A stretch of DNA of 64,000 nt, taken from positions 186,001 to 250,000 of the forward strand of contig CANXME010002014.1 of NCBI GenBank assembly GCA_948144175.1. Reading direction: 5' to 3'. Under the pieces are notes generated by a model. The model saw only the letters and a program-made list of their open reading frames with translations. It did no database searches and was not told the DNA's origin. Shown piece by piece: positions 1 to 64,000 of the stretch (positions are counted from its first letter, which is position 1; each line of letters starts with the position of its first letter). The DNA comes from Closterium sp. NIES-65. Lineage: Eukaryota; Streptophyta; Zygnematophyceae; Desmidiales; Closteriaceae. Both the position numbers and the translations under genes were made by a program.

Positions 1-651
1 GCACATGTGTGTTGTCAAAAGGGATGGACGGTATTAACAGTGACATTCCTTTGGTGCTTCACTGTTATGTTCAATGGAATGCAGTGTGCTTCACTGCCCG
101 CAGCCCATGTTGTTCAGCCATTCTATGTTGAGCATTGGTTGGGGGAGCCGAGCAAAGGAAGTTGAGGAGTTTGGGAAAGCGGGTTGCTTGGTTTCACCCA
201 TGGCCTTACTATTTTCGCACTCTCAGTTCCCTTGCACTGGCAAATCAGTGACCTTCGCACATCCCAAAACACCAATCACCAAAACCCCTTCTAAAGAAAC
301 ACACCGTCATATTTGGTAAGCTTGACCCGCACGATCCACGATTTGAGCCGCGGGCCTGCACAGGGCATTTTTTGTACTGTACCCTGGAAAAAATCTGGTT
401 ACGTTAGGTTAGGCGAAATCAGACTGGCCACCCCCTCCCTCAACTTTGCGTTCACCACCCCCACCCCCCACCCCCCACCCCAGCACTCAACCTTGCGCAA
501 GATTAGTAATCTTAATTTGGGCCTCGAGCTTTAACCTTGTGACACCACAGTTAACCTTATAGCACCAAAATTTACCACACCAATTTCCGCCACCTTATGC
601 TGTAACACATCCTAACAGTGCAAGTAACCATGTGACTCACGGTTCACTCAC

Positions 652-735
652 CTTAATGGAGGCGTTGATATCGAGGCAGCCAGCCTGCTCCTTGGGCTGA
701 TTCGCCACCACTCCCACCGTTCCCCCGTCCAGCCT
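652..735 (-). pseudogene. Inverted copy of PCCB exon J
   Basis: Reverse-complement duplicate of the exon at 22494-22577. Both flanking splice signals are preserved on the minus strand, and the reading frame (GCLDIN near the end) stays open. One substitution lies just outside the exon. Being inverted relative to the + strand PCCB exons, it cannot be part of that transcript except as antisense or intronic sequence. It may belong to a second, inverted gene fragment extending beyond the window. Confidence 0.85.
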
Positions 736-1093
736 CTGATGGCACACAGATCGGGGGAAGATGGAGATGGGGGGGAATTGGGGGGGATTGACCTTTGAGT
801 CGACTCAAAAGGTCTCCGTGGGCTGATTCGCCACCACTCCCACCGTGCCCCGGTTCAGTTTCTGACGGTGCAAAGATGGGGGAAGGGAAATGAGAAGGCG
901 TTGGGGAAACGATGGGTGGAAGGTGGGGGGAAGATGGAGTAAAAATGGGTGAAAGATGTAGAAAGACCGGGCAAGAAGAATGACAAGCTAGCAGGGACCA
1001 GTGTTGATGCTGATAATCTATTGCTATCAAGCTTTTAGGATGACTCGTGTAGTGTTCAATCAGAGTAGATTCATCCTCTGCAGATGAGTGGGA

Positions 1094-1098
1094 GGATC
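1094..1098. repeat. Target site duplication of E1 (GGATC), left copy
   Basis: GGATC directly precedes the 5' LTR, and the same five bases (8587-8591) follow the 3' LTR. The uninterrupted partner arm near 22131 shows the site as a single copy in reverse complement. This is a direct view of the empty site and confirms copia-type integration with a 5-bp duplication. Confidence 0.95.
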
Positions 1099-1230
1099 TG
1101 TCAGATTTATATGACATAGTTGCTGTAGGCTATAGTGGGGTAGCACATATGGGGTACAGGGTTTCTAGGGTTGTATTTGTACCCAATCTTTCCTTAGTCA
1201 TTTCATTTTTCCTGTTTTCCTTGCTTCACA
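1099..1230 (+). repeat. E1 5' LTR
   Basis: 132 bp, TG...CA termini, identical base for base to 8455-8586. It should contain promoter, transcription start and polyadenylation signals; I see no clear TATA box in it. The motif GGGGTAGCACATA is shared with LTRs of other copies in the window (for example E3 near 37305). Confidence 0.95.
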
Positions 1231-1243
1231 TGGTATAGAGCGG
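1231..1243 (+). promoter_or_regulatory. E1 primer-binding site (initiator tRNA-Met type)
   Basis: TGGTATAGAGC starts immediately after the LTR and resembles the plant copia primer site TGGTATCAGAGC, complementary to the 3' end of initiator tRNA-Met. E3, E4, E5 and the older copia carry TGGTATCGAGC, TGGTATCACGAGC, TGGTATCGAGC and TGGTATGAGAGC at the same place. Confidence 0.8.
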
Positions 1244-1334
1244 GTCCTACCTTAGGACCGTTTTCTGGGCCCACCGAAGCGCGCCCCGAGGCGCGCCCCG
1301 AGGCGCGCCCATTTTTTTTTTAGCGACCCCTCGG

Positions 1335-1800
1335 GTCGCCTTTTCACTCGCGGCCCCGCCGCCTCCCCTGACGCGGCTTTGCCGCCTCCTCTGACGCGGC
1401 CCCGCCGCCTCCCTTGACGCGGCCCCGCCGCCTCCCTTGACGCGGCCCCGCCGCCTCCCTTGACGCGGCCCCGCCGCCTCCCTTGACGCGGCCCCGCCGC
1501 CTCCCCTGACGCGGCCCCGCCGCCTCCCCTGACGCGGCCCCGCCGCCTCCCTTGACGCGGCCCCGCCGCCTCCCCTGACGCGGCCCCGCCGCCTCCCCTG
1601 ACGCGGCCCCGCCGCCTCCCTTGACGCGGCCCCGCCGCCTCCCTTGACGCGGCCCCGCCGCCTCCCCTGACGCGGCCCCGCCGCCTCCCCTGACGCGGCT
1701 CCGCCGCCTCTCCTGACGCGGCCCCGCCGCCTCCCTTGACGCGGCCCCGCCGCCTCCCCTGACGCGGCCACGCCGCCTCCCCTGACGCGGCCCCGCCTCT
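1335..1800 (+). repeat. GC-rich 23-bp minisatellite in the E1 leader
   Basis: About 19 tandem copies of a unit containing GACGCGGCCCCGCCGCCTCCC, followed by looser CCGGCCCGCCGCTGCACC and CCGAGCCGCC repeats up to about 2250. The other copia copies have equally GC-rich but different leader repeats between primer site and gag (29870-30580, 37660-38230, 57470-58110 and, inverted, 54250-55440). The long open frames across it on both strands follow from the repeat composition and are not treated as genes. Confidence 0.9.
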
Positions 1801-2355
1801 ACTGCCGACAGCCCCGCCGCTGCACTCTACGGCCCGCCGCTGCACCCTGCCGGCCCGCCGCTGCTCCTACCGGCCCGCCGCTGCACCTGCCGGCCCGCCG
1901 CTGCACCCATCGGCCCGCCGCCTCTGACGGCCTCGCCGCTGCACCCTACGGCCCGCCACTTGCACCTGCCGGCCCGCCGCTGCACCTGCCGGCCCGACGC
2001 TGCACCTGCCGGCCCGACGCTGCACCTGACGGCCCTGCCCCTGCATCTCCCGGCCGAGCCGCCCCAGCAGCCAAGCCGCCCGGGACCCGAGTCGCCCTGC
2101 CGCCGAGCCGCCCGGGAGCCGAGCCGACCTGCACCCGAGCCGCCCAGCCGCCGAGCCGCCCGGGAGCCGAGCCGCTCTGCGCCCGAGCCGCCCAGCCGCC
2201 GAGCCGCCCGGGAGCCGAGCAGCTGTGCACCCGAGCCGCCTGGTCGCTGAGCCGCCTTTCTGCATAGCTGCACGACCTGCCCTGCCTGGTGAGCACAGTC
2301 CCACTGACACTGCGAGCTCTTTCCCTACTGCTTGCACTGCGTCGCTGTCGTCGCC

Positions 2356-3172
2356 ATGGCTACCCCTAGTGTCCTAGCTTTTGATGCTGAGGGTCGCGCC
2401 ATTGACTTTGAGGTCTGGTTAGACGACCTGCAGCTCTTCTTACAATGCGACAGGGCTGACGACCTTTCTCTCTTTGACCTCACCTCTGGCGCCTCTCCTG
2501 CTCCTGCTGCTGATGCTGATCCCGCTGTCCGCTCTAAGTGGGCCACCCGCGATGCTGCTGCACGTCTTGCTGTGCGTCGCCACCTCCCTACCTCTGAGCG
2601 TGCGCACTTTAGTCAGTACAAGAGTGCTTCGACCTTGTACGACGCTGTAGTTGCGCGCTACTCCTCCCCTGCCACTGCTGCACTGAGCCGTCTCATGCTT
2701 CCCTACCTCTTTCCTGACCTCTCTGCCTTTCCCACTGTCGCTGACCTCATTACGCACCTCCGCACTAGTGACACTCGCTACCGCGCCGCCCTTCCTGCTG
2801 AGTTCTGCGCTAAGAACCCCCCCCCCCACGTACATTGCTCTCTACTACATAGTCGCGCGCCTCCCTGACTCCCTTCGCGTCGTCAGGGACCACTTTCTCG
2901 CAGTCTGTCCCACCACTCTCACCGTCGACCTCCTCGAGAAGGCCCTCCTTGCAGCGGAGAAGAGCATAGTCGCTGTAGGTGCTTCTCGTGGTGACCCTCG
3001 CACCCCCATCTTTGAGGGGTGCTCTCCTTCCCCCTTGCTGCCCTCTGTTGCCTCTGCTGCTGCTGCCGACCTGCTTGGTCTTGAGTCGGTCGGCGCGGCG
3101 TCTGCCCCTAGTGGGAGACGTCGCTCCAGCAAGGGCAAGGGAGGCAAGGGCGCGGGTGGAGCTGGGGGGGGG
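2356..3172 (+). pseudogene. E1 gag (capsid-like), frameshifted
   Basis: Encodes the structural Gag, which packages the element RNA. It starts at ATG 2356 (MATPSVLAFD). A UBN2-like alpha-helical Gag region follows (WLDDLQLFLQC near residue 25, RLPDSLRVVRDHF further on). At 2817-2827 a run of 11 C shifts the frame by one relative to E3, which has 10 C and reads through. The codon after the run is ACG where the other copies have ATG. The frame shifts again in a G run near 3163-3171, joining the Gly-rich tail and pol frame. Without two frame corrections Gag ends at 2868. Confidence 0.85.
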
Positions 3173-5747
3173 CGGTGGCGGTGGCGGCGGTGGCGGCGGA
3201 GGGAGTGGGGGTGGCGGCGGGACTAGTGGCGGGGGTGGTGGTGGTGGTGGTGGAGGCAGCGGCGGAGGTGGAGGCGGCGGAGGTGGAGGCGGTGGAGGCG
3301 GCAGCAGAGGAGGCAGTAGTGGTGGAGGAGGTGGAGCTGGTCGAGGTGGTACCCAGCACCGTAGCGGCGGTGGTGGTGGCCAGCGCTCGCACCGGCAGCA
3401 GCAGCAGCGCTCGCGGGACATCCCTTCGCCTCAGCAGCTTCGTGAGTGGTACGCTGGGCGTCAGAGGGGTGGGGGTACTGGTCCCTGCACCTACGTTCTT
3501 CGTTCCGGCGACCGCGCGGGTGAGCAGTGTGGGGGTGCCCACGCCACCCAGCGCTGCTTTGGCCGCTTGACGGACGCCTGGCGTCAGCAGTTCCCTGGGG
3601 CTAGTGAGATCCCTCGCTGGGATGAGCTTCTCAGGGCTGGTGTAGCGATCTTTGATCTTGATTTTGATGCTATCCTTACTGCTATGTATGTTGTGGATTA
3701 TAGTGAGGAGAATGAGGGTTACCGCTGTTTCCAGCCCGACCCGGGCATTGGTACTGCTGCGCTAGGTGCTTGTGAGGCTGCTGCTCTAGGTGCCAGTGCG
3801 TCTGCGCTCTCAGGTACAGGTGAGACTGCGCCCTCAGGTACTGAGTCGTCCTCGTCCTCCCTCACTTTCACACTTGACTCCGGAGCTTCTCGCTCCTTCT
3901 TTCGAGACCGCACTACCCTTACGCCGCTCGGCAGGCCGGTTGCGGTCTCCCTTGCTGACCCCTCTGGGGGTCCTGTCCTGTCTCACTTCTCCACTGTCCT
4001 CCCGTTTCCGGCTGCCCCTTCGGGCACCCTGTTGGGTCTGTACCTTCCCTCGTTCTCTACGAACTTGGTGAGTGGAGCGGACCTGCAGGATGGGGGTGTT
4101 CACCAGTTCACTCCTGCGCGTCAGCGGGTGACCCACTGCACGGAGGCTCGCACAGGCCGACACCTGGCCACGTTCTCGCGTCGGCCGGGGTCGAGTCTCT
4201 ACACCCTGACCGTTGAGTCTCCTCCTGTCCCTGCGTCTGGTCAGGTGGCTGCGTCGGGTCAGGTACTTGCTGCTGCGTCCCGGTCAGGTCCTGAGTCTGC
4301 CCCCTGTTCTTGTCGCCTCCTGTCTCACGAGACTCTCCTGTGGCACCACCGTCTTGGCCACCCCTCCTTGCCCCGTCTTCGGAGCATGGCTTCCCGTGTC
4401 CTTGTCTCTGGTCTTCCCCAGTCTCTCCCTCCTCTCCCCTCCGGGCCAGGACCTTCCTGTGTCCCCTGTGTTGAGGGTCGCCTCCGGGCTACTCCTCACT
4501 CCTCCCACTTCCCCCCGACAGAGGCTCCTCTGCAGACGCTTCACATGGATGTGTGGGGCCCAGCCCCCGTCCGTGGGCAGGGTTACGAGCGCTACTTCCT
4601 GTTGGTGGTTGACGACTACTCGCGTTACACCACAGTCCTCCCCTTGCGCAGCAAGGGTGCGGTCACTGAGGTGCTGATCGACTGGATCCGCGAGGCTCGT
4701 CTCCAGCTCAGGCAGAGCTTCGGCTCGGACTTTCCTGTTCTGCGTCTGCACTCTGACAGAGGCGGAAAGTTCTCTTCTCGCCTTCTGCGAGACTACTGTC
4801 GTGCATGGGGGATCCGCCAGACCTTCACGCTTCCGGACTCACCACAGCAAAATGGGATTGCTGAGCGCCGCATTGGCATGGTCATGGATGTCGCTCGTAC
4901 GTCCATGATGCATGCGGCTGCCCCCCATTTTCTGTGGCCGTTTGCGGTGAGGTACGCGGCGCATCAGCTCAACCTTCACCCCCGGGTCTCTCGGCCTGCA
5001 ATGTCCCCAGTCCTCCTGTGGACGGGGAAGGTTGGCGATGCGTCTGTGTTCCGTGTCTGGGGATCTCGGGCGTTTGTCCGCGACTTGTCTGCGGACAAGC
5101 TGTCCCCTCGTGCTGCTCCCTGTGTCTTCCTTGGCTTCCCCACTGACGCCCCAGGGTGGCAGTTTTACCACCCCTCCTCTCGTCGTGTTCTATCCTCCCA
5201 GGACGTCACGTTCGATGAGTCCGTCCCCTTCTACCGTCTCTTCCCCTACCGCACTCCTTCCCTTCCCCCTCCCCCGGACTTCCTTGTGCCGGTTCCCCCC
5301 CCGGTAGACCCCCTCCCCCCTCAGGTTCCTGCCCCCTCAGGTGTGTCCCAGGTAGACGCCGTTGACCCGGTCGAGGTTACTGGTGACTCTGGTGCTGCTG
5401 CGGGTGCTGAGCCTGGGGGTGCTGACTCTGGGGGTACTGTGCGCGGGGGTGCTGAGCCTGGGGGTGCTACTGCTGGGGGTGCTGGGCTTGAGGGTGCTAC
5501 TGCGGTGGGTGCGGAGCCTGGGGGTGCTGAGCCGGGGGGTGCTGTGCCTGGAGGTGCTGGGCCTGGGGGTGCTGAGTCGGGAGCTGCTGAGCCTAGGGGT
5601 GCTGAGCTGGGAGCTGCTGGGCCTGGGGGCACTGAGCTGGGAGCTGCTGAGCCTGGGGGTGCTGCGCCTAGAGCTGCTGAGCCTGGGGTTTCTCCTGCTG
5701 CTGCGTCTCGCCGGGAGCCCCTCTCTCCACAGGAGCTGCGCGAGTGA
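3173..5747 (+). CDS. E1 pol part 1: Gly-rich region, zinc finger, protease, integrase
   Basis: After a long glycine-rich tract comes SPQQLREWY and a zinc-finger-like motif spaced C-X13-C-X3-H-X4-C. An aspartic protease motif (LDSGASRSFF near 3874) follows, then the GAG-pre-integrase HHCC finger (HHRLGHPS ... CVPC) and the integrase core. The catalytic acidic triad is visible as HMDVWGP (about 4542), HSDRGG (about 4750) and NGIAER (about 4855). A Pro/Gly-Ala-rich linker ends at a TGA (5745-5747) within a second LREW motif, where E5 has TGG. The same frame stays open downstream, so one nonsense change separates this part from RT. Confidence 0.9.
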
Positions 5748-8249
5748 TTCGCTTGCCGCTGGAGGCGTGCTGCTGAGTCTGGAGGTGCCGCTGGAGCTGG
5801 AGCTGGAGCTTCTTCGACCGTCGAGGGTGCGGGTGCTGCCGGTCCTGGAGTTGCTGGACCTGCGGGTCCTTCTGGAGCTGGAGCTGCTGAGGGCGTTCGT
5901 GCTGAGCCTGCTGCTGTTGGTCCTGCCGCTGGAGGTGTGGGTGGCGCTGGTGCTGTCGCTGAGGGTGCTGGTGCTGTCCCTGCTGAGTCTGGAGCTGCCG
6001 CGCGGCCTCGGCCGTACTTCGTTCCGCTCCTCCAGCAGGTTCTTGGTCTTTCTCCTCCAGTAGAGGGTCCACCGCCTGTCCAGTCGCAGTCCCTACTGGA
6101 GCCTTCCTCTCCACTGCCTGCTCCCTCTCCTTACACTGGTCCTACTGGAGGTCTTGCTGAGCGTCGTGAGCCTGCGTCTCGTCCCGCGTCGCCTGTTCGT
6201 GCTGCTCGCGCTAGTGGTCGCAGTTCGCGTCAGCGTCCTCCTCCTGTCCCTGGCACGCACCGGATGTCTCTTCGTCCGTCCACTGCTCCTCTGCGTGCCC
6301 CTTTGCCTTCTCCTCCTGAGTCCTCTCTTCCTGCGCTTGCCGACCCTGCGTCGGACTCTCTTCGCGCTGCGAGTCCTACTGTCACGCGTCTGCTTGCTAC
6401 TGTCGTCACTGACCCCTCTTTTGAGTCCACTGCTGCGTCTGCTCTGGTCGCTGAGCTCGTTGACTTTGCTGCTCGCTGTCGTCTCGACTACGCTGCTAGT
6501 CTTGTTGCTGAGTCTGCGTCTGTCTGTCCTCCGTCCGTCGGGGGTGAGTGTGCTCTTGGCACGGACGTCCTAGAGGACAGGCAGGAGGAGTTACAGTGTC
6601 TAGCGGCTGCTTCACCTCATCTCGCGTCTGTACTGCTTGCCCCTGAGGGAGACCCGGATGCACTAGACATCCCGACTCCGCGTTCTTACGCGGAGGCCGT
6701 AGAGGGTCCCTACTCCTCTCAGTGGCAGGCAGCTATGGATGCAGAGATGGCTTCCTGGAAGTCCATAGGCACCTACGTTGACGCGGTTCCCCCTCCTGGG
6801 GCGAACATCGTCAGTGGCATGTGGATCTTCAGGGTGAAGCGGCCGCCGGGCTCTCCACCTGTCTTCAAGGCACGGTACGTTGCTCGTGGCTTCAGTCAGC
6901 GGCAGGGAGTTGACTACTTTCAGACCTTCTCTCTCACCCCGAAGATGACTACTCTTCGGGTGCTGCTGCACATAGCCGCTCAGCGCGACTACGAGCTTCA
7001 CTCTCTCGACTTCAGCACTGCGTTCTTGCAGGGTAGCCTGCACGAGGAGATCTGGCTTCGCCGTCCACCTGGCTTCACTGGGACTTTCCCTCCTGGCACC
7101 CAGTGGAGCCTCCGACGGCCAGTCTACGGTCTCCGCCAGACACCGCGTGAGTGGCACGACACACTGAGGACTACGCTTGCGGCTCTTGGGTTTGCTCCTT
7201 CTACTGCTGACCCGTCGGTGTTTCTTCGCACCGACACTTCCCTGCCGCCGTTCTACATCCTCGTGTACGTCGACGACTTGGTCTTTGCCACAGCGGACAC
7301 TGCTGGACTCGCCTACGTGAAGTCCGAGCTGCTGAAGAGACACACGTGCACAGACCTGGGTGAACTGCGCAGCTACCTTGGCTTGCAGATCACTCGGGAC
7401 AGAGCACGCCGCACCATTACCTTGACTCAGTCACACATGGTGCAGCAGGTCCTTCAGCGCTTCGGCTTCACGTACTCCTCGCCTCAGGCCACTCCTCTGC
7501 CTACTCGCCACTCACTCTCAGCTCTGCCTTCGGATGAGTCCGTAGAGTCGAGTGGTCCGTATGCAGAGCTTGTTGGCTGCCTCATGTACCTGATGACCTG
7601 CACACGACCTGACCTTGCATACCCTCTGAGCATTCTTGCACGCTATGTTGCTCCTGGGAGACACAGACCGGAGCACATGGCTGCAGCGAAGAGGGTATTG
7701 CGCTACCTGTGCAGTACGTCAGGCATGGGGCTAGTGCTTGGAGGGCGGAGTCCAGTGGTCCTTACCGGCCACGCGGAAGCTTCTTGGGTTGACGACCAGG
7801 CTACGCAGCGGTCGTCACAGGGTTACACCTTCAGCCTTGGTTCCGGCTCTGTCTCGTGGCGGTCTACTCGCTCGTCTTCGGTTCTCGGCTCCAGTTGTGA
7901 GGCTGAGATCTACGCCGGGGCCATGGCTGCACAGGAGCTTCGCTGGCTCACCTACCTGCTGACTGACCTTGGAGAGCCGCCTCGTTCTCCTCCAGTGCTG
8001 TACGTAGACAACAAGGCTATGCTGGCCTTGTGTCGAGAGCAACGCTTGGAGCACAGAACGAAGCACATTGCTCTCCGCTACTTCCTTGCTCGTGAGCTGC
8101 AGCAGCGTGGTCAGTTGCGACTTGCGTACGTGGCCTTTGAGGCCAACACTGCTGATGTGTTCACCAAGGCACTCGCGCCTTGTGACCATCAGCGCTTTTG
8201 CACCCAGCTGGGTCTTGTGCCTGTCTTGCCTCACTTGCTCTCCTCTTGA
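5748..8249 (+). CDS. E1 pol part 2: reverse transcriptase and RNase H
   Basis: In the same frame as the upstream pol segment, open from the codon after the TGA through to TGA 8247-8249. RT copies the element RNA into cDNA. It shows MDAEMASWK at the RVT_2 start (about 6735), FKARYVARGF, the DFSTAFLQG segment and the catalytic YVDD (about 7266). RNase H follows with SSCEAEIYA and YVDNKAM. The first RNase H acidic motif reads GHAEASW, where E4 has GHSDASW, so the Asp is replaced by Glu. Expression would need readthrough or reinitiation (first ATG at 5937). Confidence 0.9.
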   Translation, partial: FACRWRRAAESGGAAGAGAGASSTVEGAGAAGPGVAGPAGPSGAGAAEGVRAEPAAVGPAAGGVGGAGAVAEGAGAVPAESGAAARPRPYFVPLLQQVLGLSPPVEGPPPVQSQSLLEPSSPLPAPSPYTGPTGGLAERREPASRPASPVRAARASGRSSRQRPPPVPGTHRMSLRPSTAPLRAPLPSPPESSLPALADPASDSLRAASPTVTRLLATVVTDPSFESTAASALVAELVDFAARCRLDYAASLVAESASVCPPSVGGECALGTDVLEDRQEELQCLAAASPHLASVLLAPEGDPDALDIPTPRSYAEAVEGPYSSQWQAAMDAEMASWKSIGTYVDAVPPPGANIVSGMWIFRVKRPPGSPPVFKARYVARGFSQRQGVDYFQTFSLTPKMTTLRVLLHIAAQRDYELHSLDFSTAFLQGSLHEEIWLRRPPGFTGTFPPGTQWSLRRPVYGLRQTPREWHDTLRTTLAALGFAPSTADPSVFLRTDTSLPPFYILVYVDDLVFATADTAGLAYVKSELLKRHTCTDLGELRSYLGLQITRDRARRTITLTQSHMVQQVLQRFGFTYSSPQATPLPTRHSLSALPSDESVESSGPYAELVGCLMYLMTCTRPDLAYPLSILARYVAPGRHRPEHMAAAKRVLRYLCSTSGMGLVLGGRSPVVLTGHAEASWVDDQATQRSSQGYTFSLGSGSVSWRSTRSSSVLGSSCEAEIYAGAMAAQELRWLTYLLTDLGEPPRSPPVLYVDNKAMLALCREQRLEHRTKHIALRYFLARELQQRGQLRLAYVAFEANTADVFTKALAPCDHQRFCTQLGLVPVLPHLLSS

Positions 8250-8254
8250 CTTCA

Positions 8255-8454
8255 CTTGTACTGTGACATATATATTTGCCTGCTCTTTTTGTCTAGTTTT
8301 ATATATATGTCTGCACTCCTGCATGTGAACTGGCCTCTGGCCCTACTCTTGTGCTCGGACTGTGTGGTGACTTTGTGATCCACCCTGAGCTTGCTTTGCT
8401 TTGCTTGACTGGTCTTGTGACCCCTTGTTCTCCCCCACTTTGCCTATGGGGGTG
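8255..8454 (+). promoter_or_regulatory. E1 3' untranslated region and polypurine tract
   Basis: Between the pol stop and the 3' LTR are two TATATAT blocks about 35 bp apart (about 8266 and 8301), then pyrimidine-rich sequence, and finally TATGGGGGTG directly before the LTR, the likely plus-strand primer. The same arrangement recurs in E2 (36624-36829) and, inverted, in E4. Confidence 0.7.
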
Positions 8455-8586
8455 TGTCAGATTTATATGACATAGTTGCTGTAGGCTATAGTGGGGTAGC
8501 ACATATGGGGTACAGGGTTTCTAGGGTTGTATTTGTACCCAATCTTTCCTTAGTCATTTCATTTTTCCTGTTTTCCTTGCTTCACA
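8455..8586 (+). repeat. E1 3' LTR
   Basis: 132 bp, identical to the 5' LTR, ending TTCACA and followed by the GGATC duplication (8587-8591). Confidence 0.95.
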
Positions 8587-9286
8587 GGATCGACCAGGAT
8601 TGACCAGCATTGACCAGCAATGAACAGCACTGACATGCACTGACCAGCAAGAACATGCTTTGACAAGCAACGACCAGCATTGACAGCGTTGACCTGCATT
8701 GACCCACATGCATCGACTAGGATTGACCAGGACTGACTCACCGCGAATCCAATGAGGATGTTGCGCGCAAAGCCGCCCTGCACTTGAAACATCTCGCCAT
8801 CATCCACCACCTGATGATGCCGAGGACGAGGAGGATGTGGGGGGAGAGGAGTCAAGGGTGGTGAGGGAGAGCGTGGGATTGCATGAAATGAAGTGGGCAC
8901 TTGGAGACAGCCACCTGCCACCTCAAACATCTCCCCAGCGTCCAGGTGAAGAAGAAGGGACAAGCTAGACAAAGGGATGAGAGAGGGTGGCGAGGGTGTG
9001 TGGAGAGGAGTGTGCAACAAGGCACAGCCGCCCTGCACCTAAAAAGAATCTGCCCATCGTCCGCCAGTTGAAGAAGCGAGGCAGAGAGTAAGGGTTATGA
9101 CGGGGAGGGTGGTGAGGATGGTGGGGGAGAGCGTGGTGTGTGTAGTGAAGTGACAGGGTATCTCCACGGTCCACCATAGCATCCCGTCTCTCTCCCTCTG
9201 TTCCACCCATGCCATACGCACTCCCACGCAGTTCCATCCATTCATACAGTCACAACCAGTACAACATGTACTGATACACGTGCAAC
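8587..9286 (-). repeat. Inverted-repeat left arm, inner part
   Basis: Reverse complement of 21436 to about 22135, with a handful of substitutions. It contains the inverted copy of PCCB exon I, its two upstream partial copies and a TGACCAGCA-like short-repeat stretch (8590-8735). Similarity ends abruptly at 9286, paired with 21436, 42 bases before PCCB exon A. Confidence 0.95.
8742..8810 (-). pseudogene. Inverted copy of PCCB exon I
   Basis: 69-bp reverse-complement duplicate of 21912-21980 with intact AG and GT flanks and an open frame ([12 protein letters not shown]). It is antisense to the + strand PCCB exons. Confidence 0.85.
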
Positions 9287-9328
9287 CCCCACTCTCCTCC
9301 TTCCCGCTCTCTCCCTCCCCCCGCTCAG

Positions 9329-9361
9329 ATCATGGAGAAGGCAATGCTTGTGGGAGCACCT
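9329..9361 (+). CDS. PCCB: PCCB exon A, 33-nt microexon
   Basis: Eleven codons ([11 protein letters not shown]) between CGCTCAG and GTACGT, phase 0 on both sides. It matches the PCCB segment just before the GGAR exon. A 20-bp copy of its 3' end plus donor lies at 9526-9545 in the following intron. Confidence 0.85.
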
Positions 9362-12300
9362 GTACGTCCCTCTACCCTCCCTGCCCTACCCCCGCCCTTC
9401 CCCACCACCCCTCCTCCATCGCTGTGCGTGTGCCACAATCCATCGCTGTGCGTGTGCCACAATCCATCGCTGTGCGTGTGCCACAATCCATCCATCTCAA
9501 TAGACCCACGTCTCCTTGTGCTTCTGGGAGCACCTGTACGTCCCTGTCTTCCCCGATTCCTATCTTTCCTTCCACGACCCACCCTGCTCCATCCCCATTC
9601 TTACACAGAAATCCTTTATTCACTTCGTTTTGACAGACTGTAACCCTGTTCTTTGTACTCCTTGCACAACCCCCTCCAATCTCCACCTTAGTTGCTTACT
9701 GTCGTTTCAAATCCCCTCCCTCTCACACTCATGACCCCCTCACCTCGCCCTCTCGTCCTGCCTCACAACATGCCTTCCCATGCCATGCATCAACGAGTCT
9801 CAGGTCATAGGCATCAACGATCCGGGGGGGGCTCGAATCCAGGAGGGCGTTGTGTCGCTGGCCGGCTATGCCAACGTCTTCCAGGTCAGTTTCACTCCAC
9901 TCAAAGTTGCTCCTGTCGCTTTCTTTGTGTATGCAGGCAATGGAGGGCATCTGATCTGACGGGCAATGGAGGGCATCTGAACTGACGGGCAATGGAGGGC
10001 ATCTGATCTGACGGGCAATGGAGGGCATCTGATCTGACGGGCAATGGAGGGCATCTGATCTGACGGGCAATGGAAGGCATCTGATCTGACGGGCAATGGA
10101 GGGCATCTGATCTGACGGGCAATGGAGGGCATCTGATCTGACGGGCAATGGAGGGCATCTGATCTGACGGGCAATGGAGGGCATCTGATCTGACGGGATC
10201 TTTGGTCTCCTTTACTCATGGAGGGTGGATGGGTGGCCCGCTGATCAGGCAGTAGACTTTACTTTAGCAACGTGCAGGGCCAGGTGATGTGGGTTGAGAG
10301 AAGCTGATAGACTCTCCTCCTTTCCCCCCTGTCTCTCTCCTCTCCTGGTTTTCCCTCCCCTGCATCCTCTCGCAGCTGAACGTGCTGGCATCGGGAGTCA
10401 TTCCGCAGCTCTCCCTCATCATAGGTCCCTGCGCAGGTGTCCAACGGCTGGGGGCCTGGGGGGCAGAACACCACTTATGTGGGCTGGGCTGGGCTGGGAT
10501 GGATGGGATGGGATGGGATGGGATGGGATGGGATGGGATGGGATGGGATGGGATGGGATGGGATGGGATGGGGAGGGAGGGGATGGGATGGGATGACATG
10601 TCATGTCATGTCATGTCATGTCATGTGCTGTGATGTAATGTGATGTGACGTGATGTGGCATGATGTGATGAGATGGAATTGGATGTTCTTCTGTACCTTG
10701 TGCTGTCTGCCCCACTGTACCTTGCCATACCTTGCCATATCTTGCCATACCTCGCTGTTCCATGTAGTCCACCCATCCGCCTTGTGTGTGTGTTCTCTCT
10801 TCCTAACCTTGGATGTCCCCCAACCATCCCTGCAGGTGGTGCTGTCTACTCGCCTGCTCTCACGGATTTTGTGGCCATGGTGAGATGCGGTGAAAAGTGG
10901 GGAGATGCGGTGAAGAGTGGTATTGTGCAATGTTCTGCCTGTCACGCGTTCCATTCAATTCAGCTGATATTGCACCTTCCCTTGGTTGCCCCTCCCGCCT
11001 GCCAATCGACCTTCAATATTTCAATCAAACTTTCTGTCCACACCCCCACACTCCCTAAAGCCATTTGACCTACCTCTCCACACTCCCTACATTTGACATG
11101 TGTTGAATGTCCTGCCCTCCCTTGTGTGCATGTGTTGCTCTACCTCTCTGCATGCCCTCCCTTGTGTGCATGTGTTGCTCTACCTCTCTGCATGCCCTCC
11201 CTTGTGTGCATGTGTTGCTCTACCTCTCTGCATGCCCTCCCTTGTGTGCATGTGTTGCTCTACCTCTCTGCATGCCCTCCCTTGTGTGCATGTGTTGCTC
11301 TACCTCTCTGCATGCCCTCCCTTGTGTGCATGTGTTGCTCTAACTCTCTGCATGCCCTCCCTTGTGTGCATGTGTTGCTCTACCTCTCTGCATGCCCTCC
11401 CTTGTGTGCATGTGTTGCTCTACCTCTCTGCATGCCCTCCCTTGTGTGCATGTGTTGCTCTACCTCTCTGCATGCCCTCCCTTGTGTGCATGTGTTGCTC
11501 TACCTCTCTTCATGCCCTCCCTTGTGTGCATGTGTTGCTCTACCTCTCTGCATGTCCTGCTCTCCCTATTCGACCGACACCCTGCTTCCCTCACTCACTC
11601 ATTTCCCACTCCCCCTTCACCGCTCGGCCCTAGGCACGGCATACACGTTCGCGGCCAAACGTGACGAGGAGAAGGACGCCCGTTGCTGCTCACTGCTCAT
11701 ACCCCCCTCCCCTCCAATGCTCCGCACACCCGTGGCACGGCACGGCGTTCATGTGTGTGACGGGGCCTGCCATGCTGAACCACGCTCTCTGCTGCTCCCT
11801 GCTCTCTTGTCTCTTATCCAATTGACCTGCCCCTGCATTCCCCCCTCCTGCATTCCCCCTCCTGCATTCCCCCCTCCTGCATTCCCCCCTCCTGCATTCC
11901 CCCCTCCTGCATTCCCCCCTCCTGCATGCCCCCCTCCTGCATTCCCCCCTCCTGCATTCTCCCCTCCTGCATGCCCCCCTCCTGCATTCCCCCCTCCTCA
12001 TTTCCCCTCCCCAGACTCGAGGCACGGCGTACATGTTTGTCACGGGGCCTGACGTGGTGAAGCAAGTCACATTCGAGGATGTCACGCGGGTATGCGTGCC
12101 ACTTGTGCATGTGCACTCGCGTTGTGGTTGTGCTGTCCATTATCACTCACACTCTCTTTTCACAGCAGGAGCTAGGGGATTTTTTTTGGGGCGTTTTTTG
12201 TGGACGTGTTGTTTTTGAATCGTAGAAAAGCAGTCGCATTGTGGTTGCGGGCGTGCATCCTCACACTCTCCCCTCCCCCACACCACAGGATGAGCTAGGA

Positions 12301-15300
12301 GGAGCGGACGTGCAGTCCAAGTCAGGGGTGGTGCACCTGGCGTATGACAACGAACTCGATGCTCTTGCAAGGTGCGCTGCTGTGTGCTGTGGGCATGGTC
12401 ATGTGGTGTGGGTGGGATGGGGGGAGGTGTGGTGTGGGTATGGTCATGTGGTGTGGGTGGGATGGGGGGAGGTGTGGTGTGGGTATGGTCATGTGGTGTG
12501 GGTGGGATGGGGGGAGGTGTGGTGTGGGTATGGTCATGTGGTGTGGGTGGGATGGGGGGAGGTGTGGTGTGGGTATGGTCATGTGGTGTGGGTGGGATGG
12601 GGGGAGGTGTGGTGTGGGTATGGTCATGTGGTGTGGGTGGGATGGGGGGAGGTGTGGTGTGGGTATGGTCATGTGGTGTGGGTGGGATGGGGGGAGGTGT
12701 GGTGTGGGTATGGTCATGTGGTGTGGGTGGGATGGGGGGAGGTGTGGTGTGGGTATGGTCATGTGGGGTGGGTGGGATGGGGGGAGGTGTGGTGTGGGTA
12801 TGGTCATGCGCCCCCGACGCCTCTCCATCACGATGACCTACAAGGGGCAGCAGGCGGGCGTAGAGTCCAAGCCAGGAGTGGAGTGGTGCTCCTCGCGTAT
12901 GACAATGAGGTGGACGGCCTTGCAGGCTGTGGTGGGGTGGGGTGGGGTGGGGTGTGGTGTGGTGGGTGAGTTACGCCGATGCTCTGATGGCGCACGCAAG
13001 TGTGTTGAGACTCCACCACTCGAGCTGTCCTTCTCTGCCCTCCCACCCTCTCCTCTCTTCTCCTTTCCTCTCCTCTCCATTCCTCTCCTCTCCTCTCCTC
13101 TCCTCTCCTCTCCTCTCCTCTCCTCTCCTCTCTCGCTCTCCCCTCTCTCTAGCACCAGGATCCGAGACCTCTTTGACTTCCTGCCGCTCTCCAATCAGCA
13201 TGCGCCACCTCTGCGCCCCAACTTCGACTCCCCGTGAGTCACTTGGAGATACATCTCATTTGACCCCCTTCTTGGAGATGCATCTCATTTGCCCCCTTCT
13301 TGGAGATGCATCTCATTTGCCCCCTTCTTGGAGATGCATCTCATTTGCCCCCCTTCTTGGAGATGCATCTCATTTGACCCCCTTCTTGGAGATGCATCTC
13401 ATTTGCCCCCCTTCTTGGAGATGCATCTCATTTGCCCCCCTTCTTGGCGATGCATCTCATTTGACCCCCTTCTTGGAGATGCATCTCATTTGACCCCCTT
13501 CTTGGAGATGCATCTCATTTGACCCCCTTCTTGGAGATGCATCTCATTTGCCCCCCTTCTTGGAGATGCATCTCATTTGCCCCCTTCTTGGAGATGCATC
13601 TCATTTGCCCCCCTTCTTGGAGATGCATCTCATTTGACCCCCTTCTTGGAGATGCATCTCATGTGACCCCCTTCTTGGAGATGCATCTCATTTGCCCCCC
13701 TTCTTGGAGATGCATCTCATTTGCCCCCTTCTTGGAGATGCATCTCATTTGCCCCCCTTCTTAGAGATGCATCTCATTTGCCCCCCTTCTTGGAGATGCA
13801 TCTCATGTGACCCCCTTCTTGGAGATGCATCTCATTTGCCCCCTTCTTGGAGATGCATCTCATTTGCCCCCTTCTTGGAGATGCATCTCATTTGCCCCCC
13901 TTCTTGGAGATGCATCTCATTTGACCCCCTTCTTGGAGATGCATCTCATTTGCCCCCCTTCTTGGAGATGCATCTCATTTGCCCCCCTTCTTGGCGATGC
14001 ATCTCATTTGACCCCCTTCTTGGAGATGCATCTCATTTGACCCCCTTCTTGGAGATGCATCTCATTTGACCCCCTTCTTGGAGATGCATCTCATTTGCCC
14101 CCCTTCTTGGAGATGCATCTCATTTGCCCCCTTCTTGGAGATGCATCTCATTTGCCCCCCTTCTTGGAGATGCATCTCATTTGACCCCCTTCTTGGAGAT
14201 GCATCTCATGTGACCCCCTTCTTGGAGATGCATCTCATTTGCCCCCCTTCTTGGAGATGCATCTCATTTGACCCCCTTCTAGGAGATGCATCTCATTTGC
14301 CCCCCTTCTTAGAGATGCATCTCATTTGCCCCCCTTCTTGGAGATGCATCTCATTTGCCCCCCTTCTTGGAGATGCATCTCATTTGCCCCCTTCTTGGAG
14401 ATGCATCTCATTTGCCCCCCTTCTTGGAGATGCATCTCATTTGCCCCCCTTCTTGGAGATGCATCTCATGTGACCCCCTTCTTGGAGATGCATCTCATTT
14501 GCCCCCCTTCTTGGAGATGCATCTCATTTGCCCCCCTTCTTGGAGATGCATCTCATTTGCCCCCCTTCTTGGAGATGCATCTCATTTGCCCCCCTTCTTG
14601 GAGATGCATCTCATTTGACCCCCTTCTTGGAGATGCATCTCATTTGACCCCCTTCTTGGAGATGCATCTCATTTGCCCCCCTTCTTGGAGATGCATCTCA
14701 TTTGACCCCCTTCTTGGAGATGCGTCTCATTTGCCCCCCTTCTTGGAGATGCATCTCATTTGCCCCCCTTCTTGGAGATGCATCTCATTTGCCCCCCTTC
14801 TTGGAGATGCATCTCATTTGACCCCCTTCTTGGAGATGCATCTCATTTGCCCCCCTTCTTGGAGATGCATCTCATTTGACCCCCTTCTTGGAGATGCATC
14901 TCATTTGACCCCCTTCTTGACGATGCATCTCATTTGACCCCCTTCTTGGAGATGCATCTCATTTGCCCCCCTTCTTGGAGATGCATCTCATTTGACCCCC
15001 TTCTTGGAGATGCATCTCGTTTGACCCCCTTCGTGGAGATGCATCTCATTTGCCCCCCTTCTTGGAGATGCATCTCATTTGACCCCCTTCTTGGCGATGC
15101 ATCTCATTTGCCCCCCTTCGTGGAGATGCATCTCATTTGACCCCCTTCTTGGAGATGCATCTCATTTGACCCCCTTCTTGGAGATGCATCTCATTTGACC
15201 CCCTTCTTGGAGATGCATCGCATTTGACCCCCTTCTTAGAGATGCATCTCATTTGACCCCCTTCTTGGAGATGCATCTCATTTGCCCCCCTTCTTGGAGA

Positions 15301-18300
15301 TGCATCTCATTTGCCCCCCTTCTTGGAGATGCATCGCATTTGACCCCCTTCTTGGAGATGCATCTCATTTGCCCCCCTTCTCGGAGATGCATCTCATTTG
15401 CCCCCCTTCTTGGAGATGCATCGCATTTGACCCCCTTCTTGGAGATGCATCTCATTTGACCCCCTTCTTGGAGATGCATCTCATTTGCCCCCCTTCTTGG
15501 AGATGCATCTCATTTGACCCCCTTCTTGGAGATGCACCTCATTTACCCCCCTTCTTGGAGATGCATCTCATTTGCCCCCCTACTTGGAGATGCATCTCAT
15601 TTGCCCCCCTTCTTGGAGATGCATCTCATTTGGCCCCCTTCTTGGAGATGCATCTCATTTGCCCCCCTTCTTGGAGATGCATCTCATTTGACCCCCTTCT
15701 TGGAGATGCATCTCATTTGACCCCCTTCTTGGCGATGCATCTCATTTGACCCCCTTCTTGGAGATGCATCTCATTTGCCCCCCTTCTTGGAGATGCATCT
15801 CATTTGACCCCCTTCTTGGAGATGCATCTCATTTGACCCGCTTCTTGGAGATGCATCTCATTTGCCCCCCTTCTTGGAGATGCATCTCATTTGACCCCCT
15901 TCTTGGCGATGCATCTCATTTGCCCCCCTTCGTGGAGATGCATCTCATTTGACCCCCTTCTTGGAGATGCATCTCATTCGCCCCCCTTCTTGGAGATGCA
16001 TCTCATTTGACCCGCTTCTTGGAGATGCATCTCATTTGCCCCCCTTCTTGGAGATGCATCTCATTTGCCCCCCTTCTTGGAGATGCATCTCATTTGACCC
16101 CCTTCTTGGAGATGCATCTCATTTGCCCCCCTTCTTGGAGATGCATCTCATTTGACCCCCTTCTTGGAGATGCATCTCATTTGACCCCCTTCTTGGCGAT
16201 GCATCTCATTTGACCCCCTTCTTGGAGATGCATCTCATTTGCCCCCCTTCTTGGAGATGCATCTCATTTGACCCCCTTCTTGGAGATGCATCTCATTTGA
16301 CCCCCTTCTTGGAGATGCATCTGATTAGCCCCCCTTCTTGGAGATGCATCTCATTTGACCCCCTTCTTGGCGATGCATCTCATTTGCCCCTCTTCGTGGA
16401 GATGCATCTCATTTGACCCCCTTCTTGGAGATGCATCTCATTTGCCCCCCTTCTTGGAGATGCATCTCATTTGACCCCCTTCTTGGAGATGCATCTCATT
16501 TGCCCCCCTTCTTGCAGATGCATCGTATTTGACCCCCTTCTTGGAGATGCATCTCATGTGACCCCCTTCTTGGAGATGCATCTCATTTGACCCCCTTCTT
16601 GGAGATGCATCTCATTTGACCCCCTTCTTGGAGATGCATCTCATTTGCCCCCCTTCTTGGAGATGCATCTCATTTGCCCCCCTTCTTGGAGATGCATCGC
16701 ATTTGACCCCCTTCTTGGAGATGCATCTCATTTGCCCCCCTTCTTGGAGATGCATCTCATTTGCCCCCCTTCTTGGAGATGCATCTCATTTGCCCCCCTT
16801 CTTGGAGATGCATCTCATTTGACCCCCTTCTTGGAGATGCATCTTATTTGACCCCCTTCTTGGAGATGCATCTCATTTGCCCCCGTTCTTGGAGATGCAT
16901 CTCATTTGACCCCCTTCTTGGAGATGCATCTCATTTGCCCCCCTTCTTGGAGATGCATCTCATTTGCCCCCCTTCTTGGAGATGCATCTCATTTGCCCCC
17001 CTTCTTGGAGATGCATCTCATTTGACCCCCTTCTTGGAGATGCATCTCATTTGCCCCCCTTCTTGGAGATGCATCTCATTTGACCCCCTTCTTGGAGATG
17101 CATCTCATTTGACCCCCTTCTTGGCGATGCATCTCATTTGACCCCCTTCTTGGAGATGCATCTCATTTGCCCCCCTTCTTGGAGATGCATCTCATTTGAC
17201 CCCCTTCTTGGAGATGCATCTCATTTGACCCCCTTCTTGGAGATGCATCTCATTTGCCCCCCTTCTTGGAGATGCATCTCATTTGACCCCCTTCTTGGAG
17301 ATGCATCTCATTTGCCCCCCTTCTTGGAGATGCATCTCATTTGACCCCCTTCTTGGAGATGCATCTCATTTGACCCCATTCTTGGCGATGCATCTCATTT
17401 GACCCCCTTCTTGGAGATGCATCTCATTTGCCCCCCTTCTTGGAGATGCATCTCATTTGACCCCCTTCTTGGAGATGCATCTCGTTTGACCCCCTTCGTG
17501 GAGATGCATCTCATTTGCCCCCCTTCTTGGAGATGCATCTCATTTGACCCCCTTCTTGGCGATGCATCTCATTTGCCCCCCTTCGTGGAGATGCATCTCA
17601 TTTGACCCCCTTCTTGGAGATGCATCTCATTTGCCCCCCTTCTTGGAGATGCATCTCATTTGACCCCCTTCTTGGAGATGCATCTCATTTGCCCCCCTTT
17701 TTGGAGATGCATCGCATTTGACCCCCTTCTTGGAGATGCATCTCATGTGACCCCCTTCTTGGAGATGCATCTCATTTGACCCCCTTCTTGGAGATGCATC
17801 TCATTTGACCCCCTTCTTGGAGATGCATCGCATTTGACCCCCTTCTTGGAGATGCATCTCATTTGACCCCCTTCTTGGAGATGCATCTCATTTGCCCCCC
17901 TTCTTGGAGATGCATCTCATTTGACCCCCTTCTTGGAGATGCATCTCGTTTGCCCCCCTTCGTGGAGATGCATCTCATTTGACCCCCTTCTTGGAGATGC
18001 ATCTCATTTGCCCCCTTTCTTGGAGATGCATCTCATTTGACCCCCTTCTTGGAGATGCATCTCATTTGCCCCCCTTCTTGGAGATGCATCTCATTTGCCC
18101 CCCTTCTTGGAGATGCATCTCATGTGACCCCCTTCTTGGAGATGCATCTCATTTGACCCCCTTCTTGGAGATGCATCTCATTTGACCCCCTTCTTGGAGA
18201 TGCATCGCATTTGACCCCCTTCTTGGAGATGCATCTCATTCGACCCCCTTCTTGGAGATGCATCTCATTTGCCCCCCTTCTTGGAGATGCATCTCATTTG

Positions 18301-21300
18301 CCCCCCTTCTTGGAGATGCATCGCATTTGACCCCCTTCTTGGAGATGCATCTCATTTGCCCCCCTTCTTGGAGATGCATCTCATTTGCCCCCCTTCTTGG
18401 AGATGCATCGCATTTGACCCCCTTCTTGGAGATGCATCTCATTTTACCCCCTTCTTGGAGTCAAACTACTCCAGCTCCACCATTCCACTCTACACTCGTC
18501 ACTCCTTTCTCCTCTCATTTCATCCCCTTATTTCATGTTTCTCACTCCATTTATGCACACCCGCGCCGTGCGCCCTTTCTCTCCCTCCTTTGAGCAACCT
18601 GTGCTGCATCCGCTCTCAGCACTGGCATCTCCTCCGCTCATGGATGCGCTGTGCCTCGTCACCCCAACAATGTGTTCCCGCACGCTTCTCCCTCCTTCCT
18701 ATTCCCCGCTTTTCCCCTCCCCCTCGCCCTCCCCCTCCCCTCCCCCTTCCCCTTCCCCTTCAACTCCACCTCCGCCTTCCCCTTCCCCTCCCTCTTCCAC
18801 TCCCCATCCTCCCATGTCTGCTCCCTCCCCACTCCCATCCCCTTGCCACCCCACCCATCCCCTCCCTCTCCACCTTTTACTCTAGCGACCTTGCTCCCCC
18901 TCTCTAGACTTTGATGTGCCTCACAACCCCAACGGAGTGCTCACTGTTCAATTAACGCACATCATTCCCCTCCCCTCCCTCTCTCTCCTCCCCTTCCTCT
19001 CTCTTTCGCCTCTCCTCCCTTTTCCTCCCCTGCTTCTCTTCGCCCCTTCTACCTTCTCGCCTCCCTCTCCTGTTCCCTACCCCCCCTCACACCACAGCAA
19101 CCGCGTCCTCCCCTCACTGGACTCTGCTCTGCTCCGCAACCCCAACACTGTTCTCCCCCTCGCCCTCCCGCTCCCCCTCCCCATGCCCCTCCCTCCCCCT
19201 TGCCCTTCCCGTTCCCCTCTCTTCCCCCAAGCCCACCACAGCAGCCCTTCCCCTCGCTGAACTTTGCTGTCCCTCGCCACCCCAACGCAGTGCTCACTCT
19301 CTAATCTTATGTCCCGCTCCCGTACTCCCCTCTCTTCGCTGGAAGTTAATATGCCCCAGGACCCTGACACAGTGCTCCTTGTCCAATTTCCGCTCTCGCC
19401 CCCTCCCAACCCCCCCTTCCTCCTCCCTCTTCCCCGCCTCCCTCGCCCCTCCTTTCGTCCACACCACAGCAACCCAACCGCAACCGCCCCCTCTGCAACT
19501 CGCTCTCTCTTGTGACCCCAACACCTAGAATCCCCTCTTCTGGCCCTCTCTCCCTCTCTCACGCCCTCTCCCACTCCCTCTCCCCTTTCTTGCATTCTCC
19601 ACCCACGCGACAGCAACCGTGTGTCGCCGTCGCTGGACTTTGCTGTGCCGCGGGACCCCAACACGGCATACGACATGGTGGAGATCATCGAGCAGGTGGG
19701 GTGGGGTGGTGTGGGGTGGGATGGGGTGGGATGGGGTGGGATGGGTTGGGGTGGGGTGGGGTGGGGGGGAGGGGGTTTGGGGTGGGGTGGGGTGGGGTGG
19801 GGTCTGGTTGTTGCATCTATACTTGTTGTGATTGTAGGAAAGGACCCCAGCACGGCATACGACACGGTGAAGGAGATCGTTGAGCAGGTGGGGTGGGGGG
19901 ACCCATGTGCCATGGATGTGAGTGAAGCACATGTGAAGCACATGTGAAGCATATGGCATGGTAGGAGGGGAAGAGAGACCCACCACGGCATACCACATGG
20001 TTGAGATCATCAAGCAGGTGTGGCTCTTGTACTGAGCCGTACCTATGGGCTATAGCTGTAGTGAGCCGTACCTATGGGCTATAGCTGTAGTGAGCCGTAC
20101 CTATGGGCTATAGCTGTAGTGAGCCGTACCTATGGGCTATAGCTGTAGTGAGCCGTACCTATGGGCTATAGCTGTAGTGAGCCGTACCTATGGGCTATAG
20201 CTGTAGTGAGCCGTACCTATGGGCTATAGCTGTAGTGAGCCGTACCTATGGGCTATAGCTGTACTGAGCCGTACCTATGGGCTATAGCTGTAGTGAGCCG
20301 TACCTATGGGCTATAGCTGTAGTGAGCCGTACCTATGGGCTATAGCTGTAGTGAGCCGTACCTATGGGCTATAGCTGTAGTGAGCCGTACCTATGGGCTA
20401 TAGCTGTAGTGAGCCGTACCTATGGGCTATAGCTGTAGTGAGCCGTACCTATGGGCTATAGCTGTAGTGAGCCGTACCTATGGGCTATAGCTGTAGTGAG
20501 CCGTACCTATGGGCTATAGCTGTAGTGAGCCGTACCTATGGGCTATAGCTGTAGTGAGCCGTACCTATGGGCTATAGCTGTAGTGAGCCGTACCTATGGG
20601 CTATAGCTGTAGTGAGCCGTACCTATGGGCTATAGCTGTAGTGAGCCGTACCTATGGGCTATAGCTGTAGTGAGCCGTACCTATGGGCTATAGCTGTACT
20701 GAGCCGTACCTATGGGCTATAGCTGTACTGAGCCGTACCTATGGGCTATAGCTGTAGTGAGCCGTACCTATGGGCTATAGCTGTAGTGAGCCGTACCTAT
20801 GGGCTATAGCTGTACTGAGCCGTACCTATGGGCTATAGCTGTAGTGAGCCGTACCTATGGGCTATAGCTGTAGTGAGCCGTACCTATGGGCTATAGCTGT
20901 AGTGAGCCGTACCTATGGGCTATAGCTGTACTGAGCCGTACCTATGGGCTATAGCTGTAGTGAGCCGTACATATGGGCTATAGCTGTAGCGAGCTGGGCT
21001 ATAGCTGTAGTGAGCCGTACATATGGGCTATAGCTGTAGCGAGCTGGGCTATAGCTGTAGTGAGCCGTACATATGGGCTATTGCTGTAGCGAGCTGGGCT
21101 ATAGCTGTAGTGAGCCGTACATATGGGCTATAGCTGTAGCGAGCTGGGCTATAGCTGTAGTGAGCCGTATCTATGGGCTATAGCTATAGCGAGCTGGGCT
21201 ATAGCTGTAGTGAGCTGTACATATGGGCTATAGCTGTAGTGAGCCGTACATATGGGCTATAGCTGTAGCGAGCTGGGCTATAGCTGTAGCGAGCTGGGCT

Positions 21301-24300
21301 ATAGCTGTAGTGAGCCGTACATATGGGCTATAGCTGCTGTGACTGTGTGGCACTGTGCGGATTGAAGGCTGAAAGGGCCCCAACACGGCATACAGCATGG
21401 TGGAATGGAAATCATAGAGCAGGTAGGGTGGGGCTGTTGCACGTGTATCAGTACATGTTGTACTGGTTGTGACTGTATGAATGGATGGAACTGCGTGGGA
21501 GTGCGTATGGCATGGGTGGAACAGAGGGAGAGAGACGGGATGCTATGGTGGACCATGGAGATACCCTCTCACTTCACTACACACACCACGCTCTCCCCCA
21601 CCATCCTCACCACCCTCCCCGTCATAACCCTTACTCTCTGCCTCGCTTCTTCAACTGGCGGACGATGGGCAGATTCTTTTTAGGTGCAGGGCGGCTGTGC
21701 CTTGTTGCACACTCCTCTCCACACACCCTCGCCGCCCTCTCTCATCCCTTTGTCTAGCTCGTCCCTTCTTCTTCACCTGGACGCTGGGGAGATGTTTGAG
21801 GTGGCAGGTGGCTGTCTCCAAGTGCCCACTTCATTTCATGCAATCCCACGCTCTCCCTCACCACCCTTGACTCCTCTCCCCCCACATCCTCCTCGTCCTC
21901 GGCATCATCAGGTGGTGGATGATGGCGAGATGTTTCAAGTGCAGGGCGGCTTTGCGCGCAACATCCTCATTGGATTCGCGGTGAGTCAGTCCTGGTCAAT
22001 CCTAGTCGATGCATGTCGGTCAATGCAGGTCAACGCTGTCAATGCTGGTCGTTGCTTGTCAAAGCATGTTCTTGCTGGTCAGTGCATGTCAGTGCTGTTC
22101 ATTGCTGGTCAATGCTGGTCAATCCTGATCGATCCTCCCACTCATCTGCAGAGGATGAATCTACTCTGATTGAACACTACACGAGTCATCCTAAAAGCTT
22201 GATAGCAATAGATTATCAGCATCAATACTGGTCCCTGCTAGCTTGTCATTCTTCTTGCCCGGTCTTTCCACATCTTTCACCCATTTTTACTCCATCTTCC
22301 CCCCACCTTCCACCCATCGTTTCCCCAACGCCTTCTCATTTCCCTTCCCCCATCTTTGCACCGTCAGAAACTGAACCGGGGCACGGTGGGAGTGGTGGCG
22401 AATCAGCCCACGGAGACCTTTTGAGTCGACTCAAAGGTCAATCCCCCCCAATTCCCCCCCATCTCCATCTTCCCCCGATCTGTGTGCCATTAGAGGCTGG
22501 ACGGGGGAACGGTGGGAGTGGTGGCGAATCAGCCCAAGGAGCAGGCTGGCTGCCTCGATATCAACGCCTCCATTAAGGTGAGTGAACCGTGAGTCACATG
22601 GTTACTTGCACTGTTAGGATGTGTTACAGCATAAGGTGGCGGAAATTGGTGTGGTAAATTTTGGTGCTATAAGGTTAACTGTGGTGTCACAAGGTTAAAG
22701 CTCGAGGCCCAAATTAAGATTACTAATCTTGCGCAAGGTTGAGTGCTGGGGTGGGGGGTGGGGGGTGGGGGTGGTGAACGCAAAGTTGAGGGAGGGGGTG
22801 GCCAGTCTGATTTCGCCTAACCTAACGTAACCAGATTTTTTCCAGGGTACAGTACAAAAAATGCCCTGTGCAGGCCCGCGGCTCAAATCGTGGATCGTGC
22901 GGGTCAAGCTTACCAAATATGACGGTGTGTTTCTTTAGAAGGGGTTTTGGTGATTGGTGTTTTGGGATGTGCGAAGGTCACTGATTTGCCAGTGCAAGGG
23001 AACTGAGAGTGCGAAAATAGTAAGGCCATGGGTGAAACCAAGCAACCCGCTTTCCCAAACTCCTCAACTTCCTTTGCTCGGCTCCCCCAACCAATGCTCA
23101 ACATAGAATGGCTGAACAACATGGGCTGCGGGCAGTGAAGCACACTGCATTCCATTGAACATAACAGTGAAGCACCAAAGGAATGTCACTGTTAATACCG
23201 TCCATCCCTTTTGACAACACACATGTGCTTCAACTCGCAATCTCTGCCCTGCACGCAATGTCATGGCATGCGATGTGATCAATGGCACTGCTATGTTACA
23301 ACATTGTATGGCATGTTACCACATGGCATGTGACCCATTACACTTGTATCTACAACGTTGTATGGCATGGCTTGCTGCGGCATGGCATGGTGTGAATTTA
23401 TTGACACCGCATGAGTGCAGGGAGCTCGCTTCGTGCGCTTCTGCGATGCGTTCAACATCCCCATCCTCACATTCGTCGACGTCCCAGGCTTTCTCCCAGG
23501 TATCATGCTTCCATTCCATGGTTCCATCTATCGTCACATGGAACTGTGCTTGAGTATATATACATATACATACGTGTTCCTGTGTGTGTTCGCGCTTATC
23601 TGCCTGCCCCTGCACGGAGGTGATTTTGTAGTCGACTGAAGACTCACATCCGGCTATAGTCACACAATCACAGGGGCATCATCAGGCAGACAGGGGGCAA
23701 AGCTGCTGCACGAATTTATACATGTGCATGATTGCTCTGATGTGCGTTGATGTGCGTCCTTGCGTGTCCATGCATGCTTATGTCATGTGTGCCAAGAGCA
23801 CTACGGAATTATCAGGCAGGGGGCGAAGCTGCTGCACCCACTACTGATACATAAATGCGTATTATGTGTGTGCTGTGCGTCTCTGCCCGTGCAGGCACGG
23901 AGCAGGAGCACAATGGCATCATCAGGCAGGGGGCGAAGCTGCTGTACACGTATGCGGAGGCCACGGTGCCCAAGCTCACTGTCATCACTCGCAAGGCGTA
24001 TGGCGGGGCATACGACGGTGAGACAAGCAGGAAGAGGCGTATGAGGGGCATATGAGTGTGAGTGTGTGTGTGCGCGCGCGCGCGTGCGCGATGGTGTCCA
24101 TGTGTAGAGATGGGGCTATACAGTGGTATTGTTCCTTACTGCACATGCAGAGATCACGGGTCCAAAGCACACTGTCTTTACTCGCCAGGCGTAATGTAGC
24201 GTATGTCGGTGAGAGAGGTGGGTGCGTTGAGGGTGTTGAGTGCCTGTTTAAGGTGGTGGGTGTGCTGCCTGCATGCATACATGCTTCTGCCCGACCTCAC

Positions 24301-24763
24301 TGCCCGACCTCACTGCCCGACCTCACTACATGACCTCACTGCATGACCTCACTGCATGACCTCACTGCATGACCTCACTGCATGACCTCACTGCATGACC
24401 TCACTGCATGACCTCACTGCATGACCTCACTACATGACCTCACTGCATGACCTCACTGCATGAGCTCCAAGGACTTGCGGGGTATCGCTAGCCTCTTCTC
24501 CTTTCATCTCAACCTTTCTGCTCCCGTTGCTCTTGTCAACCACCTCCCTCTTTCCTGCAGTCAGGACCTCTAAGCACCCGAGGGGCGACACCAACTATGT
24601 TACCTTGCCGTGCTTCTCACCTCGCCCCTCCTCTCTCGACCTCCCACCCCACCCCACCCCACCCCATCCCACCCCACGCGGTGCAGTGATGAGCTCCAAG
24701 CACCTAAGGGGCGACGCCAACTACGCGTGGCCATCTGCAGAGATTAAAGTGATGGGAGCCAAG
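9329..24763 (+). CDS. PCCB: Propionyl-CoA carboxylase beta subunit (PCCB), partial, 13 exons
   Basis: The biotin-dependent carboxyltransferase subunit moves CO2 from carboxybiotin on the alpha subunit to propionyl-CoA, giving methylmalonyl-CoA, usually in mitochondria. Exons: A 9329-9361, B 9804-9884, C 10376-10436, D 10836-10879, E 12015-12089, F 12289-12371, G 13159-13233, H 19614-19695, I 21912-21980, J 22494-22577, K 23421-23499, L 23895-24017, M 24687-24763. All introns are GT-AG and phases join throughout. Family signatures are GGARIQEG (B), [13 protein letters not shown] across [11 protein letters not shown] (E), AGCLDIN (J), VDVPGFLPG (K), [10 protein letters not shown] (L) and NYAWPSAEI (M). 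The GGA-containing loops suit a PCC rather than a methylcrotonyl-CoA enzyme. B reads NDPGGAR where relatives usually have Ser. About 150 N-terminal and 80 C-terminal residues are not in the window. Confidence 0.9.
9417..9492. repeat. 24-bp tandem repeat, 3 copies
   Basis: Three head-to-tail copies of a unit containing CATCGCTGTGCGTGTGCCAC, in the intron after exon A. Confidence 0.9.
9937..10196. repeat. 26-bp minisatellite, 10 copies
   Basis: Unit GCAATGGAGGGCATCTGATC plus TGACGG, nearly perfect, in the intron between exons B and C. One unit reads CTGAACTGA. The open minus frames here are repeat artefacts. Confidence 0.95.
10488..10640. repeat. GGGAT pentamer array merging into ATGTC pentamers
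   Basis: About 14 TGGGA/GGATG pentamers, a short degenerate stretch, then about 6 copies of CATGT, within the intron between exons C and D. Confidence 0.95.
11108..11556. repeat. 40-bp minisatellite, about 11 copies
   Basis: Unit starts CCCTCCCTTGTGTGCATGTG and ends CTCTGCATG. Rare variants occur at 11342 (TAACTC) and 11509 (CTTCAT). It lies in the intron between exons D and E; the open frames across it are repeat artefacts. Confidence 0.95.
11632..11779 (+). pseudogene. Two decayed copies of PCCB exon E
   Basis: 11632-11667 and 11733-11779 each resemble the start of true exon E (12015-12089). The shared core is GGCACGGC..ACA/CGTT, and the second copy also matches GACGGGGCCTG. Both lie in the intron upstream, in the same orientation, and neither is usable as a full exon. 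Confidence 0.7.
11833..12000. repeat. 15-bp CCCCCCTCCTGCATT array, about 11 copies
   Basis: Pyrimidine-rich tandem array placed directly before the exon E acceptor, so it forms or replaces the polypyrimidine tract. Confidence 0.95.
12392..12808. repeat. 45-bp minisatellite, about 9 copies
   Basis: Unit includes GTATGGTCATGTGGTGTGGG. It starts about 20 bp after the exon F donor. A decayed copy of exon F follows the array. Confidence 0.95.
12847..12930 (+). pseudogene. Decayed copy of PCCB exon F
   Basis: Matches exon F (12289-12371) at GAGTCCAAG, GGAGTGG, CGTATGACAA and GGCCTTGCAGG, with indels that break the frame. It is in the intron downstream of F, separated from it by the 45-bp array. 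Confidence 0.8.
13241..18460. repeat. 29-bp satellite array, about 180 copies, in a PCCB intron
   Basis: 5.2 kb of tandem units reading (T)GACCCCCTTCTTGGAG then ATGCATCTCATT. Each unit contains the perfect palindrome GAGATGCATCTC. Two main variants alternate irregularly, TTTGACCCCC and TTTGCCCCCC. 28-bp units with one C fewer occur only in about the first 1.2 kb. The array begins a few bases after the exon G donor. Because 29 is not a multiple of 3, many overlapping open frames of 68 codons or more arise; I regard these as artefacts. Confidence 0.97.
18617..19528 (+). pseudogene. Six decayed copies of PCCB exon H (5' part)
   Basis: Located at about 18617-18675, 18905-18945, 19096-19152, 19239-19295, 19321-19378 and 19468-19528. 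They share with the true exon (19614-19695) a CAG acceptor in several cases, CTGGACT or CTGAACT, and the core GNNACCCCAACNC. All lie upstream in the same orientation, spaced about 90-290 bp apart in CT-rich sequence. Confidence 0.8.
19697..19803. repeat. GGGGT/GGGAT pentamer array
   Basis: Begins inside the exon H donor (CAG|GTGGGGTGG) and runs about 105 bp. Confidence 0.9.
19836..20018 (+). pseudogene. Two downstream copies of PCCB exon H (3' part)
   Basis: 19840-19888 keeps an upstream TTGTAG, an open reading frame ([16 protein letters not shown]) and a GTGGGG donor, so it could act as an alternative or cryptic exon. 19976-20018 is more decayed but ends GAGATCATCAAGCAG|GTG. A third copy at 21374-21423 is described separately. 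Confidence 0.75.
20026..21338. repeat. Second 29-bp satellite array, then 50-bp composite units
   Basis: About 32 copies of TGAGCCGTACCTATGGGCTA plus TAGCTGTAG, then from about 20960 a composite of a 29-mer (with ACATATGGG) and a shortened 21-mer (CGAGCTGGGCTATAGCTGTAG), about six times. Sequence-unrelated to the array at 13241 but with the same unit length. Confidence 0.97.
21374..21423 (+). pseudogene. Decayed exon H copy beyond the satellite
   Basis: Matches CCCCAACACGGCATAC and ATCATAGAGCAG|GTAGGG of exon H with an insertion in the middle. It lies just outside the inverted-repeat right arm. Confidence 0.75.
21650..21825 (+). pseudogene. Two decayed copies of PCCB exon I
   Basis: 21650-21703 (GGCGGACGATGGGCAGATT ... 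GTGCAGGGCGGCT) and 21774-21825 (GACGCTGGGGAGATGTTTGA) each match the start of exon I (21912-21980). Both are duplicated in the inverted arm at 9020-9072 and 8897-8948. Confidence 0.8.
22365..22415 (+). pseudogene. Decayed copy of PCCB exon J, 5' part
   Basis: Follows an intact CAG and repeats GTGGGAGTGGTGGCGAATCA before diverging. It lies about 130 bp upstream of exon J and also occurs inverted in the left arm. Confidence 0.85.
23668..23838 (+). pseudogene. Two decayed copies of PCCB exon L, 5' part
   Basis: 23668-23715 and 23792-23838 share ATCATCAGGCAG or ATTATCAGGCAG, GGGGGCAAAGCTGCTG or GGGGGCGAAGCTGCTG, with exon L (23895-24017). Confidence 0.85.
24060..24085. repeat. GT/GC dinucleotide run
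   Basis: GTGTGTGTGCGCGCGCGCGC stretch in the intron after exon L; potential Z-DNA-forming sequence. Confidence 0.8.
24148..24213 (+). pseudogene. Decayed copy of PCCB exon L, 3' part
   Basis: Resembles the second half of exon L with its donor (ACTCGCCAGGCGTA ... GGTGAGAG), placed downstream of the exon. The frame is broken by a TAA and a deletion. Confidence 0.75.
24289..24464. repeat. 13-bp ATGACCTCACTGC array, about 14 copies
   Basis: Starts as CCGACCTCACTG and shifts to ATGACCTCACTGC, between exons L and M. The last unit merges into the partial exon-M copy at 24459. Confidence 0.9.
24459..24604 (+). pseudogene. Two decayed copies of PCCB exon M, 5' part
   Basis: 24459-24487 (ATGAGCTCCAAGGACTTGCG) and 24561-24604, which keeps CTGCAG and matches TCTAAGCACCCGAGGGGCGA and CACCAACTATG. 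The true exon is 24687-24763. Confidence 0.85.
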
Positions 24764-25011
24764 GTGAGATGCCTGTCAGACTTCACATGTGTGTGCGGGT
24801 GCTTCGCCTGTCCTGGCCTGGCCACTTAGCTAGGTGTGCCGCACAACGCCCGGTATTCGCCGCAGCATTCTGCTAACTTTCGTTTCTTGTGCTTATACAA
24901 CACGTGATCGTTAGTACCATCCAGTTTGGGGGTAATGGCGGCGGACGCATTGGCACCACCGGTGCGGCGTCGCAAGTGGCTACTCCCAGCGATGGAGCGT
25001 CGCTCGGCGTT
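24764..25011. other. Intron start and convergent intergenic tail
   Basis: Begins with the exon M donor (GTGAGA). The remaining PCCB C-terminus is not found here in any + frame, nor did I see it in the + strand of the ARMC8 region. A 27-codon ATG frame at 24934-25014 has no recognisable product. PCCB and the minus-strand ARMC8 gene converge across this 248-bp interval. Confidence 0.6.
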
Positions 25012-27994
25012 TTAGCTGGAAGGGATTAGGCAAGTCATGTTTGCAACCCCACTTGTGGGAATTTGTGCAGGACAGGATGAGGGGATGGGAAGCGAGGAAG
25101 AGGAGGTGATGGGGGAAGGAGAAGAGGCAGTGGTGGGGGCGGGGCGGAGCAGAGCGACGAGCTCAGAGGCCGCATGGGCCGCCCACTGCACGTCCTCCCT
25201 GCCGCCCAGCAGCTGCTGCAGTAGCCTTGGCGCCTGCTCGCCCACCTAGTGGGGAGAGGGGAGGGGGGAGGAAGACAGGGAAGAGAAGAGGGCTTGCTTG
25301 CAGGGGGCATTGGGAGGGGTTTGCAGAGGGGAAGGAGAGGTTGCAGAAATGAAGGACAGCTGGAGAGCATTCCAAATGGTGAGCGTACCAGGGGAACGGC
25401 AGGAATGGTGGATGGAGGCGCATCAAAGGGAAGGAGGTGTAAACGGTATGGAGGAGCAACAAGGAACGGAGGCGGCGTGAGCAGAGTGCGGAGGTGCAGA
25501 GCAGAGAGGGGCTGACTTGGTCAGGAAGAGGCAGCAGGTTGATGAGCGCCACCAGCACCACCGCCGCCACGTTCACATCCACCGCCGCTGCCGCCCCCGC
25601 GCCCACTCCCATGCCCACACCCACCCCCACACGCATCAGCTTCTCGCCACTGGCAGTAGTAGCAGGTGTGGGCACGGTGGCAGGCGCGTGGGCCCCTGTG
25701 CGAGGGGACAAAAGCGCCCCACACACCACATGCTGTGCCCGCCCCTCTTCACTCTCCCGCCCACACGCCGCCTGCTCGTGCCCTTGCTGTCGCAACCACG
25801 TGCTCCGATCGCCCTTGGTCATCCCGCCTGCCTTCAACCCGCCCCATGCATCCCGTTTCACTCCACCCCCACGCCCACCCGCCCTCCCATTCCCATCACT
25901 GGCAATGCTTGCGCTGCCGCTGCCGCTGCTGCGTGCAACCCGCTCAACCCTCCCCCTCGCAGCCGCTGCTGCAGCTGTTGTGGCAGGGGATGGGGCGCCA
26001 GCAGCACAGACAGGGGCAGTAGCGGTGGTGGCAGGTGGAACAGCGGTGGTTGCAGGAGCAGGCAGGGCAGCGAGGGCGGGAGCGGGGTGCTGGAGGAAGG
26101 AGCGCGGCACGGCAGTGATGGCACCGCCGTGCGGCCAGAGGGCTGCCTCGACGTGCAGCAGGCAGCGGCACGCGTTGAGCCGTGTGGCGGGCGATGGATG
26201 GCGCGTCAGACTCACCACCGCCGCCAGTGCTGCTCCCCCGCCCATGTCTGTAGCACGCGTGGGGAAGAGAGTGCGTAGGGGCGGGTTGCGGGAGGGAGAG
26301 GGAAAGGGAGAGGAGAGCGGGAGAGGGGGGAAGAGGGAGGGGTTGATGAGGAAAAGCGGGAAGAGTGTGTGTGAGTGAGCCAGCTGATTATGGAGTGAGA
26401 AGACGGTGGTTTGAGCCGACGGCGAGACAGGCATGCAGGAGCAGGGCCGCCATGCACACACGCAGCAAGCAGCACAGCCCAGCCCAGCCCAGCCCAGCAC
26501 AGCACAGCCCAGCCCAGCCCACACGCACCTACAAGAGCAGCGGCCTGCTGCCGGTTGCCCCTGACAACTGCTGCGAGGGCGAGCAGAGCAGCATCGGTGC
26601 AGCGGGGCGACGAGGAGAGCAGGCGTGTGAGCGACAGCAGCCCACCTGCCGCTGCTAGCTGCCTGCTGCTGTGGCGAGTGCACACAGTGTGCTGGCACAC
26701 TGGCTGCCACCTAGTGGGGGGGTGTGTGGAGTTGGGGGGTGGAGGGGTGGGGACAGGGGGAGGGGGGTGCTTTTGAGGCGCCCCAAGAGCTGCCTGCTGC
26801 TGCGGTGAGTGCACACAGTGTGCTGCCAAACTCGCTGCCACACTCGCTGCCAAACTCGCTGCCCCACTCGCTGCCACACTCGCTGCCCCACACGCTGCCA
26901 CCTGGTGTAGAAGGGAAAGGGGGGGGTGGGTGGGGGAAGGGGGAGGGAGGGGGAGAAAGCAAGACTGGGGAGTGCAGAGGAGACCTAGGCTTGAGAGGTG
27001 AGGAAGGAATATGCATGGTGGTATGCGGTGCGAGGTTGACAACACACTGTGTGGTTACTGTGCAGTGCGCGAGGCGAGGAATCTGCACGTGTACATTATT
27101 GCTTGGTGATTCCTTTCCATGCTCGTAGTGTGGTTACCAGTCTGGTTACCACAATCTGGTTACCACAGTCTGGTTACCACAATCTGGTTACCACAGTCTG
27201 GTTACCACAATCTGGTTACCACAGTCTGGTTACCACAGTCTGGTTACCACAGTCTGGTTACCACATTCTGGTTACCACAGTCTGGTTACCACAGCCTGGT
27301 TACCACAGTCTGGTTACCACGATCTGGTTACCACAGTCTGGTTACCACAGTCTGGTTACCACAGTCTGGTTAGGTTACCAGTCTGGTTACCACAATGTGG
27401 TTACCACAGTCTGGCTACCACAGTCTGGTTACCACAGTAACAAGATGCACAATCACCTCTGCGACTGTCTCGTTGGGGGAGGCGAGTAGGGGCGGCAGCA
27501 GGCTGAGGGCAGGGGAAAGCCAATCGCCTGCAGCAGTGCTGCCACGTGGCAGCACATGAGTGGACTGGAAGATCAAACGCAGTGACCTTGCAGCTGCCTC
27601 CACCACCTGCGTGTTAAAAATATGTGCAGAGAGGTTCAGAGAGGTGCAGAGAGGTTCAGAGAGGTGCGAAGTGGGGCAGACACGGGCGTGCATGTGGTGT
27701 GGTGCCCATGGCATGTCCATCCGTGGCATGTGGACATGGCATGGCATGGCAGCATGCGGGCATCACCTTAGCATGCGGGCATCACCTTGGCATGCGGGCA
27801 TCACCTTGGCATGGGGGTGCAGCAAGCAGCGCAGCAGCGGCAGCACGGCCCCAGCAGCCAGCACGGCATGCACGCCCTCCGGCAGCCCGCACGCCAAACT
27901 GCCCACCGCCGCCGCCGCCTGCTGCACCTCCTCCGCGCCCCACGCCCCCTCTTCCCCCTCCGCCCCCCCCATTCCCTCTAGCATCGCCACCAGC
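25012..27994 (-). CDS. ARMC8: Armadillo-repeat protein resembling ARMC8/GID5, partial, 5 exons
   Basis: ARMC8/GID5 is the armadillo scaffold of the CTLH/GID ubiquitin ligase. Minus-strand exons in order: 27994-27805, 27606-27457, 26703-26529, 26247-25517, 25245-25012; all GT-AG and phase-compatible. Recognisable helices are AAVGSLACGLPEGV, AGAVLPLLRCLLHP, ARSLRLIFQS, AAGGLLSLTRLL, ALLALAAVVRGN, VVSLTRHPSPATRLNACRCL and LLQQLLGGREDVQ. Order and spacing match my recollection of ARMC8, especially the RSLRLIF exon. The fourth exon is unusually long (731 bp) because of a low-complexity Ala/Gly/Thr insert between ARM helices. The N-terminal part is not found; upstream lie two satellites and retrotransposon E2. 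The donor at 25516 (CCAA|GTCAGC) is weak but keeps phase. Confidence 0.72.
26779..26890 (-). pseudogene. Decayed copy of the ARMC8 third-exon start, with expanded 5' repeat
   Basis: On the minus strand CACACTGTGTGCACTC and CAGCAGGCAGCT match the start of exon 26703-26529. Ahead of these, the GTGGCAGC(G)AG unit spanning the acceptor is repeated about six times. The copy lies upstream of the true exon in transcript direction. Confidence 0.75.
27125..27440. repeat. 14-bp TCTGGTTACCACAG array, about 22 copies
   Basis: Intronic array between the second and third ARMC8 exons. The last copies reach within about 20 bases of the exon 27457-27606 donor. Confidence 0.95.
27757..27812 (-). repeat. 19-bp repeat containing the splice donor of an ARMC8 exon
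   Basis: The unit CATGCGGGCATCACCTTGG occurs about three times. On the minus strand each contains CCAAG|GTGATG or CTAAG|GTGATG, the donor of the exon ending at 27805, so decoy donors lie 19 and 38 bp downstream. Confidence 0.85.
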
Positions 27995-28031
27995 CTGAAG
28001 GGCACAACGCACGGCAGACAGACAGGCATGG

Positions 28032-28440
28032 CAGGTAGGAAGGCAGGCATGCAGGCAGGTAGGAAGGCAGGCAGGCAGGCAGGTAGGAAGGCAGGCAGGC
28101 AGGCAGGTAGGAAAGCAGGCAGGCAGGCAGGTAGGAAGGCAGGCAGGCAGGCAGGTAGGAAGGCAGGCAGGCAGGCAGGTAGGAAGGCAGGCAAGCAGGC
28201 AGGTAGGAAAGCAGGCAGGCAGGCAGGTAGGAAGGCAGGCAGGCAGGCAGGTAGGAAGGCAGGCAGGCAGGCAGGTAGGAAGGCAGGCAGGCAGGCAGGT
28301 AGGAAGGCAGGCAGGCAGGCAGGTAGGAAGGCAGGCAGGCAGGCAGGTAGGAAGGCAGGCAGGCAGGCAGGTAGGAAGGCAGGCAAGCAGGCAGGTAGGA
28401 AGGCAGGCAGGCAGGCAAGCAGGCAGGCAAGCGCGAAGGG
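28032..28440. repeat. 24-bp GGCAGGCAGGCAGGCAGGTA array, about 16 copies
   Basis: Tandem array of nested GGCA tetramers ending GGTAGGAA, in the intron upstream of the first detected ARMC8 exon. It begins about 35 bp upstream of that exon. Confidence 0.95.
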
Positions 28441-28551
28441 CAAGCCCCCCCTAAGAAAAGGGGTCAAGGAAAAACGGACGGAAGGCATGGCGGCCCCACA
28501 TGGAAGGGACCCACTTCCCAGAGACCCACACCACTGCCAAGAAACCCAAAC
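28441..28551. other. Unassigned spacer between two satellites
   Basis: No convincing exon on either strand; short open frames only. Confidence 0.5.
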
Positions 28552-29400
28552 CACTCTCCACCGCACTGACTCAAACCACTCCCCACCGCACTGACTCAAA
28601 CCACTCCCCACCGCAGTGATTCAAACCACTCACCACTGCACTGACTCAAACCGCTCCCCACTGCAGTGACTCAAACCACTTCCCACCGCACTGACTCAAA
28701 CCACTCCCCACCGCACTGACTCAAACCACTCCCCACCGCACTGACTCAAACGACTCCCCACCGCACTGACTCAAACCACCCCCCACCGCACTGACTCAAA
28801 CCACTCCCCACCGCACTGACTCAAACCAACCCCCACCGCACTGACTCAAGCCACTCCCCACCGCACTGACTCAAACCACTCCCCACCGCACTGACTCAAA
28901 GCACTCCCCACCGCACTGACTCAAACCACTCCCCACCGCAGTCACTCAAACCACCCCCCACCGCACTGACTCAAACCACTCCCCACCGCACTGACTCAAA
29001 CCACTCCCCACCGCACTAACTCAAACCAACCCCCACCGCAGTGACTCAAACCACTCCCCACCGCACTGACTCAAACCACTCCCCACCGCACTGACTCAAA
29101 CCACTCCCCACCGCACCGACTCAAACCACTCCCCACCGCAGTCACTCAAACCACTCCCCCACCGCAGTCACTCAAACCACTCCCCACCGCAGTCACTCAA
29201 ACCACTCCCCACCGCAGTCACTCAAACCACTCCCCACCGCAGTCACTCAAACCACTCCCCACCGCAGTCACTCAAACCACTCCCTACCGCAGTCACTCAA
29301 ACCACTCCCCACCGCAGTCACTCAAACCACTCCCCACTGCAGTCACTCAAACCACTCCCCACCGCAGTCACTCAAACCACTCCCCACCGCAGTCACTCAC
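28552..29400. repeat. 25-bp ACTCAAACCACTCCCCACCG satellite, about 34 copies
   Basis: The unit ends CACTG in the left half and CAGTC in the right half, with a fairly clean switch near 29135. It runs up to the 5' boundary of the E2 region. Confidence 0.95.
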
Positions 29401-30632
29401 AGAATCGGATGGAGTGGGAACGGAGATGCGGAAGCAGCAGGGCGCAGAAAAAGTAGGGCGCGGGGTGGGGCGGTGGTACGGAGAAAGGGCCGCGTGCAGC
29501 GCGCAGCCCTGGTTTTGGGGAAGGGAGGGAGCCGGGAAGGAGGCGCGGGAAAGAGGGCGGCGCGGCGCGCGGAGGAGGGGGGTGCGCAGAGAAAAGTTGC
29601 GCGAGGAGGAGGGAGGCGCAAGAGGAGGGAGGCGCGTGGGGAAGAGAGGTGGTGCACCTGGGCGCTGCCCCCCTCTCCCCGAGGCACGCTCCCCCCTAGT
29701 CCCTCTCGCGCTGCCCTTGTGACCCCCGCGAGTCGCGCGCGCGACCTTTTTTTTTTCACGCGCGCGACCCGGGCCACGTCGCGCTGGCCTTACGGCCGCG
29801 TCGCGCCGCCCTCGCGGCTCTGCTGCGTCGCGCCGCCCTCGCGGCCCCCTAGCGCCGCCCACGCGGCCCCGCCGTCCCCTCTGCCGGCCCCGCCGCTACA
29901 TCCGACGGCCCCGCCGTCCCCTCTGCTGGCCCCGCCGCTGCACCTGACGGCCTCGCCGTCCCCTCTGCCGGCCCCGCCGCTACACCCGACGGCCCCGCCG
30001 TCCCCTCTGCCGGCCCCGCCGCTGCACCCGACAGCCCCGCCGTCCCCTCTGCCCGCCCCGCCGCTGCGCCCGACGACCCCGCCGTCCCCTCTCCCTGCCC
30101 CGCCGCTGCTTCACACGGCCCCGCCGCTGCACCTGAAGGCCCCGCCGTCCCCTCTGACGGCCCCGCCACTACGCCTGCCGGCTCGGCCACTACCTCTGAC
30201 GGCCCCGCTGCTGCACCTGCCGGCCCCGCTGCTGCACCTACCGGCCCCGCCACTGCACCTGACAGCCCCGCCGCTGCGTCTCCCGGCCCCGCCACTGCAT
30301 CTCTCGGCCCCGCCGCTGCATCTCCCGGCCCCGCCGCCCCAGCAGCTGAGCCGCCCCCGCAGCCGAGCCGCCCCAGCACCCGAGCCGCCCCAGCAGCCGA
30401 GCCGCCCCAGCAGCCGAGCCGCCCCAGTAGCCGAGCCGCCCCAGCAGCCGAGCCGCCCCTGCAGCCGAGCCGCCCCTGTAGCCGAGCCGCCAGAGCCGCC
30501 CGAGCCGCCGAGCCGCCCGAGCCGCCCACCAGCCGAGCCGCCGAGCCGCCTGAGCCGCCCGAGCCGCCTGCACTGCCTTGTCTGGTGAGCACTGAGCTTT
30601 ACTCTCCGCACTGCCCTCACCCTACTGCTGTC

Positions 30633-31262
30633 ATGGCTACCCCCAGTGTCCTCACCTTTGACGCTGAGGGCAGAGCCATCGACTTTGACGTGTGGGTAGA
30701 CGACCTGCTGCTTTTCCTACAGTGCGACAGAGCTGACGGCCTCTCTCTCTTTGATCTCACTTCTGGTGCCTCTCCCGCCTCTGCTGCTACTGAGGATGCC
30801 ACTGTTTGCTCACAGTGGGCCACACGCGATGCTGCTGCACGTCTTGCTGTGCGTCGCCACCTCCCTCCCTCTGAGCGTGCACACTTTGGGTCGTACAAGA
30901 GTGCTCAGACCTTGTACGACGCCGTTATTGCACGCTACTCCTCCCCTGCCACTGCTGCACTAAGCCGCCTCATGCTACCGTACCTCTTTCCCGACCTTGC
31001 TTCTTTTGCCACAGTCGCCGACCTCATTACCCACCTGCGCACTAGTGACGCTAGCTACCGCGCTGCGCTTCCTGCTGAGTTCTGCGCCAAGAACCCCCCC
31101 CCCCCCCCCCCATGTACATCACTCTCTACTACATTGTCACCCGCCTCCCTGACTCCCTTCGCGGAGTCAGGGACGACTTACTCTCAGTCTGCCCCACCAC
31201 TCTCACTCTTGACCTCCTCGAGAAGTCCCTCCTCGCGGCCGAGAAGAGCATTCTCGCTGTAG
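30633..31262 (+). pseudogene. E2 gag, truncated by an 18-C run
   Basis: Starts at ATG 30633 (MATPSVLTFD) with the same helical Gag as E1. At 31094-31111 it has 18 consecutive C where E3 has 10, which moves the frame; Gag then ends at 31262 after about 50 unrelated residues. The proper downstream Gag half is open from ATG 31112. Confidence 0.88.
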
Positions 31263-33007
31263 GGGCCTCTCGTGGTGACCCGCGCACCCCCATCTTTGAG
31301 GGGTGTTCCCCCTCCCCCCTCCTGCCCTCTGTCGCCTCTGCTGCTACGGCCGACCTAGTTGGTTTTGAGTCGGTCGGTGCGGCATCTGCCCCCAGTGGGA
31401 GACGTCGCCCTGGCAAGGGCAAGGGGGGCAGGGGCGGTGGTGGAGGCGGCGGGGGCGGTGGAGGCGGCGGTAGAGGCAGCGGAGGAGGTGGGGGTGGTCG
31501 CGGTAGTGGTGGCGGGAGGGGAGGTGTCAGCGGCGGCAGTGGAGGCGGAGGCGGCGGCGGCGGTGGTGGTGGGAGTGGAGGCGAGGGCGGCGGTGGTGGC
31601 GGCGACGGTGGGAGTGGCGGTGACAGCGGAGGTGGTGGCGGCGGCGGCGGCGGAGGCGGCGGCGGAGGTCGTGGCTCGTCGCAGAGGAGTGGCTCCGGTG
31701 GTGGTCAGCGCCAGCAGCAGCAGCGTGGTCGGGAGACTCTCTCCCCGCAGCAGCTCCGTGAGTGGTACGCTGCACGTCAGAGGGGTGGGGGTACTGGTCC
31801 GTGCACCTACGTCCTGCGCACTGGCGACCGTGCGGGTGAGCCGTGTGGTGGTCCACACTCCACCCAGCGCTGCTTCGGCCGCCTGACTGACGCTTGGCGC
31901 CGCCAGTTTCCTGACGCCTCTGAGATCCCTCGCTGGGACCAGCTGTCTAGGGCAGGAGTAGCTATCTTTGATCTTGACTTTGATGCTATTCTTCGTGCCA
32001 TGTATGCTGTGACTATTAGTGAGGAGGGTGACTGTTACCGGTGTTTCCCGCCCGACCCGGGCATTGGTACTGCGGCTCTAGGTGCTGTTGAGGCTGCCGC
32101 TCCAGGTGCTGGTGAGGCTGTCGCTCTAGGTGCTAGTGAGTCTATGTCCTCAGGTGCTGGTGAGTCTGCTCTCTCAGGTACTGCGTCGGCACTGCCCTCT
32201 CTCACCTTCACTCTTGACTCAGGAGCGTCTCGCTCCTTCTTTCGAGACCGCACCACACTCACGCCACTTAGTCGGCCAGTGGCACTCTCCCTGGCGGACC
32301 CCTCTGGGGGTCCTGCTCTTGCTCGCTACTCCACTGTCCTTCCGTGCCCTGCGGTCCCGTCTGGCTCCCTGTCCGGTCTCTACCTCCCCTCGTTCTCTAC
32401 GATCTTGGTGGCGGGTGCTGACCTACAGGATGCAGGGGTTGACCAGTTCACCCCTGCGCGCCGACGGGACACCCACTGCACGCACACGGACACGGGTCGA
32501 CACTTGACCACGTTCACACGTGGGCCGGGGTCGAGCATGTACACACTCACTGTTCCGTCTCCTCCTCCTGCGTCTGATCAGGTAGCTGCGTCAGGTCAGG
32601 TGTTTGCTGCAGCGTCCAGGTCTGGTCCTGAGTCTGCCCCCTGCTCGTGTCGCCTCCTGTCCCACGAGACCCTCCTGTGGCACCACCGCATGGGTCACCT
32701 CTCCCTGCCTCGTCTCCGGGGCATGGCCTCTCGCCTTCTTGTCTCTGGTCTTCCCCGGTCCCTCCCTCCCCTTCCTCAGGGGCCTGGCCCTCCCTATGTC
32801 CCCTGTGTCGAGGGTCGCCTGCGGGCTACCTTTCACTCCTCCACGTTTCCTCCGACGGAGGCCCCGATGCAGACGCTTCACATGGACGTGTGGGGCCCAG
32901 CCCGCGTCCGTGGACAGGGTCACGAGCGCTACTTCCTGCTGGTGGTTGACGACTACTCGCGTTACACCACAGTCTTCCCCTTGCGCAGCAAGGGTGAGGT
33001 CACTTAG
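31112..33007 (+). pseudogene. E2 gag C-terminus, protease, integrase start
   Basis: Continues with YITLYYIVTRLPDS, a Gly-rich tract, SPQQLREWY, the C-X13-C-X3-H-X4-C finger (CGGPHSTQRC), protease LDSGASRSFF and the integrase finger with HMDVWGP. It ends at TAG 33005-33007, where E1 and E5 have GAG (Glu). Confidence 0.9.
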
Positions 33008-34025
33008 GTGTTGATCGACTGGATCCGCGCAGCTCGTCTCCAGCTCAGGCAGAGCTTCGGCTCGGACTTTCCTGTTTTGCGTCTGCACTCGGACAGAGGC
33101 GGAGAGTTCTCCTCCGGCCTTCTGCGAGCCTACTGTCGTGCACGAGGCATCCGCCAGACCTTCACGCTTCCGGACTCTCCACAGCAGAATGGGATTGCTG
33201 AGCGCCGCATCGGCATAGTCATGGAAGTCGCCCGTACGTCCATGGTGCATGCGGCTGCCCCCCATTTTCTGTGGCCGTTTGCGGTTCGGTACGCCGCGCA
33301 TCAGATCAACCTTCAGCCCAGGGTCTCCAGACCGGAGACATCCCCAGCTTTGCTGTGGACGGGGAAGGTTAGCGATGCGTCGGCGTTCCGTGTCTGGGGA
33401 TCTCGGGCGTTTGTCCGCGACTTGTCTGCGGACAAGTTGTCCCCTCGTGCTGCTCCTTGCGTCTTCCTGGGTTTCCCCCCTGACGCACCTGGGTGGCAGT
33501 TTTACCACCCCATCTCTCGTCTTGTTCTGTCCTCCCTGGACGTCACGTTCAACGAGTCGGTTCCCTTCTACCGGCTCTTCCCCTATCGCACTCCGTCCCT
33601 CCCCCCGCCGCCCCTCTTCCTGGTCCCAGGTCCCCCCCCCGGTAGACCCCCTCCCCCCTCAGGGTCCTGCCCCTTCAGGTGTGTCTCAGGTAGACGCGGT
33701 CGAGCCTGTCGAGGTCACTGGTGACTCTGGTGCTGCTGCTGGTGCGGAGCCTCGGGGTGCGGAGCCTGGGGGTGCTGAGACTGGGGGTGCTGAGCCTGGG
33801 GATGCTGAGCTTGGGGGTGCTGAGCCTGGGGGTGAAGAGCTTAGGGGTGCTGAGCCTGGGGGTGCTGAGCCTGGGGGTGCTGAGCCTGGGAGTACTGCGT
33901 CTGGGGGTGCTTCGCCTGGGAGAGCTGCGCCTGCTGCTTCTGTTCCTGGTGGTTCTCTGGACCGTTCTTCGCGCTGCGAGCCGCTCTCTCCTCTGGAGCT
34001 GCGTGAGTGGTTTGCCCGGCGCTGA
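33008..34025 (+). pseudogene. E2 integrase core and linker, frameshifted
   Basis: The frame resumes directly after the TAG and contains HSDRGGEFSS and NGIAERR. In 33642-33650 nine C replace the eight-base CCCCCTCC of E5, shifting the frame. The linker (repeated GGAEPGG-type units) continues in the next frame to a TGA at 34023-34025, where E5 has TGG in FARRW. Confidence 0.88.
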
Positions 34026-36605
34026 AGGCGAGCTGCTGGAGCTAGGGGTGCTGCGGGTGCTGGAGGTTCTGTTGCTGCCGAGGGAGCTGGTACCACGGGT
34101 CCCGGAGGTGCTCGTACTGAGAGTACTGGAGCTGCCGGGCCCAGGGGTGCCTCTGGAGCTGGAGCTGCTGCGGGTGCAGGCGCTGAGTCTACGACTGTCG
34201 GTCCTACTGAGGGTACTTCTGGCGCTGCTGGAGGTGCTGGAGTTGGAGCTGATACTGGTACGGGTGCTGCATCTGGAGGTGTTGGTGCTGTCCCTGCTGT
34301 CTCTGGCGGTGCTGCGCGGCCTCGGCCGTACTTCGTTCCGCTCCCTCAGCAGGTTCTTGGTCTCCCGCCTTCCACTAGTCCTTCTCCTCCCGTAGAGTGT
34401 CCACAGCCTGTCCCGTCGCAGTCACAGTTACAGCCCGCCTCTCCTCTGCCTTCTCCTTCTCCCTACACTGGTCCTACTGGAGGTCTTGCTGAGCGTCGTG
34501 AGCCTGCGTCCCGCCCTGCGTCGCCAGTCCGAGCTGCTCGCCCTAGTGGTCGCGGTTCGCGTCAGCGTCCTCCTCCTGTCACTGGCACACACAGGATGTC
34601 TCTGCGTCCGTCCACTGCTCCTCTGCGTGCCCCTTTGTCTTCTCCTCCTCAGTCTTCTCTTCCTACACTTGCCGACCCGGAGTCGGACTCTCGCCGTGCT
34701 GCCAGTCCTACTGTCACGCGTCTTCTTGCTACTGTTGTAACTGACCCTTCCTTTGAGTCCGCTGCTGCGTCTGCCCTAGTTGCTGAGCTTGTCAACTTTG
34801 CTGCTGCGTGTCGTCTAGACTACGCGGTCAGTCTTGTTGCTGAGTCTGCTGGGTCTGCGTCTGCTGCGTCTGCGTCTGCCTGTCCTCCGTCCGTCGGGGG
34901 TGACTGTGCTCTTGGCACGGACGTCCTTGAGGACAGGCAGGAGGAGTCCCAGTGCTTTGCCGCCACTTTGCCCCATCTCGTGTCCATGCTTGTTGCCCCT
35001 GATGGAGACCCGGATGCTCTAGACATCCCGACCCCACGCTCTTACGCGGAGGCGATGGCCGGTCCCTACTCCTCTCAGTGGCAGTCAGCCATGGACGCAG
35101 AGATGGCTTCCTCGAAGTCCACAGGCACCTACGTCGACGAGGTTCCCCCACCTGGGGCGAACATTGTCAGTTGCATGTGGATTTTCAGGGTGAAGCGACC
35201 GCCGGGTTCTCCGCCTGTCTTCAAGGCGCGCTACGTGGCTCGTGGCTTCAGTCAGCGAGAGGAAGTTGACTTCTTTCAGACCTTCTCCCCGACCCCGAAG
35301 ATGACCACTCTTCGGGTTCTACTGCACGTCGCTGCTCAGCGTGACTACGAGCTACACTCTCTTGACTTCAGCACTACTTTCCTGCAGGGCCGCCTGCACG
35401 AGGAGATCTGGCTGCGCCGCCCTCTTGGCTTCACTGAGTCGTTCCCTCCTGGTACCCAGTGGAGCCTCCGGCGGCCAGTCTACGGTCTCCGCCAGGCGCC
35501 GCGTGAGTGGCACGACACACTGAGGACTACACTTGCGGCTCTTGGGTTTGCTCCTTCTACTGCTGACCCGTCGCTGTTTCTACGCACCGACACCTCGCTG
35601 CCGCCGTTCTACATCCTCGTGTACGTCGACGACTTGGCCTTTGCCACTGCGGACACTGCCGCACTCGCCCACGTGAAGTCCGAGCTGCAGAAGAGATACA
35701 CGTGCACAGACCTGGGTGAACTGACAAGCTATCTTGGCTTGCGGATCACCCGGGATAGAGCACGCCGCACCATTACCCTGACTCAGTCACACATGGTGCA
35801 GCAGGTCCTTCAGCGATTCGGCTTCACGTACTCCTCGCCTTAGTCCACTCCCCTGCCTACGGGACACTCGCTCTCAGCTCTGCCTTCGGATGAGTCCGTA
35901 GAGTCGAGTGGTCCGTATCCAGAGCTTGTGGGCTGCCTCATGTACCTGATGACCTGCACTCGACCTGACCTCGCATACCCTCTCAGCATCTTAGCACGCT
36001 ATGTTGCTCCCGGCCGTCACCGGAAGGAGCACATGGATGCAGCTAAGAGGGTGTTGCGCTACTTGTGCAGTACGTCGGGCATGGGGCTAGTGCTTGGAGG
36101 GCGAGAGCGGCTTGTGCTCACTAGGCACTCAGATGCTTCTTGGACTGACGACCAGGCTACTCAGCGGTCGTCTCAGGGTTACACCTTCAGTCTTGGCTCT
36201 GGCTCTGTCTCTTGGCGCTCTACTCGCTCTTCTTCTGTTCTCAGCTCCAGCTGTGAGGCTGAGATCTACGCCACGGCCATGGCTGCCCAGGAGCTTCGCT
36301 GGCTCACCTACCTGCTGACTGACCTTGGAGAGCGGCCTCGTTCTCCTCCAGTGCTGTACGTCGACAACAAGGCAACCATTGCCTTGTGTCAGGAGCACAG
36401 ACTGGAGCACAGGACGAAGCACATTGCTCTGCGCTACTTCCTTGCTCGAGAGCTGCAGCAGCGTGGTCAGCTTCTTCTGCGTTTCGTGGCCACTGAGGCC
36501 AACACTGCTGATGTGTTCACCAAGGCACTTCCGCCTCGTGACCATCAGCGCTTTTGCACTCTGCTAGGCCTTGTGCCCACTGGGCCTCACTTGCTTACCT
36601 CTTGA
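34026..36605 (+). pseudogene. E2 reverse transcriptase and RNase H
   Basis: One frame, with a single TAG at 35841-35843 (CAG in E1 and E3). It shows MDAEMASSK, FKARYVARGF, YVDD (about 35624), then RNase H with SSSCEAEIYA and YVDNKATIAL, ending at TGA 36605. The same TAG occurs at the same codon in E5. Confidence 0.9.
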
Positions 36606-36829
36606 CCTTGCTTGTACTTCTGCATATATATATCCTTGCTCTTGCTTGTTTAGCACTGTTATATATATATGCTCTGCTGCATGTGAACTGGCCTTGTGGC
36701 CTTGACCTTGTGCTCGGAATTTGTGTGGTATCCTTGAGATCCACCCTGAGCTTGCTTTGCTTTTCTTTGCTTGTCTTGCTTGACTGGTCTGGTGACCCCT
36801 TGCTCTCCCCCACTTTGCCTATGGGGGTG

Positions 36830-36966
36830 TGTCATATTATATTTAGCTGATGCATGTATTGTAGGCTGCTGTTGGGGTAGACCATAAGGGGTACAACCCA
36901 ATTAGGGTTGGTACTTGTATCCTTGTTTCATTCCATAGTGCATTTCCATTCTCTCTAATCTCGACA
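36830..36966 (+). repeat. E2 3' LTR
   Basis: 137 bp, preceded by the purine tract ATGGGGGTG. It resembles the E3 and E5 LTRs (AGCTGATGCATG, GGGGTACAACCCAATTAGGG) more than that of E1, so E2, E3 and E5 form one subfamily and E1 another. Confidence 0.85.
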
Positions 36967-37263
36967 CCCACCTCCAAAATTTTCTCACGTTGCATTTATT
37001 ACACATAATATTATATACAATTGTTGTCGCTTTTCCGGGAAAATTTCATCATTTTGCAATTATGCAATCATGCTTGCAAAAATATAATTTTACTTGTTAA
37101 TACTATTTGTCCAGGCTCAAAATAGATATGAAACGGCTCTGAAACTATTTGGTCCGTGGTAAGTGAACAAACACGATCCTTCAAAGTTACGGCGGGAATC
37201 GTTCAAGAACGATAAAACGGTGCGTGAAATCTTTCAATTTAACAAATGCCTCTTAGTCAGGAT
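36967..37263. other. AT-rich host segment between E2 and E3
   Basis: About 300 bp of clearly AT-rich DNA without coding signal, contiguous with 41243 onward before E3 inserted. It ends with AGGAT, the E3 target duplication (37259-37263; second copy 41238-41242). Confidence 0.8.
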
Positions 37264-37397
37264 TGTCAAATTATTATAGCTGATGCATGTTTTATAGGCT
37301 ACAGTGGGGTAGCACATAAGGGGTACAACCCAATTAGGGTCGGTACTTGTACTGCTTTGTTTCATAGTTCATTTCTTTCACGCTACCTATTCTGAGA
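37264..37397 (+). repeat. E3 5' LTR
   Basis: 134 bp, TGTCAAATT...TTCTGAGA. Its last 56 bp match 41182-41237 with one visible difference (TTTCTTTCA versus TTTCATTCA). The end is GA rather than the usual CA, as in E5. Confidence 0.85.
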
Positions 37398-38297
37398 TGG
37401 TATCGAGCAGGTTCCATCGTGGGAACTGTTCCTAGGGCCCACCAACATCGATTTGTTTTTTTTTTTCCTGACCGGAGCGCGCTCAGCCCTAGCCCGAGTC
37501 GCGCTCCGCTCTCTTAGCCCTTCGTGGCCCCGTCGCGCCGCCCTAGCGGCCCTGTCGCGTCGCGCTCACGACCCCGTCGAGCTGCCCGCGTCGCGCCACC
37601 CTCGCGGCCTCGTCGCGCCGCCTTCGCGGCCTCGTCGCTCCACTCTCGCGCCCCCCCTTGCCACTTACCTGGACGGCCCCGCCACTACCTACGCGGCCCC
37701 CGCCACTTACCTAGCCGGCCCCGCCACCTACCTACGCGGCCCCCGCCACCTACCTGGACGGCCCCGCCACTTACCTGGACGGCCCCGCCACCTACCTTGG
37801 CGGCCCCCGCTACCTACCTTGGCGGCCCCCGCCACCTACCTTGGCGGCCCCCGCCATCTACCTGACGGCCCCCGCCACCTACCTTGGCGGCCCCCGCCAC
37901 CTACCTTGGCGCCCCCCGCCACCTACCTTGACGGCCCCCGCCACCTACCTTGGCGGCCCCCGCCACCTACCTTAACGGCCCCCGCCACTACCTGCGCGGC
38001 CCCCGCTACCTACATGGCGGCCCCGCCACAACCTGACGGCCCCGCCCCCGCTCTTCCCTGCGGTCCCACCACGCCGCCCAGCAGCTGAGCCGCCGAGCCG
38101 CCGCGCCGCCAGCAGCCGAGCCGCCGAACCGCCCAGCAGCCGAGCCGCCCAGCCGCCGAGCCGCCCAGCAGCCGAGCCGCCCAGCCGCCGAGCCGCCCAG
38201 CAGCCAAGCTGCCCGAGCCGCCCTGTGCGGTAAGAGCAGCGCCTTTCACTCAGCACTGCCCTCACCCCACTGCCTACGCTGCTAGTCTACTGCTGTC

Positions 38298-39113
38298 ATG
38301 GCTACCCCCAGTGTCCTCACTTTTGACGCTGAGGGTCGGGCCATTGACTTTGACGTCTGGGTAGACGACCTGCAGCTTTTCTTACAGTGCGATAGGGCAG
38401 ACGGCCTCTCCCTCTTTGACCTCACGTCTAGTGCCTCTCCTGCCCCCGCTGCCAATGCTGACGCCACTTTTCGCTCACAGTGGGCCACGCGCGATGCTGC
38501 TGCATGTCTTGCTGTGCGTCGCCACCTACCTACCTCTGAGCGTGCGCATTTTAGCCAGTACAAGAGTGCTAAGACCTTGTACGACGCTGTTGTTGCACGC
38601 TACTCCTCCCCCGCCAATGCTGCACTAAGCCACCTCATGCTACCGTACCACTTCCCTGACCTTGCTGCCTTTGCCACAGTCGCTGACCTCATTACCCACC
38701 TCCGCACTAGTGACACTCGCTACCGCGCTACGCTTCCTGCTGAGTTCTGCACCAAGAACCCCCCCCCCATGTACATCACCCTCTACTACATAGTCACCCG
38801 CCTTCCTGACTCCCTTCGCGTAGTCAGGGACCACTTTCTCTTAGTCTGCCCCACCACTCTCACTGTTGACCTCCTCGAGAAGTCCCTCCTAGCAGCAGAG
38901 AAGAGCATTCTAGCTGTAGGGGCCTCTCCTGGTGACCCGCGCACCCCCATCTTTGAGGGGTGTTCCCCCTCCCCTCTTTTGCCCTCCCCTCTTTTGCCCT
39001 CCGTTGCCTCTGCTGCTACTGCCGACCTTGTTGGTTTGGAGTCGGTCGGTGCGGCGTCTGCCCCTAGTGGGAGACGTCGCTCTGGCAAAGGCAAGGGAAG
39101 TAGGGGCGCTTGA
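38298..39113 (+). CDS. E3 gag, intact frame
   Basis: The only Gag in the window read in one frame: MATPSVLTFD at 38298, the C run with 10 C (AAC plus three Pro codons), then YITLYYIVTRLPDS through VGLESVGAASAPS. It ends at TGA 39111-39113, produced by the deletion junction with linker sequence. It serves as the reference frame for the other copies. Confidence 0.85.
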   Translation: MATPSVLTFDAEGRAIDFDVWVDDLQLFLQCDRADGLSLFDLTSSASPAPAANADATFRSQWATRDAAACLAVRRHLPTSERAHFSQYKSAKTLYDAVVARYSSPANAALSHLMLPYHFPDLAAFATVADLITHLRTSDTRYRATLPAEFCTKNPPPMYITLYYIVTRLPDSLRVVRDHFLLVCPTTLTVDLLEKSLLAAEKSILAVGASPGDPRTPIFEGCSPSPLLPSPLLPSVASAATADLVGLESVGAASAPSGRRRSGKGKGSRGA

Positions 39114-41180
39114 GCTGGTGCTGGTGCTGCTTCTGGGGGTACTCCTGGCGCTGCTGGAGGTGCTGGAGTTGGAGCTGCTACTGGTGCTGCTACTGCCTCT
39201 GGGGTTGCTAGTGCTGTCCCTGCTCTGTCTGGAGTCGCCGCACGGCCTCGGCCTACTTCGTTCCACTCCTTCATCAAGTTCTTGGTCTCCCGTCTTCCAT
39301 TGGTCCTTCTCCTACCTTAGAGTGTCCACAGCTTGGCCAGTCACAGTTACAGTTACAGCCTGCCTCCCCAGTGCTTGCTCCGTCTCCCTACACTGGTCCT
39401 ACTGGAGATCTTGCTGAGCGTCGTGAGCCTGCGTCTCGCCGTGCGTCGCCTGTCCGTGCTGCTCGCCCTAGTGGTCGCGGTTCGCGTCAGCGTCCTCCTC
39501 CTATCCCTGGCACGCACCGGATGTCTCTGCGTCCGTCCACTGCTCCTCTGCGTGCCCCTTTGCCTTCTCCTCCTGGGTCTTCTCTTCCTGCTCTTGCCGA
39601 CCCAGAGTCGGACTCTCTTTGTGCTGCCAGTCCTACTGTCATGTGTCTCCTTGCTACTGTTGTCACTGACCCTTCCCTTGAGTCCGCTGCTGCGTCTGCC
39701 TTAGTTGCTGAGCTGGTCGACTTTGCTCCCGCGTGTCGTCTAGACTACGCCGCGAGTCTTGTTGCTGAGTCTGATTCTGCCTGTCCTCCGTCCGTCGGGG
39801 GTGAGTGTGCTCTTGGCACGGACGTCCTTGAGGACACGCAGGAGGAGTTCCACTGCTTTGCCACCGCTTTGCCCCATCTCGTGTCCATGCTTGTTGCTCT
39901 TGAGGGAGACCCGGATGCTCTAGACATCCCAACCCCACGCTCTTATGCAGAGGCGATGGCCGGTCCCTACTCCTCACAGTGGCAGTCAGCCATGGACGCA
40001 AAGATGGCTTCCTAGAAGTCCACAGGCACCTACATCGACGAGGTTCCCCCACATTGGGCGAACATCGTCAGTGGCATATGGATTTTCAGGGTGAAGCGGC
40101 CACCGGGTTGTCCGCCTGTCTTCAAGGCGCGTTAAGTGGCTCGTGGCTTCAATCAGCGGCAGGGAGTTGACTTCTTCCAGACCTTCTCCCCGAACCCGAA
40201 GATGACCACTCTTCGGGTTTAGCTGCACGTCGCCACTCAGCGTGACTACGAGCTCCACTCTCTTGACTTCAACACTGCTTTCCTACAGGGCAGCCTGCAC
40301 GAGGAGATCTGGCTGCACCGCTCTCCTGGCTTCACTGGGTCGTTCTCTCCTGGTACCCAGTGGAGCCTCCGGCAGCCAGATTACGGTCTCCGCCAGGCGC
40401 CTCGTGAGTGGCACGACACACTGAGGACTACACTTGCGGCTCTTGGGTTCGCTCCTTCTACTGCTGACCCGTCGCTGTTTCTACGCACCGACACCTCACT
40501 GCCGCCGTTCTACATCCTCGTGTACGTCGACGACTTGGTCTTTGCCACTGCGGACACTACGGCACTCGCCCACGTGAAGTCGGAGCTGCAGAAGAGACAC
40601 ACGTGCACAGACCTGATTGAACTGACAAGCTATCTTGGCTTGCGGATCACTCGGGACAGAGCACGGCGCACCATCACCCTGACTCAGTCACACATGGTGC
40701 AGCAGGTCCTTCAGCGCTTCGGCTTCACGTACTCCTCGCCTCAGTCCACTCCTCTGCCTACAGGTCACTCGCTGTCAGCTCTGCCTTCGGATGAGTCCGT
40801 AGAGCCGAGTGGCCCGTATCCAGAGCTTGTGGGCTGCTTCATGTACCTGATGACCTGCACGCGACCTAACCTCGCATACCTTCTTAGCATCTTTGCACGC
40901 TATGTCGCTCCCGGCCGTCACCGGAAGGAGCACATGGATGCAGCTAAGAGGGTGTTGCGCTACTTGTGCAGTACGTCGGGCATGGGGCTAGTGCTTGGAG
41001 GGCGAGACCGGGTTGTTCTCACTGGGCACCCAGACGCTTCTTGGGCGGACGACCAGGCTACTCAGCGGTCGTCTCAGGGTTACACCTTCAGTCTTGGCTC
41101 TGGCTCTGTCTCTTGGCGTTCTACACGCTCTTCTTCTGTTCTCAGCTCTAGCTGTGAGGCTGAGATCTACGCCACAGCCA
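39114..41180 (+). pseudogene. E3 reverse transcriptase and RNase H remnant
   Basis: Begins in the Gly-Ala linker. RT residues such as MDAKMAS are followed by TAG (40013-40015), then a TAA where FKARY should continue (about 40133), and a TAG at about 40219. YVDD at about 40526 is intact. RNase H stops at SSSCEAEIYATA, where the LTR fragment is joined. Confidence 0.88.
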
Positions 41181-41181
41181 G

Positions 41182-41237
41182 GGTACTTGTACTGCTTTGT
41201 TTCATAGTTCATTTCATTCACGCTACCTATTCTGAGA
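41182..41237 (+). repeat. E3 3' LTR remnant
   Basis: Final 56 bp of the LTR (GGTACTTGTACTGC...TTCTGAGA) followed by AGGAT. Confidence 0.88.
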
Positions 41238-41242
41238 AGGAT

Positions 41243-41703
41243 CATTTCGGCGGGAGTTTCATCTAGTTACCATTCGCGTGATCATTCGCCTATGCTAAGT
41301 TACCAATTGCGTGAAACGAGTTACCAAACGTGTGAAAATATACTGTAATAGTTACTGTATATGTTAAAGAGCCCCATGTATGTTACTAGGCATACTTTCC
41401 CTTTTTCATATCGGGGTGGTGTTGAAGAGCAAGATCCAATGAAATACGTAATAGAATGTAGTACAACCGCAGTCATAAATTACTTCTTTCTCAGGGTCCT
41501 AGACAGAAAGAGGAAAAAAGGGAAAGACAAACATAAATGGAGAAAGAAAATGAAGAAAGAAAGGGAGAAGGAAAGTGATACTGCCAAAAAGAACCCAAAT
41601 GCAACACAGTTAAAAACCCCCCTCAAGATACCCAATCAAAACGCCCAGTCAAGACACCCCAGCAAGACATCCCCTCCTACACCTCATTTCGCCCAACCCC
41701 CAC
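41243..41703. other. AT-rich flank with purine-rich stretch
   Basis: No gene recognised. 41500-41580 is an A/G-rich run (AAAGAGGAAAAAAGGG and similar) giving a spurious Lys-rich frame on the + strand. It lies 3' of the minus-strand fragment at 41704-42498 and may be that element's untranslated tail. Confidence 0.5.
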
Positions 41704-42498
41704 TCAGAACAGCGTATCCACCATGTACGGGCCCTCCACCCAGAGAGCCCCGCCTTCCACATCGACATCGTTCCTCTCCCGGTCCACCAAATCTACGTTC
41801 ATACCACCCATAGAAGACACCGGTCGAAGCAGGATGACACGGGCTTGCGCACGTTGTAACGCCAAACCGATGAGCGCCTTCAGTGACCCTAAAAGATAAG
41901 CTGAAGACACAATGTCGTCCTCCCGACAAGCCCCCTTTGACACAGCTAGCCCCACGTGCGCATCCCCCTGCTGACGAATCCACCGCCAAAAACGACCGCC
42001 GAGACACCCCCACGTCTCTACTATCAGAGGGGTGAACTGCACGCCCCGGTTGCGTGCAAGCAGAGGCGCGTAATCACTCGTTTTGCGACGCTCCCACTCT
42101 CTTGCCGCCACACCTATGGATCGCCCGCACTGTCCTAGCAGGGATGGAGACAGCGATAGCGGGTCCGCGACGCTGATCTCTCCAGCCATTGGTCATCGCA
42201 CCGCCACATCAACCCGCTTCCCCTGCAGCACCACGCTATCCTCCATTGTCACCACCCCCCCCCCCCCCCCCCCCCCCCCCGACGCCTTAGAGATCTTCGC
42301 CCCCGCAAACTTCACCTCATCATGCACCCGAGATGGACCATGCTGGTGCTTGCATCTCAGGGCATGATGCGGGTCTGCTGGGTCAACATATGTTGTGCCA
42401 CAAACACACCTCCTCGCTACCTGCAGCTGCTGAATTGGGAGCCTGAGCCGTATAGCAACAGCAAGATCCGAGATGCTATACATGATGACTTGCTGCAA
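41704..42498 (-). pseudogene. C-terminal fragment of a non-LTR-type reverse-transcriptase ORF
   Basis: A Cys/His finger (CVCGTTYVDPADPHHALRCK) is followed by RVHDEV, KRVDVAV, ISVADPLS and PLIVETWGCLGG. This order is the C-terminal domain I recall after RT in a class of algal and metazoan non-LTR-like ORFs (RH-x-D, D-I-T-V, PL-x-VET). One frame is interrupted by TGA at 42193-42195. A 26-base C run (42255-42280) encodes eight or nine Gly between conserved blocks. The RT domain itself is absent. The exact family is uncertain. Confidence 0.55.
42255..42280. repeat. C26 homopolymer
   Basis: Uninterrupted run of 26 C on the + strand; prone to length error in sequencing. Confidence 0.9.
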
Positions 42499-42741
42499 TG
42501 TGTTATCACTTGTGTAGGTCAGTGTTTATATACATATATACAACATAGGTTTAGGGCTCAGGCATAATGTCATTTAAGAACGACATGCCATGCATATGCA
42601 AAATCTGTCCCGTATATAGGGTTCATTCGTTCAGAATTGCATGCTGTTACGAGTGCAATTGAGTGAGCGAGCGAGAATTGCACTACTGAAGCAAAAAAGC
42701 ACATTAAGCGAAGGCATGAACGAAGAATACATAGCGAAGCT
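42499..42741. other. Unassigned spacer before the old copia LTR
   Basis: No coding signal seen. GAGTGAGCGAGCGAG and scattered AT-rich sequence only. Confidence 0.5.
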
Positions 42742-43180
42742 TGCTGTGATCAGATGTTGATCGACCCTAGGATCACCTCAGGAAGGGTCGCACACAGTTG
42801 AATAGTAGTGGTGGGCCCTTGATCTCAAATCAGAGTGAATGTAAAATGATTGAGATGATTAAAGGCATGCAAATACAAACATACAAATAAGAGTACAAGG
42901 TGGAATACGAAACGACCTAGCTAGCCATGTACTCGAAGGGGTACATTCCCTTATTGCAGCGAAACTCAACCTGGCGACTCGAGACGGTTATGAACTGCTC
43001 GGGCAGAATCCTTGCCACTGCTGCTGCCTGATGCTGTCTGCCCTGACGGTCCAGATGCTTCGTAACCGTACGTGACTCTTCGCGTCACTCTGGCTCTTCG
43101 CATTCGTCCTCGATGTTGTGTGCTTCATTTGGTGCGGTTAAGAGTGCGCATTGCCTTTCCTCATTTCACTATTCGTAACA
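42742..43180 (-). repeat. Older copia, 3' LTR
   Basis: 439 bp, on the minus strand TGTTACGAA...GATCACAGCA. Positions 42742 to about 43070 correspond to 56351-56652; the remaining 110 bp have no counterpart at the right side. Confidence 0.85.
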
Positions 43181-43187
43181 CCCCCCT

Positions 43188-43481
43188 TCACTCCTGGCCG
43201 TAGCTGGTCCTGACCCGCTTGACTACTCCGCTGACTTCGGAGCATTGCTGGCACTGCTGCCGTGGCAGTCGCTTCGTGAGGAAGTCAGCCGCCATGTCAC
43301 CTGTTGGGCAGTAGGTCAAGTCAACCTTGCCCTTATCGACTCCGTCCTTGACGAAGAAGTACCACAACACGATGTGTTTGGTGCGGTTGACAAATCTTGG
43401 TTTGTTTGCGATTCTGATCGCGCTCTGGTTGTCGTAGTGGAGGCGGAAGTTTGGCGAGGCTGGAATTTTTGCCTCCTGCAA
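43188..43481 (-). pseudogene. Older copia RNase H
   Basis: LHYDNQSAIRIANKP, RTKHIVLWYFFVKD and DFLTKRLP are the copia RNase H C-terminal motifs. Upstream RNase H sequence (43482-43985) is broken into other frames. Confidence 0.85.
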
Positions 43482-43985
43482 CAGCTCTTGTAGGTAGAGC
43501 CTTTCGCGAACGGTTGCCGTTGCAGCGATGAATTCAGCTTCCGCTGATGACAGGGCAACATCTCCTGCTTTTGTGAGTTCCAGGAGATGGGTCCGCTAAG
43601 CTCGAGGTGAAACAGAAAGCCGGTTCTGGACCGTCAATTGTCAGGGTCAGTAGCGTGATCGGCGTCCACGTAGCCAATGAGGTTGAAGGACACGGTTGGG
43701 ACTGTGGAGTAGCAGAGCCCGAGATTGGGCATGGAGATGAAGAATTGCAGAGCACGCTGAAGATCTAGAAGGTTCTCGGCCGTTGGCTTCCATGAGTACT
43801 GAGCCAGATGGCTCGCGATGTACGAGAGATCTGGCCTGCAAGTGACAGAGGCAAAGAGCAGGCAACCTAGCTGCTGCTGGTAAGTCTAGAGTCCAGCGAG
43901 GGACAGGGATTTGTTGTCAGGCTTGTGGTTCGCGTTTGCTAAGTTCTTCTACATACTTGGCTGCTGAGAGGTGAATGGCTTCTGG

Positions 43986-44501
43986 CTAGTAGGAGATGTT
44001 CAGCCCAAGGAACTGCTTCACGTCATGGTTGCAGGTGATGTCGACGCGCCCCGCGAGATTCTTCTCAAACTGCTCAAGCAACTCGTTGCTTGACCCTGTG
44101 TAGAGGAGGTCGTCGACGTAGACCGTGAGAAGGATGTATTCGCCGCGGAAATCACGGCGGTACATCCCGGGATTGTGAAGCAATTGCTTGAAGCCTATCT
44201 CAAGCAGGATGTTGTGCAGATACTTCTGCCAGAGCCTTGGTGCCTGTTTAATACCGTAAAGGGACGTTTGCAGCTGGCATACACGCGAATTCCCTTCGCC
44301 GTATGTGTGCGGTTTCTCCACGTAAATTACCGCATCTACTAACGCGTAAAGGAACGCGTTCTTCACATCGATTTGGTGAAGCGGCAGTGCCTTGCGGCAG
44401 CGATGGCAGGTAGAATTCTGACGGATGTGTGACAGCTGGCCGGCGCAAACGTCTAGTCGAAATCGATGTCGTGCCTCTGATCGTAGCCGCGCACGGCGCA
44501 A
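43986..44501 (-). pseudogene. Older copia reverse transcriptase
   Basis: Contains QIDVKNAFLYALVDAVIYVE, SLYGIKQAPRLW, the catalytic YVDD (about 44115) and LGLNISY. The N-terminal RT part lies in other frames upstream to about 44815 (PKNPCQALTGPHNKEWREAM at 44639-44700, ending in a TAA). Confidence 0.88.
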
Positions 44502-45005
44502 CGCGCCTTAAATCGCTCGATCGTGCCATCCGTTGCGGTCTTCACGCGGAAGACCCATTTTCTAGAGAGGATCCTTCTCCCCATGGTTGCTGCTCGGTCG
44601 ACGAGCACCCAGGTGTCGCGGGACTCGAGCGCTTTGATTTATGCATCCATCGCCTCGCGCCATTCTTTGTTGTGTGGTCCCGTGAGTGCTTGGCACGGGT
44701 TCTTTGGCTCGATGACACGTGGCGCCGTTGAGGTGGCGGTGTAGAGCCCGAGAAGGTGCAGCCCTGAGATAGTGCTATCGTGGCGATCCTGCGGGATAAC
44801 CTCCTGCACGTCATCGTCGTCGCTCTCTAGTTCAGGTGGTGCTGGCGGTGCTGCGCCTCTGCTGCTTCCTCTTGAACCGCTGATTCCTCCTTTAGGGGAA
44901 TCGTCGTCGTCGCCATCGCTGCTGTGGCGATCACGTCTTGTGAATTCGCCCCCGGTGTCTTGCTCCAGGATAGCTGTTGCGGCTTCGACCTCAGGTGTAG
45001 CGTAG

Positions 45006-46097
45006 CTATGCCAGTAGTTGGCGTTTAACGCGATTTGTGTTCGTCCGCTCGTCTTCGCGGAATTGCTTGAGGAAGAGCCGCTCGTAGAAGATGACATCGC
45101 GCGCATTCGTGACCTTTTGGCTGATGAGGTCCAGGATGAACCATGCCTTGTATTCATGGCTGATGCCGAGGTGAATTCCCCAGCGCGCGCGGCTTGCAAA
45201 TTTCCCGATAGTTGATGTCGGCGGCCGATACTGCACAATGCATCCCCAGACGCGGAGCATGGATGTGTCGCCCTTCGTGCCCGTCCACTTCAGATGCGGG
45301 TTCAAGTTGCCGGTGATGGCGGTGGTTGACAGCAAGTTGTGCACCCGCACGGCGTGGTGCATTGCGTAAGTCCAATATGTTGGCGGAAGCTCTGATTGCT
45401 TCAGCAGCGCTCGCACCTTTGTCATGAGCGTGCAATTCGTGCGCTCAGCTACGCCTTGTTGCTGGTGCGCGTAGGGAAGGGAAATGTGATGCTCGATTCC
45501 CTTCTCTGCCAAGTAATCCTGAAGCTCCTTCCTGCGGAATTCCGTTGCGGCGTCAGATTGCCAGATCTTCGGCTTCTTCCCATATTGTCGTTGCGCGTGC
45601 GCAAGCCAGAGGCGGAAGACTTCGTACGCTCTGCTGCGCGCTTCCACGTTCACGATCCAGACGTGGCGTGTTCCTGCATCGACGAAGGTGAGCGTGTACT
45701 GCTCGTCGTTGATTCCGCAATGGCCCACGACGAGAAATTCGCTATACACTTTGTGCAGCTTGGGGTAACGGTTGGTTCCAGGTTCAAGCAGCGGGACCGG
45801 CTGGTGACTTAGCGCAGCTTCGGGGCAGACGGTGCAGTTGCGCGGCTTTGTCGTGCTGTCTGGGCGCAAGAGTGCGCTAGGCGCAAACAAGCTGACTTCG
45901 ATGCAGTTCTTCAGCGTTACGTGCGAGGGGTGACCGAGGCGCTGGTGCCAAAGAACATCGTTGGCGCGGAGTCCAGAAGTACGCATGTAGCGCGCGCGCA
46001 CTGCTTTGGGGTCTTCTTCTGGTACTGGGGTGGGTTTTGCTACCGCTTCGTCAGCTTCGTTTTCTTCATCGTTCGTTATAGTCAGCATCAGCGCCAA
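45006..46097 (-). CDS. Older copia integrase
   Basis: GAG-pre-integrase finger (WHQRLGHPSH ... CTVC), then the core. YTLTFVDAGTRH supplies the first Asp, WQSDAATEF the second and QGVAERTN the Glu; the usual DxGGEF is altered to DAATEF. A C-terminal WGCIVQYRPP segment is present. The frame is open for 363 codons. Confidence 0.85.
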   Translation of the reverse strand: MALMLTITNDEENEADEAVAKPTPVPEEDPKAVRARYMRTSGLRANDVLWHQRLGHPSHVTLKNCIEVSLFAPSALLRPDSTTKPRNCTVCPEAALSHQPVPLLEPGTNRYPKLHKVYSEFLVVGHCGINDEQYTLTFVDAGTRHVWIVNVEARSRAYEVFRLWLAHAQRQYGKKPKIWQSDAATEFRRKELQDYLAEKGIEHHISLPYAHQQQGVAERTNCTLMTKVRALLKQSELPPTYWTYAMHHAVRVHNLLSTTAITGNLNPHLKWTGTKGDTSMLRVWGCIVQYRPPTSTIGKFASRARWGIHLGISHEYKAWFILDLISQKVTNARDVIFYERLFLKQFREDERTNTNRVKRQLLA

Positions 46098-46691
46098 GAA
46101 TTCTCTGTCAAGAATCGCGGAGAGAGGAATGTTGGTTCCACGAATTGTTCCGGGGAAGAAGGTGGGTTTGCGCGGCTCGGGATCAGGTCCGAAAACTGTG
46201 CGTCGTGGGGTCGATGGTTCGTTGCCCCAATCGATGGTGTCCCAAGGGTCGCGGCGCGGCTGGACATCAGGTGGAGGTAGCGCAGGTAAAGGGCGGCGCT
46301 GGGGGCAACCAAGAGGAACAACAACCTCTTCTTCTTCCCCCCTTTGGTCCTTGCGGGAAGTTCCCCAGCCTTCGCCGGGAGTACGCCAACTGCTTGTCTC
46401 GCCGCCAGTTGCGGCGCCCCATCCGCCGGTGTTGCTGCCAGTTGTGGCGCCCCATCTGCTAGTGTCGCTCGTTCCCCATCCGCCGGTGCTTCCCCACCCC
46501 CCTTCATTGGAGGTGCTCTCCTCTTCGTTGGCGCCCCATCCGCTCCAGGCGAATGTTCCGCGCGCCTCGGCAAGGCTCCTCTGGCGAAGCTCTTCCGCTT
46601 CGCTTCACGCCAATTCCTCTTCTTGTGCCACGGTGAGCTTCTTCGTTGGGTCGTGCCAGTGGGGGTAGACCTTCAGGAACTCCTCCTTCGT

Positions 46692-47342
46692 CTAGTGGCG
46701 CCCCACTCCGCGGTCGTGGAAGGTGGCGCGGCGTTGTCCCCGTAGAATGCTTTCGAGCCGAGAAGTGCTGGGAAGTGCTTGCCATGGCTCTGGATTTGGC
46801 GGGTCGAAGACTCTGTCTGTCACGACTTCGAGTTCGAGGGTTGACATCCCTTCTTCAGGCGGCACGTGTCGTTCAGCTTTGGCGATGGTGGCGAGGCCAC
46901 GGCCTGCGATTGCGCTTGTTGAGGTGGTGGGCGTGTGACAATCCATGCAGATGCCGTCTGGGTCCGGATCATGCAGCGCCAGCTCACGTGGGTGCGGGTG
47001 ATGTGGGACCCATGGTTTTCCGGCAGGGTGTTTCCTGTCCGAGCGGTGGATGTGCTCGAAGCGCACTGGAACGAGGTCGATTAGCTTGTTCGAGTCACCG
47101 CTGCAATCGGGAATGTCGAAGTCAAGGATGTACACCCCATTTTCGGAGTGTGCTCGTCCGATCTTCCTGCACGTTTTTGTCGGCGACGAGTAGTGCAGAA
47201 CTATGTCGCGCGTGAGCGGATCCGTGCTTAATTCGACGCCGCAATCCATGAGTTGAGCGGCGGAGAGAAGGGTGAAGAGCAGACTCTGAACGATCAGCAC
47301 ATAATTGAGCGTGATGTGCGTGCGGCTTCCTCGTGCTTGCAC
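46692..47342 (-). pseudogene. Older copia protease-integrase spacer, left of E4
   Basis: Starts in ARGSRTHITL, which continues the frame broken at 55640 on the far side of E4, then reads LTPLSAAQ-like and LSTDPLTRDIVL. The following Pro/Gly-rich stretch to 46100 contains stops and duplicated short repeats. Confidence 0.7.
47308..47338. repeat. 31-bp host duplication flanking E4, left copy
   Basis: AGCGTGATGTGCGTGC, G, GCTTCCTCGTGCTT; the same 31 bases with one G/A difference lie at 55629-55659, just outside the E4 5' LTR. A normal copia target duplication is 5 bp. Confidence 0.9.
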
Positions 47343-47348
47343 GTGGAA

Positions 47349-47445
47349 AGAGTTGGGTACAAGTAGGAAACCCTAAACTTATTGTACCCCATAGTAACTA
47401 CCCCACTACAGCCTAAACAAATTGTAGCAGATATAACATTTGACA
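47349..47445 (-). repeat. E4 3' LTR, terminally truncated
   Basis: 97 bp matching the 5' LTR from TGTCAAATG to AACTCTT, then diverging at the host junction. Preceded (minus strand) by CTATGGGGGTG. Confidence 0.9.
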
Positions 47446-47536
47446 CACCCCCATAGGCAAAGTGGGGGAGAGCAAGGGGTCACAAGACCAGTCAAGAAAG
47501 GCAAAGCAAGCTCACGGTGGATCACAACGTCACCAC

Positions 47537-48514
47537 TGTTGACGGGAATGGAGTGTTGGCCCCGCCCTCGCTTGGGCAACGCCGACGACTTGGTCGGATG
47601 TACGGGAGTAGCAGCCGACCATTCACAGTGGGAGAGCTGTTCGACAGGCTTCGTCGAGCTGCAGGGAACCGCTGTGGTGTTGCTGTCGACCAGGGAGCTC
47701 GACAGCTGCATCTGACTGGTCTGGGCGACGGGTGGGACGTCGACCAGGACCTGCAGTTCGACCGGGAGGTCTCCGGAGCATCCCGTCGACCTGCTGCTTG
47801 ACAGGGAGGTCTTCGGAGCATCCCGTCAACCTGCAGTTCGACCGGGAGGTCGACGGGGCAGTCGGAAGGGGTCCGTCGACTAGGGGGTAGCTCGACGGGA
47901 GTTGTGGTCGACCAGAAGCAGTGGTGGTCGACCGAAAGCACCTGGTGGTCGATCGGGTCGACCGGGTAACCTGCTCGACGAGTTCTGCGGAGGCACGCGA
48001 ACGTCCTCGAGATCGCGATGGCGCAGGCGACTTTGGGCTGGTATCCCGAAGTCGATGTGGCTCGTCAGGCGCAGACAACAGCCGACGGATGCCCAACGAG
48101 GCAAGTCGGACCAATCGTCTGCGCGCACCTACGAGCGTGCGTACTGCTGTGTTCTACGGGGCAACGCTGAACAGCCGCTCTGCTGCAGCGTTGGCACGCC
48201 GTCGACTTGCTCTGTTAGCAGGTCGCCTTTCCGCAGTGCTGGCGCGGCTCCTCTACACAACGCTGGAAGGCGGTCGACCGAGCTGTGCTGGCGGTCGACC
48301 AGGCTAGCTGCAGGGTTGCTAGGTGCCTGATGTAGTCATTGTTGTCATTCTTTGTTCAATCGTTCTGTAATTCCAACTTTGCTGGTGGAAACTCTTGCCG
48401 TTTTCTCCCGTGAATGTGCAAGCACTAAGAACCAAGCAAAACTACGATCACTCCTAGTAGTTCGTGCCAACCCCCGTAGTCTAGCTCACTATCGTTGTAG
48501 AGTGATTCTCCACA
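47537..48514 (+). mobile_element. 978-bp solo LTR inserted in E4
   Basis: Begins TGTTGACGGGAATGGAGTG and ends TTCTCCACA. It is flanked by ACCAC on both sides (47532-47536 and 48515-48519). The same E4 3' region in E1 is continuous across this point (GTGGTGACTTTG on the + strand of E1), confirming an insertion. There is no internal coding region. The left two thirds are rich in GTCGAC/GGTCGACC; the right third is AT-richer. I take it as a solo LTR of another copia-like family left by LTR-LTR recombination. Confidence 0.8.
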
Positions 48515-48658
48515 ACCACACACTCTGAGCAAAAGCTAAGGGCCACAAGGCCAGTCCACATGTAGAGGCATATATGCAACACAAACAGCACAGTGATCTC
48601 TACCTAGCAAAGCAAACATGCAGGTATATATATATATAGATCACAGTAGAAGCAAAGC

Positions 48659-49456
48659 CTACAGCAAGTGAGGAAAAGTGGGCACAAGCCCTAGCATAGT
48701 GCAGAAACGCTGATGATCACCAGACTGAAATGCCTTAGTGAATATATCAGCAGTGTTGGCCCGAGTGGCCACGTAACGCAGACAAAGCTGACCACGCTGC
48801 TGCAACTCTCGAGCCACGAAGTAACGCAGAGCGATGTGCTTCGTACTGTGCTCCAGTCTGTGCTCCTCACACAAGGCAATGGTTGCCTTGTTGTCGACGT
48901 ACAGCACTGGAGGAGAACGAGGCCGCTCTCCCAAGTCAGTCAGCAGGTAGGTGAGCCAGCGTGACTCCTGTGCCGCCATGGCCGTGGCGTAGATCTCAGC
49001 CTCACAACTGGAGCTGAGAACTGAAGAGGAGCGTGTAGAACGCCAAGAAACTGAACCAGAGCCAAGGCTGAAGGTGTAACCCTGTGACGACCGCTGAGTA
49101 GCCTGGTCGTCAACCCAAGAAGCATCTGAGTGCCCAGTGAGGACAACTGAGCTCCCCCCTCCAAGCACGAGTCCCATGCCTAATGTACTGCACAAGTAGC
49201 GCAGTACCCTCTTAGAAGCATCCATGTGCACCTTTCGGTGCCGACCAGGAGCCACGTAGCGAGCCAGAAGGCCAAGAGGGTACGCGAGGTCAGGACGAGT
49301 GCAAGTCATCAGGTACATGAGACATCCAACTACCTCTGGGTAAGGACCGATCGGCTCTACGGACTCGTCTGAAGGTGGAGCTGAGAGCGAGTGACCTGTA
49401 GCCAGAGGAGTGGCCTGTGCCGAGGACCAGGTGAAACCGAAGCGCTGAAGGACCTG
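48659..49456 (-). pseudogene. E4 RNase H domain
   Basis: Same frame as RT, separated from it by TAG at 49457-49459 (CAG in E1). It contains MYLMTCTRPDLAYPL, GHSDASWVDDQ, SSSCEAEIYA, YVDNKATIAL and ANTADIFTKA, which are the RNase H acidic residues and tail. Confidence 0.88.
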
Positions 49457-50517
49457 CTACACCATGTGTGACTGAGTCAGTATGATGGTGCGGCGTGCTC
49501 TGTCCCGGGTGATCTGCAAGCCAAGGTAGCTGCGCAGTTCACCCAGGTCTGTGCACGTGTGTCTCTTCTGCAGCTCCAACTTCACCAGGGCGAGAGCCTC
49601 AGTGTCAGCAGTGGCAAATACCAAGTCGGCGACGTACACGAGGATGTAGAGCGGCGGCAACGAAGTGTCGGTGCGCAGAAACAGCGACGGGTCAGCAGTA
49701 GAAGGCGCGAACCCAAGAGCCGCAAGTGTAGTCCTCAGTGTGTCGTGCCACTCACGTGGCGCCCGGCGGAGACCGTAGACCGGCCACCAGAGGCTCCACT
49801 GGGTACCAGGAGGGAATGACCCAGTGAAGCCAGGAGGGCGGTGAAGCCAGATCTCCTCGTGCAGGCTGCCCTGCAAGAAAGCTGTGCTGAAGTCAAGAGA
49901 GTGAAGCTCGTATTCACGCTGAGCAGCAACGTGCAGTAGCACCCGAAGAGTGGTCATCTTCGGGGTGGGGGGAAAGGTCTGGAAGAAGTCTACTCCCTCT
50001 CGCAGACTGAAGCTTCGAGCAACATAACGAGCCTTGAAGACAGGCGGAGAACCTGGCGGCCGCTTCACCCTGAAAATCCACATGCCACTAACGATGTTCG
50101 CCCCAGGAGGGGGAACCTCGTCAACGTATGCGCCTGTGGACTTCCAGGATGCCATCTCTGCGTCCATGGCTGACTGCCATTGAGAGGAGTACTCACCCGA
50201 GATCGCCTCAGCATAAGAGCGCAGGGTCGGGATGTCTGGTGCATCCGGGTCTCCCTTAGGTGCAATCACCATGGACACGAGATGATGTAAAGCGGCGGCA
50301 AAGCACTCAAACTCCTCCTGCCTGTCCTCAAGGACGTCCGTGCCAAGAGCACACTCACCCCCGACGGACGGAGGACAGACAGACTCAGAATCAGACTCAA
50401 CAACAAGACTCGCAGCGTAGTCTAGACGACAGTGAGCAGCAAAGTCGACAAGCTCAGCAACTAAGGCAAATGCAGCAGCCGACTCAAAGGAAGGGTCAGT
50501 GGCAGTAGTGGCCAGGA
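49457..50517 (-). pseudogene. E4 reverse transcriptase with YVAD active site
   Basis: LRSYAEAISGEYSS, MDAEMASWK, FKARYVARSF, DFSTAFLQG and then ILVYVADLVFATAD: the first Asp of YVDD is Ala, which should abolish polymerisation because both aspartates bind metal. It ends at TAG after SHMV. Confidence 0.9.
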
Positions 50518-50940
50518 GTGATGGTGCGCCGTGCTCTGTCCCGGGTGATCTGCAAGCCAAGATAGCTTGTCAGTTCACCCAGATCTGTGCACGTGTGTCT
50601 CTTTTGCAGCTCGGACTTCACGTGGGCGAGCGCCGAAGTGTCCGCAGTGGCAAAGACCAAGTCGTCGACGTACACGAGGATGTAGAACGGCGGCAGCGAC
50701 GTGCCGGTGCGTAGAAACAGCGACGGGACAGCAGTAGAGGGAGCAAACTCAAGAGCCGCAAGTGTAGTCCTCAGTGTGTCGTGCCACTTGCGCGGCGCCT
50801 GGCGGAGACCATAGACTGGCCGCCGGAGGCTCCACTGGGTACCAGGAGGGAACGACCCAGTGAAGCCAGGAGGGCGGCGCAGCCAGATCTACTCGTGCAG
50901 GCTGCCCTGTAGGAAAGCAGTGCTGAATTCAAGAGAGCAG
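50518..50940 (-). pseudogene. Extra RT fragment inserted in E4 linker
   Basis: A second, partial copy of the RT middle (minus strand, from the LDFSTAFLQG segment through YVDDLVFATAD to ITRDRARRTI). It parallels 49484-49905 but with several differences, including an intact YVDD. It replaces a few codons between DSLRAA and LLATTATDPSFES, so the original order is interrupted out of frame. Confidence 0.88.
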
Positions 50941-52087
50941 CAGCAGCACGAAGAGAGTCAGACTCCGGGTCAGCAAGGGCAGGAAGAGAGGAACCAGGAG
51001 GAGAAGGCAGCGGGACACGCTGTGGAGTAGTGGAAGGATGAAGCGCCATCTGGTGAGTGCCTGGGACAGCAGGAGGACGCTGACGCGGGACACGACGACC
51101 AGTGCGAGCAGCACGAACAGGTGACGCAGACCGAGACTCATGCGACACAGGACGAGACGCAAGCTCATGACGCTCTGGAAGACCTTCTTTCGGACCAGTG
51201 TAGGGAGAAGGACCAAGGGGTGGCGAGTCAAGCGGTAGCTGTGACAGCGACTGGACAGGCGGAGGACACTCTAAGGAGGGAGCAGGACAAGGAAGAGGCG
51301 GCTGACCAAGAACCTGCTGAAGGAGGGGAACGAAGTACGGCTGTGGCCGTGAAGTGCCCCCAGAACCTGCAGAGACAGCACCAGAACCTCCAGCAGCAGC
51401 TCCAACTCGCTCAGCACCACCAGCAGCTCCAGTACCTCCAGCAGCACCAGCAGCACCACCAGCAGCTCCAGCAGCTCCAGTACCTCCAGCAGCACCATCA
51501 GCACCTCCAGCAGGACCAGCTCCAGCAGCTCCAGTAGCACCCCCAGTCCCAGCAGCTCGAGTACCGCCAGTACGAGCACCTCCAGGACCAGTGGCTCCAG
51601 CACCTCCAGCGCCAACCCCAGGGTCAGCAGCAACACCAACTCCAGTAGGCTCAGCGCCCTCAGCTCCAGCTCCAGTAGCACCTCCAGCTCCCACACCACC
51701 ACGGCGGCGGCGACAATACCGAGAGTACCACTCACGCAGCTGCTGGGAAGAGAGAACGCCCCTAGGCGCAGCACCCCCAGGCTCAAGACCTCCAGACTCA
51801 GCACCCCCAGTGATAGCACCCCCAGTCTCAGCACCCCCAGGCTCAGCACCCGCAGTCTCCGCACCTCCCGGCTCAGCACCCCCAGTCTCCGCACCCCCAG
51901 GCTCAGCACCCCCAGTCGCAGCACCCCCAGACCGAGCACCCCCAGACCCAGCACCACCAGGCTCAGCACGCTCAGGCTCAGCACGCTCAGGCTCAGCACG
52001 CCCAGTACCTCGTGCAGGACCAGAGTCGACAGCTACCTCAACAGGCTCGACCGGGTCTACCTGGGAAACACCTGAGGGAGCAGGACA
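50941..52087 (-). pseudogene. E4 integrase-RT linker
   Basis: Pro- and Gly-Ala-rich low-complexity region: repeated GGA and AEPGG units, a third SQQLREWY motif (about 51745), PRPYFVPLLQQVLG, then PPAVPGTH. A TAG at 52088 separates it from the integrase. Confidence 0.75.
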
Positions 52088-53041
52088 CTAGGGAAGCAGG
52101 GGGTTTACCGAAGCAGCACCTGGCATGAGGAAGAGTGGTGGAGGGGGGAGCGGGGCAGTGTGGTAGGGGAAGAGACGGTAAAAGGGGACCGACTTGTCAA
52201 ACGTGACGTCCTGAGAGGGGAAGACATGGCGCGAGTTGGGGTGGTAAAACTGCCATTCAGGGACAAAGCCCAGGAAGACACAAGGAACGGCACGGGAGGA
52301 GAGCTTGTCCGCGGACGTATCGCGGACAAAGGCACGAGATCCCCAGGCACGGAACACAGACGCATCTCCAACCGCTCCCGTCCAACGTAGTGTTGGCGAG
52401 GTCTCCGGAACGGAGACACAGGGCCAGAGGTTGAGCTGATGCGCGGCGTACCGGACCGCAAACGGCCACAGAAAATGGGGGGCAGCCACATGGATCAAGG
52501 AGGTACGAGCCACCTCCATGACCAAGCCAATGCGGCGCTCAGCAACCCCATTTTGCTGAGGAGAGGCAGGAAGGGTGAACGTCTGCTCAATGCCCTCCTG
52601 ACAGAAGGCCTCCAAGAGGCCGGAGGAAAACTCACCACCTCTGTCAGAGTGCAGTCGCAGGACGGGAAGGTCCGTGCAAAAGCGCCTCTCCAGCTGGAGA
52701 CGAGTAGAGCGGATCCAAGGGATCAAGACAGCAGGGACCTCTCCCTTGGTGGGCAAGGGGAAGACCGTGGTGTAACGCGTGTAGTCGTCAACTACCTGCA
52801 GGAAGTAGAGCTCTTCGCCCTGTCCACGAACGCGGGCTGGGCCCCACACGTCCATGTGAAGGGTCTGTAGAGCAGCCTCCGTCGGGAGAAACCCAGACGA
52901 GTGAGGAGTGGCACGCTGCCGCCCCTCGACATAGGGAAGGCGGGGCAGGGGACGGTGGCAGGGGAGGGAGTGACCTAGGGAGACCAGAGACAAGGAAACG
53001 AGAGTGCATGCCACGAAGACGCTGCATCGAAGGGTGCCCAA
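52088..53041 (-). pseudogene. E4 integrase
   Basis: HMDVWGPARVRGQG, HSDRGGEFSSG and NGVAERRIG give the DDE triad; the C-terminal WGSRAFVRD and SQDVTFD blocks follow. The HHCC finger region upstream (53042-53150) is in other frames. Confidence 0.9.
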
Positions 53042-53149
53042 GGCGGTGGTGTCAGAGGACCGTCCGGTGCGACAGGGTGGGACACGAGCAGGGGGTGGAC
53101 AACTGACCGGACGCAGACGCAGACGCCGCTACCTGAGGGGACTCAGTGT

Positions 53150-54154
53150 TCAGTGTGTACAAGTCCGACCCCGGCTGCCGAGTGAGGGTAGCCAGGTGAC
53201 GACCGTCTGGGCACACGTGCAGTGTGTCACACGCTCGTAGGCAGGGGTGAACTGGTGAACACCCGCGTCCTGGAGCGCGGAACGCGCCACTAAGTTCATA
53301 GAGAACGAGGGGAGGTAAAGACCCGACAGTGTGCCAGACGGGACAGCAGGACAAGGGAGGGCAGTGGTGGAGGTCGCAAGGACCGGACCCCTGGAGGGGT
53401 CAGCCAGGGAGACAACAACCGGCCTAGGGAGCTGCTCGACGGCACTGCGGTCGTGAAAGAAACAACGGGAAGCACCTGAGTCCAGTGTGAAGGTGTGCAG
53501 TGCCTCAGTAGACGCAGTACCTGAAGGCGCAGACTCACAAGCACCTGAAGCAGCAGACACACCTGCACCTAGAGCAGCAGCCTCACCAGGACTAGGGGCA
53601 GCAGCCGTACTAGCACCTAGAGTGGCAGCCTCACCGGCACCTGGAGCAGCAGACTGGATACCGGGGTCAGGCGGCACACACAGGTGACAGGCTCCCTTGG
53701 CACTAGTAGACAATGCATACATTGCAGTGAGAATAGCATCATAGTCAAGAGCAAAGATATATACCCTCTGCCTAAGCAGCTCCACCCAATTGGGAAGCTC
53801 AGCGTCGTCGCAAAACTCTGTACGCCAAGCGTCGCTCAGACGGGCGAAGCAGCGGGACTCTGTGTGACCATGCGTCCCGCAAGGCTGACCAGTCCGGACG
53901 CCCGTGCTAATAACGTACGGGCAGCGAGCACTAGTCAACGACCCTCTACTCTGAGCGTACCACTCACGAAGCTGCTGGGGCGAATGAGTCTCGCGCGGAC
54001 GATGCTGCTGCTGCACAGGGCCAATACAAGAAGCTCCCAAACTACCCACTCCAAGACGACTCCCACTACTGCCACCCCGACAACCCCAACTGGCGTACCA
54101 CTCACGAAGCTGTTGGGGCGTGAGGGACACACGCGGACGGCCCTGGAGCTGCAT
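53150..54154 (-). pseudogene. E4 zinc-finger and protease region
   Basis: Two LREWY motifs in tandem (TPQQLREWYASWG and SPQQLREWYAQSR), then CPYVISTGVRTGQPC...CF, the same finger spacing class as E1, and protease LDSGASRCFF. Ends at TGA 53150. Confidence 0.85.
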
Positions 54155-54249
54155 CTTGCCACGCCAAATGCAGTAGTAGAAGCAGGAGCAGCAGGAGCAG
54201 CAGTAGCAGTAGGAGTAGGGGCAGGGCAGTGCTCACCAGTGGTGGGAAG

Positions 54250-55490
54250 GACAGGCGCTCGACGGAGGCGACTGCGGGGCCGCTACAGCGGCAGGGCGAG
54301 GCCGCGACGGCGGCAGGAAGCTCCGCGGTAGTTGGTGCAGGGCTGGGACAGGGCCGCGATGGTCGCTGCTGCAGGGGGGGCTGCTCCAGGGGCCAGGGGC
54401 AGCTCCTGCAGTGGCGGCTGCTCTAGTGGCCAGGGGCGGCTGCTGCAGGGGCGGCTGCTCCAGGGGGCAGGGGCGGCTGCTGCAGTGGTGGCTGCTCTAG
54501 GGGCGGCTGCTCCAGAGGCGGCTGCTCCAGGGGCGGCTGCTCTAGGCGCAGGGTAGGGCAGGGCGACGCGGCGGGCAGGGGCGACTCCGCGGGCAGGGGC
54601 GACGCGGCGGGCAGGGGCTACGTCGCGGGCAGGGCGACGTGGCGGGCAGGGCGACGCGGCGGGCAGGAGCGACGCCGCGGGCAAGACGACGCGGCGGGCA
54701 GCTGGGCGCGGCCGCGGAATTAGGAGGGCGCGGCCGCGTCACTGCAGGGCAGGGCCGCGTCAATGCAGGGCGGGGCTGCGTCACTGCAATGCAGGGCCGC
54801 GTGCGCGTCGGCGGTAGGGCGGGGCCGCGATTGCGGCCTGACGGGACCGCGACAGCGACCTGACAAGGTTGCGCGCTAGCCCAACGGGCCTGCAGAGGCT
54901 GCGTGCGGGCGGCGAGGGTCTGCAGGGGCGGCGCGCGGTCGAGCAGAGGCTGTGCGCGGTCGCGCGGTCAGGCAGGGGCAGCGCGCCGATCTAACGGGCC
55001 TGCTGGGGCTGCTCACGGGCTTGACGGGCGTGCAGAGGCGGCTTGGGGGCCTGACGGGTCTGCAGAGGCGGATCGGGGGTCTAACGGGTCTGCAGAGGCA
55101 GCTCGGGGGCCTGACGGACCTGCAGGGGCGGCTCGAGGGCCCTACTAGCATGCAGGGGCGGTGCACTGGCCTAGGGCAGCAGTAGGCAGCGCGAGGGCTG
55201 CAGGACGGCGCGCGGGTAGAACGAAAGGGCAGGGCGCGCGAGGGCGCACTAGCAGGAAAAGGCGCACGAGGGCGCACGAGCAGAAAAAGGCGCACGAGGG
55301 CGCACGTAAGGTAGGGCGCACGAGGGCGCACGAGCAGAGAAAGGCGCACGAGGGCGCACGTAAGGTAGGGCGCACGAGGGCGCACGAGCAGAGAAAGGCG
55401 CACGAGGGCGCACGTAAGGTAGGGCGCACGAGGGCGTTTCTAGCGGAATAGTGGGCCCGTAGGAGTAAGCGGTCCTAGGTGGCAACCTAG
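54250..55490 (-). repeat. E4 GC-rich leader repeats
   Basis: Minus-strand leader between primer site and coding region: repeated CAGGGGCGGCTGCT, GACGCGGCGGGCAGGG and, at 55250-55435, a roughly 54-bp unit of GGCGCACGAGGGCGCACG. The long open frames here are composition artefacts. Confidence 0.85.
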
Positions 55491-55503
55491 GCTCGTGATA
55501 CCA

Positions 55504-55626
55504 TGTCAGAATGAACAAGTGTGTTTGCAAGAGTTGGGTACAAGTAGGAAACCCTAAACTTACTGTACCCCATAGTAACTACCCCACTACAGCCTAAACA
55601 AACTGTAGCAGATATAACATTTGACA
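55504..55626 (-). repeat. E4 5' LTR
   Basis: 123 bp; the minus strand reads TGTCAAATG to TTCTGACA, followed by the primer site. It differs from the 3' LTR at a few positions (for example ACTGTACCCC versus ATTGTACCCC on the + strand). Confidence 0.9.
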
Positions 55627-55639
55627 CAAGCGTGATGTG

Positions 55640-56337
55640 CGTGCAGCTTCCTCGTGCTTTGAGCACGATGATTCCTTGCGCGTTTGCGCGCAGGTGGGTA
55701 TTGTTGGCCACGGTGACGTAGGTGACCGTTGGGTTCGAGACGGCGTTGGAGACGAAACGCTTGGATCCGACCATGTGCTGCTCGTAACAGCTGTCCAAGT
55801 ACCACATGTTGTAGCGCTTGTCGTCACGTGTGAGCAGTGCCAATCACGACGTAACGATATGCGGTGTGTCGAGCTTCAGAAATTGCTTGCGCGAGATCCA
55901 ATCGATCGGTGCCGCCCGCGAATCAGGTACGTGCGGGGGGCTTTCAAGCAGCGGAACTGGGAGATTCCAGTCCCGGTTGTCGTCGTCGCAGAAATCGTGT
56001 CGAGTGCTGAACGGGTTGTTGTTCGTGAACAACGCGACTGGATGGCGTGCTGGCTTGTCGCCCCGCACAAATGGATCAACGTGCGGGGCGGTGTCGCCAT
56101 TCCGCAGTGTTTGGAGTCCTTGCTCCAGGCTGGTGAGTCGCTGAAGCAGTTGTGCGGGGTCGGCAATTCCAATCGTCGTCTTTTCCTCGTTTGTCGCAGC
56201 CGGGTTGGGCTGCGCTTCAGCGGTCAGATTCGTCTGACCTCCAGATCCTCCGGCCATTCTTACACGCGAGCGTGTGCCGGGCGCCACCTTTTGATCGCCG
56301 AAGATTTCGGAGGTGGCAGTGCAAAGGATTCCCAAGT
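55640..56337 (-). pseudogene. Older copia gag and protease start, right of E4
   Basis: Begins near MAGGSGGQTNLT (about 56258) after the primer site. A short Gag-like segment (LLQRLTSLEQGLQTL) ends at a TGA (55844-55846), then WYLDSCYEQHM with VANNTHLRANAQG in the copia protease layout. The catalytic triplet reads DSC instead of DSG/DTG. The frame is cut at ARGSCTHITL, where E4 starts. Confidence 0.7.
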
Positions 56338-56350
56338 CGCTCTCATACCA

Positions 56351-56652
56351 TGCTGCGATCAGATGTTGATCAACCGTAGGATCACCTAAGGAAGGTTCGC
56401 ACACTGCTGAATAGTAGTGGTGGGCCCTTGACCTCAAATTAGAGTGAATGTAAAATGATTGAGATTATTAAAAACATGCAAACACAAACATATAAATATG
56501 AGTACAAGGTGGAATACGAAACGACCTAGCCAGCCGGGTACATTCCCTTATTGCAGCAAAACTCAACCGTGCGACTCCAGACGGTTACGAACTGCTCGGG
56601 CACAATCCTCGCCACTAGTGCTACCTGATGCTCTCTGCCCTGACGGTCCAGG
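56351..56652 (-). repeat. Older copia, 5' LTR (truncated)
   Basis: Matches 42742 to about 43070 and then stops abruptly at 56652, where gypsy-related sequence begins. Confidence 0.82.
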
Positions 56653-57057
56653 CTTAGCGCTATAGGCTTAGCACCGAGGTTGGGGAATGTCGAGGCGAAG
56701 GTCCGGAGGGCGGGTTACCAACCGAACCGTGAGGTCGGGTCGCATCGTGAACAGTGGCAAGAATAGTGGTCGAGGCAAGTGTCGCGAGTGGTAACGGTGC
56801 ACTATTGGGTACTGCTGGCGGGATTAGTCTTGCATGCGGTAAGCAAGGGCGCGAATTAAGGAAAATGAATTTCCCTTACACTACCCCCCTCCCCAAGGGG
56901 GCTCCTCTTACGAGAGTGCGTGTACATCCCTGTAACTGCTGCTGCGGAGATACTCAGTGAGGACGGGGTGATTTTCAATTCTATCCAGAGGCACCCAGTT
57001 GTCCTCGGTGGGCGTGCGGTCTTTCCAGCGAATCAGGAACTCGATCCTACGAGCTCC
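56653..57057 (-). mobile_element. Ty3/gypsy (chromovirus) 3' remnant with chromodomain
   Basis: On the minus strand 57057-56955 encodes RIEFLIRWKDRTPTEDNWVP, a chromodomain as found at the C-terminus of chromovirus integrases. Downstream come a stop, a purine tract GGGGAGGGGGG (about 56888) and TGTAAGGGAAATTC, a likely 3' LTR start reading left to about 56653. E5 inserted into the chromodomain coding region at 57058. Confidence 0.7.
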
Positions 57058-57192
57058 TGTCAGATTATTATATAGCTGATGCATGTTTGTAGGCTGTAAT
57101 GGGGTAGCCCATAGGGGGTACAACACAATTAGGGTTGGTACTTGTACTGTTTTCATTCATAGTGCATCCATTCCTCGCTACTAATTCTGAGA
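57058..57192 (+). repeat. E5 5' LTR
   Basis: 135 bp, TGTCAGATTATT...AATTCTGAGA, close to the E3 LTR. Confidence 0.88.
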
Positions 57193-58217
57193 TGGTATCG
57201 AGCAGGTTCCCTAGTGGGAACTGTTCCTAGGTTCCACCAACTATTTTTTCCTGCCCAGAGCGCGCTCAGCCCTAGCCCTAGTCGCACTTTATTTTTTCTT
57301 TCCTCTAGCGGCCCGATCGCGTCGCGCCGCCCTTACGATTTCGTCGCGCCGCCTAAGCGGCTTCGTCGCGCCGCCCCAGACGCCCGCGTCGCGCCGCGCG
57401 TGCTGCTCTGCTGTCGCGCGCCGCCTCTCTGGCCTCGGCGCCCACCTCCGCGACTCCGGCGCCGCCTTTGACGACCCCGCAGTCGCCTTTGACGACCCCG
57501 CCGTCGCCTCTGACGGCCCCGTCGTCGCCTCTAGCGGCCCCCCGTCGTCGCCTCTGCCGGCCCCGCCGCTGCATCTGACGGCCCTGGCGTCCCCTCTGCC
57601 GGCCCCGACGTCCCCCCTCCCGGCCCCGGCGCCGCCTCTGCAGGCCCCGACGCCGCCTCTGCCGGCCCCGACCCTGTCGCTCCCGGCCCCGACGTCGCCT
57701 CCCCTGGCCCACGCTCTGCCTCTGCTGCACCTGGCGCCGCCGCTCTCCCGGCACGGCCGCCCTCGGCCCCGACGCCGCCTCCCCTAGCCTCTACTGGCCC
57801 CGGCGCCACCTCTCCAGGCAGCGACGCCGCCGCCTAGCAGCCCAGCAGCGGCGCCACCCACCTACGGCACCGCCTGCCACCTGATCCGCCGGGCCGCCGC
57901 TCCGCCAGCAGCCGAGCCGCCGCGCCGCCTAACAGCCGCGCCGCCCAGCAGCCGAGCCGTTCGCGCAGCCGAGCAGCCGAGCCGCCGAGCCGCCCAGCAG
58001 CCGAGTCGCCGCGCCGCCGAGCCGCCCAGCAGACGAGCCGCCGAGCCGCCCGAGCAGCCTAGCCGCCCAGCAGCCGAGCCGCCCAGCAGCCGAGCCGCCC
58101 GAGCCGCCCGAGCCGCCTGAGCCCCTCGGTACCAGCACTACCCGACCTGCCCTGTCTGGTGAGCGCAGCACTGTCCTCTTCGCACTGCCCTCACCCTACT
58201 GCTAGTCTACTGCTGTC

Positions 58218-58730
58218 ATGGCTACTCCTAGTATCCTCACTTTTGACGCTGAGGGTAGGGCCATCGACTCTGACGTTTGGGTGGACGACCTGCTGCTCTT
58301 CCTACAGTGCGACAGAGCTGACGGCCTCTCTCTCTTTGACCTCACTTCTGGTGCCTCTCCCGCCCCTGCGGCTGATGCGGATGCCACTGTTCGATCACAG
58401 TGGGCCACACGCGATGCTGCTGCACGTCTTGCTGTGCGTTGCCACCTGCCTCCCTCTGAGCGTGCGCACTTTGGCCAGTACAAGAGTGCTCAGACCTTGT
58501 ACGACGCTGTAGTTGCACGCTACTCCTCCCCTGCCACTGCTGCACTAAGCCGCCTCATGCTACCGTACCTCTTTTTCGACCTTGCTGCCTTTGCCACAGT
58601 CGCTGACCTCATTACCCACCTCCGCACTAGTGACGCTCGCTACCGCGCCGCGCTTCATGCTGAGTTCTGCGCCAAGAACCCCCCCCCCCATGTACATCAC
58701 CCTCTACTACATAGTCACCCGCCTCCCTGA
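58218..58730 (+). pseudogene. E5 gag N-terminal part
   Basis: MATPSILTFD start at 58218, helical Gag, then 11 C at 58679-58689 instead of 10 (as in E1), so the frame leaves Gag and ends at 58730. The correct continuation is the pol-containing frame. Confidence 0.87.
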
Positions 58731-61700
58731 CTCCCTTCGCGTAGTCAGGGACCACTTTCTCTCAGTCTGCCCCACCACTCTCACTGTTGACCTCCTCGAG
58801 AAGTCCCTCCTCGCGGCCGAGAAGAGCATTCTCGCTGTAGGGGCCTCTCGTGGTGACCCGCGCACCCCCATCTTTGAGGGGTGTTCCCCCTCCCCCCTCC
58901 TGCCCTCTGTCGCCTCTGCTGCTACGGCCGACCTCGTTGGTTTTGAGTCGGCCGGTGCGGCGTCTGCCCCTACTGGGAGACGTCGCCCTGGCAAAGGCAA
59001 GGGGGGCAGGGGCGGTGGTGGAGCTGGCGGGGGCGGTGGAGGCGGCGGCGGAGGCAGCGGAGGAGGTGGGGGTGGTGGTGGGGGTGGTGGCGGGAGCGGA
59101 GGTGTCAGCGGCGGCAGTGGAGGCGGAGGCGGCAGCGGCGGTGGTGGTGGGAGTAGAGGCGGAGGCGGCGGTGGCGGCGGCGACAGTGGGAGTGGAGGTG
59201 GTAGCGGAGGTGGTGGGGGCGGCGGCGGCGGCGGCGGCGGCGGAGGCGGCGGAGGAGGTCGTGGCTCGTCGCAGAGGAGTGGCTCTGGTGGTGGCCAGCG
59301 CCAGCAGCAGCGGCGTGGTCAAGAGACCCTCTCCCCGCAACAGCTCCGTGAGTGGTACGCTGCGCGTCAGAGGGGTGCGGGTACTGGTCCGTGCACCTAC
59401 GTCCTGCGCACTGGCGACCGTGCGGGTGAGCCGTGTGGTGGTACATACCCCACCCAGCGCTGCTTTGGCCGCCTGACTGACGCTTGGCGCCGCCAGTTTC
59501 CTGACGCCACTGAGATCCCTCGCTGGGACCAGCTGTCTAGGGCAGGAGTAGCTATCTTTGATCTTGACTTTGATGCTATTCTTCGTGCCATGTATGCTGT
59601 GACTATTAGTGAGGAGGGTGACCGTTACCGGTGTTTCCTGCCCGGCCCAGGCATTGGTACTGCTGCTCTAGGTGCTGTTGAGGCTGCTGCTCCTGGTGCT
59701 GGTGAGGATGTTGCTCTAGGTGCCAGTGAGTCTGCGTCCGCAGGTGCTGGTGAGTCTGCTCTCTCAGGTACTGCGTCGGCTACGGCCTCCCTCACCTTCA
59801 CCCTTGACTGGGGGGCGTCTCGCTCCTTCTTTCGAGACCGCACCACACTCACGCCGCTTAGTCAGCCGGTTGCAGTCTCCCTGGCAGACCCCTCTAGGGG
59901 TCCTGTTCTGGCTCGCTACTCCACTGTCCTTCCGTGCCCTGCGGTCCCGTCTGGCTCCCTGTCGGGTCTGTACCTCCCCTCGTTCTCTACGAACTTGGTG
60001 GCGGGTGCTGACCTACAGGATGCAGGGGTTGACCAGTTCACCCCTGCACGCCGACGGGACACCCACTGCACGGACGCGGACACGGGCCGACACTTGACCA
60101 CGTTCACGCGTCGGCCGGGGTCGAGCCTGTACACACTCACTGTTCCGTCTCCTCCTCCTGCGTCTGGTCAGGTACCTGCGTCGGGTCAGGTGTTTGCTGC
60201 AGCGTCCAGGTCTGGTCCTGAGTCTGCCCCCTACTCGTGTCGCCTCCTGTCCCAGGAGACCCTCCTGTGGCACCACCGCATGGGTAACCCCTCCCTGCTT
60301 CGTCTCCGGAGCATGGCCTCTCGTCTTCTTGTCTCTGGTCTTCCCCGGTCCCTCCCTCCCCTTCCTCCTGGTCCTAGCCCTACCTGTGTCCCCTGTGTCG
60401 AGGGACGCCTCCGGGCTACCCCTCACTCCTCCCCGTTTCCTCCGACGGAGGCCCCGCTGCAGACGCTTCACATGGACGTGTGGGGCCCAGCCCGCGTCCG
60501 TGGACAGGGTCACGAGCGCTACTTCCTGCTGGTGGTTGACGACTTCTCGCGTTACACCACAGTCTTGCCCTTGCGCAGCAAGGGTGATGTCACTGAGGTG
60601 TTGATCGACTGGATCCGCGCAGCTCGTCTTCGGCTCAGGAAGAGCTTCGGCTCAGACTTTCCTGTTCTGCGTCTGCACTCGGACAGAGGCGGAGAGTTCT
60701 CCTCTGGCCTTCTGCGAGCCTACTGTCGTGCACGAGGCATCCGCCAGACCTTTACGCTTCCAGACTCTTCACAGCATAATGGGATTGCTGAGCGCCGCAT
60801 TGGCATGGTCACGGACGTCGCCCGTACGTCCATGATGCATGCGGCTGCCCCCCATTTTCTGTGGCCGATTGCGATTCGGTACGCGGCACATCAGATCAAC
60901 CTTCAGCCCAGGGTCTCCAGGCCGGAGACCTCCCCAGCTCAGCTGTGGACGGGGAAGGTTGGCGATGCGTCGGCGTTCCGTGTTTGGGGATCTCGGGCGT
61001 TTGTTCGCGACTTGTCCGCGGACAAGCTGTCCTCTCGTGCTGCTCCCTGCGTCTTCCTGGGTTTCCCTCCAGACGCACCTGGGTGGCAGTTCTACCACCC
61101 CACCTCTCGACGTGTTCTGTCCTCCCAGGACGTCACGTTTGACGAGTCGGTCCCCTTCTACCGGCTCTTCCCCTACCGCACTCCGTCCCTTCCCCCGCCC
61201 CCGCTCTTCCTTGTCCCAGGTCCCCTCCTTGTCCCAGGTCCCCCTCCGGTAGACCACCTCCCCCCTCAGGGTCCTGCCCCTTCAGGTGTGTCCCAGATAG
61301 ACGCTGCTGAGCCTGTCGAGGTCACTGGTGACTCTGGTGCTGCTGAGGGTGCTGTGCGTGGGGACGCCGGGCCTGGGGATACTGAGCCTGGGGGTGCGGA
61401 GCCTGGGGGTGCGGAGCCTGGGGGTGCTGAGCCTGGGGGTGCTACTCGTGGGGGTGCTGAGCCTGGGGGTGCTGAGCCTGCTGCTACTGTTCCTGGTGGT
61501 TCTCCAAACATTTCTTCTCGCCGCGAGCCGCTCTCTCCGCTGGAACTGCGTGAGTGGTTTGCCCGGCGCTGGAGGCGAGCTGCTGGAGCTGGGGGTGCTG
61601 CGGGTTCTGGAGGTTCTGTTGCTGCTGAGGGAGCTGGTGCCACGGGTCCTGGAGGTGCTCGTACTGCGAGTACTGGAGCTGCCGGGCCCGGGGGTGCCTC

Positions 61701-63459
61701 TGGAGCTGGAGCTGCTGCGGGTGCTGGCGCGGAGTCTACGACTGCTGGTCCTGGAGGCAGTCCTGCTGGGGGTGCCTCTGGAGCTGGAGCTGCTGCGGGT
61801 GCTGGCGCTGGGTCTACGGCTGTCGGTCCTACTGAGGGTGCTTCTGGCGCTGCTGGAGGTGCTGGAGCTGGAGCTGCTCCTGGTGCTGGTGCTGCCTCGG
61901 GGGGTGCTGGTGCTGTACCAGCTGTGTCTCGAGGTGCTGCGCGGCCTCGGCCGTACTTCGTTCCGCTCCTTCAGCAGGTTCTTGGTCTCCCGCCCTCCAC
62001 TGGTCCTTCTCCTCCCTTAGAGTGTCCACAGCTTGTCCTCTCGCAGTTACAGTTACAGCCCGCTTCTCCACTGCCTTCTCCGTCTCCCTACACTGGTCCT
62101 ACTGGAGGTCTTGCTGAGCGTCGTGAGCCTGCGTCCCGCCCTGCGTCGCCAGTCCGTGCTGCTCGCCCTAGTGGTCGCGGTTCGCGTCACCGTCCTCCTC
62201 CTGTCCCTGGCACGCATAGGGTGTCTCTGCGTCCGTCCACTGCTCCTCTGCGTGCCCCTTTGCCTTCTCCTCCTCAGTCTTCTCTTCCTACACTTGCCGA
62301 CCCAGAGTCAAACTCTCGTCGTGCTGCCAGTCCTACTGTCACGCGTCTCCTTGGTACTGTTGTCACTGACCCTTCCTTTGAGTCCGCTGCTGCGTCTGCC
62401 TTAGTTGCTGAGCTGGTCGACTTTGCTGCTGCGTGTCGTCTAGACTACGCTGCCAGTCTTGTTGCTGAGTCTGAGTCTGCTGGGTCTGCGTCTGCCTGTC
62501 CTCCGTCCGTTGGGGGTGACTGTGCTCTTGGCACGGACGTCCTTGAGGACAGGCACGAGGAGTTCCAGTGCTTTGCCGCCGCTTTGCCCCATCTCGTGTC
62601 CATGCTTGTTGCCCCTGAGGGAGACCCGGATGCTCTTGACATCCCGACCCCACGCTCTTACGCAGAGGCGATGGCCGGTCCCTACTCCTCTCAGTGGCAG
62701 TCAGCCATGGACGCAGAGATGGCTTCCTGGAAGTCCACAGGCACCTACGTCGACGAGGTTCCCCCACCTTGGGCGAACATCGTCAGTGGCATGTGGATTT
62801 TCAGGGTGAAGCGGCCGCCGGGTTCTCCGCCTGTCTTCAAGGCGCGGTACGTGGCTCGTGGCTTTAGTCAGCGGCAGGGAGTTGAATTCTTTCAGACCTT
62901 CTCCCGGACCCCGAAGATGACCACTCTTCGGGTTCTGCTGCACGTCGCTGCTCGGCGTGACTACGAGCTACACTCCCTTGACTTCAGCACTGCTTTCCTG
63001 CAGGGTCGCCTGCACGAGGAGATCTGGCTGCGCCGCCCTCCTGGCTTCACTGGGTCGTTCCCTCCTGGTACCCAGTGGAGCCTCCGCCAGCGAGTCTACG
63101 GTCTCCGCAAGGCGCCACGTGAGTGGCACGACACACTGAGGACTACACTTGCGGCTCTTGGGTTCGCTCCTTCTACTGCTGACCCGTCGCTGTTTCTGCG
63201 CACCGACACCTCGCTGCCGCCGTTCTACATCCTCGTGTACGTCGACGACTTGGTCTTTGCCACTGCGGACACTGCCGCACTCGCCCACGTGAAGTCCGAG
63301 CTGCAGAAGAGACACACGTGCACAGACCTGGGTGAACTGACAAGCTATCTTGGCTTGCGGATCACTCGGGACAGAGCACGCTGCAACATTACCCTGACTC
63401 AGTCACACATGGTGCAGCAGGTCCTTCAGCGCTTCGGCTTCACGTACTCCTCGCCTTAG
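58690..63459 (+). pseudogene. E5 gag C-terminus and pol
   Basis: From ATG 58690 (YITLYYIVTRLPDS) a single frame covers the Gly-rich tract, SPQQLREWY, a finger CTYV...CGGTYPTQRC (His replaced by Tyr), protease LDWGASRSFF, integrase (HHRMGNPS instead of GHPS; HMDVWGP, HSDRGGEFSS, NGIAERR), the linker with LREWFARRW intact, and RT with YVDD (about 63236). It ends at TAG 63457-63459, the codon also mutated in E2. It is the longest uninterrupted pol frame here, yet protease and integrase-finger changes argue against function. Confidence 0.9.
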
Positions 63460-64000
63460 TCCACTCCTCTGCCTACGGGACACTCGCTCTCAGCTCTGCC
63501 TTAGGATGAGTCCGTAGAGTTGAGTGGCCCGTATCCAGAGCTTGTGGGCTGCCTCATGTACCTGATGACCTGCACTCGACCTGACCTCGCATACCCTCTC
63601 AGCATCTTAGCACGCTATGTTGCTCCCGGCCGTCACCGGAAGGAGCACATGGATGCAGCTAAGAGGGTGTTGCGCTACTTGTGCAGTACGTCGAGCATGG
63701 GGCTAGTGCTTGGAGGGCGAGACCGGCCTGTTCTCACTGGGCACTCAGATGCTTCTTGGGCTGACGACCAGGCTACACAGCGGTCGTCTCAGGGTTACAC
63801 CTTCAGTCTTGGCTCTGGCTCTGTCTCTTGGCGCTCTACTCGCTCTTCTTCTGTTCTCAGCTCCAGTTGTGAGGCTGAGATCTACGCCACGGCCATGGCT
63901 GCCCAGGAGCTTCGCCGGCTCACCTACTTGCTGACCGACTTGGGAAAGCCGCCTTGTTCTCCTCCAGATCTATATGTCGACAACACGACCATGATTGCCT
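63460..64000 (+). pseudogene. E5 RNase H, partial
   Basis: In-frame after the TAG, with a second TAG (CCTTAGGATGAG, where E1-E3 have CCTTCGGATGAG). Continues with MYLMTCTRPDLAYPL, GHSDASWADDQ and SSSCEAEIYATAMA, then runs off the window. Confidence 0.88.

Follow-up and report, generated by a model that had tools for sequence, protein, structure and literature searches.

In tandem exon duplication, as in mutually exclusive exons, the copies are whole and carry both splice sites, and introners are sequences that spread by inserting copies into many genes. Homology-directed repair that is one-sided and completed by end joining is known from reporter assays, and we know of no genome-wide record of this process at exon borders. 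A further precedent comes from potato, where intron gain in an RdRp gene via tandem duplication across an intron-exon boundary is reported (PMC4974935). No description of partial exon copies of the kind treated here was found in the open-access literature searched. In a few conserved genes of the desmid Closterium sp. NIES-65, most of the exons examined have decayed partial copies of themselves beside them, nearly always taken from the intron-facing part of the exon.

The window (the whole 64,000-nucleotide stretch of DNA analyzed) is rich in tandem arrays, and simple and tandem repeats abound in its introns. It holds a gene copy, W, with 13 exons (A to M, all on the + strand), each preceded by AG and followed by GT, and with a 324-amino acid frame open throughout; when the exons are joined, their translation matches propionyl-CoA carboxylase beta (PCCB; PDB 9wkr, residues 1-324, E 3.1e-146), and its Klebsormidium match stands at 74%. 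Exon A (9329..9361) is defined by its AG/GT borders, frame and homology, and exons E (12015..12089), F (12289..12371), H (19614..19695), I (21912..21980), J (22494..22577), L (23895..24017) and M (24687..24763) by borders and frame. For exons B (9804..9884), C (10376..10436), D (10836..10879), G (13153..13233) and K (23421..23499), copies were looked for in W by shuffle test and blastn and none was found. The initial annotation had attributed copies to nearly every PCCB exon; the eight exons that it named (A, E, F, H, I, J, L and M) are the same eight that pass the shuffle test, so that its "nearly every" comes down to eight of 13.

In this test, exons of W were aligned with its introns (Smith-Waterman) against 100 dinucleotide shuffles per exon, with tandem arrays masked, a masking applied nowhere else. 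Ten of the 25 adjacent same-strand exon/intron pairs scored above all 100 shuffles (z 6.8 for A/AB, 15.0 for E/DE, 12.4 for F/FG, 10.0 for H/GH, 12.5 for H/HI, 8.1 for I/HI, 16.6 for J/IJ, 9.8 for L/KL, 12.4 for L/LM and 9.7 for M/LM), as did none of the 144 non-adjacent pairs and none of the 169 opposite-strand pairs (z>3 in two of the latter).

Individually, 14 of the 21 copies previously listed for W are recovered by blastn at E<1e-3, and the other seven also exceed shuffled sequence, each at p≤0.004 against 1000 within-segment shuffles, although these p-values are post hoc and uncorrected and the segments were chosen by eye (an earlier coordinate existed for exon A only). The blastn matches on the + strand comprise upstream copies of exons E (bases 7-50 of 75, 84%; 11739..11782), H (bases 11-49 of 82, 18895..18933; bases 1-51, 19098..19148; bases 14-49, 19251..19286), I (bases 2-44 of 69; 21656..21700), J (bases 4-48 of 84, 91%; 22371..22415; none found in the paralogue P), L (bases 15-53 of 123, 23669..23711; bases 9-53, 23793..23837) and M (bases 5-37 of 77; 24565..24597), together with downstream copies of exons F (bases 16-81 of 83; 12854..12924; also in P), H (bases 40-82, 19842..19887; bases 44-82, 19979..20017; and, past a 29-bp array, bases 40-82, 21375..21422) and L (bases 58-106; 24145..24193). 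The remaining seven, on the same strand, are a downstream copy of the 3' end of exon A (bases 17-33; 9519..9535; z 7.1, 0/1000 shuffles) and weak upstream copies of exons E (bases 6-48; 11632..11674; p 0.002), H (18641..18669, p 0.004; 19336..19370, 0/1000 shuffles; 19485..19524, p 0.003), I (21778..21813; 0/1000 shuffles) and M (24460..24482; p 0.001).

The main sample joins W with two PCCB paralogues (P and Q) and five chaperonin (CCT) genes, making eight gene copies and 63 exons. The CCT genes were chosen from about 11 grouped by eye; C1626, C43 and C1052 already had overlapping Pfam ranges before the choice, and C1757 and C1657 had none. Around 40 of the 63 exons lie 117 partial copies, 116 of them in the adjacent intron, versus two opposite-strand matches and one reversed-query match. 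The copies nearly always start at the splice border of their own exon and end within it: the anchoring edge is always the acceptor for copies lying upstream (52:0) and always the donor for those lying downstream (44:0), while 20 of the 117 are internal and one is a whole exon. The same orientation and the acceptor-upstream, donor-downstream polarity, both asserted by the initial annotation, are thus borne out, and so is the recurrence of the pattern in other genes, namely the PCCB paralogues, the CCT genes and three of four MCM exons, in a comparison that counts sister contigs apart and includes some copy-copy pairs. For MCM, eight of ten loci were used, representing the four exons in sister pairs; L030 and L031 were left out as their match crosses stop codons. 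One other carboxylase gene (L021/L022), which we guess to be MCCB-like, is nearly devoid of copies. Recognizable partial copies account for 24% of intron bases across the five CCT genes and, in the three PCCB copies, for 4 to 18%. Some are common to the paralogues W and P, and copies are also common to sister contigs, with differences in number: exon L has seven upstream copies in P vs five in P2, and 11 downstream copies in Q vs five in Q2.

Recent arrays are found at exon L of P (112-bp unit) and at exon 5 of CCT_C43 (11 upstream copies, mostly with a 124-bp unit), both with the intron flank included and clear products of tandem duplication across the border, and exon L of Q also carries an array; most exon-sides have instead few, unequal copies. 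The innermost spacers have medians of 73 and 77 bp (40-130 bp in 41 of 50), and the copy nearest to the exon is more similar to it than the farthest one in 22 exon-sides, less so in six and tied in one (p 0.004). A palindrome, CTTTTGAGNNNNCTCAAAAG, seemed by eye to accompany copy junctions, but this link (16-base core, 12 fixed bases, up to two mismatches) was rejected, as seven of 34 motif sites lie within 25 bp of a junction vs 5.6 expected (p 0.31), and distances of 40 and 60 bp are likewise not significant.

Codon substitutions between copy and exon were counted in 97 of the 117 copies, repeated array copies being dropped; copies of one exon are non-independent observations in these tests. 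In the CCT genes and Q the differences are mainly synonymous, despite frame-breaking indels, and in W and P they are not. The CCT genes together give 235 non-synonymous (N) and 326 synonymous (S) changes (fraction N 0.42 vs 0.58 expected, p 6.5e-14); the signal is strong in CCT_C43, CCT_C1657 and CCT_C1052, weak in CCT_C1757 (p 0.036), as it is in Q (p 0.013), and absent in CCT_C1626 (N 41, S 31). Neutral decay is not rejected in the latter, nor in W (N 52, S 42; fraction N 0.55 vs 0.59 expected) or P (N 25, S 16; 0.61 vs 0.59). Among the 20 CCT copies of at least 90% identity the counts are N 23 and S 71 (p 7e-11), and N/S is 0.42 at 60-80% identity, 0.10-0.18 in the two youngest classes and 0.10 at 95% or more. 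Over the 97 copies, a likelihood model with an initial synonymous gap (S0=0.12) reaches lnL 463.7, vs 449.9 for a free synonymous rate and 423.1 for neutral decay; its gain over neutrality is 40.6 log units, and 2.1 for the PCCB copies alone, and with one copy per exon-side it leads the free synonymous rate by 3.1 only. We infer that copy and exon were already different coding sequences when the copy turned to junk.

The model that we consider best for the partial copies, at a probability of roughly 0.4, is the repair of exon breaks from a diverged homologue, followed by end joining. A double-strand break would fall within an exon, between its parts E1 and E2, and one broken end would invade a diverged homologue (a homeologue or the partner's allele) similar mainly in exons. 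Copying from there, the invading end would complete the exon and continue, typically for 40-130 bp, into the intron of the homologue, after which the extended end would be joined to the other broken end with no annealing. The predicted upstream product is F(X)-E1(X) joined to F(Y)-E1(Y)-E2(X), and the downstream one E1(X)-E2(Y)-G(Y) joined to E2(X)-G(X), each leaving a full exon and a truncated copy facing away; the polarity would arise because only events leaving a functional exon survive. With an identical template the product would be the same as that of a border-spanning tandem duplication, able to expand into an array, and this case may suffice for W and P.

Border-spanning tandem duplication had been the explanation offered by the initial annotation, and in its plain form (slippage, unequal exchange or sister-chromatid end joining, then decay of the copy and its flanks) we regard it as possible yet doubtful. 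It agrees with the intron included in the fresh arrays of P and CCT_C43, with the different copy numbers of sister copies, with the abundance of tandem arrays in the window and with the codons of W, P and CCT_C1626. With a co-duplicated border, however, the intron next to the copy should resemble that next to the exon, and therefore the scarcity of flanks beside young copies disfavors it as a general cause. For copies of at least 90% identity, the intron flank was recognized at seven of 22 exon-sides, against 22.0 expected by simulation, and for all identities at 16 of 49, against 42.6; when the best copy per exon-side is taken, a flank is recognizable at 20 of 49, a point in favor of duplication. 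These tests cover copies anchored within eight bases of a known exon border; among the 15 young flanks that failed, the one at CCT_C43 exon 5 is artefactual, the farthest array copy having been taken; and a W-P control, closely similar and slightly more lenient, found 19 of 25 true orthologous flanks. Decay after duplication also predicts N/S of about 0.5 at every age, unlike the values of the two youngest classes, and a fraction N of 0.58 in the young CCT copies, where 0.24 is observed. It would further need a flank turnover far above the synonymous rate, whereas in W-W2 and P-P2 synonymous exon divergence is about equal to, and not above, that of introns. As the sole cause it is strained.

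A second alternative, which we hold to be unlikely, splits the process into two steps: a border-crossing duplication and a later gene conversion limited to the working exon, with a diverged paralogue or an introgressed allele as donor; the conversion would create the synonymous gap and erase the flank match. Exon-limited replacement is indeed observed between Q and Q2, whose exons B and C differ by ten synonymous changes and no others, the nearby introns differing by 3.1-5.5%; in Q2, moreover, the copy of exon B differs from its exon at one of 53 bases, and both are unlike the exon of Q. Against this, two events would be required for many copies, and the conversion tracts would have to replace the flanks too.

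It is very improbable that the copies are, or until recently were, used exons or splice decoys under selection. Anchored copies keep AG in 44 of 50 cases and GT in 39 of 44, N/S is low in young copies, and divergence between sister copies is slightly lower at copy sites (3/1512) than in other intron (76/14023), numbers too small to test constraint. Per exon, however, AG retention (0.80) is near the neutral value (0.77), although that of GT (0.92 vs 0.74) is above it; the copies, which the initial annotation viewed as a potential lasting supply of alternative or cryptic exons, have a single splice border, with no consistent splice site or GT at their cut ends by inspection; 55 of the 64 indels shift the reading frame; and copy lengths modulo three (42, 32, 43) hold no multiple-of-three excess.

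Chance similarity in low-complexity intron or an assembly artefact can practically be dismissed, since, for all the simple and tandem repeats of the introns, the shuffle, strand and adjacency controls refute the former and the copies recur in sister contigs and, in part, in paralogues. Four other readings were rejected: whole-exon duplicates truncated later, as whole copies should then abound; retrocopies of mRNA, with exons joined without introns, as the copies begin at AG or end at GT beside intron-like sequence, by inspection; an introner or transposon family, given the lack of non-adjacent matches (window gene only); and complete mini-exons, given the cut ends (by inspection only).

Repair from a diverged homologue is favored by the polarity and adjacency of the copies, the missing young flanks, the S0 likelihood, the fall of N/S with youth, the spacer medians, the similarity of the nearest copy and the Q/Q2 replacement. 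The reported hybrid origin of NIES-4550, a strain of this species complex, with recombination between genes of different origin (PMC10407611), also counts in its favor. On the other side stand the absent codon signal in W, P and CCT_C1626, the small PCCB gain of S0, the best-copy flanks, the exons of W-W2 and P-P2, no more diverged than their introns, and the sites informative between W and P, at which W copies match the exon of P nine times, their own three times and neither twice, and P copies their own nine times and that of W twice; S0, besides, could also come from later exon-limited conversion. No donor sequence (Y) was identified. Split by gene, the codon test gives no signal in W or P, which shifts some weight from diverged-template repair to plain tandem duplication and slightly lowers the odds of a fuller proposition. 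This proposition, that divergence between homologues leaves mainly exons able to pair, and that a layered record of repair is kept beside the exons of many genes, with scars adding decoy borders and introns therefore growing inward from the exon ends, is put forward tentatively.

If true, this would constitute a source of intron growth other than transposons or simple repeats, and a legible record of how breaks at single exons were repaired, in which the divergence of the template is preserved. For splicing, each scar would be a decoy to ignore, an acceptor if upstream and a donor if downstream, and such partnerless decoys would amount to a very large set of natural experiments on exon definition in an alga closely related to land plants. 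In this genome, partial copies could also be a source of error for gene prediction and read alignment.

As regards the known systems, the potato RdRp case resembles the present one in that a segment over the acceptor border was duplicated, leaving two exon 5' parts with the 3' end of the intron between them; it differs in that a single event affected a single gene and the duplication gave rise to a new spliced intron (PMC4974935). The alga instead has copies around most examined exons and on both sides, with no consistent donor at the cut end by inspection and a mostly unrecognizable flank. Introners likewise yield many new intronic sequences, but in the window gene the copies match the neighboring exon alone. 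Tandem exon duplication also places additional exon copies in the introns beside the parent, whole ones, unlike all but one of the copies found here. One-sided repair with end joining, finally, would give a homologous side and a non-homologous joint, together with a duplication.

Decayed partial duplicates of PCCB exons lie on the same strand in the introns beside their parent exons in the gene of the window (W; exons A to M, 9329..24763, forward strand), as the initial annotation had proposed. When each exon was compared with each intron on both strands, with tandem arrays masked and using 100 shuffles, 10 of the 25 adjacent same-strand pairs exceeded every shuffle (z 6.8 to 16.6), as did none of the 144 non-adjacent and none of the 169 opposite-strand pairs. 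Seven weaker copies, taken as segments picked by eye, reached p ≤ 0.004 each. The copies of W thus score better than shuffled sequence, and the exons that carry them (A, E, F, H, I, J, L and M) are exactly those first listed. Most of the G-H intron is an array of a 29-bp unit (13242-18460, 180 copies), this intron being 6380 bp long in W against 2842 bp in its sister copy W2; a second 29-bp array, at 20028-21336 in the H-I intron, becomes a 50-bp unit near its end.

The 13 exons, bordered by AG and GT, join into an open frame for a PCCB fragment of 324 aa, and the PDB match of the joined protein to propionyl-CoA carboxylase beta covers residues 1-324. Retrieved versions of the gene are W and W2, P and P2, Q and Q2, and a fragment on contig C926; P lies at about 180 kb from W, and Q is a more diverged version. 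NIES-65 (C. peracerosum-strigosum-littorale) is reported to have an 876 Mb assembly, made from haploid cells, in which over half of the ortholog groups are duplicated (PMC10407611). Contig pairs of the C1716/C32 type are termed sister copies here, since such pairs are not necessarily allelic in a haploid. The 5' exons present in W2 were not found in W, in the first 30 kb of the window or the 10 kb to its left. Positions 8586-9301 are the reverse complement of 21418-22136 (98.5% identity), 1-1107 that of 22121-23228 (99.5%), and exons K, L and M follow further left, inverted; W therefore has an inverted-duplication joint at its start, near 9329. Between the copies at 1-1107 and 8586-9301 lie about 7.5 kb of retroelement-like sequence, and the two inverted matches share 16 bases (22121-22136), as expected after an insertion with target-site duplication. 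Between W and W2, exons A-M show 6 non-synonymous changes and 2 synonymous ones, which suggests that one of the pair is in decay, probably the truncated W.

Other repeats were observed in the window and the genome. By eye, similar tandem-repeat units occupy 1-8250, 29500-40000 and 57000-64000, the end of the first stretch being what we take, also by eye, to be a copia-like reverse transcriptase/RNase H frame. The palindromic pattern CTTTTGAGNNNNCTCAAAAG occurs 15,729 times in the genome (reversed pattern, 0); the listed places have centres TCGA, AATT, GCGC, ACGT and others. Shorter forms stand at 794 and 22420 of the window, and in some copies the arms are long and perfect (42, 52 bp), differing between copies. 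No significant association of this palindrome with the junctions of exon copies was found. Near-identical matches resembling plastid accD number 24 on 10 contigs (100-231 kb for those of stated length) and often lie in opposed pairs; one, translated and searched, is of plastid type, with 97% identity over its length to a protein from a source named 'Closte...', and the assembly probably contains plastid DNA many times over.

The pattern is widespread among the sampled genes, yet not universal. In five chaperonin (CCT) genes, copies accompany 22 of 26 exon cores, and this search gave no opposite-strand or reversed-query match. Pooling W, P, Q and the CCT genes, with borders included, 40 of 63 exons have copies (W 7/13 at the pooled-search threshold, P 5/13, Q 6/11, CCT 22/26), 117 in all, 116 of them in an adjacent intron, vs 2 opposite-strand matches and 1 reversed-query match as controls. 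The proposed polarity, acceptor side upstream and donor side downstream, was borne out without exception among anchored copies (52:0 and 44:0): upstream copies comprise 52 anchored at the acceptor border, none at the donor border and 9 internal, and downstream copies 44 anchored at the donor border, none at the acceptor border, 11 internal and 1 whole. The pattern recurs beyond CCT, P and Q in MCM and tRNA-synt genes. For MCM, 3 of 4 exons have copies, and Pfam ranges alone (86 matches) give 20 polar pairs, 2 whole, 0 contrary and 0 opposite-strand; those of tRNA-synt_1 (52 matches) give 14 polar, 2 whole, 2 contrary and 0 opposite-strand, and in a tRNA-synt_2 gene on contig C749 range 43-89 precedes exon 43-138, with 85-139 and 88-139 after it. 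A second carboxylase gene, at a guess MCCB-like, is nearly free of copies at its two loci of six exons each: one has a single internal match (70%), the other the same match and one donor-anchored tandem in 21-bp steps.

Copies differ in number between versions. Upstream of exon L, P has 7 and P2 has 5; downstream of it, Q has 11 and Q2 has 5; exon B has one copy in Q2 and none in Q. An exon J copy is found in W and W2 and was not found in P, and some copies are common to W and P, such as the downstream copy of F (80% identity across 191 bp, flanks included). For the 29 exon-sides (upstream or downstream sets) that hold more than one copy, similarity to the exon is higher in the nearest copy than in the farthest in 22 cases, lower in 6 and tied in 1 (p 0.004). 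Of intron bases, copies account for 24% in CCT, 4% in W, 5% in P and 18% in Q. Frame is broken by 55 of the 64 indels in copies, which are therefore not coding at present, and the sequence analysis shows no function for them. Upstream copies have an acceptor and no consistent donor, downstream copies a donor and no consistent acceptor; tolerance of such one-border copies would fit exon definition.

Repeated tandem duplication across exon borders, the origin first proposed, clearly made the fresh arrays of P exon L and CCT_C43 exon 5, and may suffice for W itself; elsewhere, flanks and, in some genes, codons suggest that it falls short. A border-crossing duplication carries intron along with exon. 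In a simulation where co-duplicated flanks decay at twice the copy divergence, 42.6 of 49 exon-sides should have recognisable flanks, vs 16 observed; at copy identity ≥ 90% the figures are 22.0 and 7, one miss being an artefact of having chosen the farthest copy of an array, and 20 of the 49 are recognised if the best copy is used on each side. Applied as a control to true orthologous flanks, a similar, slightly more lenient detector recovered 19 of 25 for W against P, which differ at 11.7% of third codon positions, and 0 of 42 for W or P against Q. Borders are nevertheless kept in anchored copies (AG 44/50, GT 39/44), per-exon retention being 0.80 vs 0.77 expected from copy identity for AG and 0.92 vs 0.74 for GT. 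As to codons, free decay of a copy of a constrained exon should give a non-synonymous to synonymous ratio (N/S) near 0.5. The 97 non-redundant copies together give 0.29, the ratio falling from the oldest class to the youngest (0.42, 0.34, 0.23, 0.18, 0.10), and a model with an initial synonymous gap of 0.12 is better than neutral decay by 40.6 log units and than a free synonymous rate by 13.8. These gains shrink to 21.9 and just 3.1 when each exon-side contributes one copy, and PCCB copies alone give 2.1. The signal is not general among genes: neutral decay fits W (N 52, S 42), P (25, 16) and CCT_C1626 (41, 31), Q (29, 38) and CCT_C1757 (69, 76) are marginal, and CCT_C43 (52, 77), CCT_C1657 (44, 70) and CCT_C1052 (29, 72) depart strongly.

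We infer that copies could have arisen by repair from a diverged homologue, the donor being putative. A double-strand break within an exon would be the start; one broken end would invade the homologue, with mainly exons common to both, copy the remaining exon together with tens of bases of intron from the homologue, and then be end-joined to the other broken end. The copy's outer flank would be original intron, its spacer foreign and its cut point the break site. Such a course would account for the polarity, and also for the scatter of cut points (0.17-0.75 of the exon for the ends of upstream copies, 0-0.87 for the starts of downstream ones) and the innermost spacers (medians 73 and 77 bp; 41 of 50 within 40-130, extremes 14 and 482). 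It would likewise explain splice flanks that are unlike yet look functional and, where seen, the synonymous gap at birth. Exons B and C of Q and Q2 have 10 synonymous differences and no others, vs 3.1-5.5% difference (aligned columns) in the introns nearby, a contrast that lends support to exon-limited exchange with diverged sequence. Two steps, ordinary duplication followed by exon conversion, would be a less probable alternative to such repair.

In the open-access literature searched, no description of a pervasive, two-sided, border-anchored pattern of exon copies was found. The closest single event found is in a potato RdRp gene, where a duplication is reported to cross an intron-exon boundary (PMC4974935).
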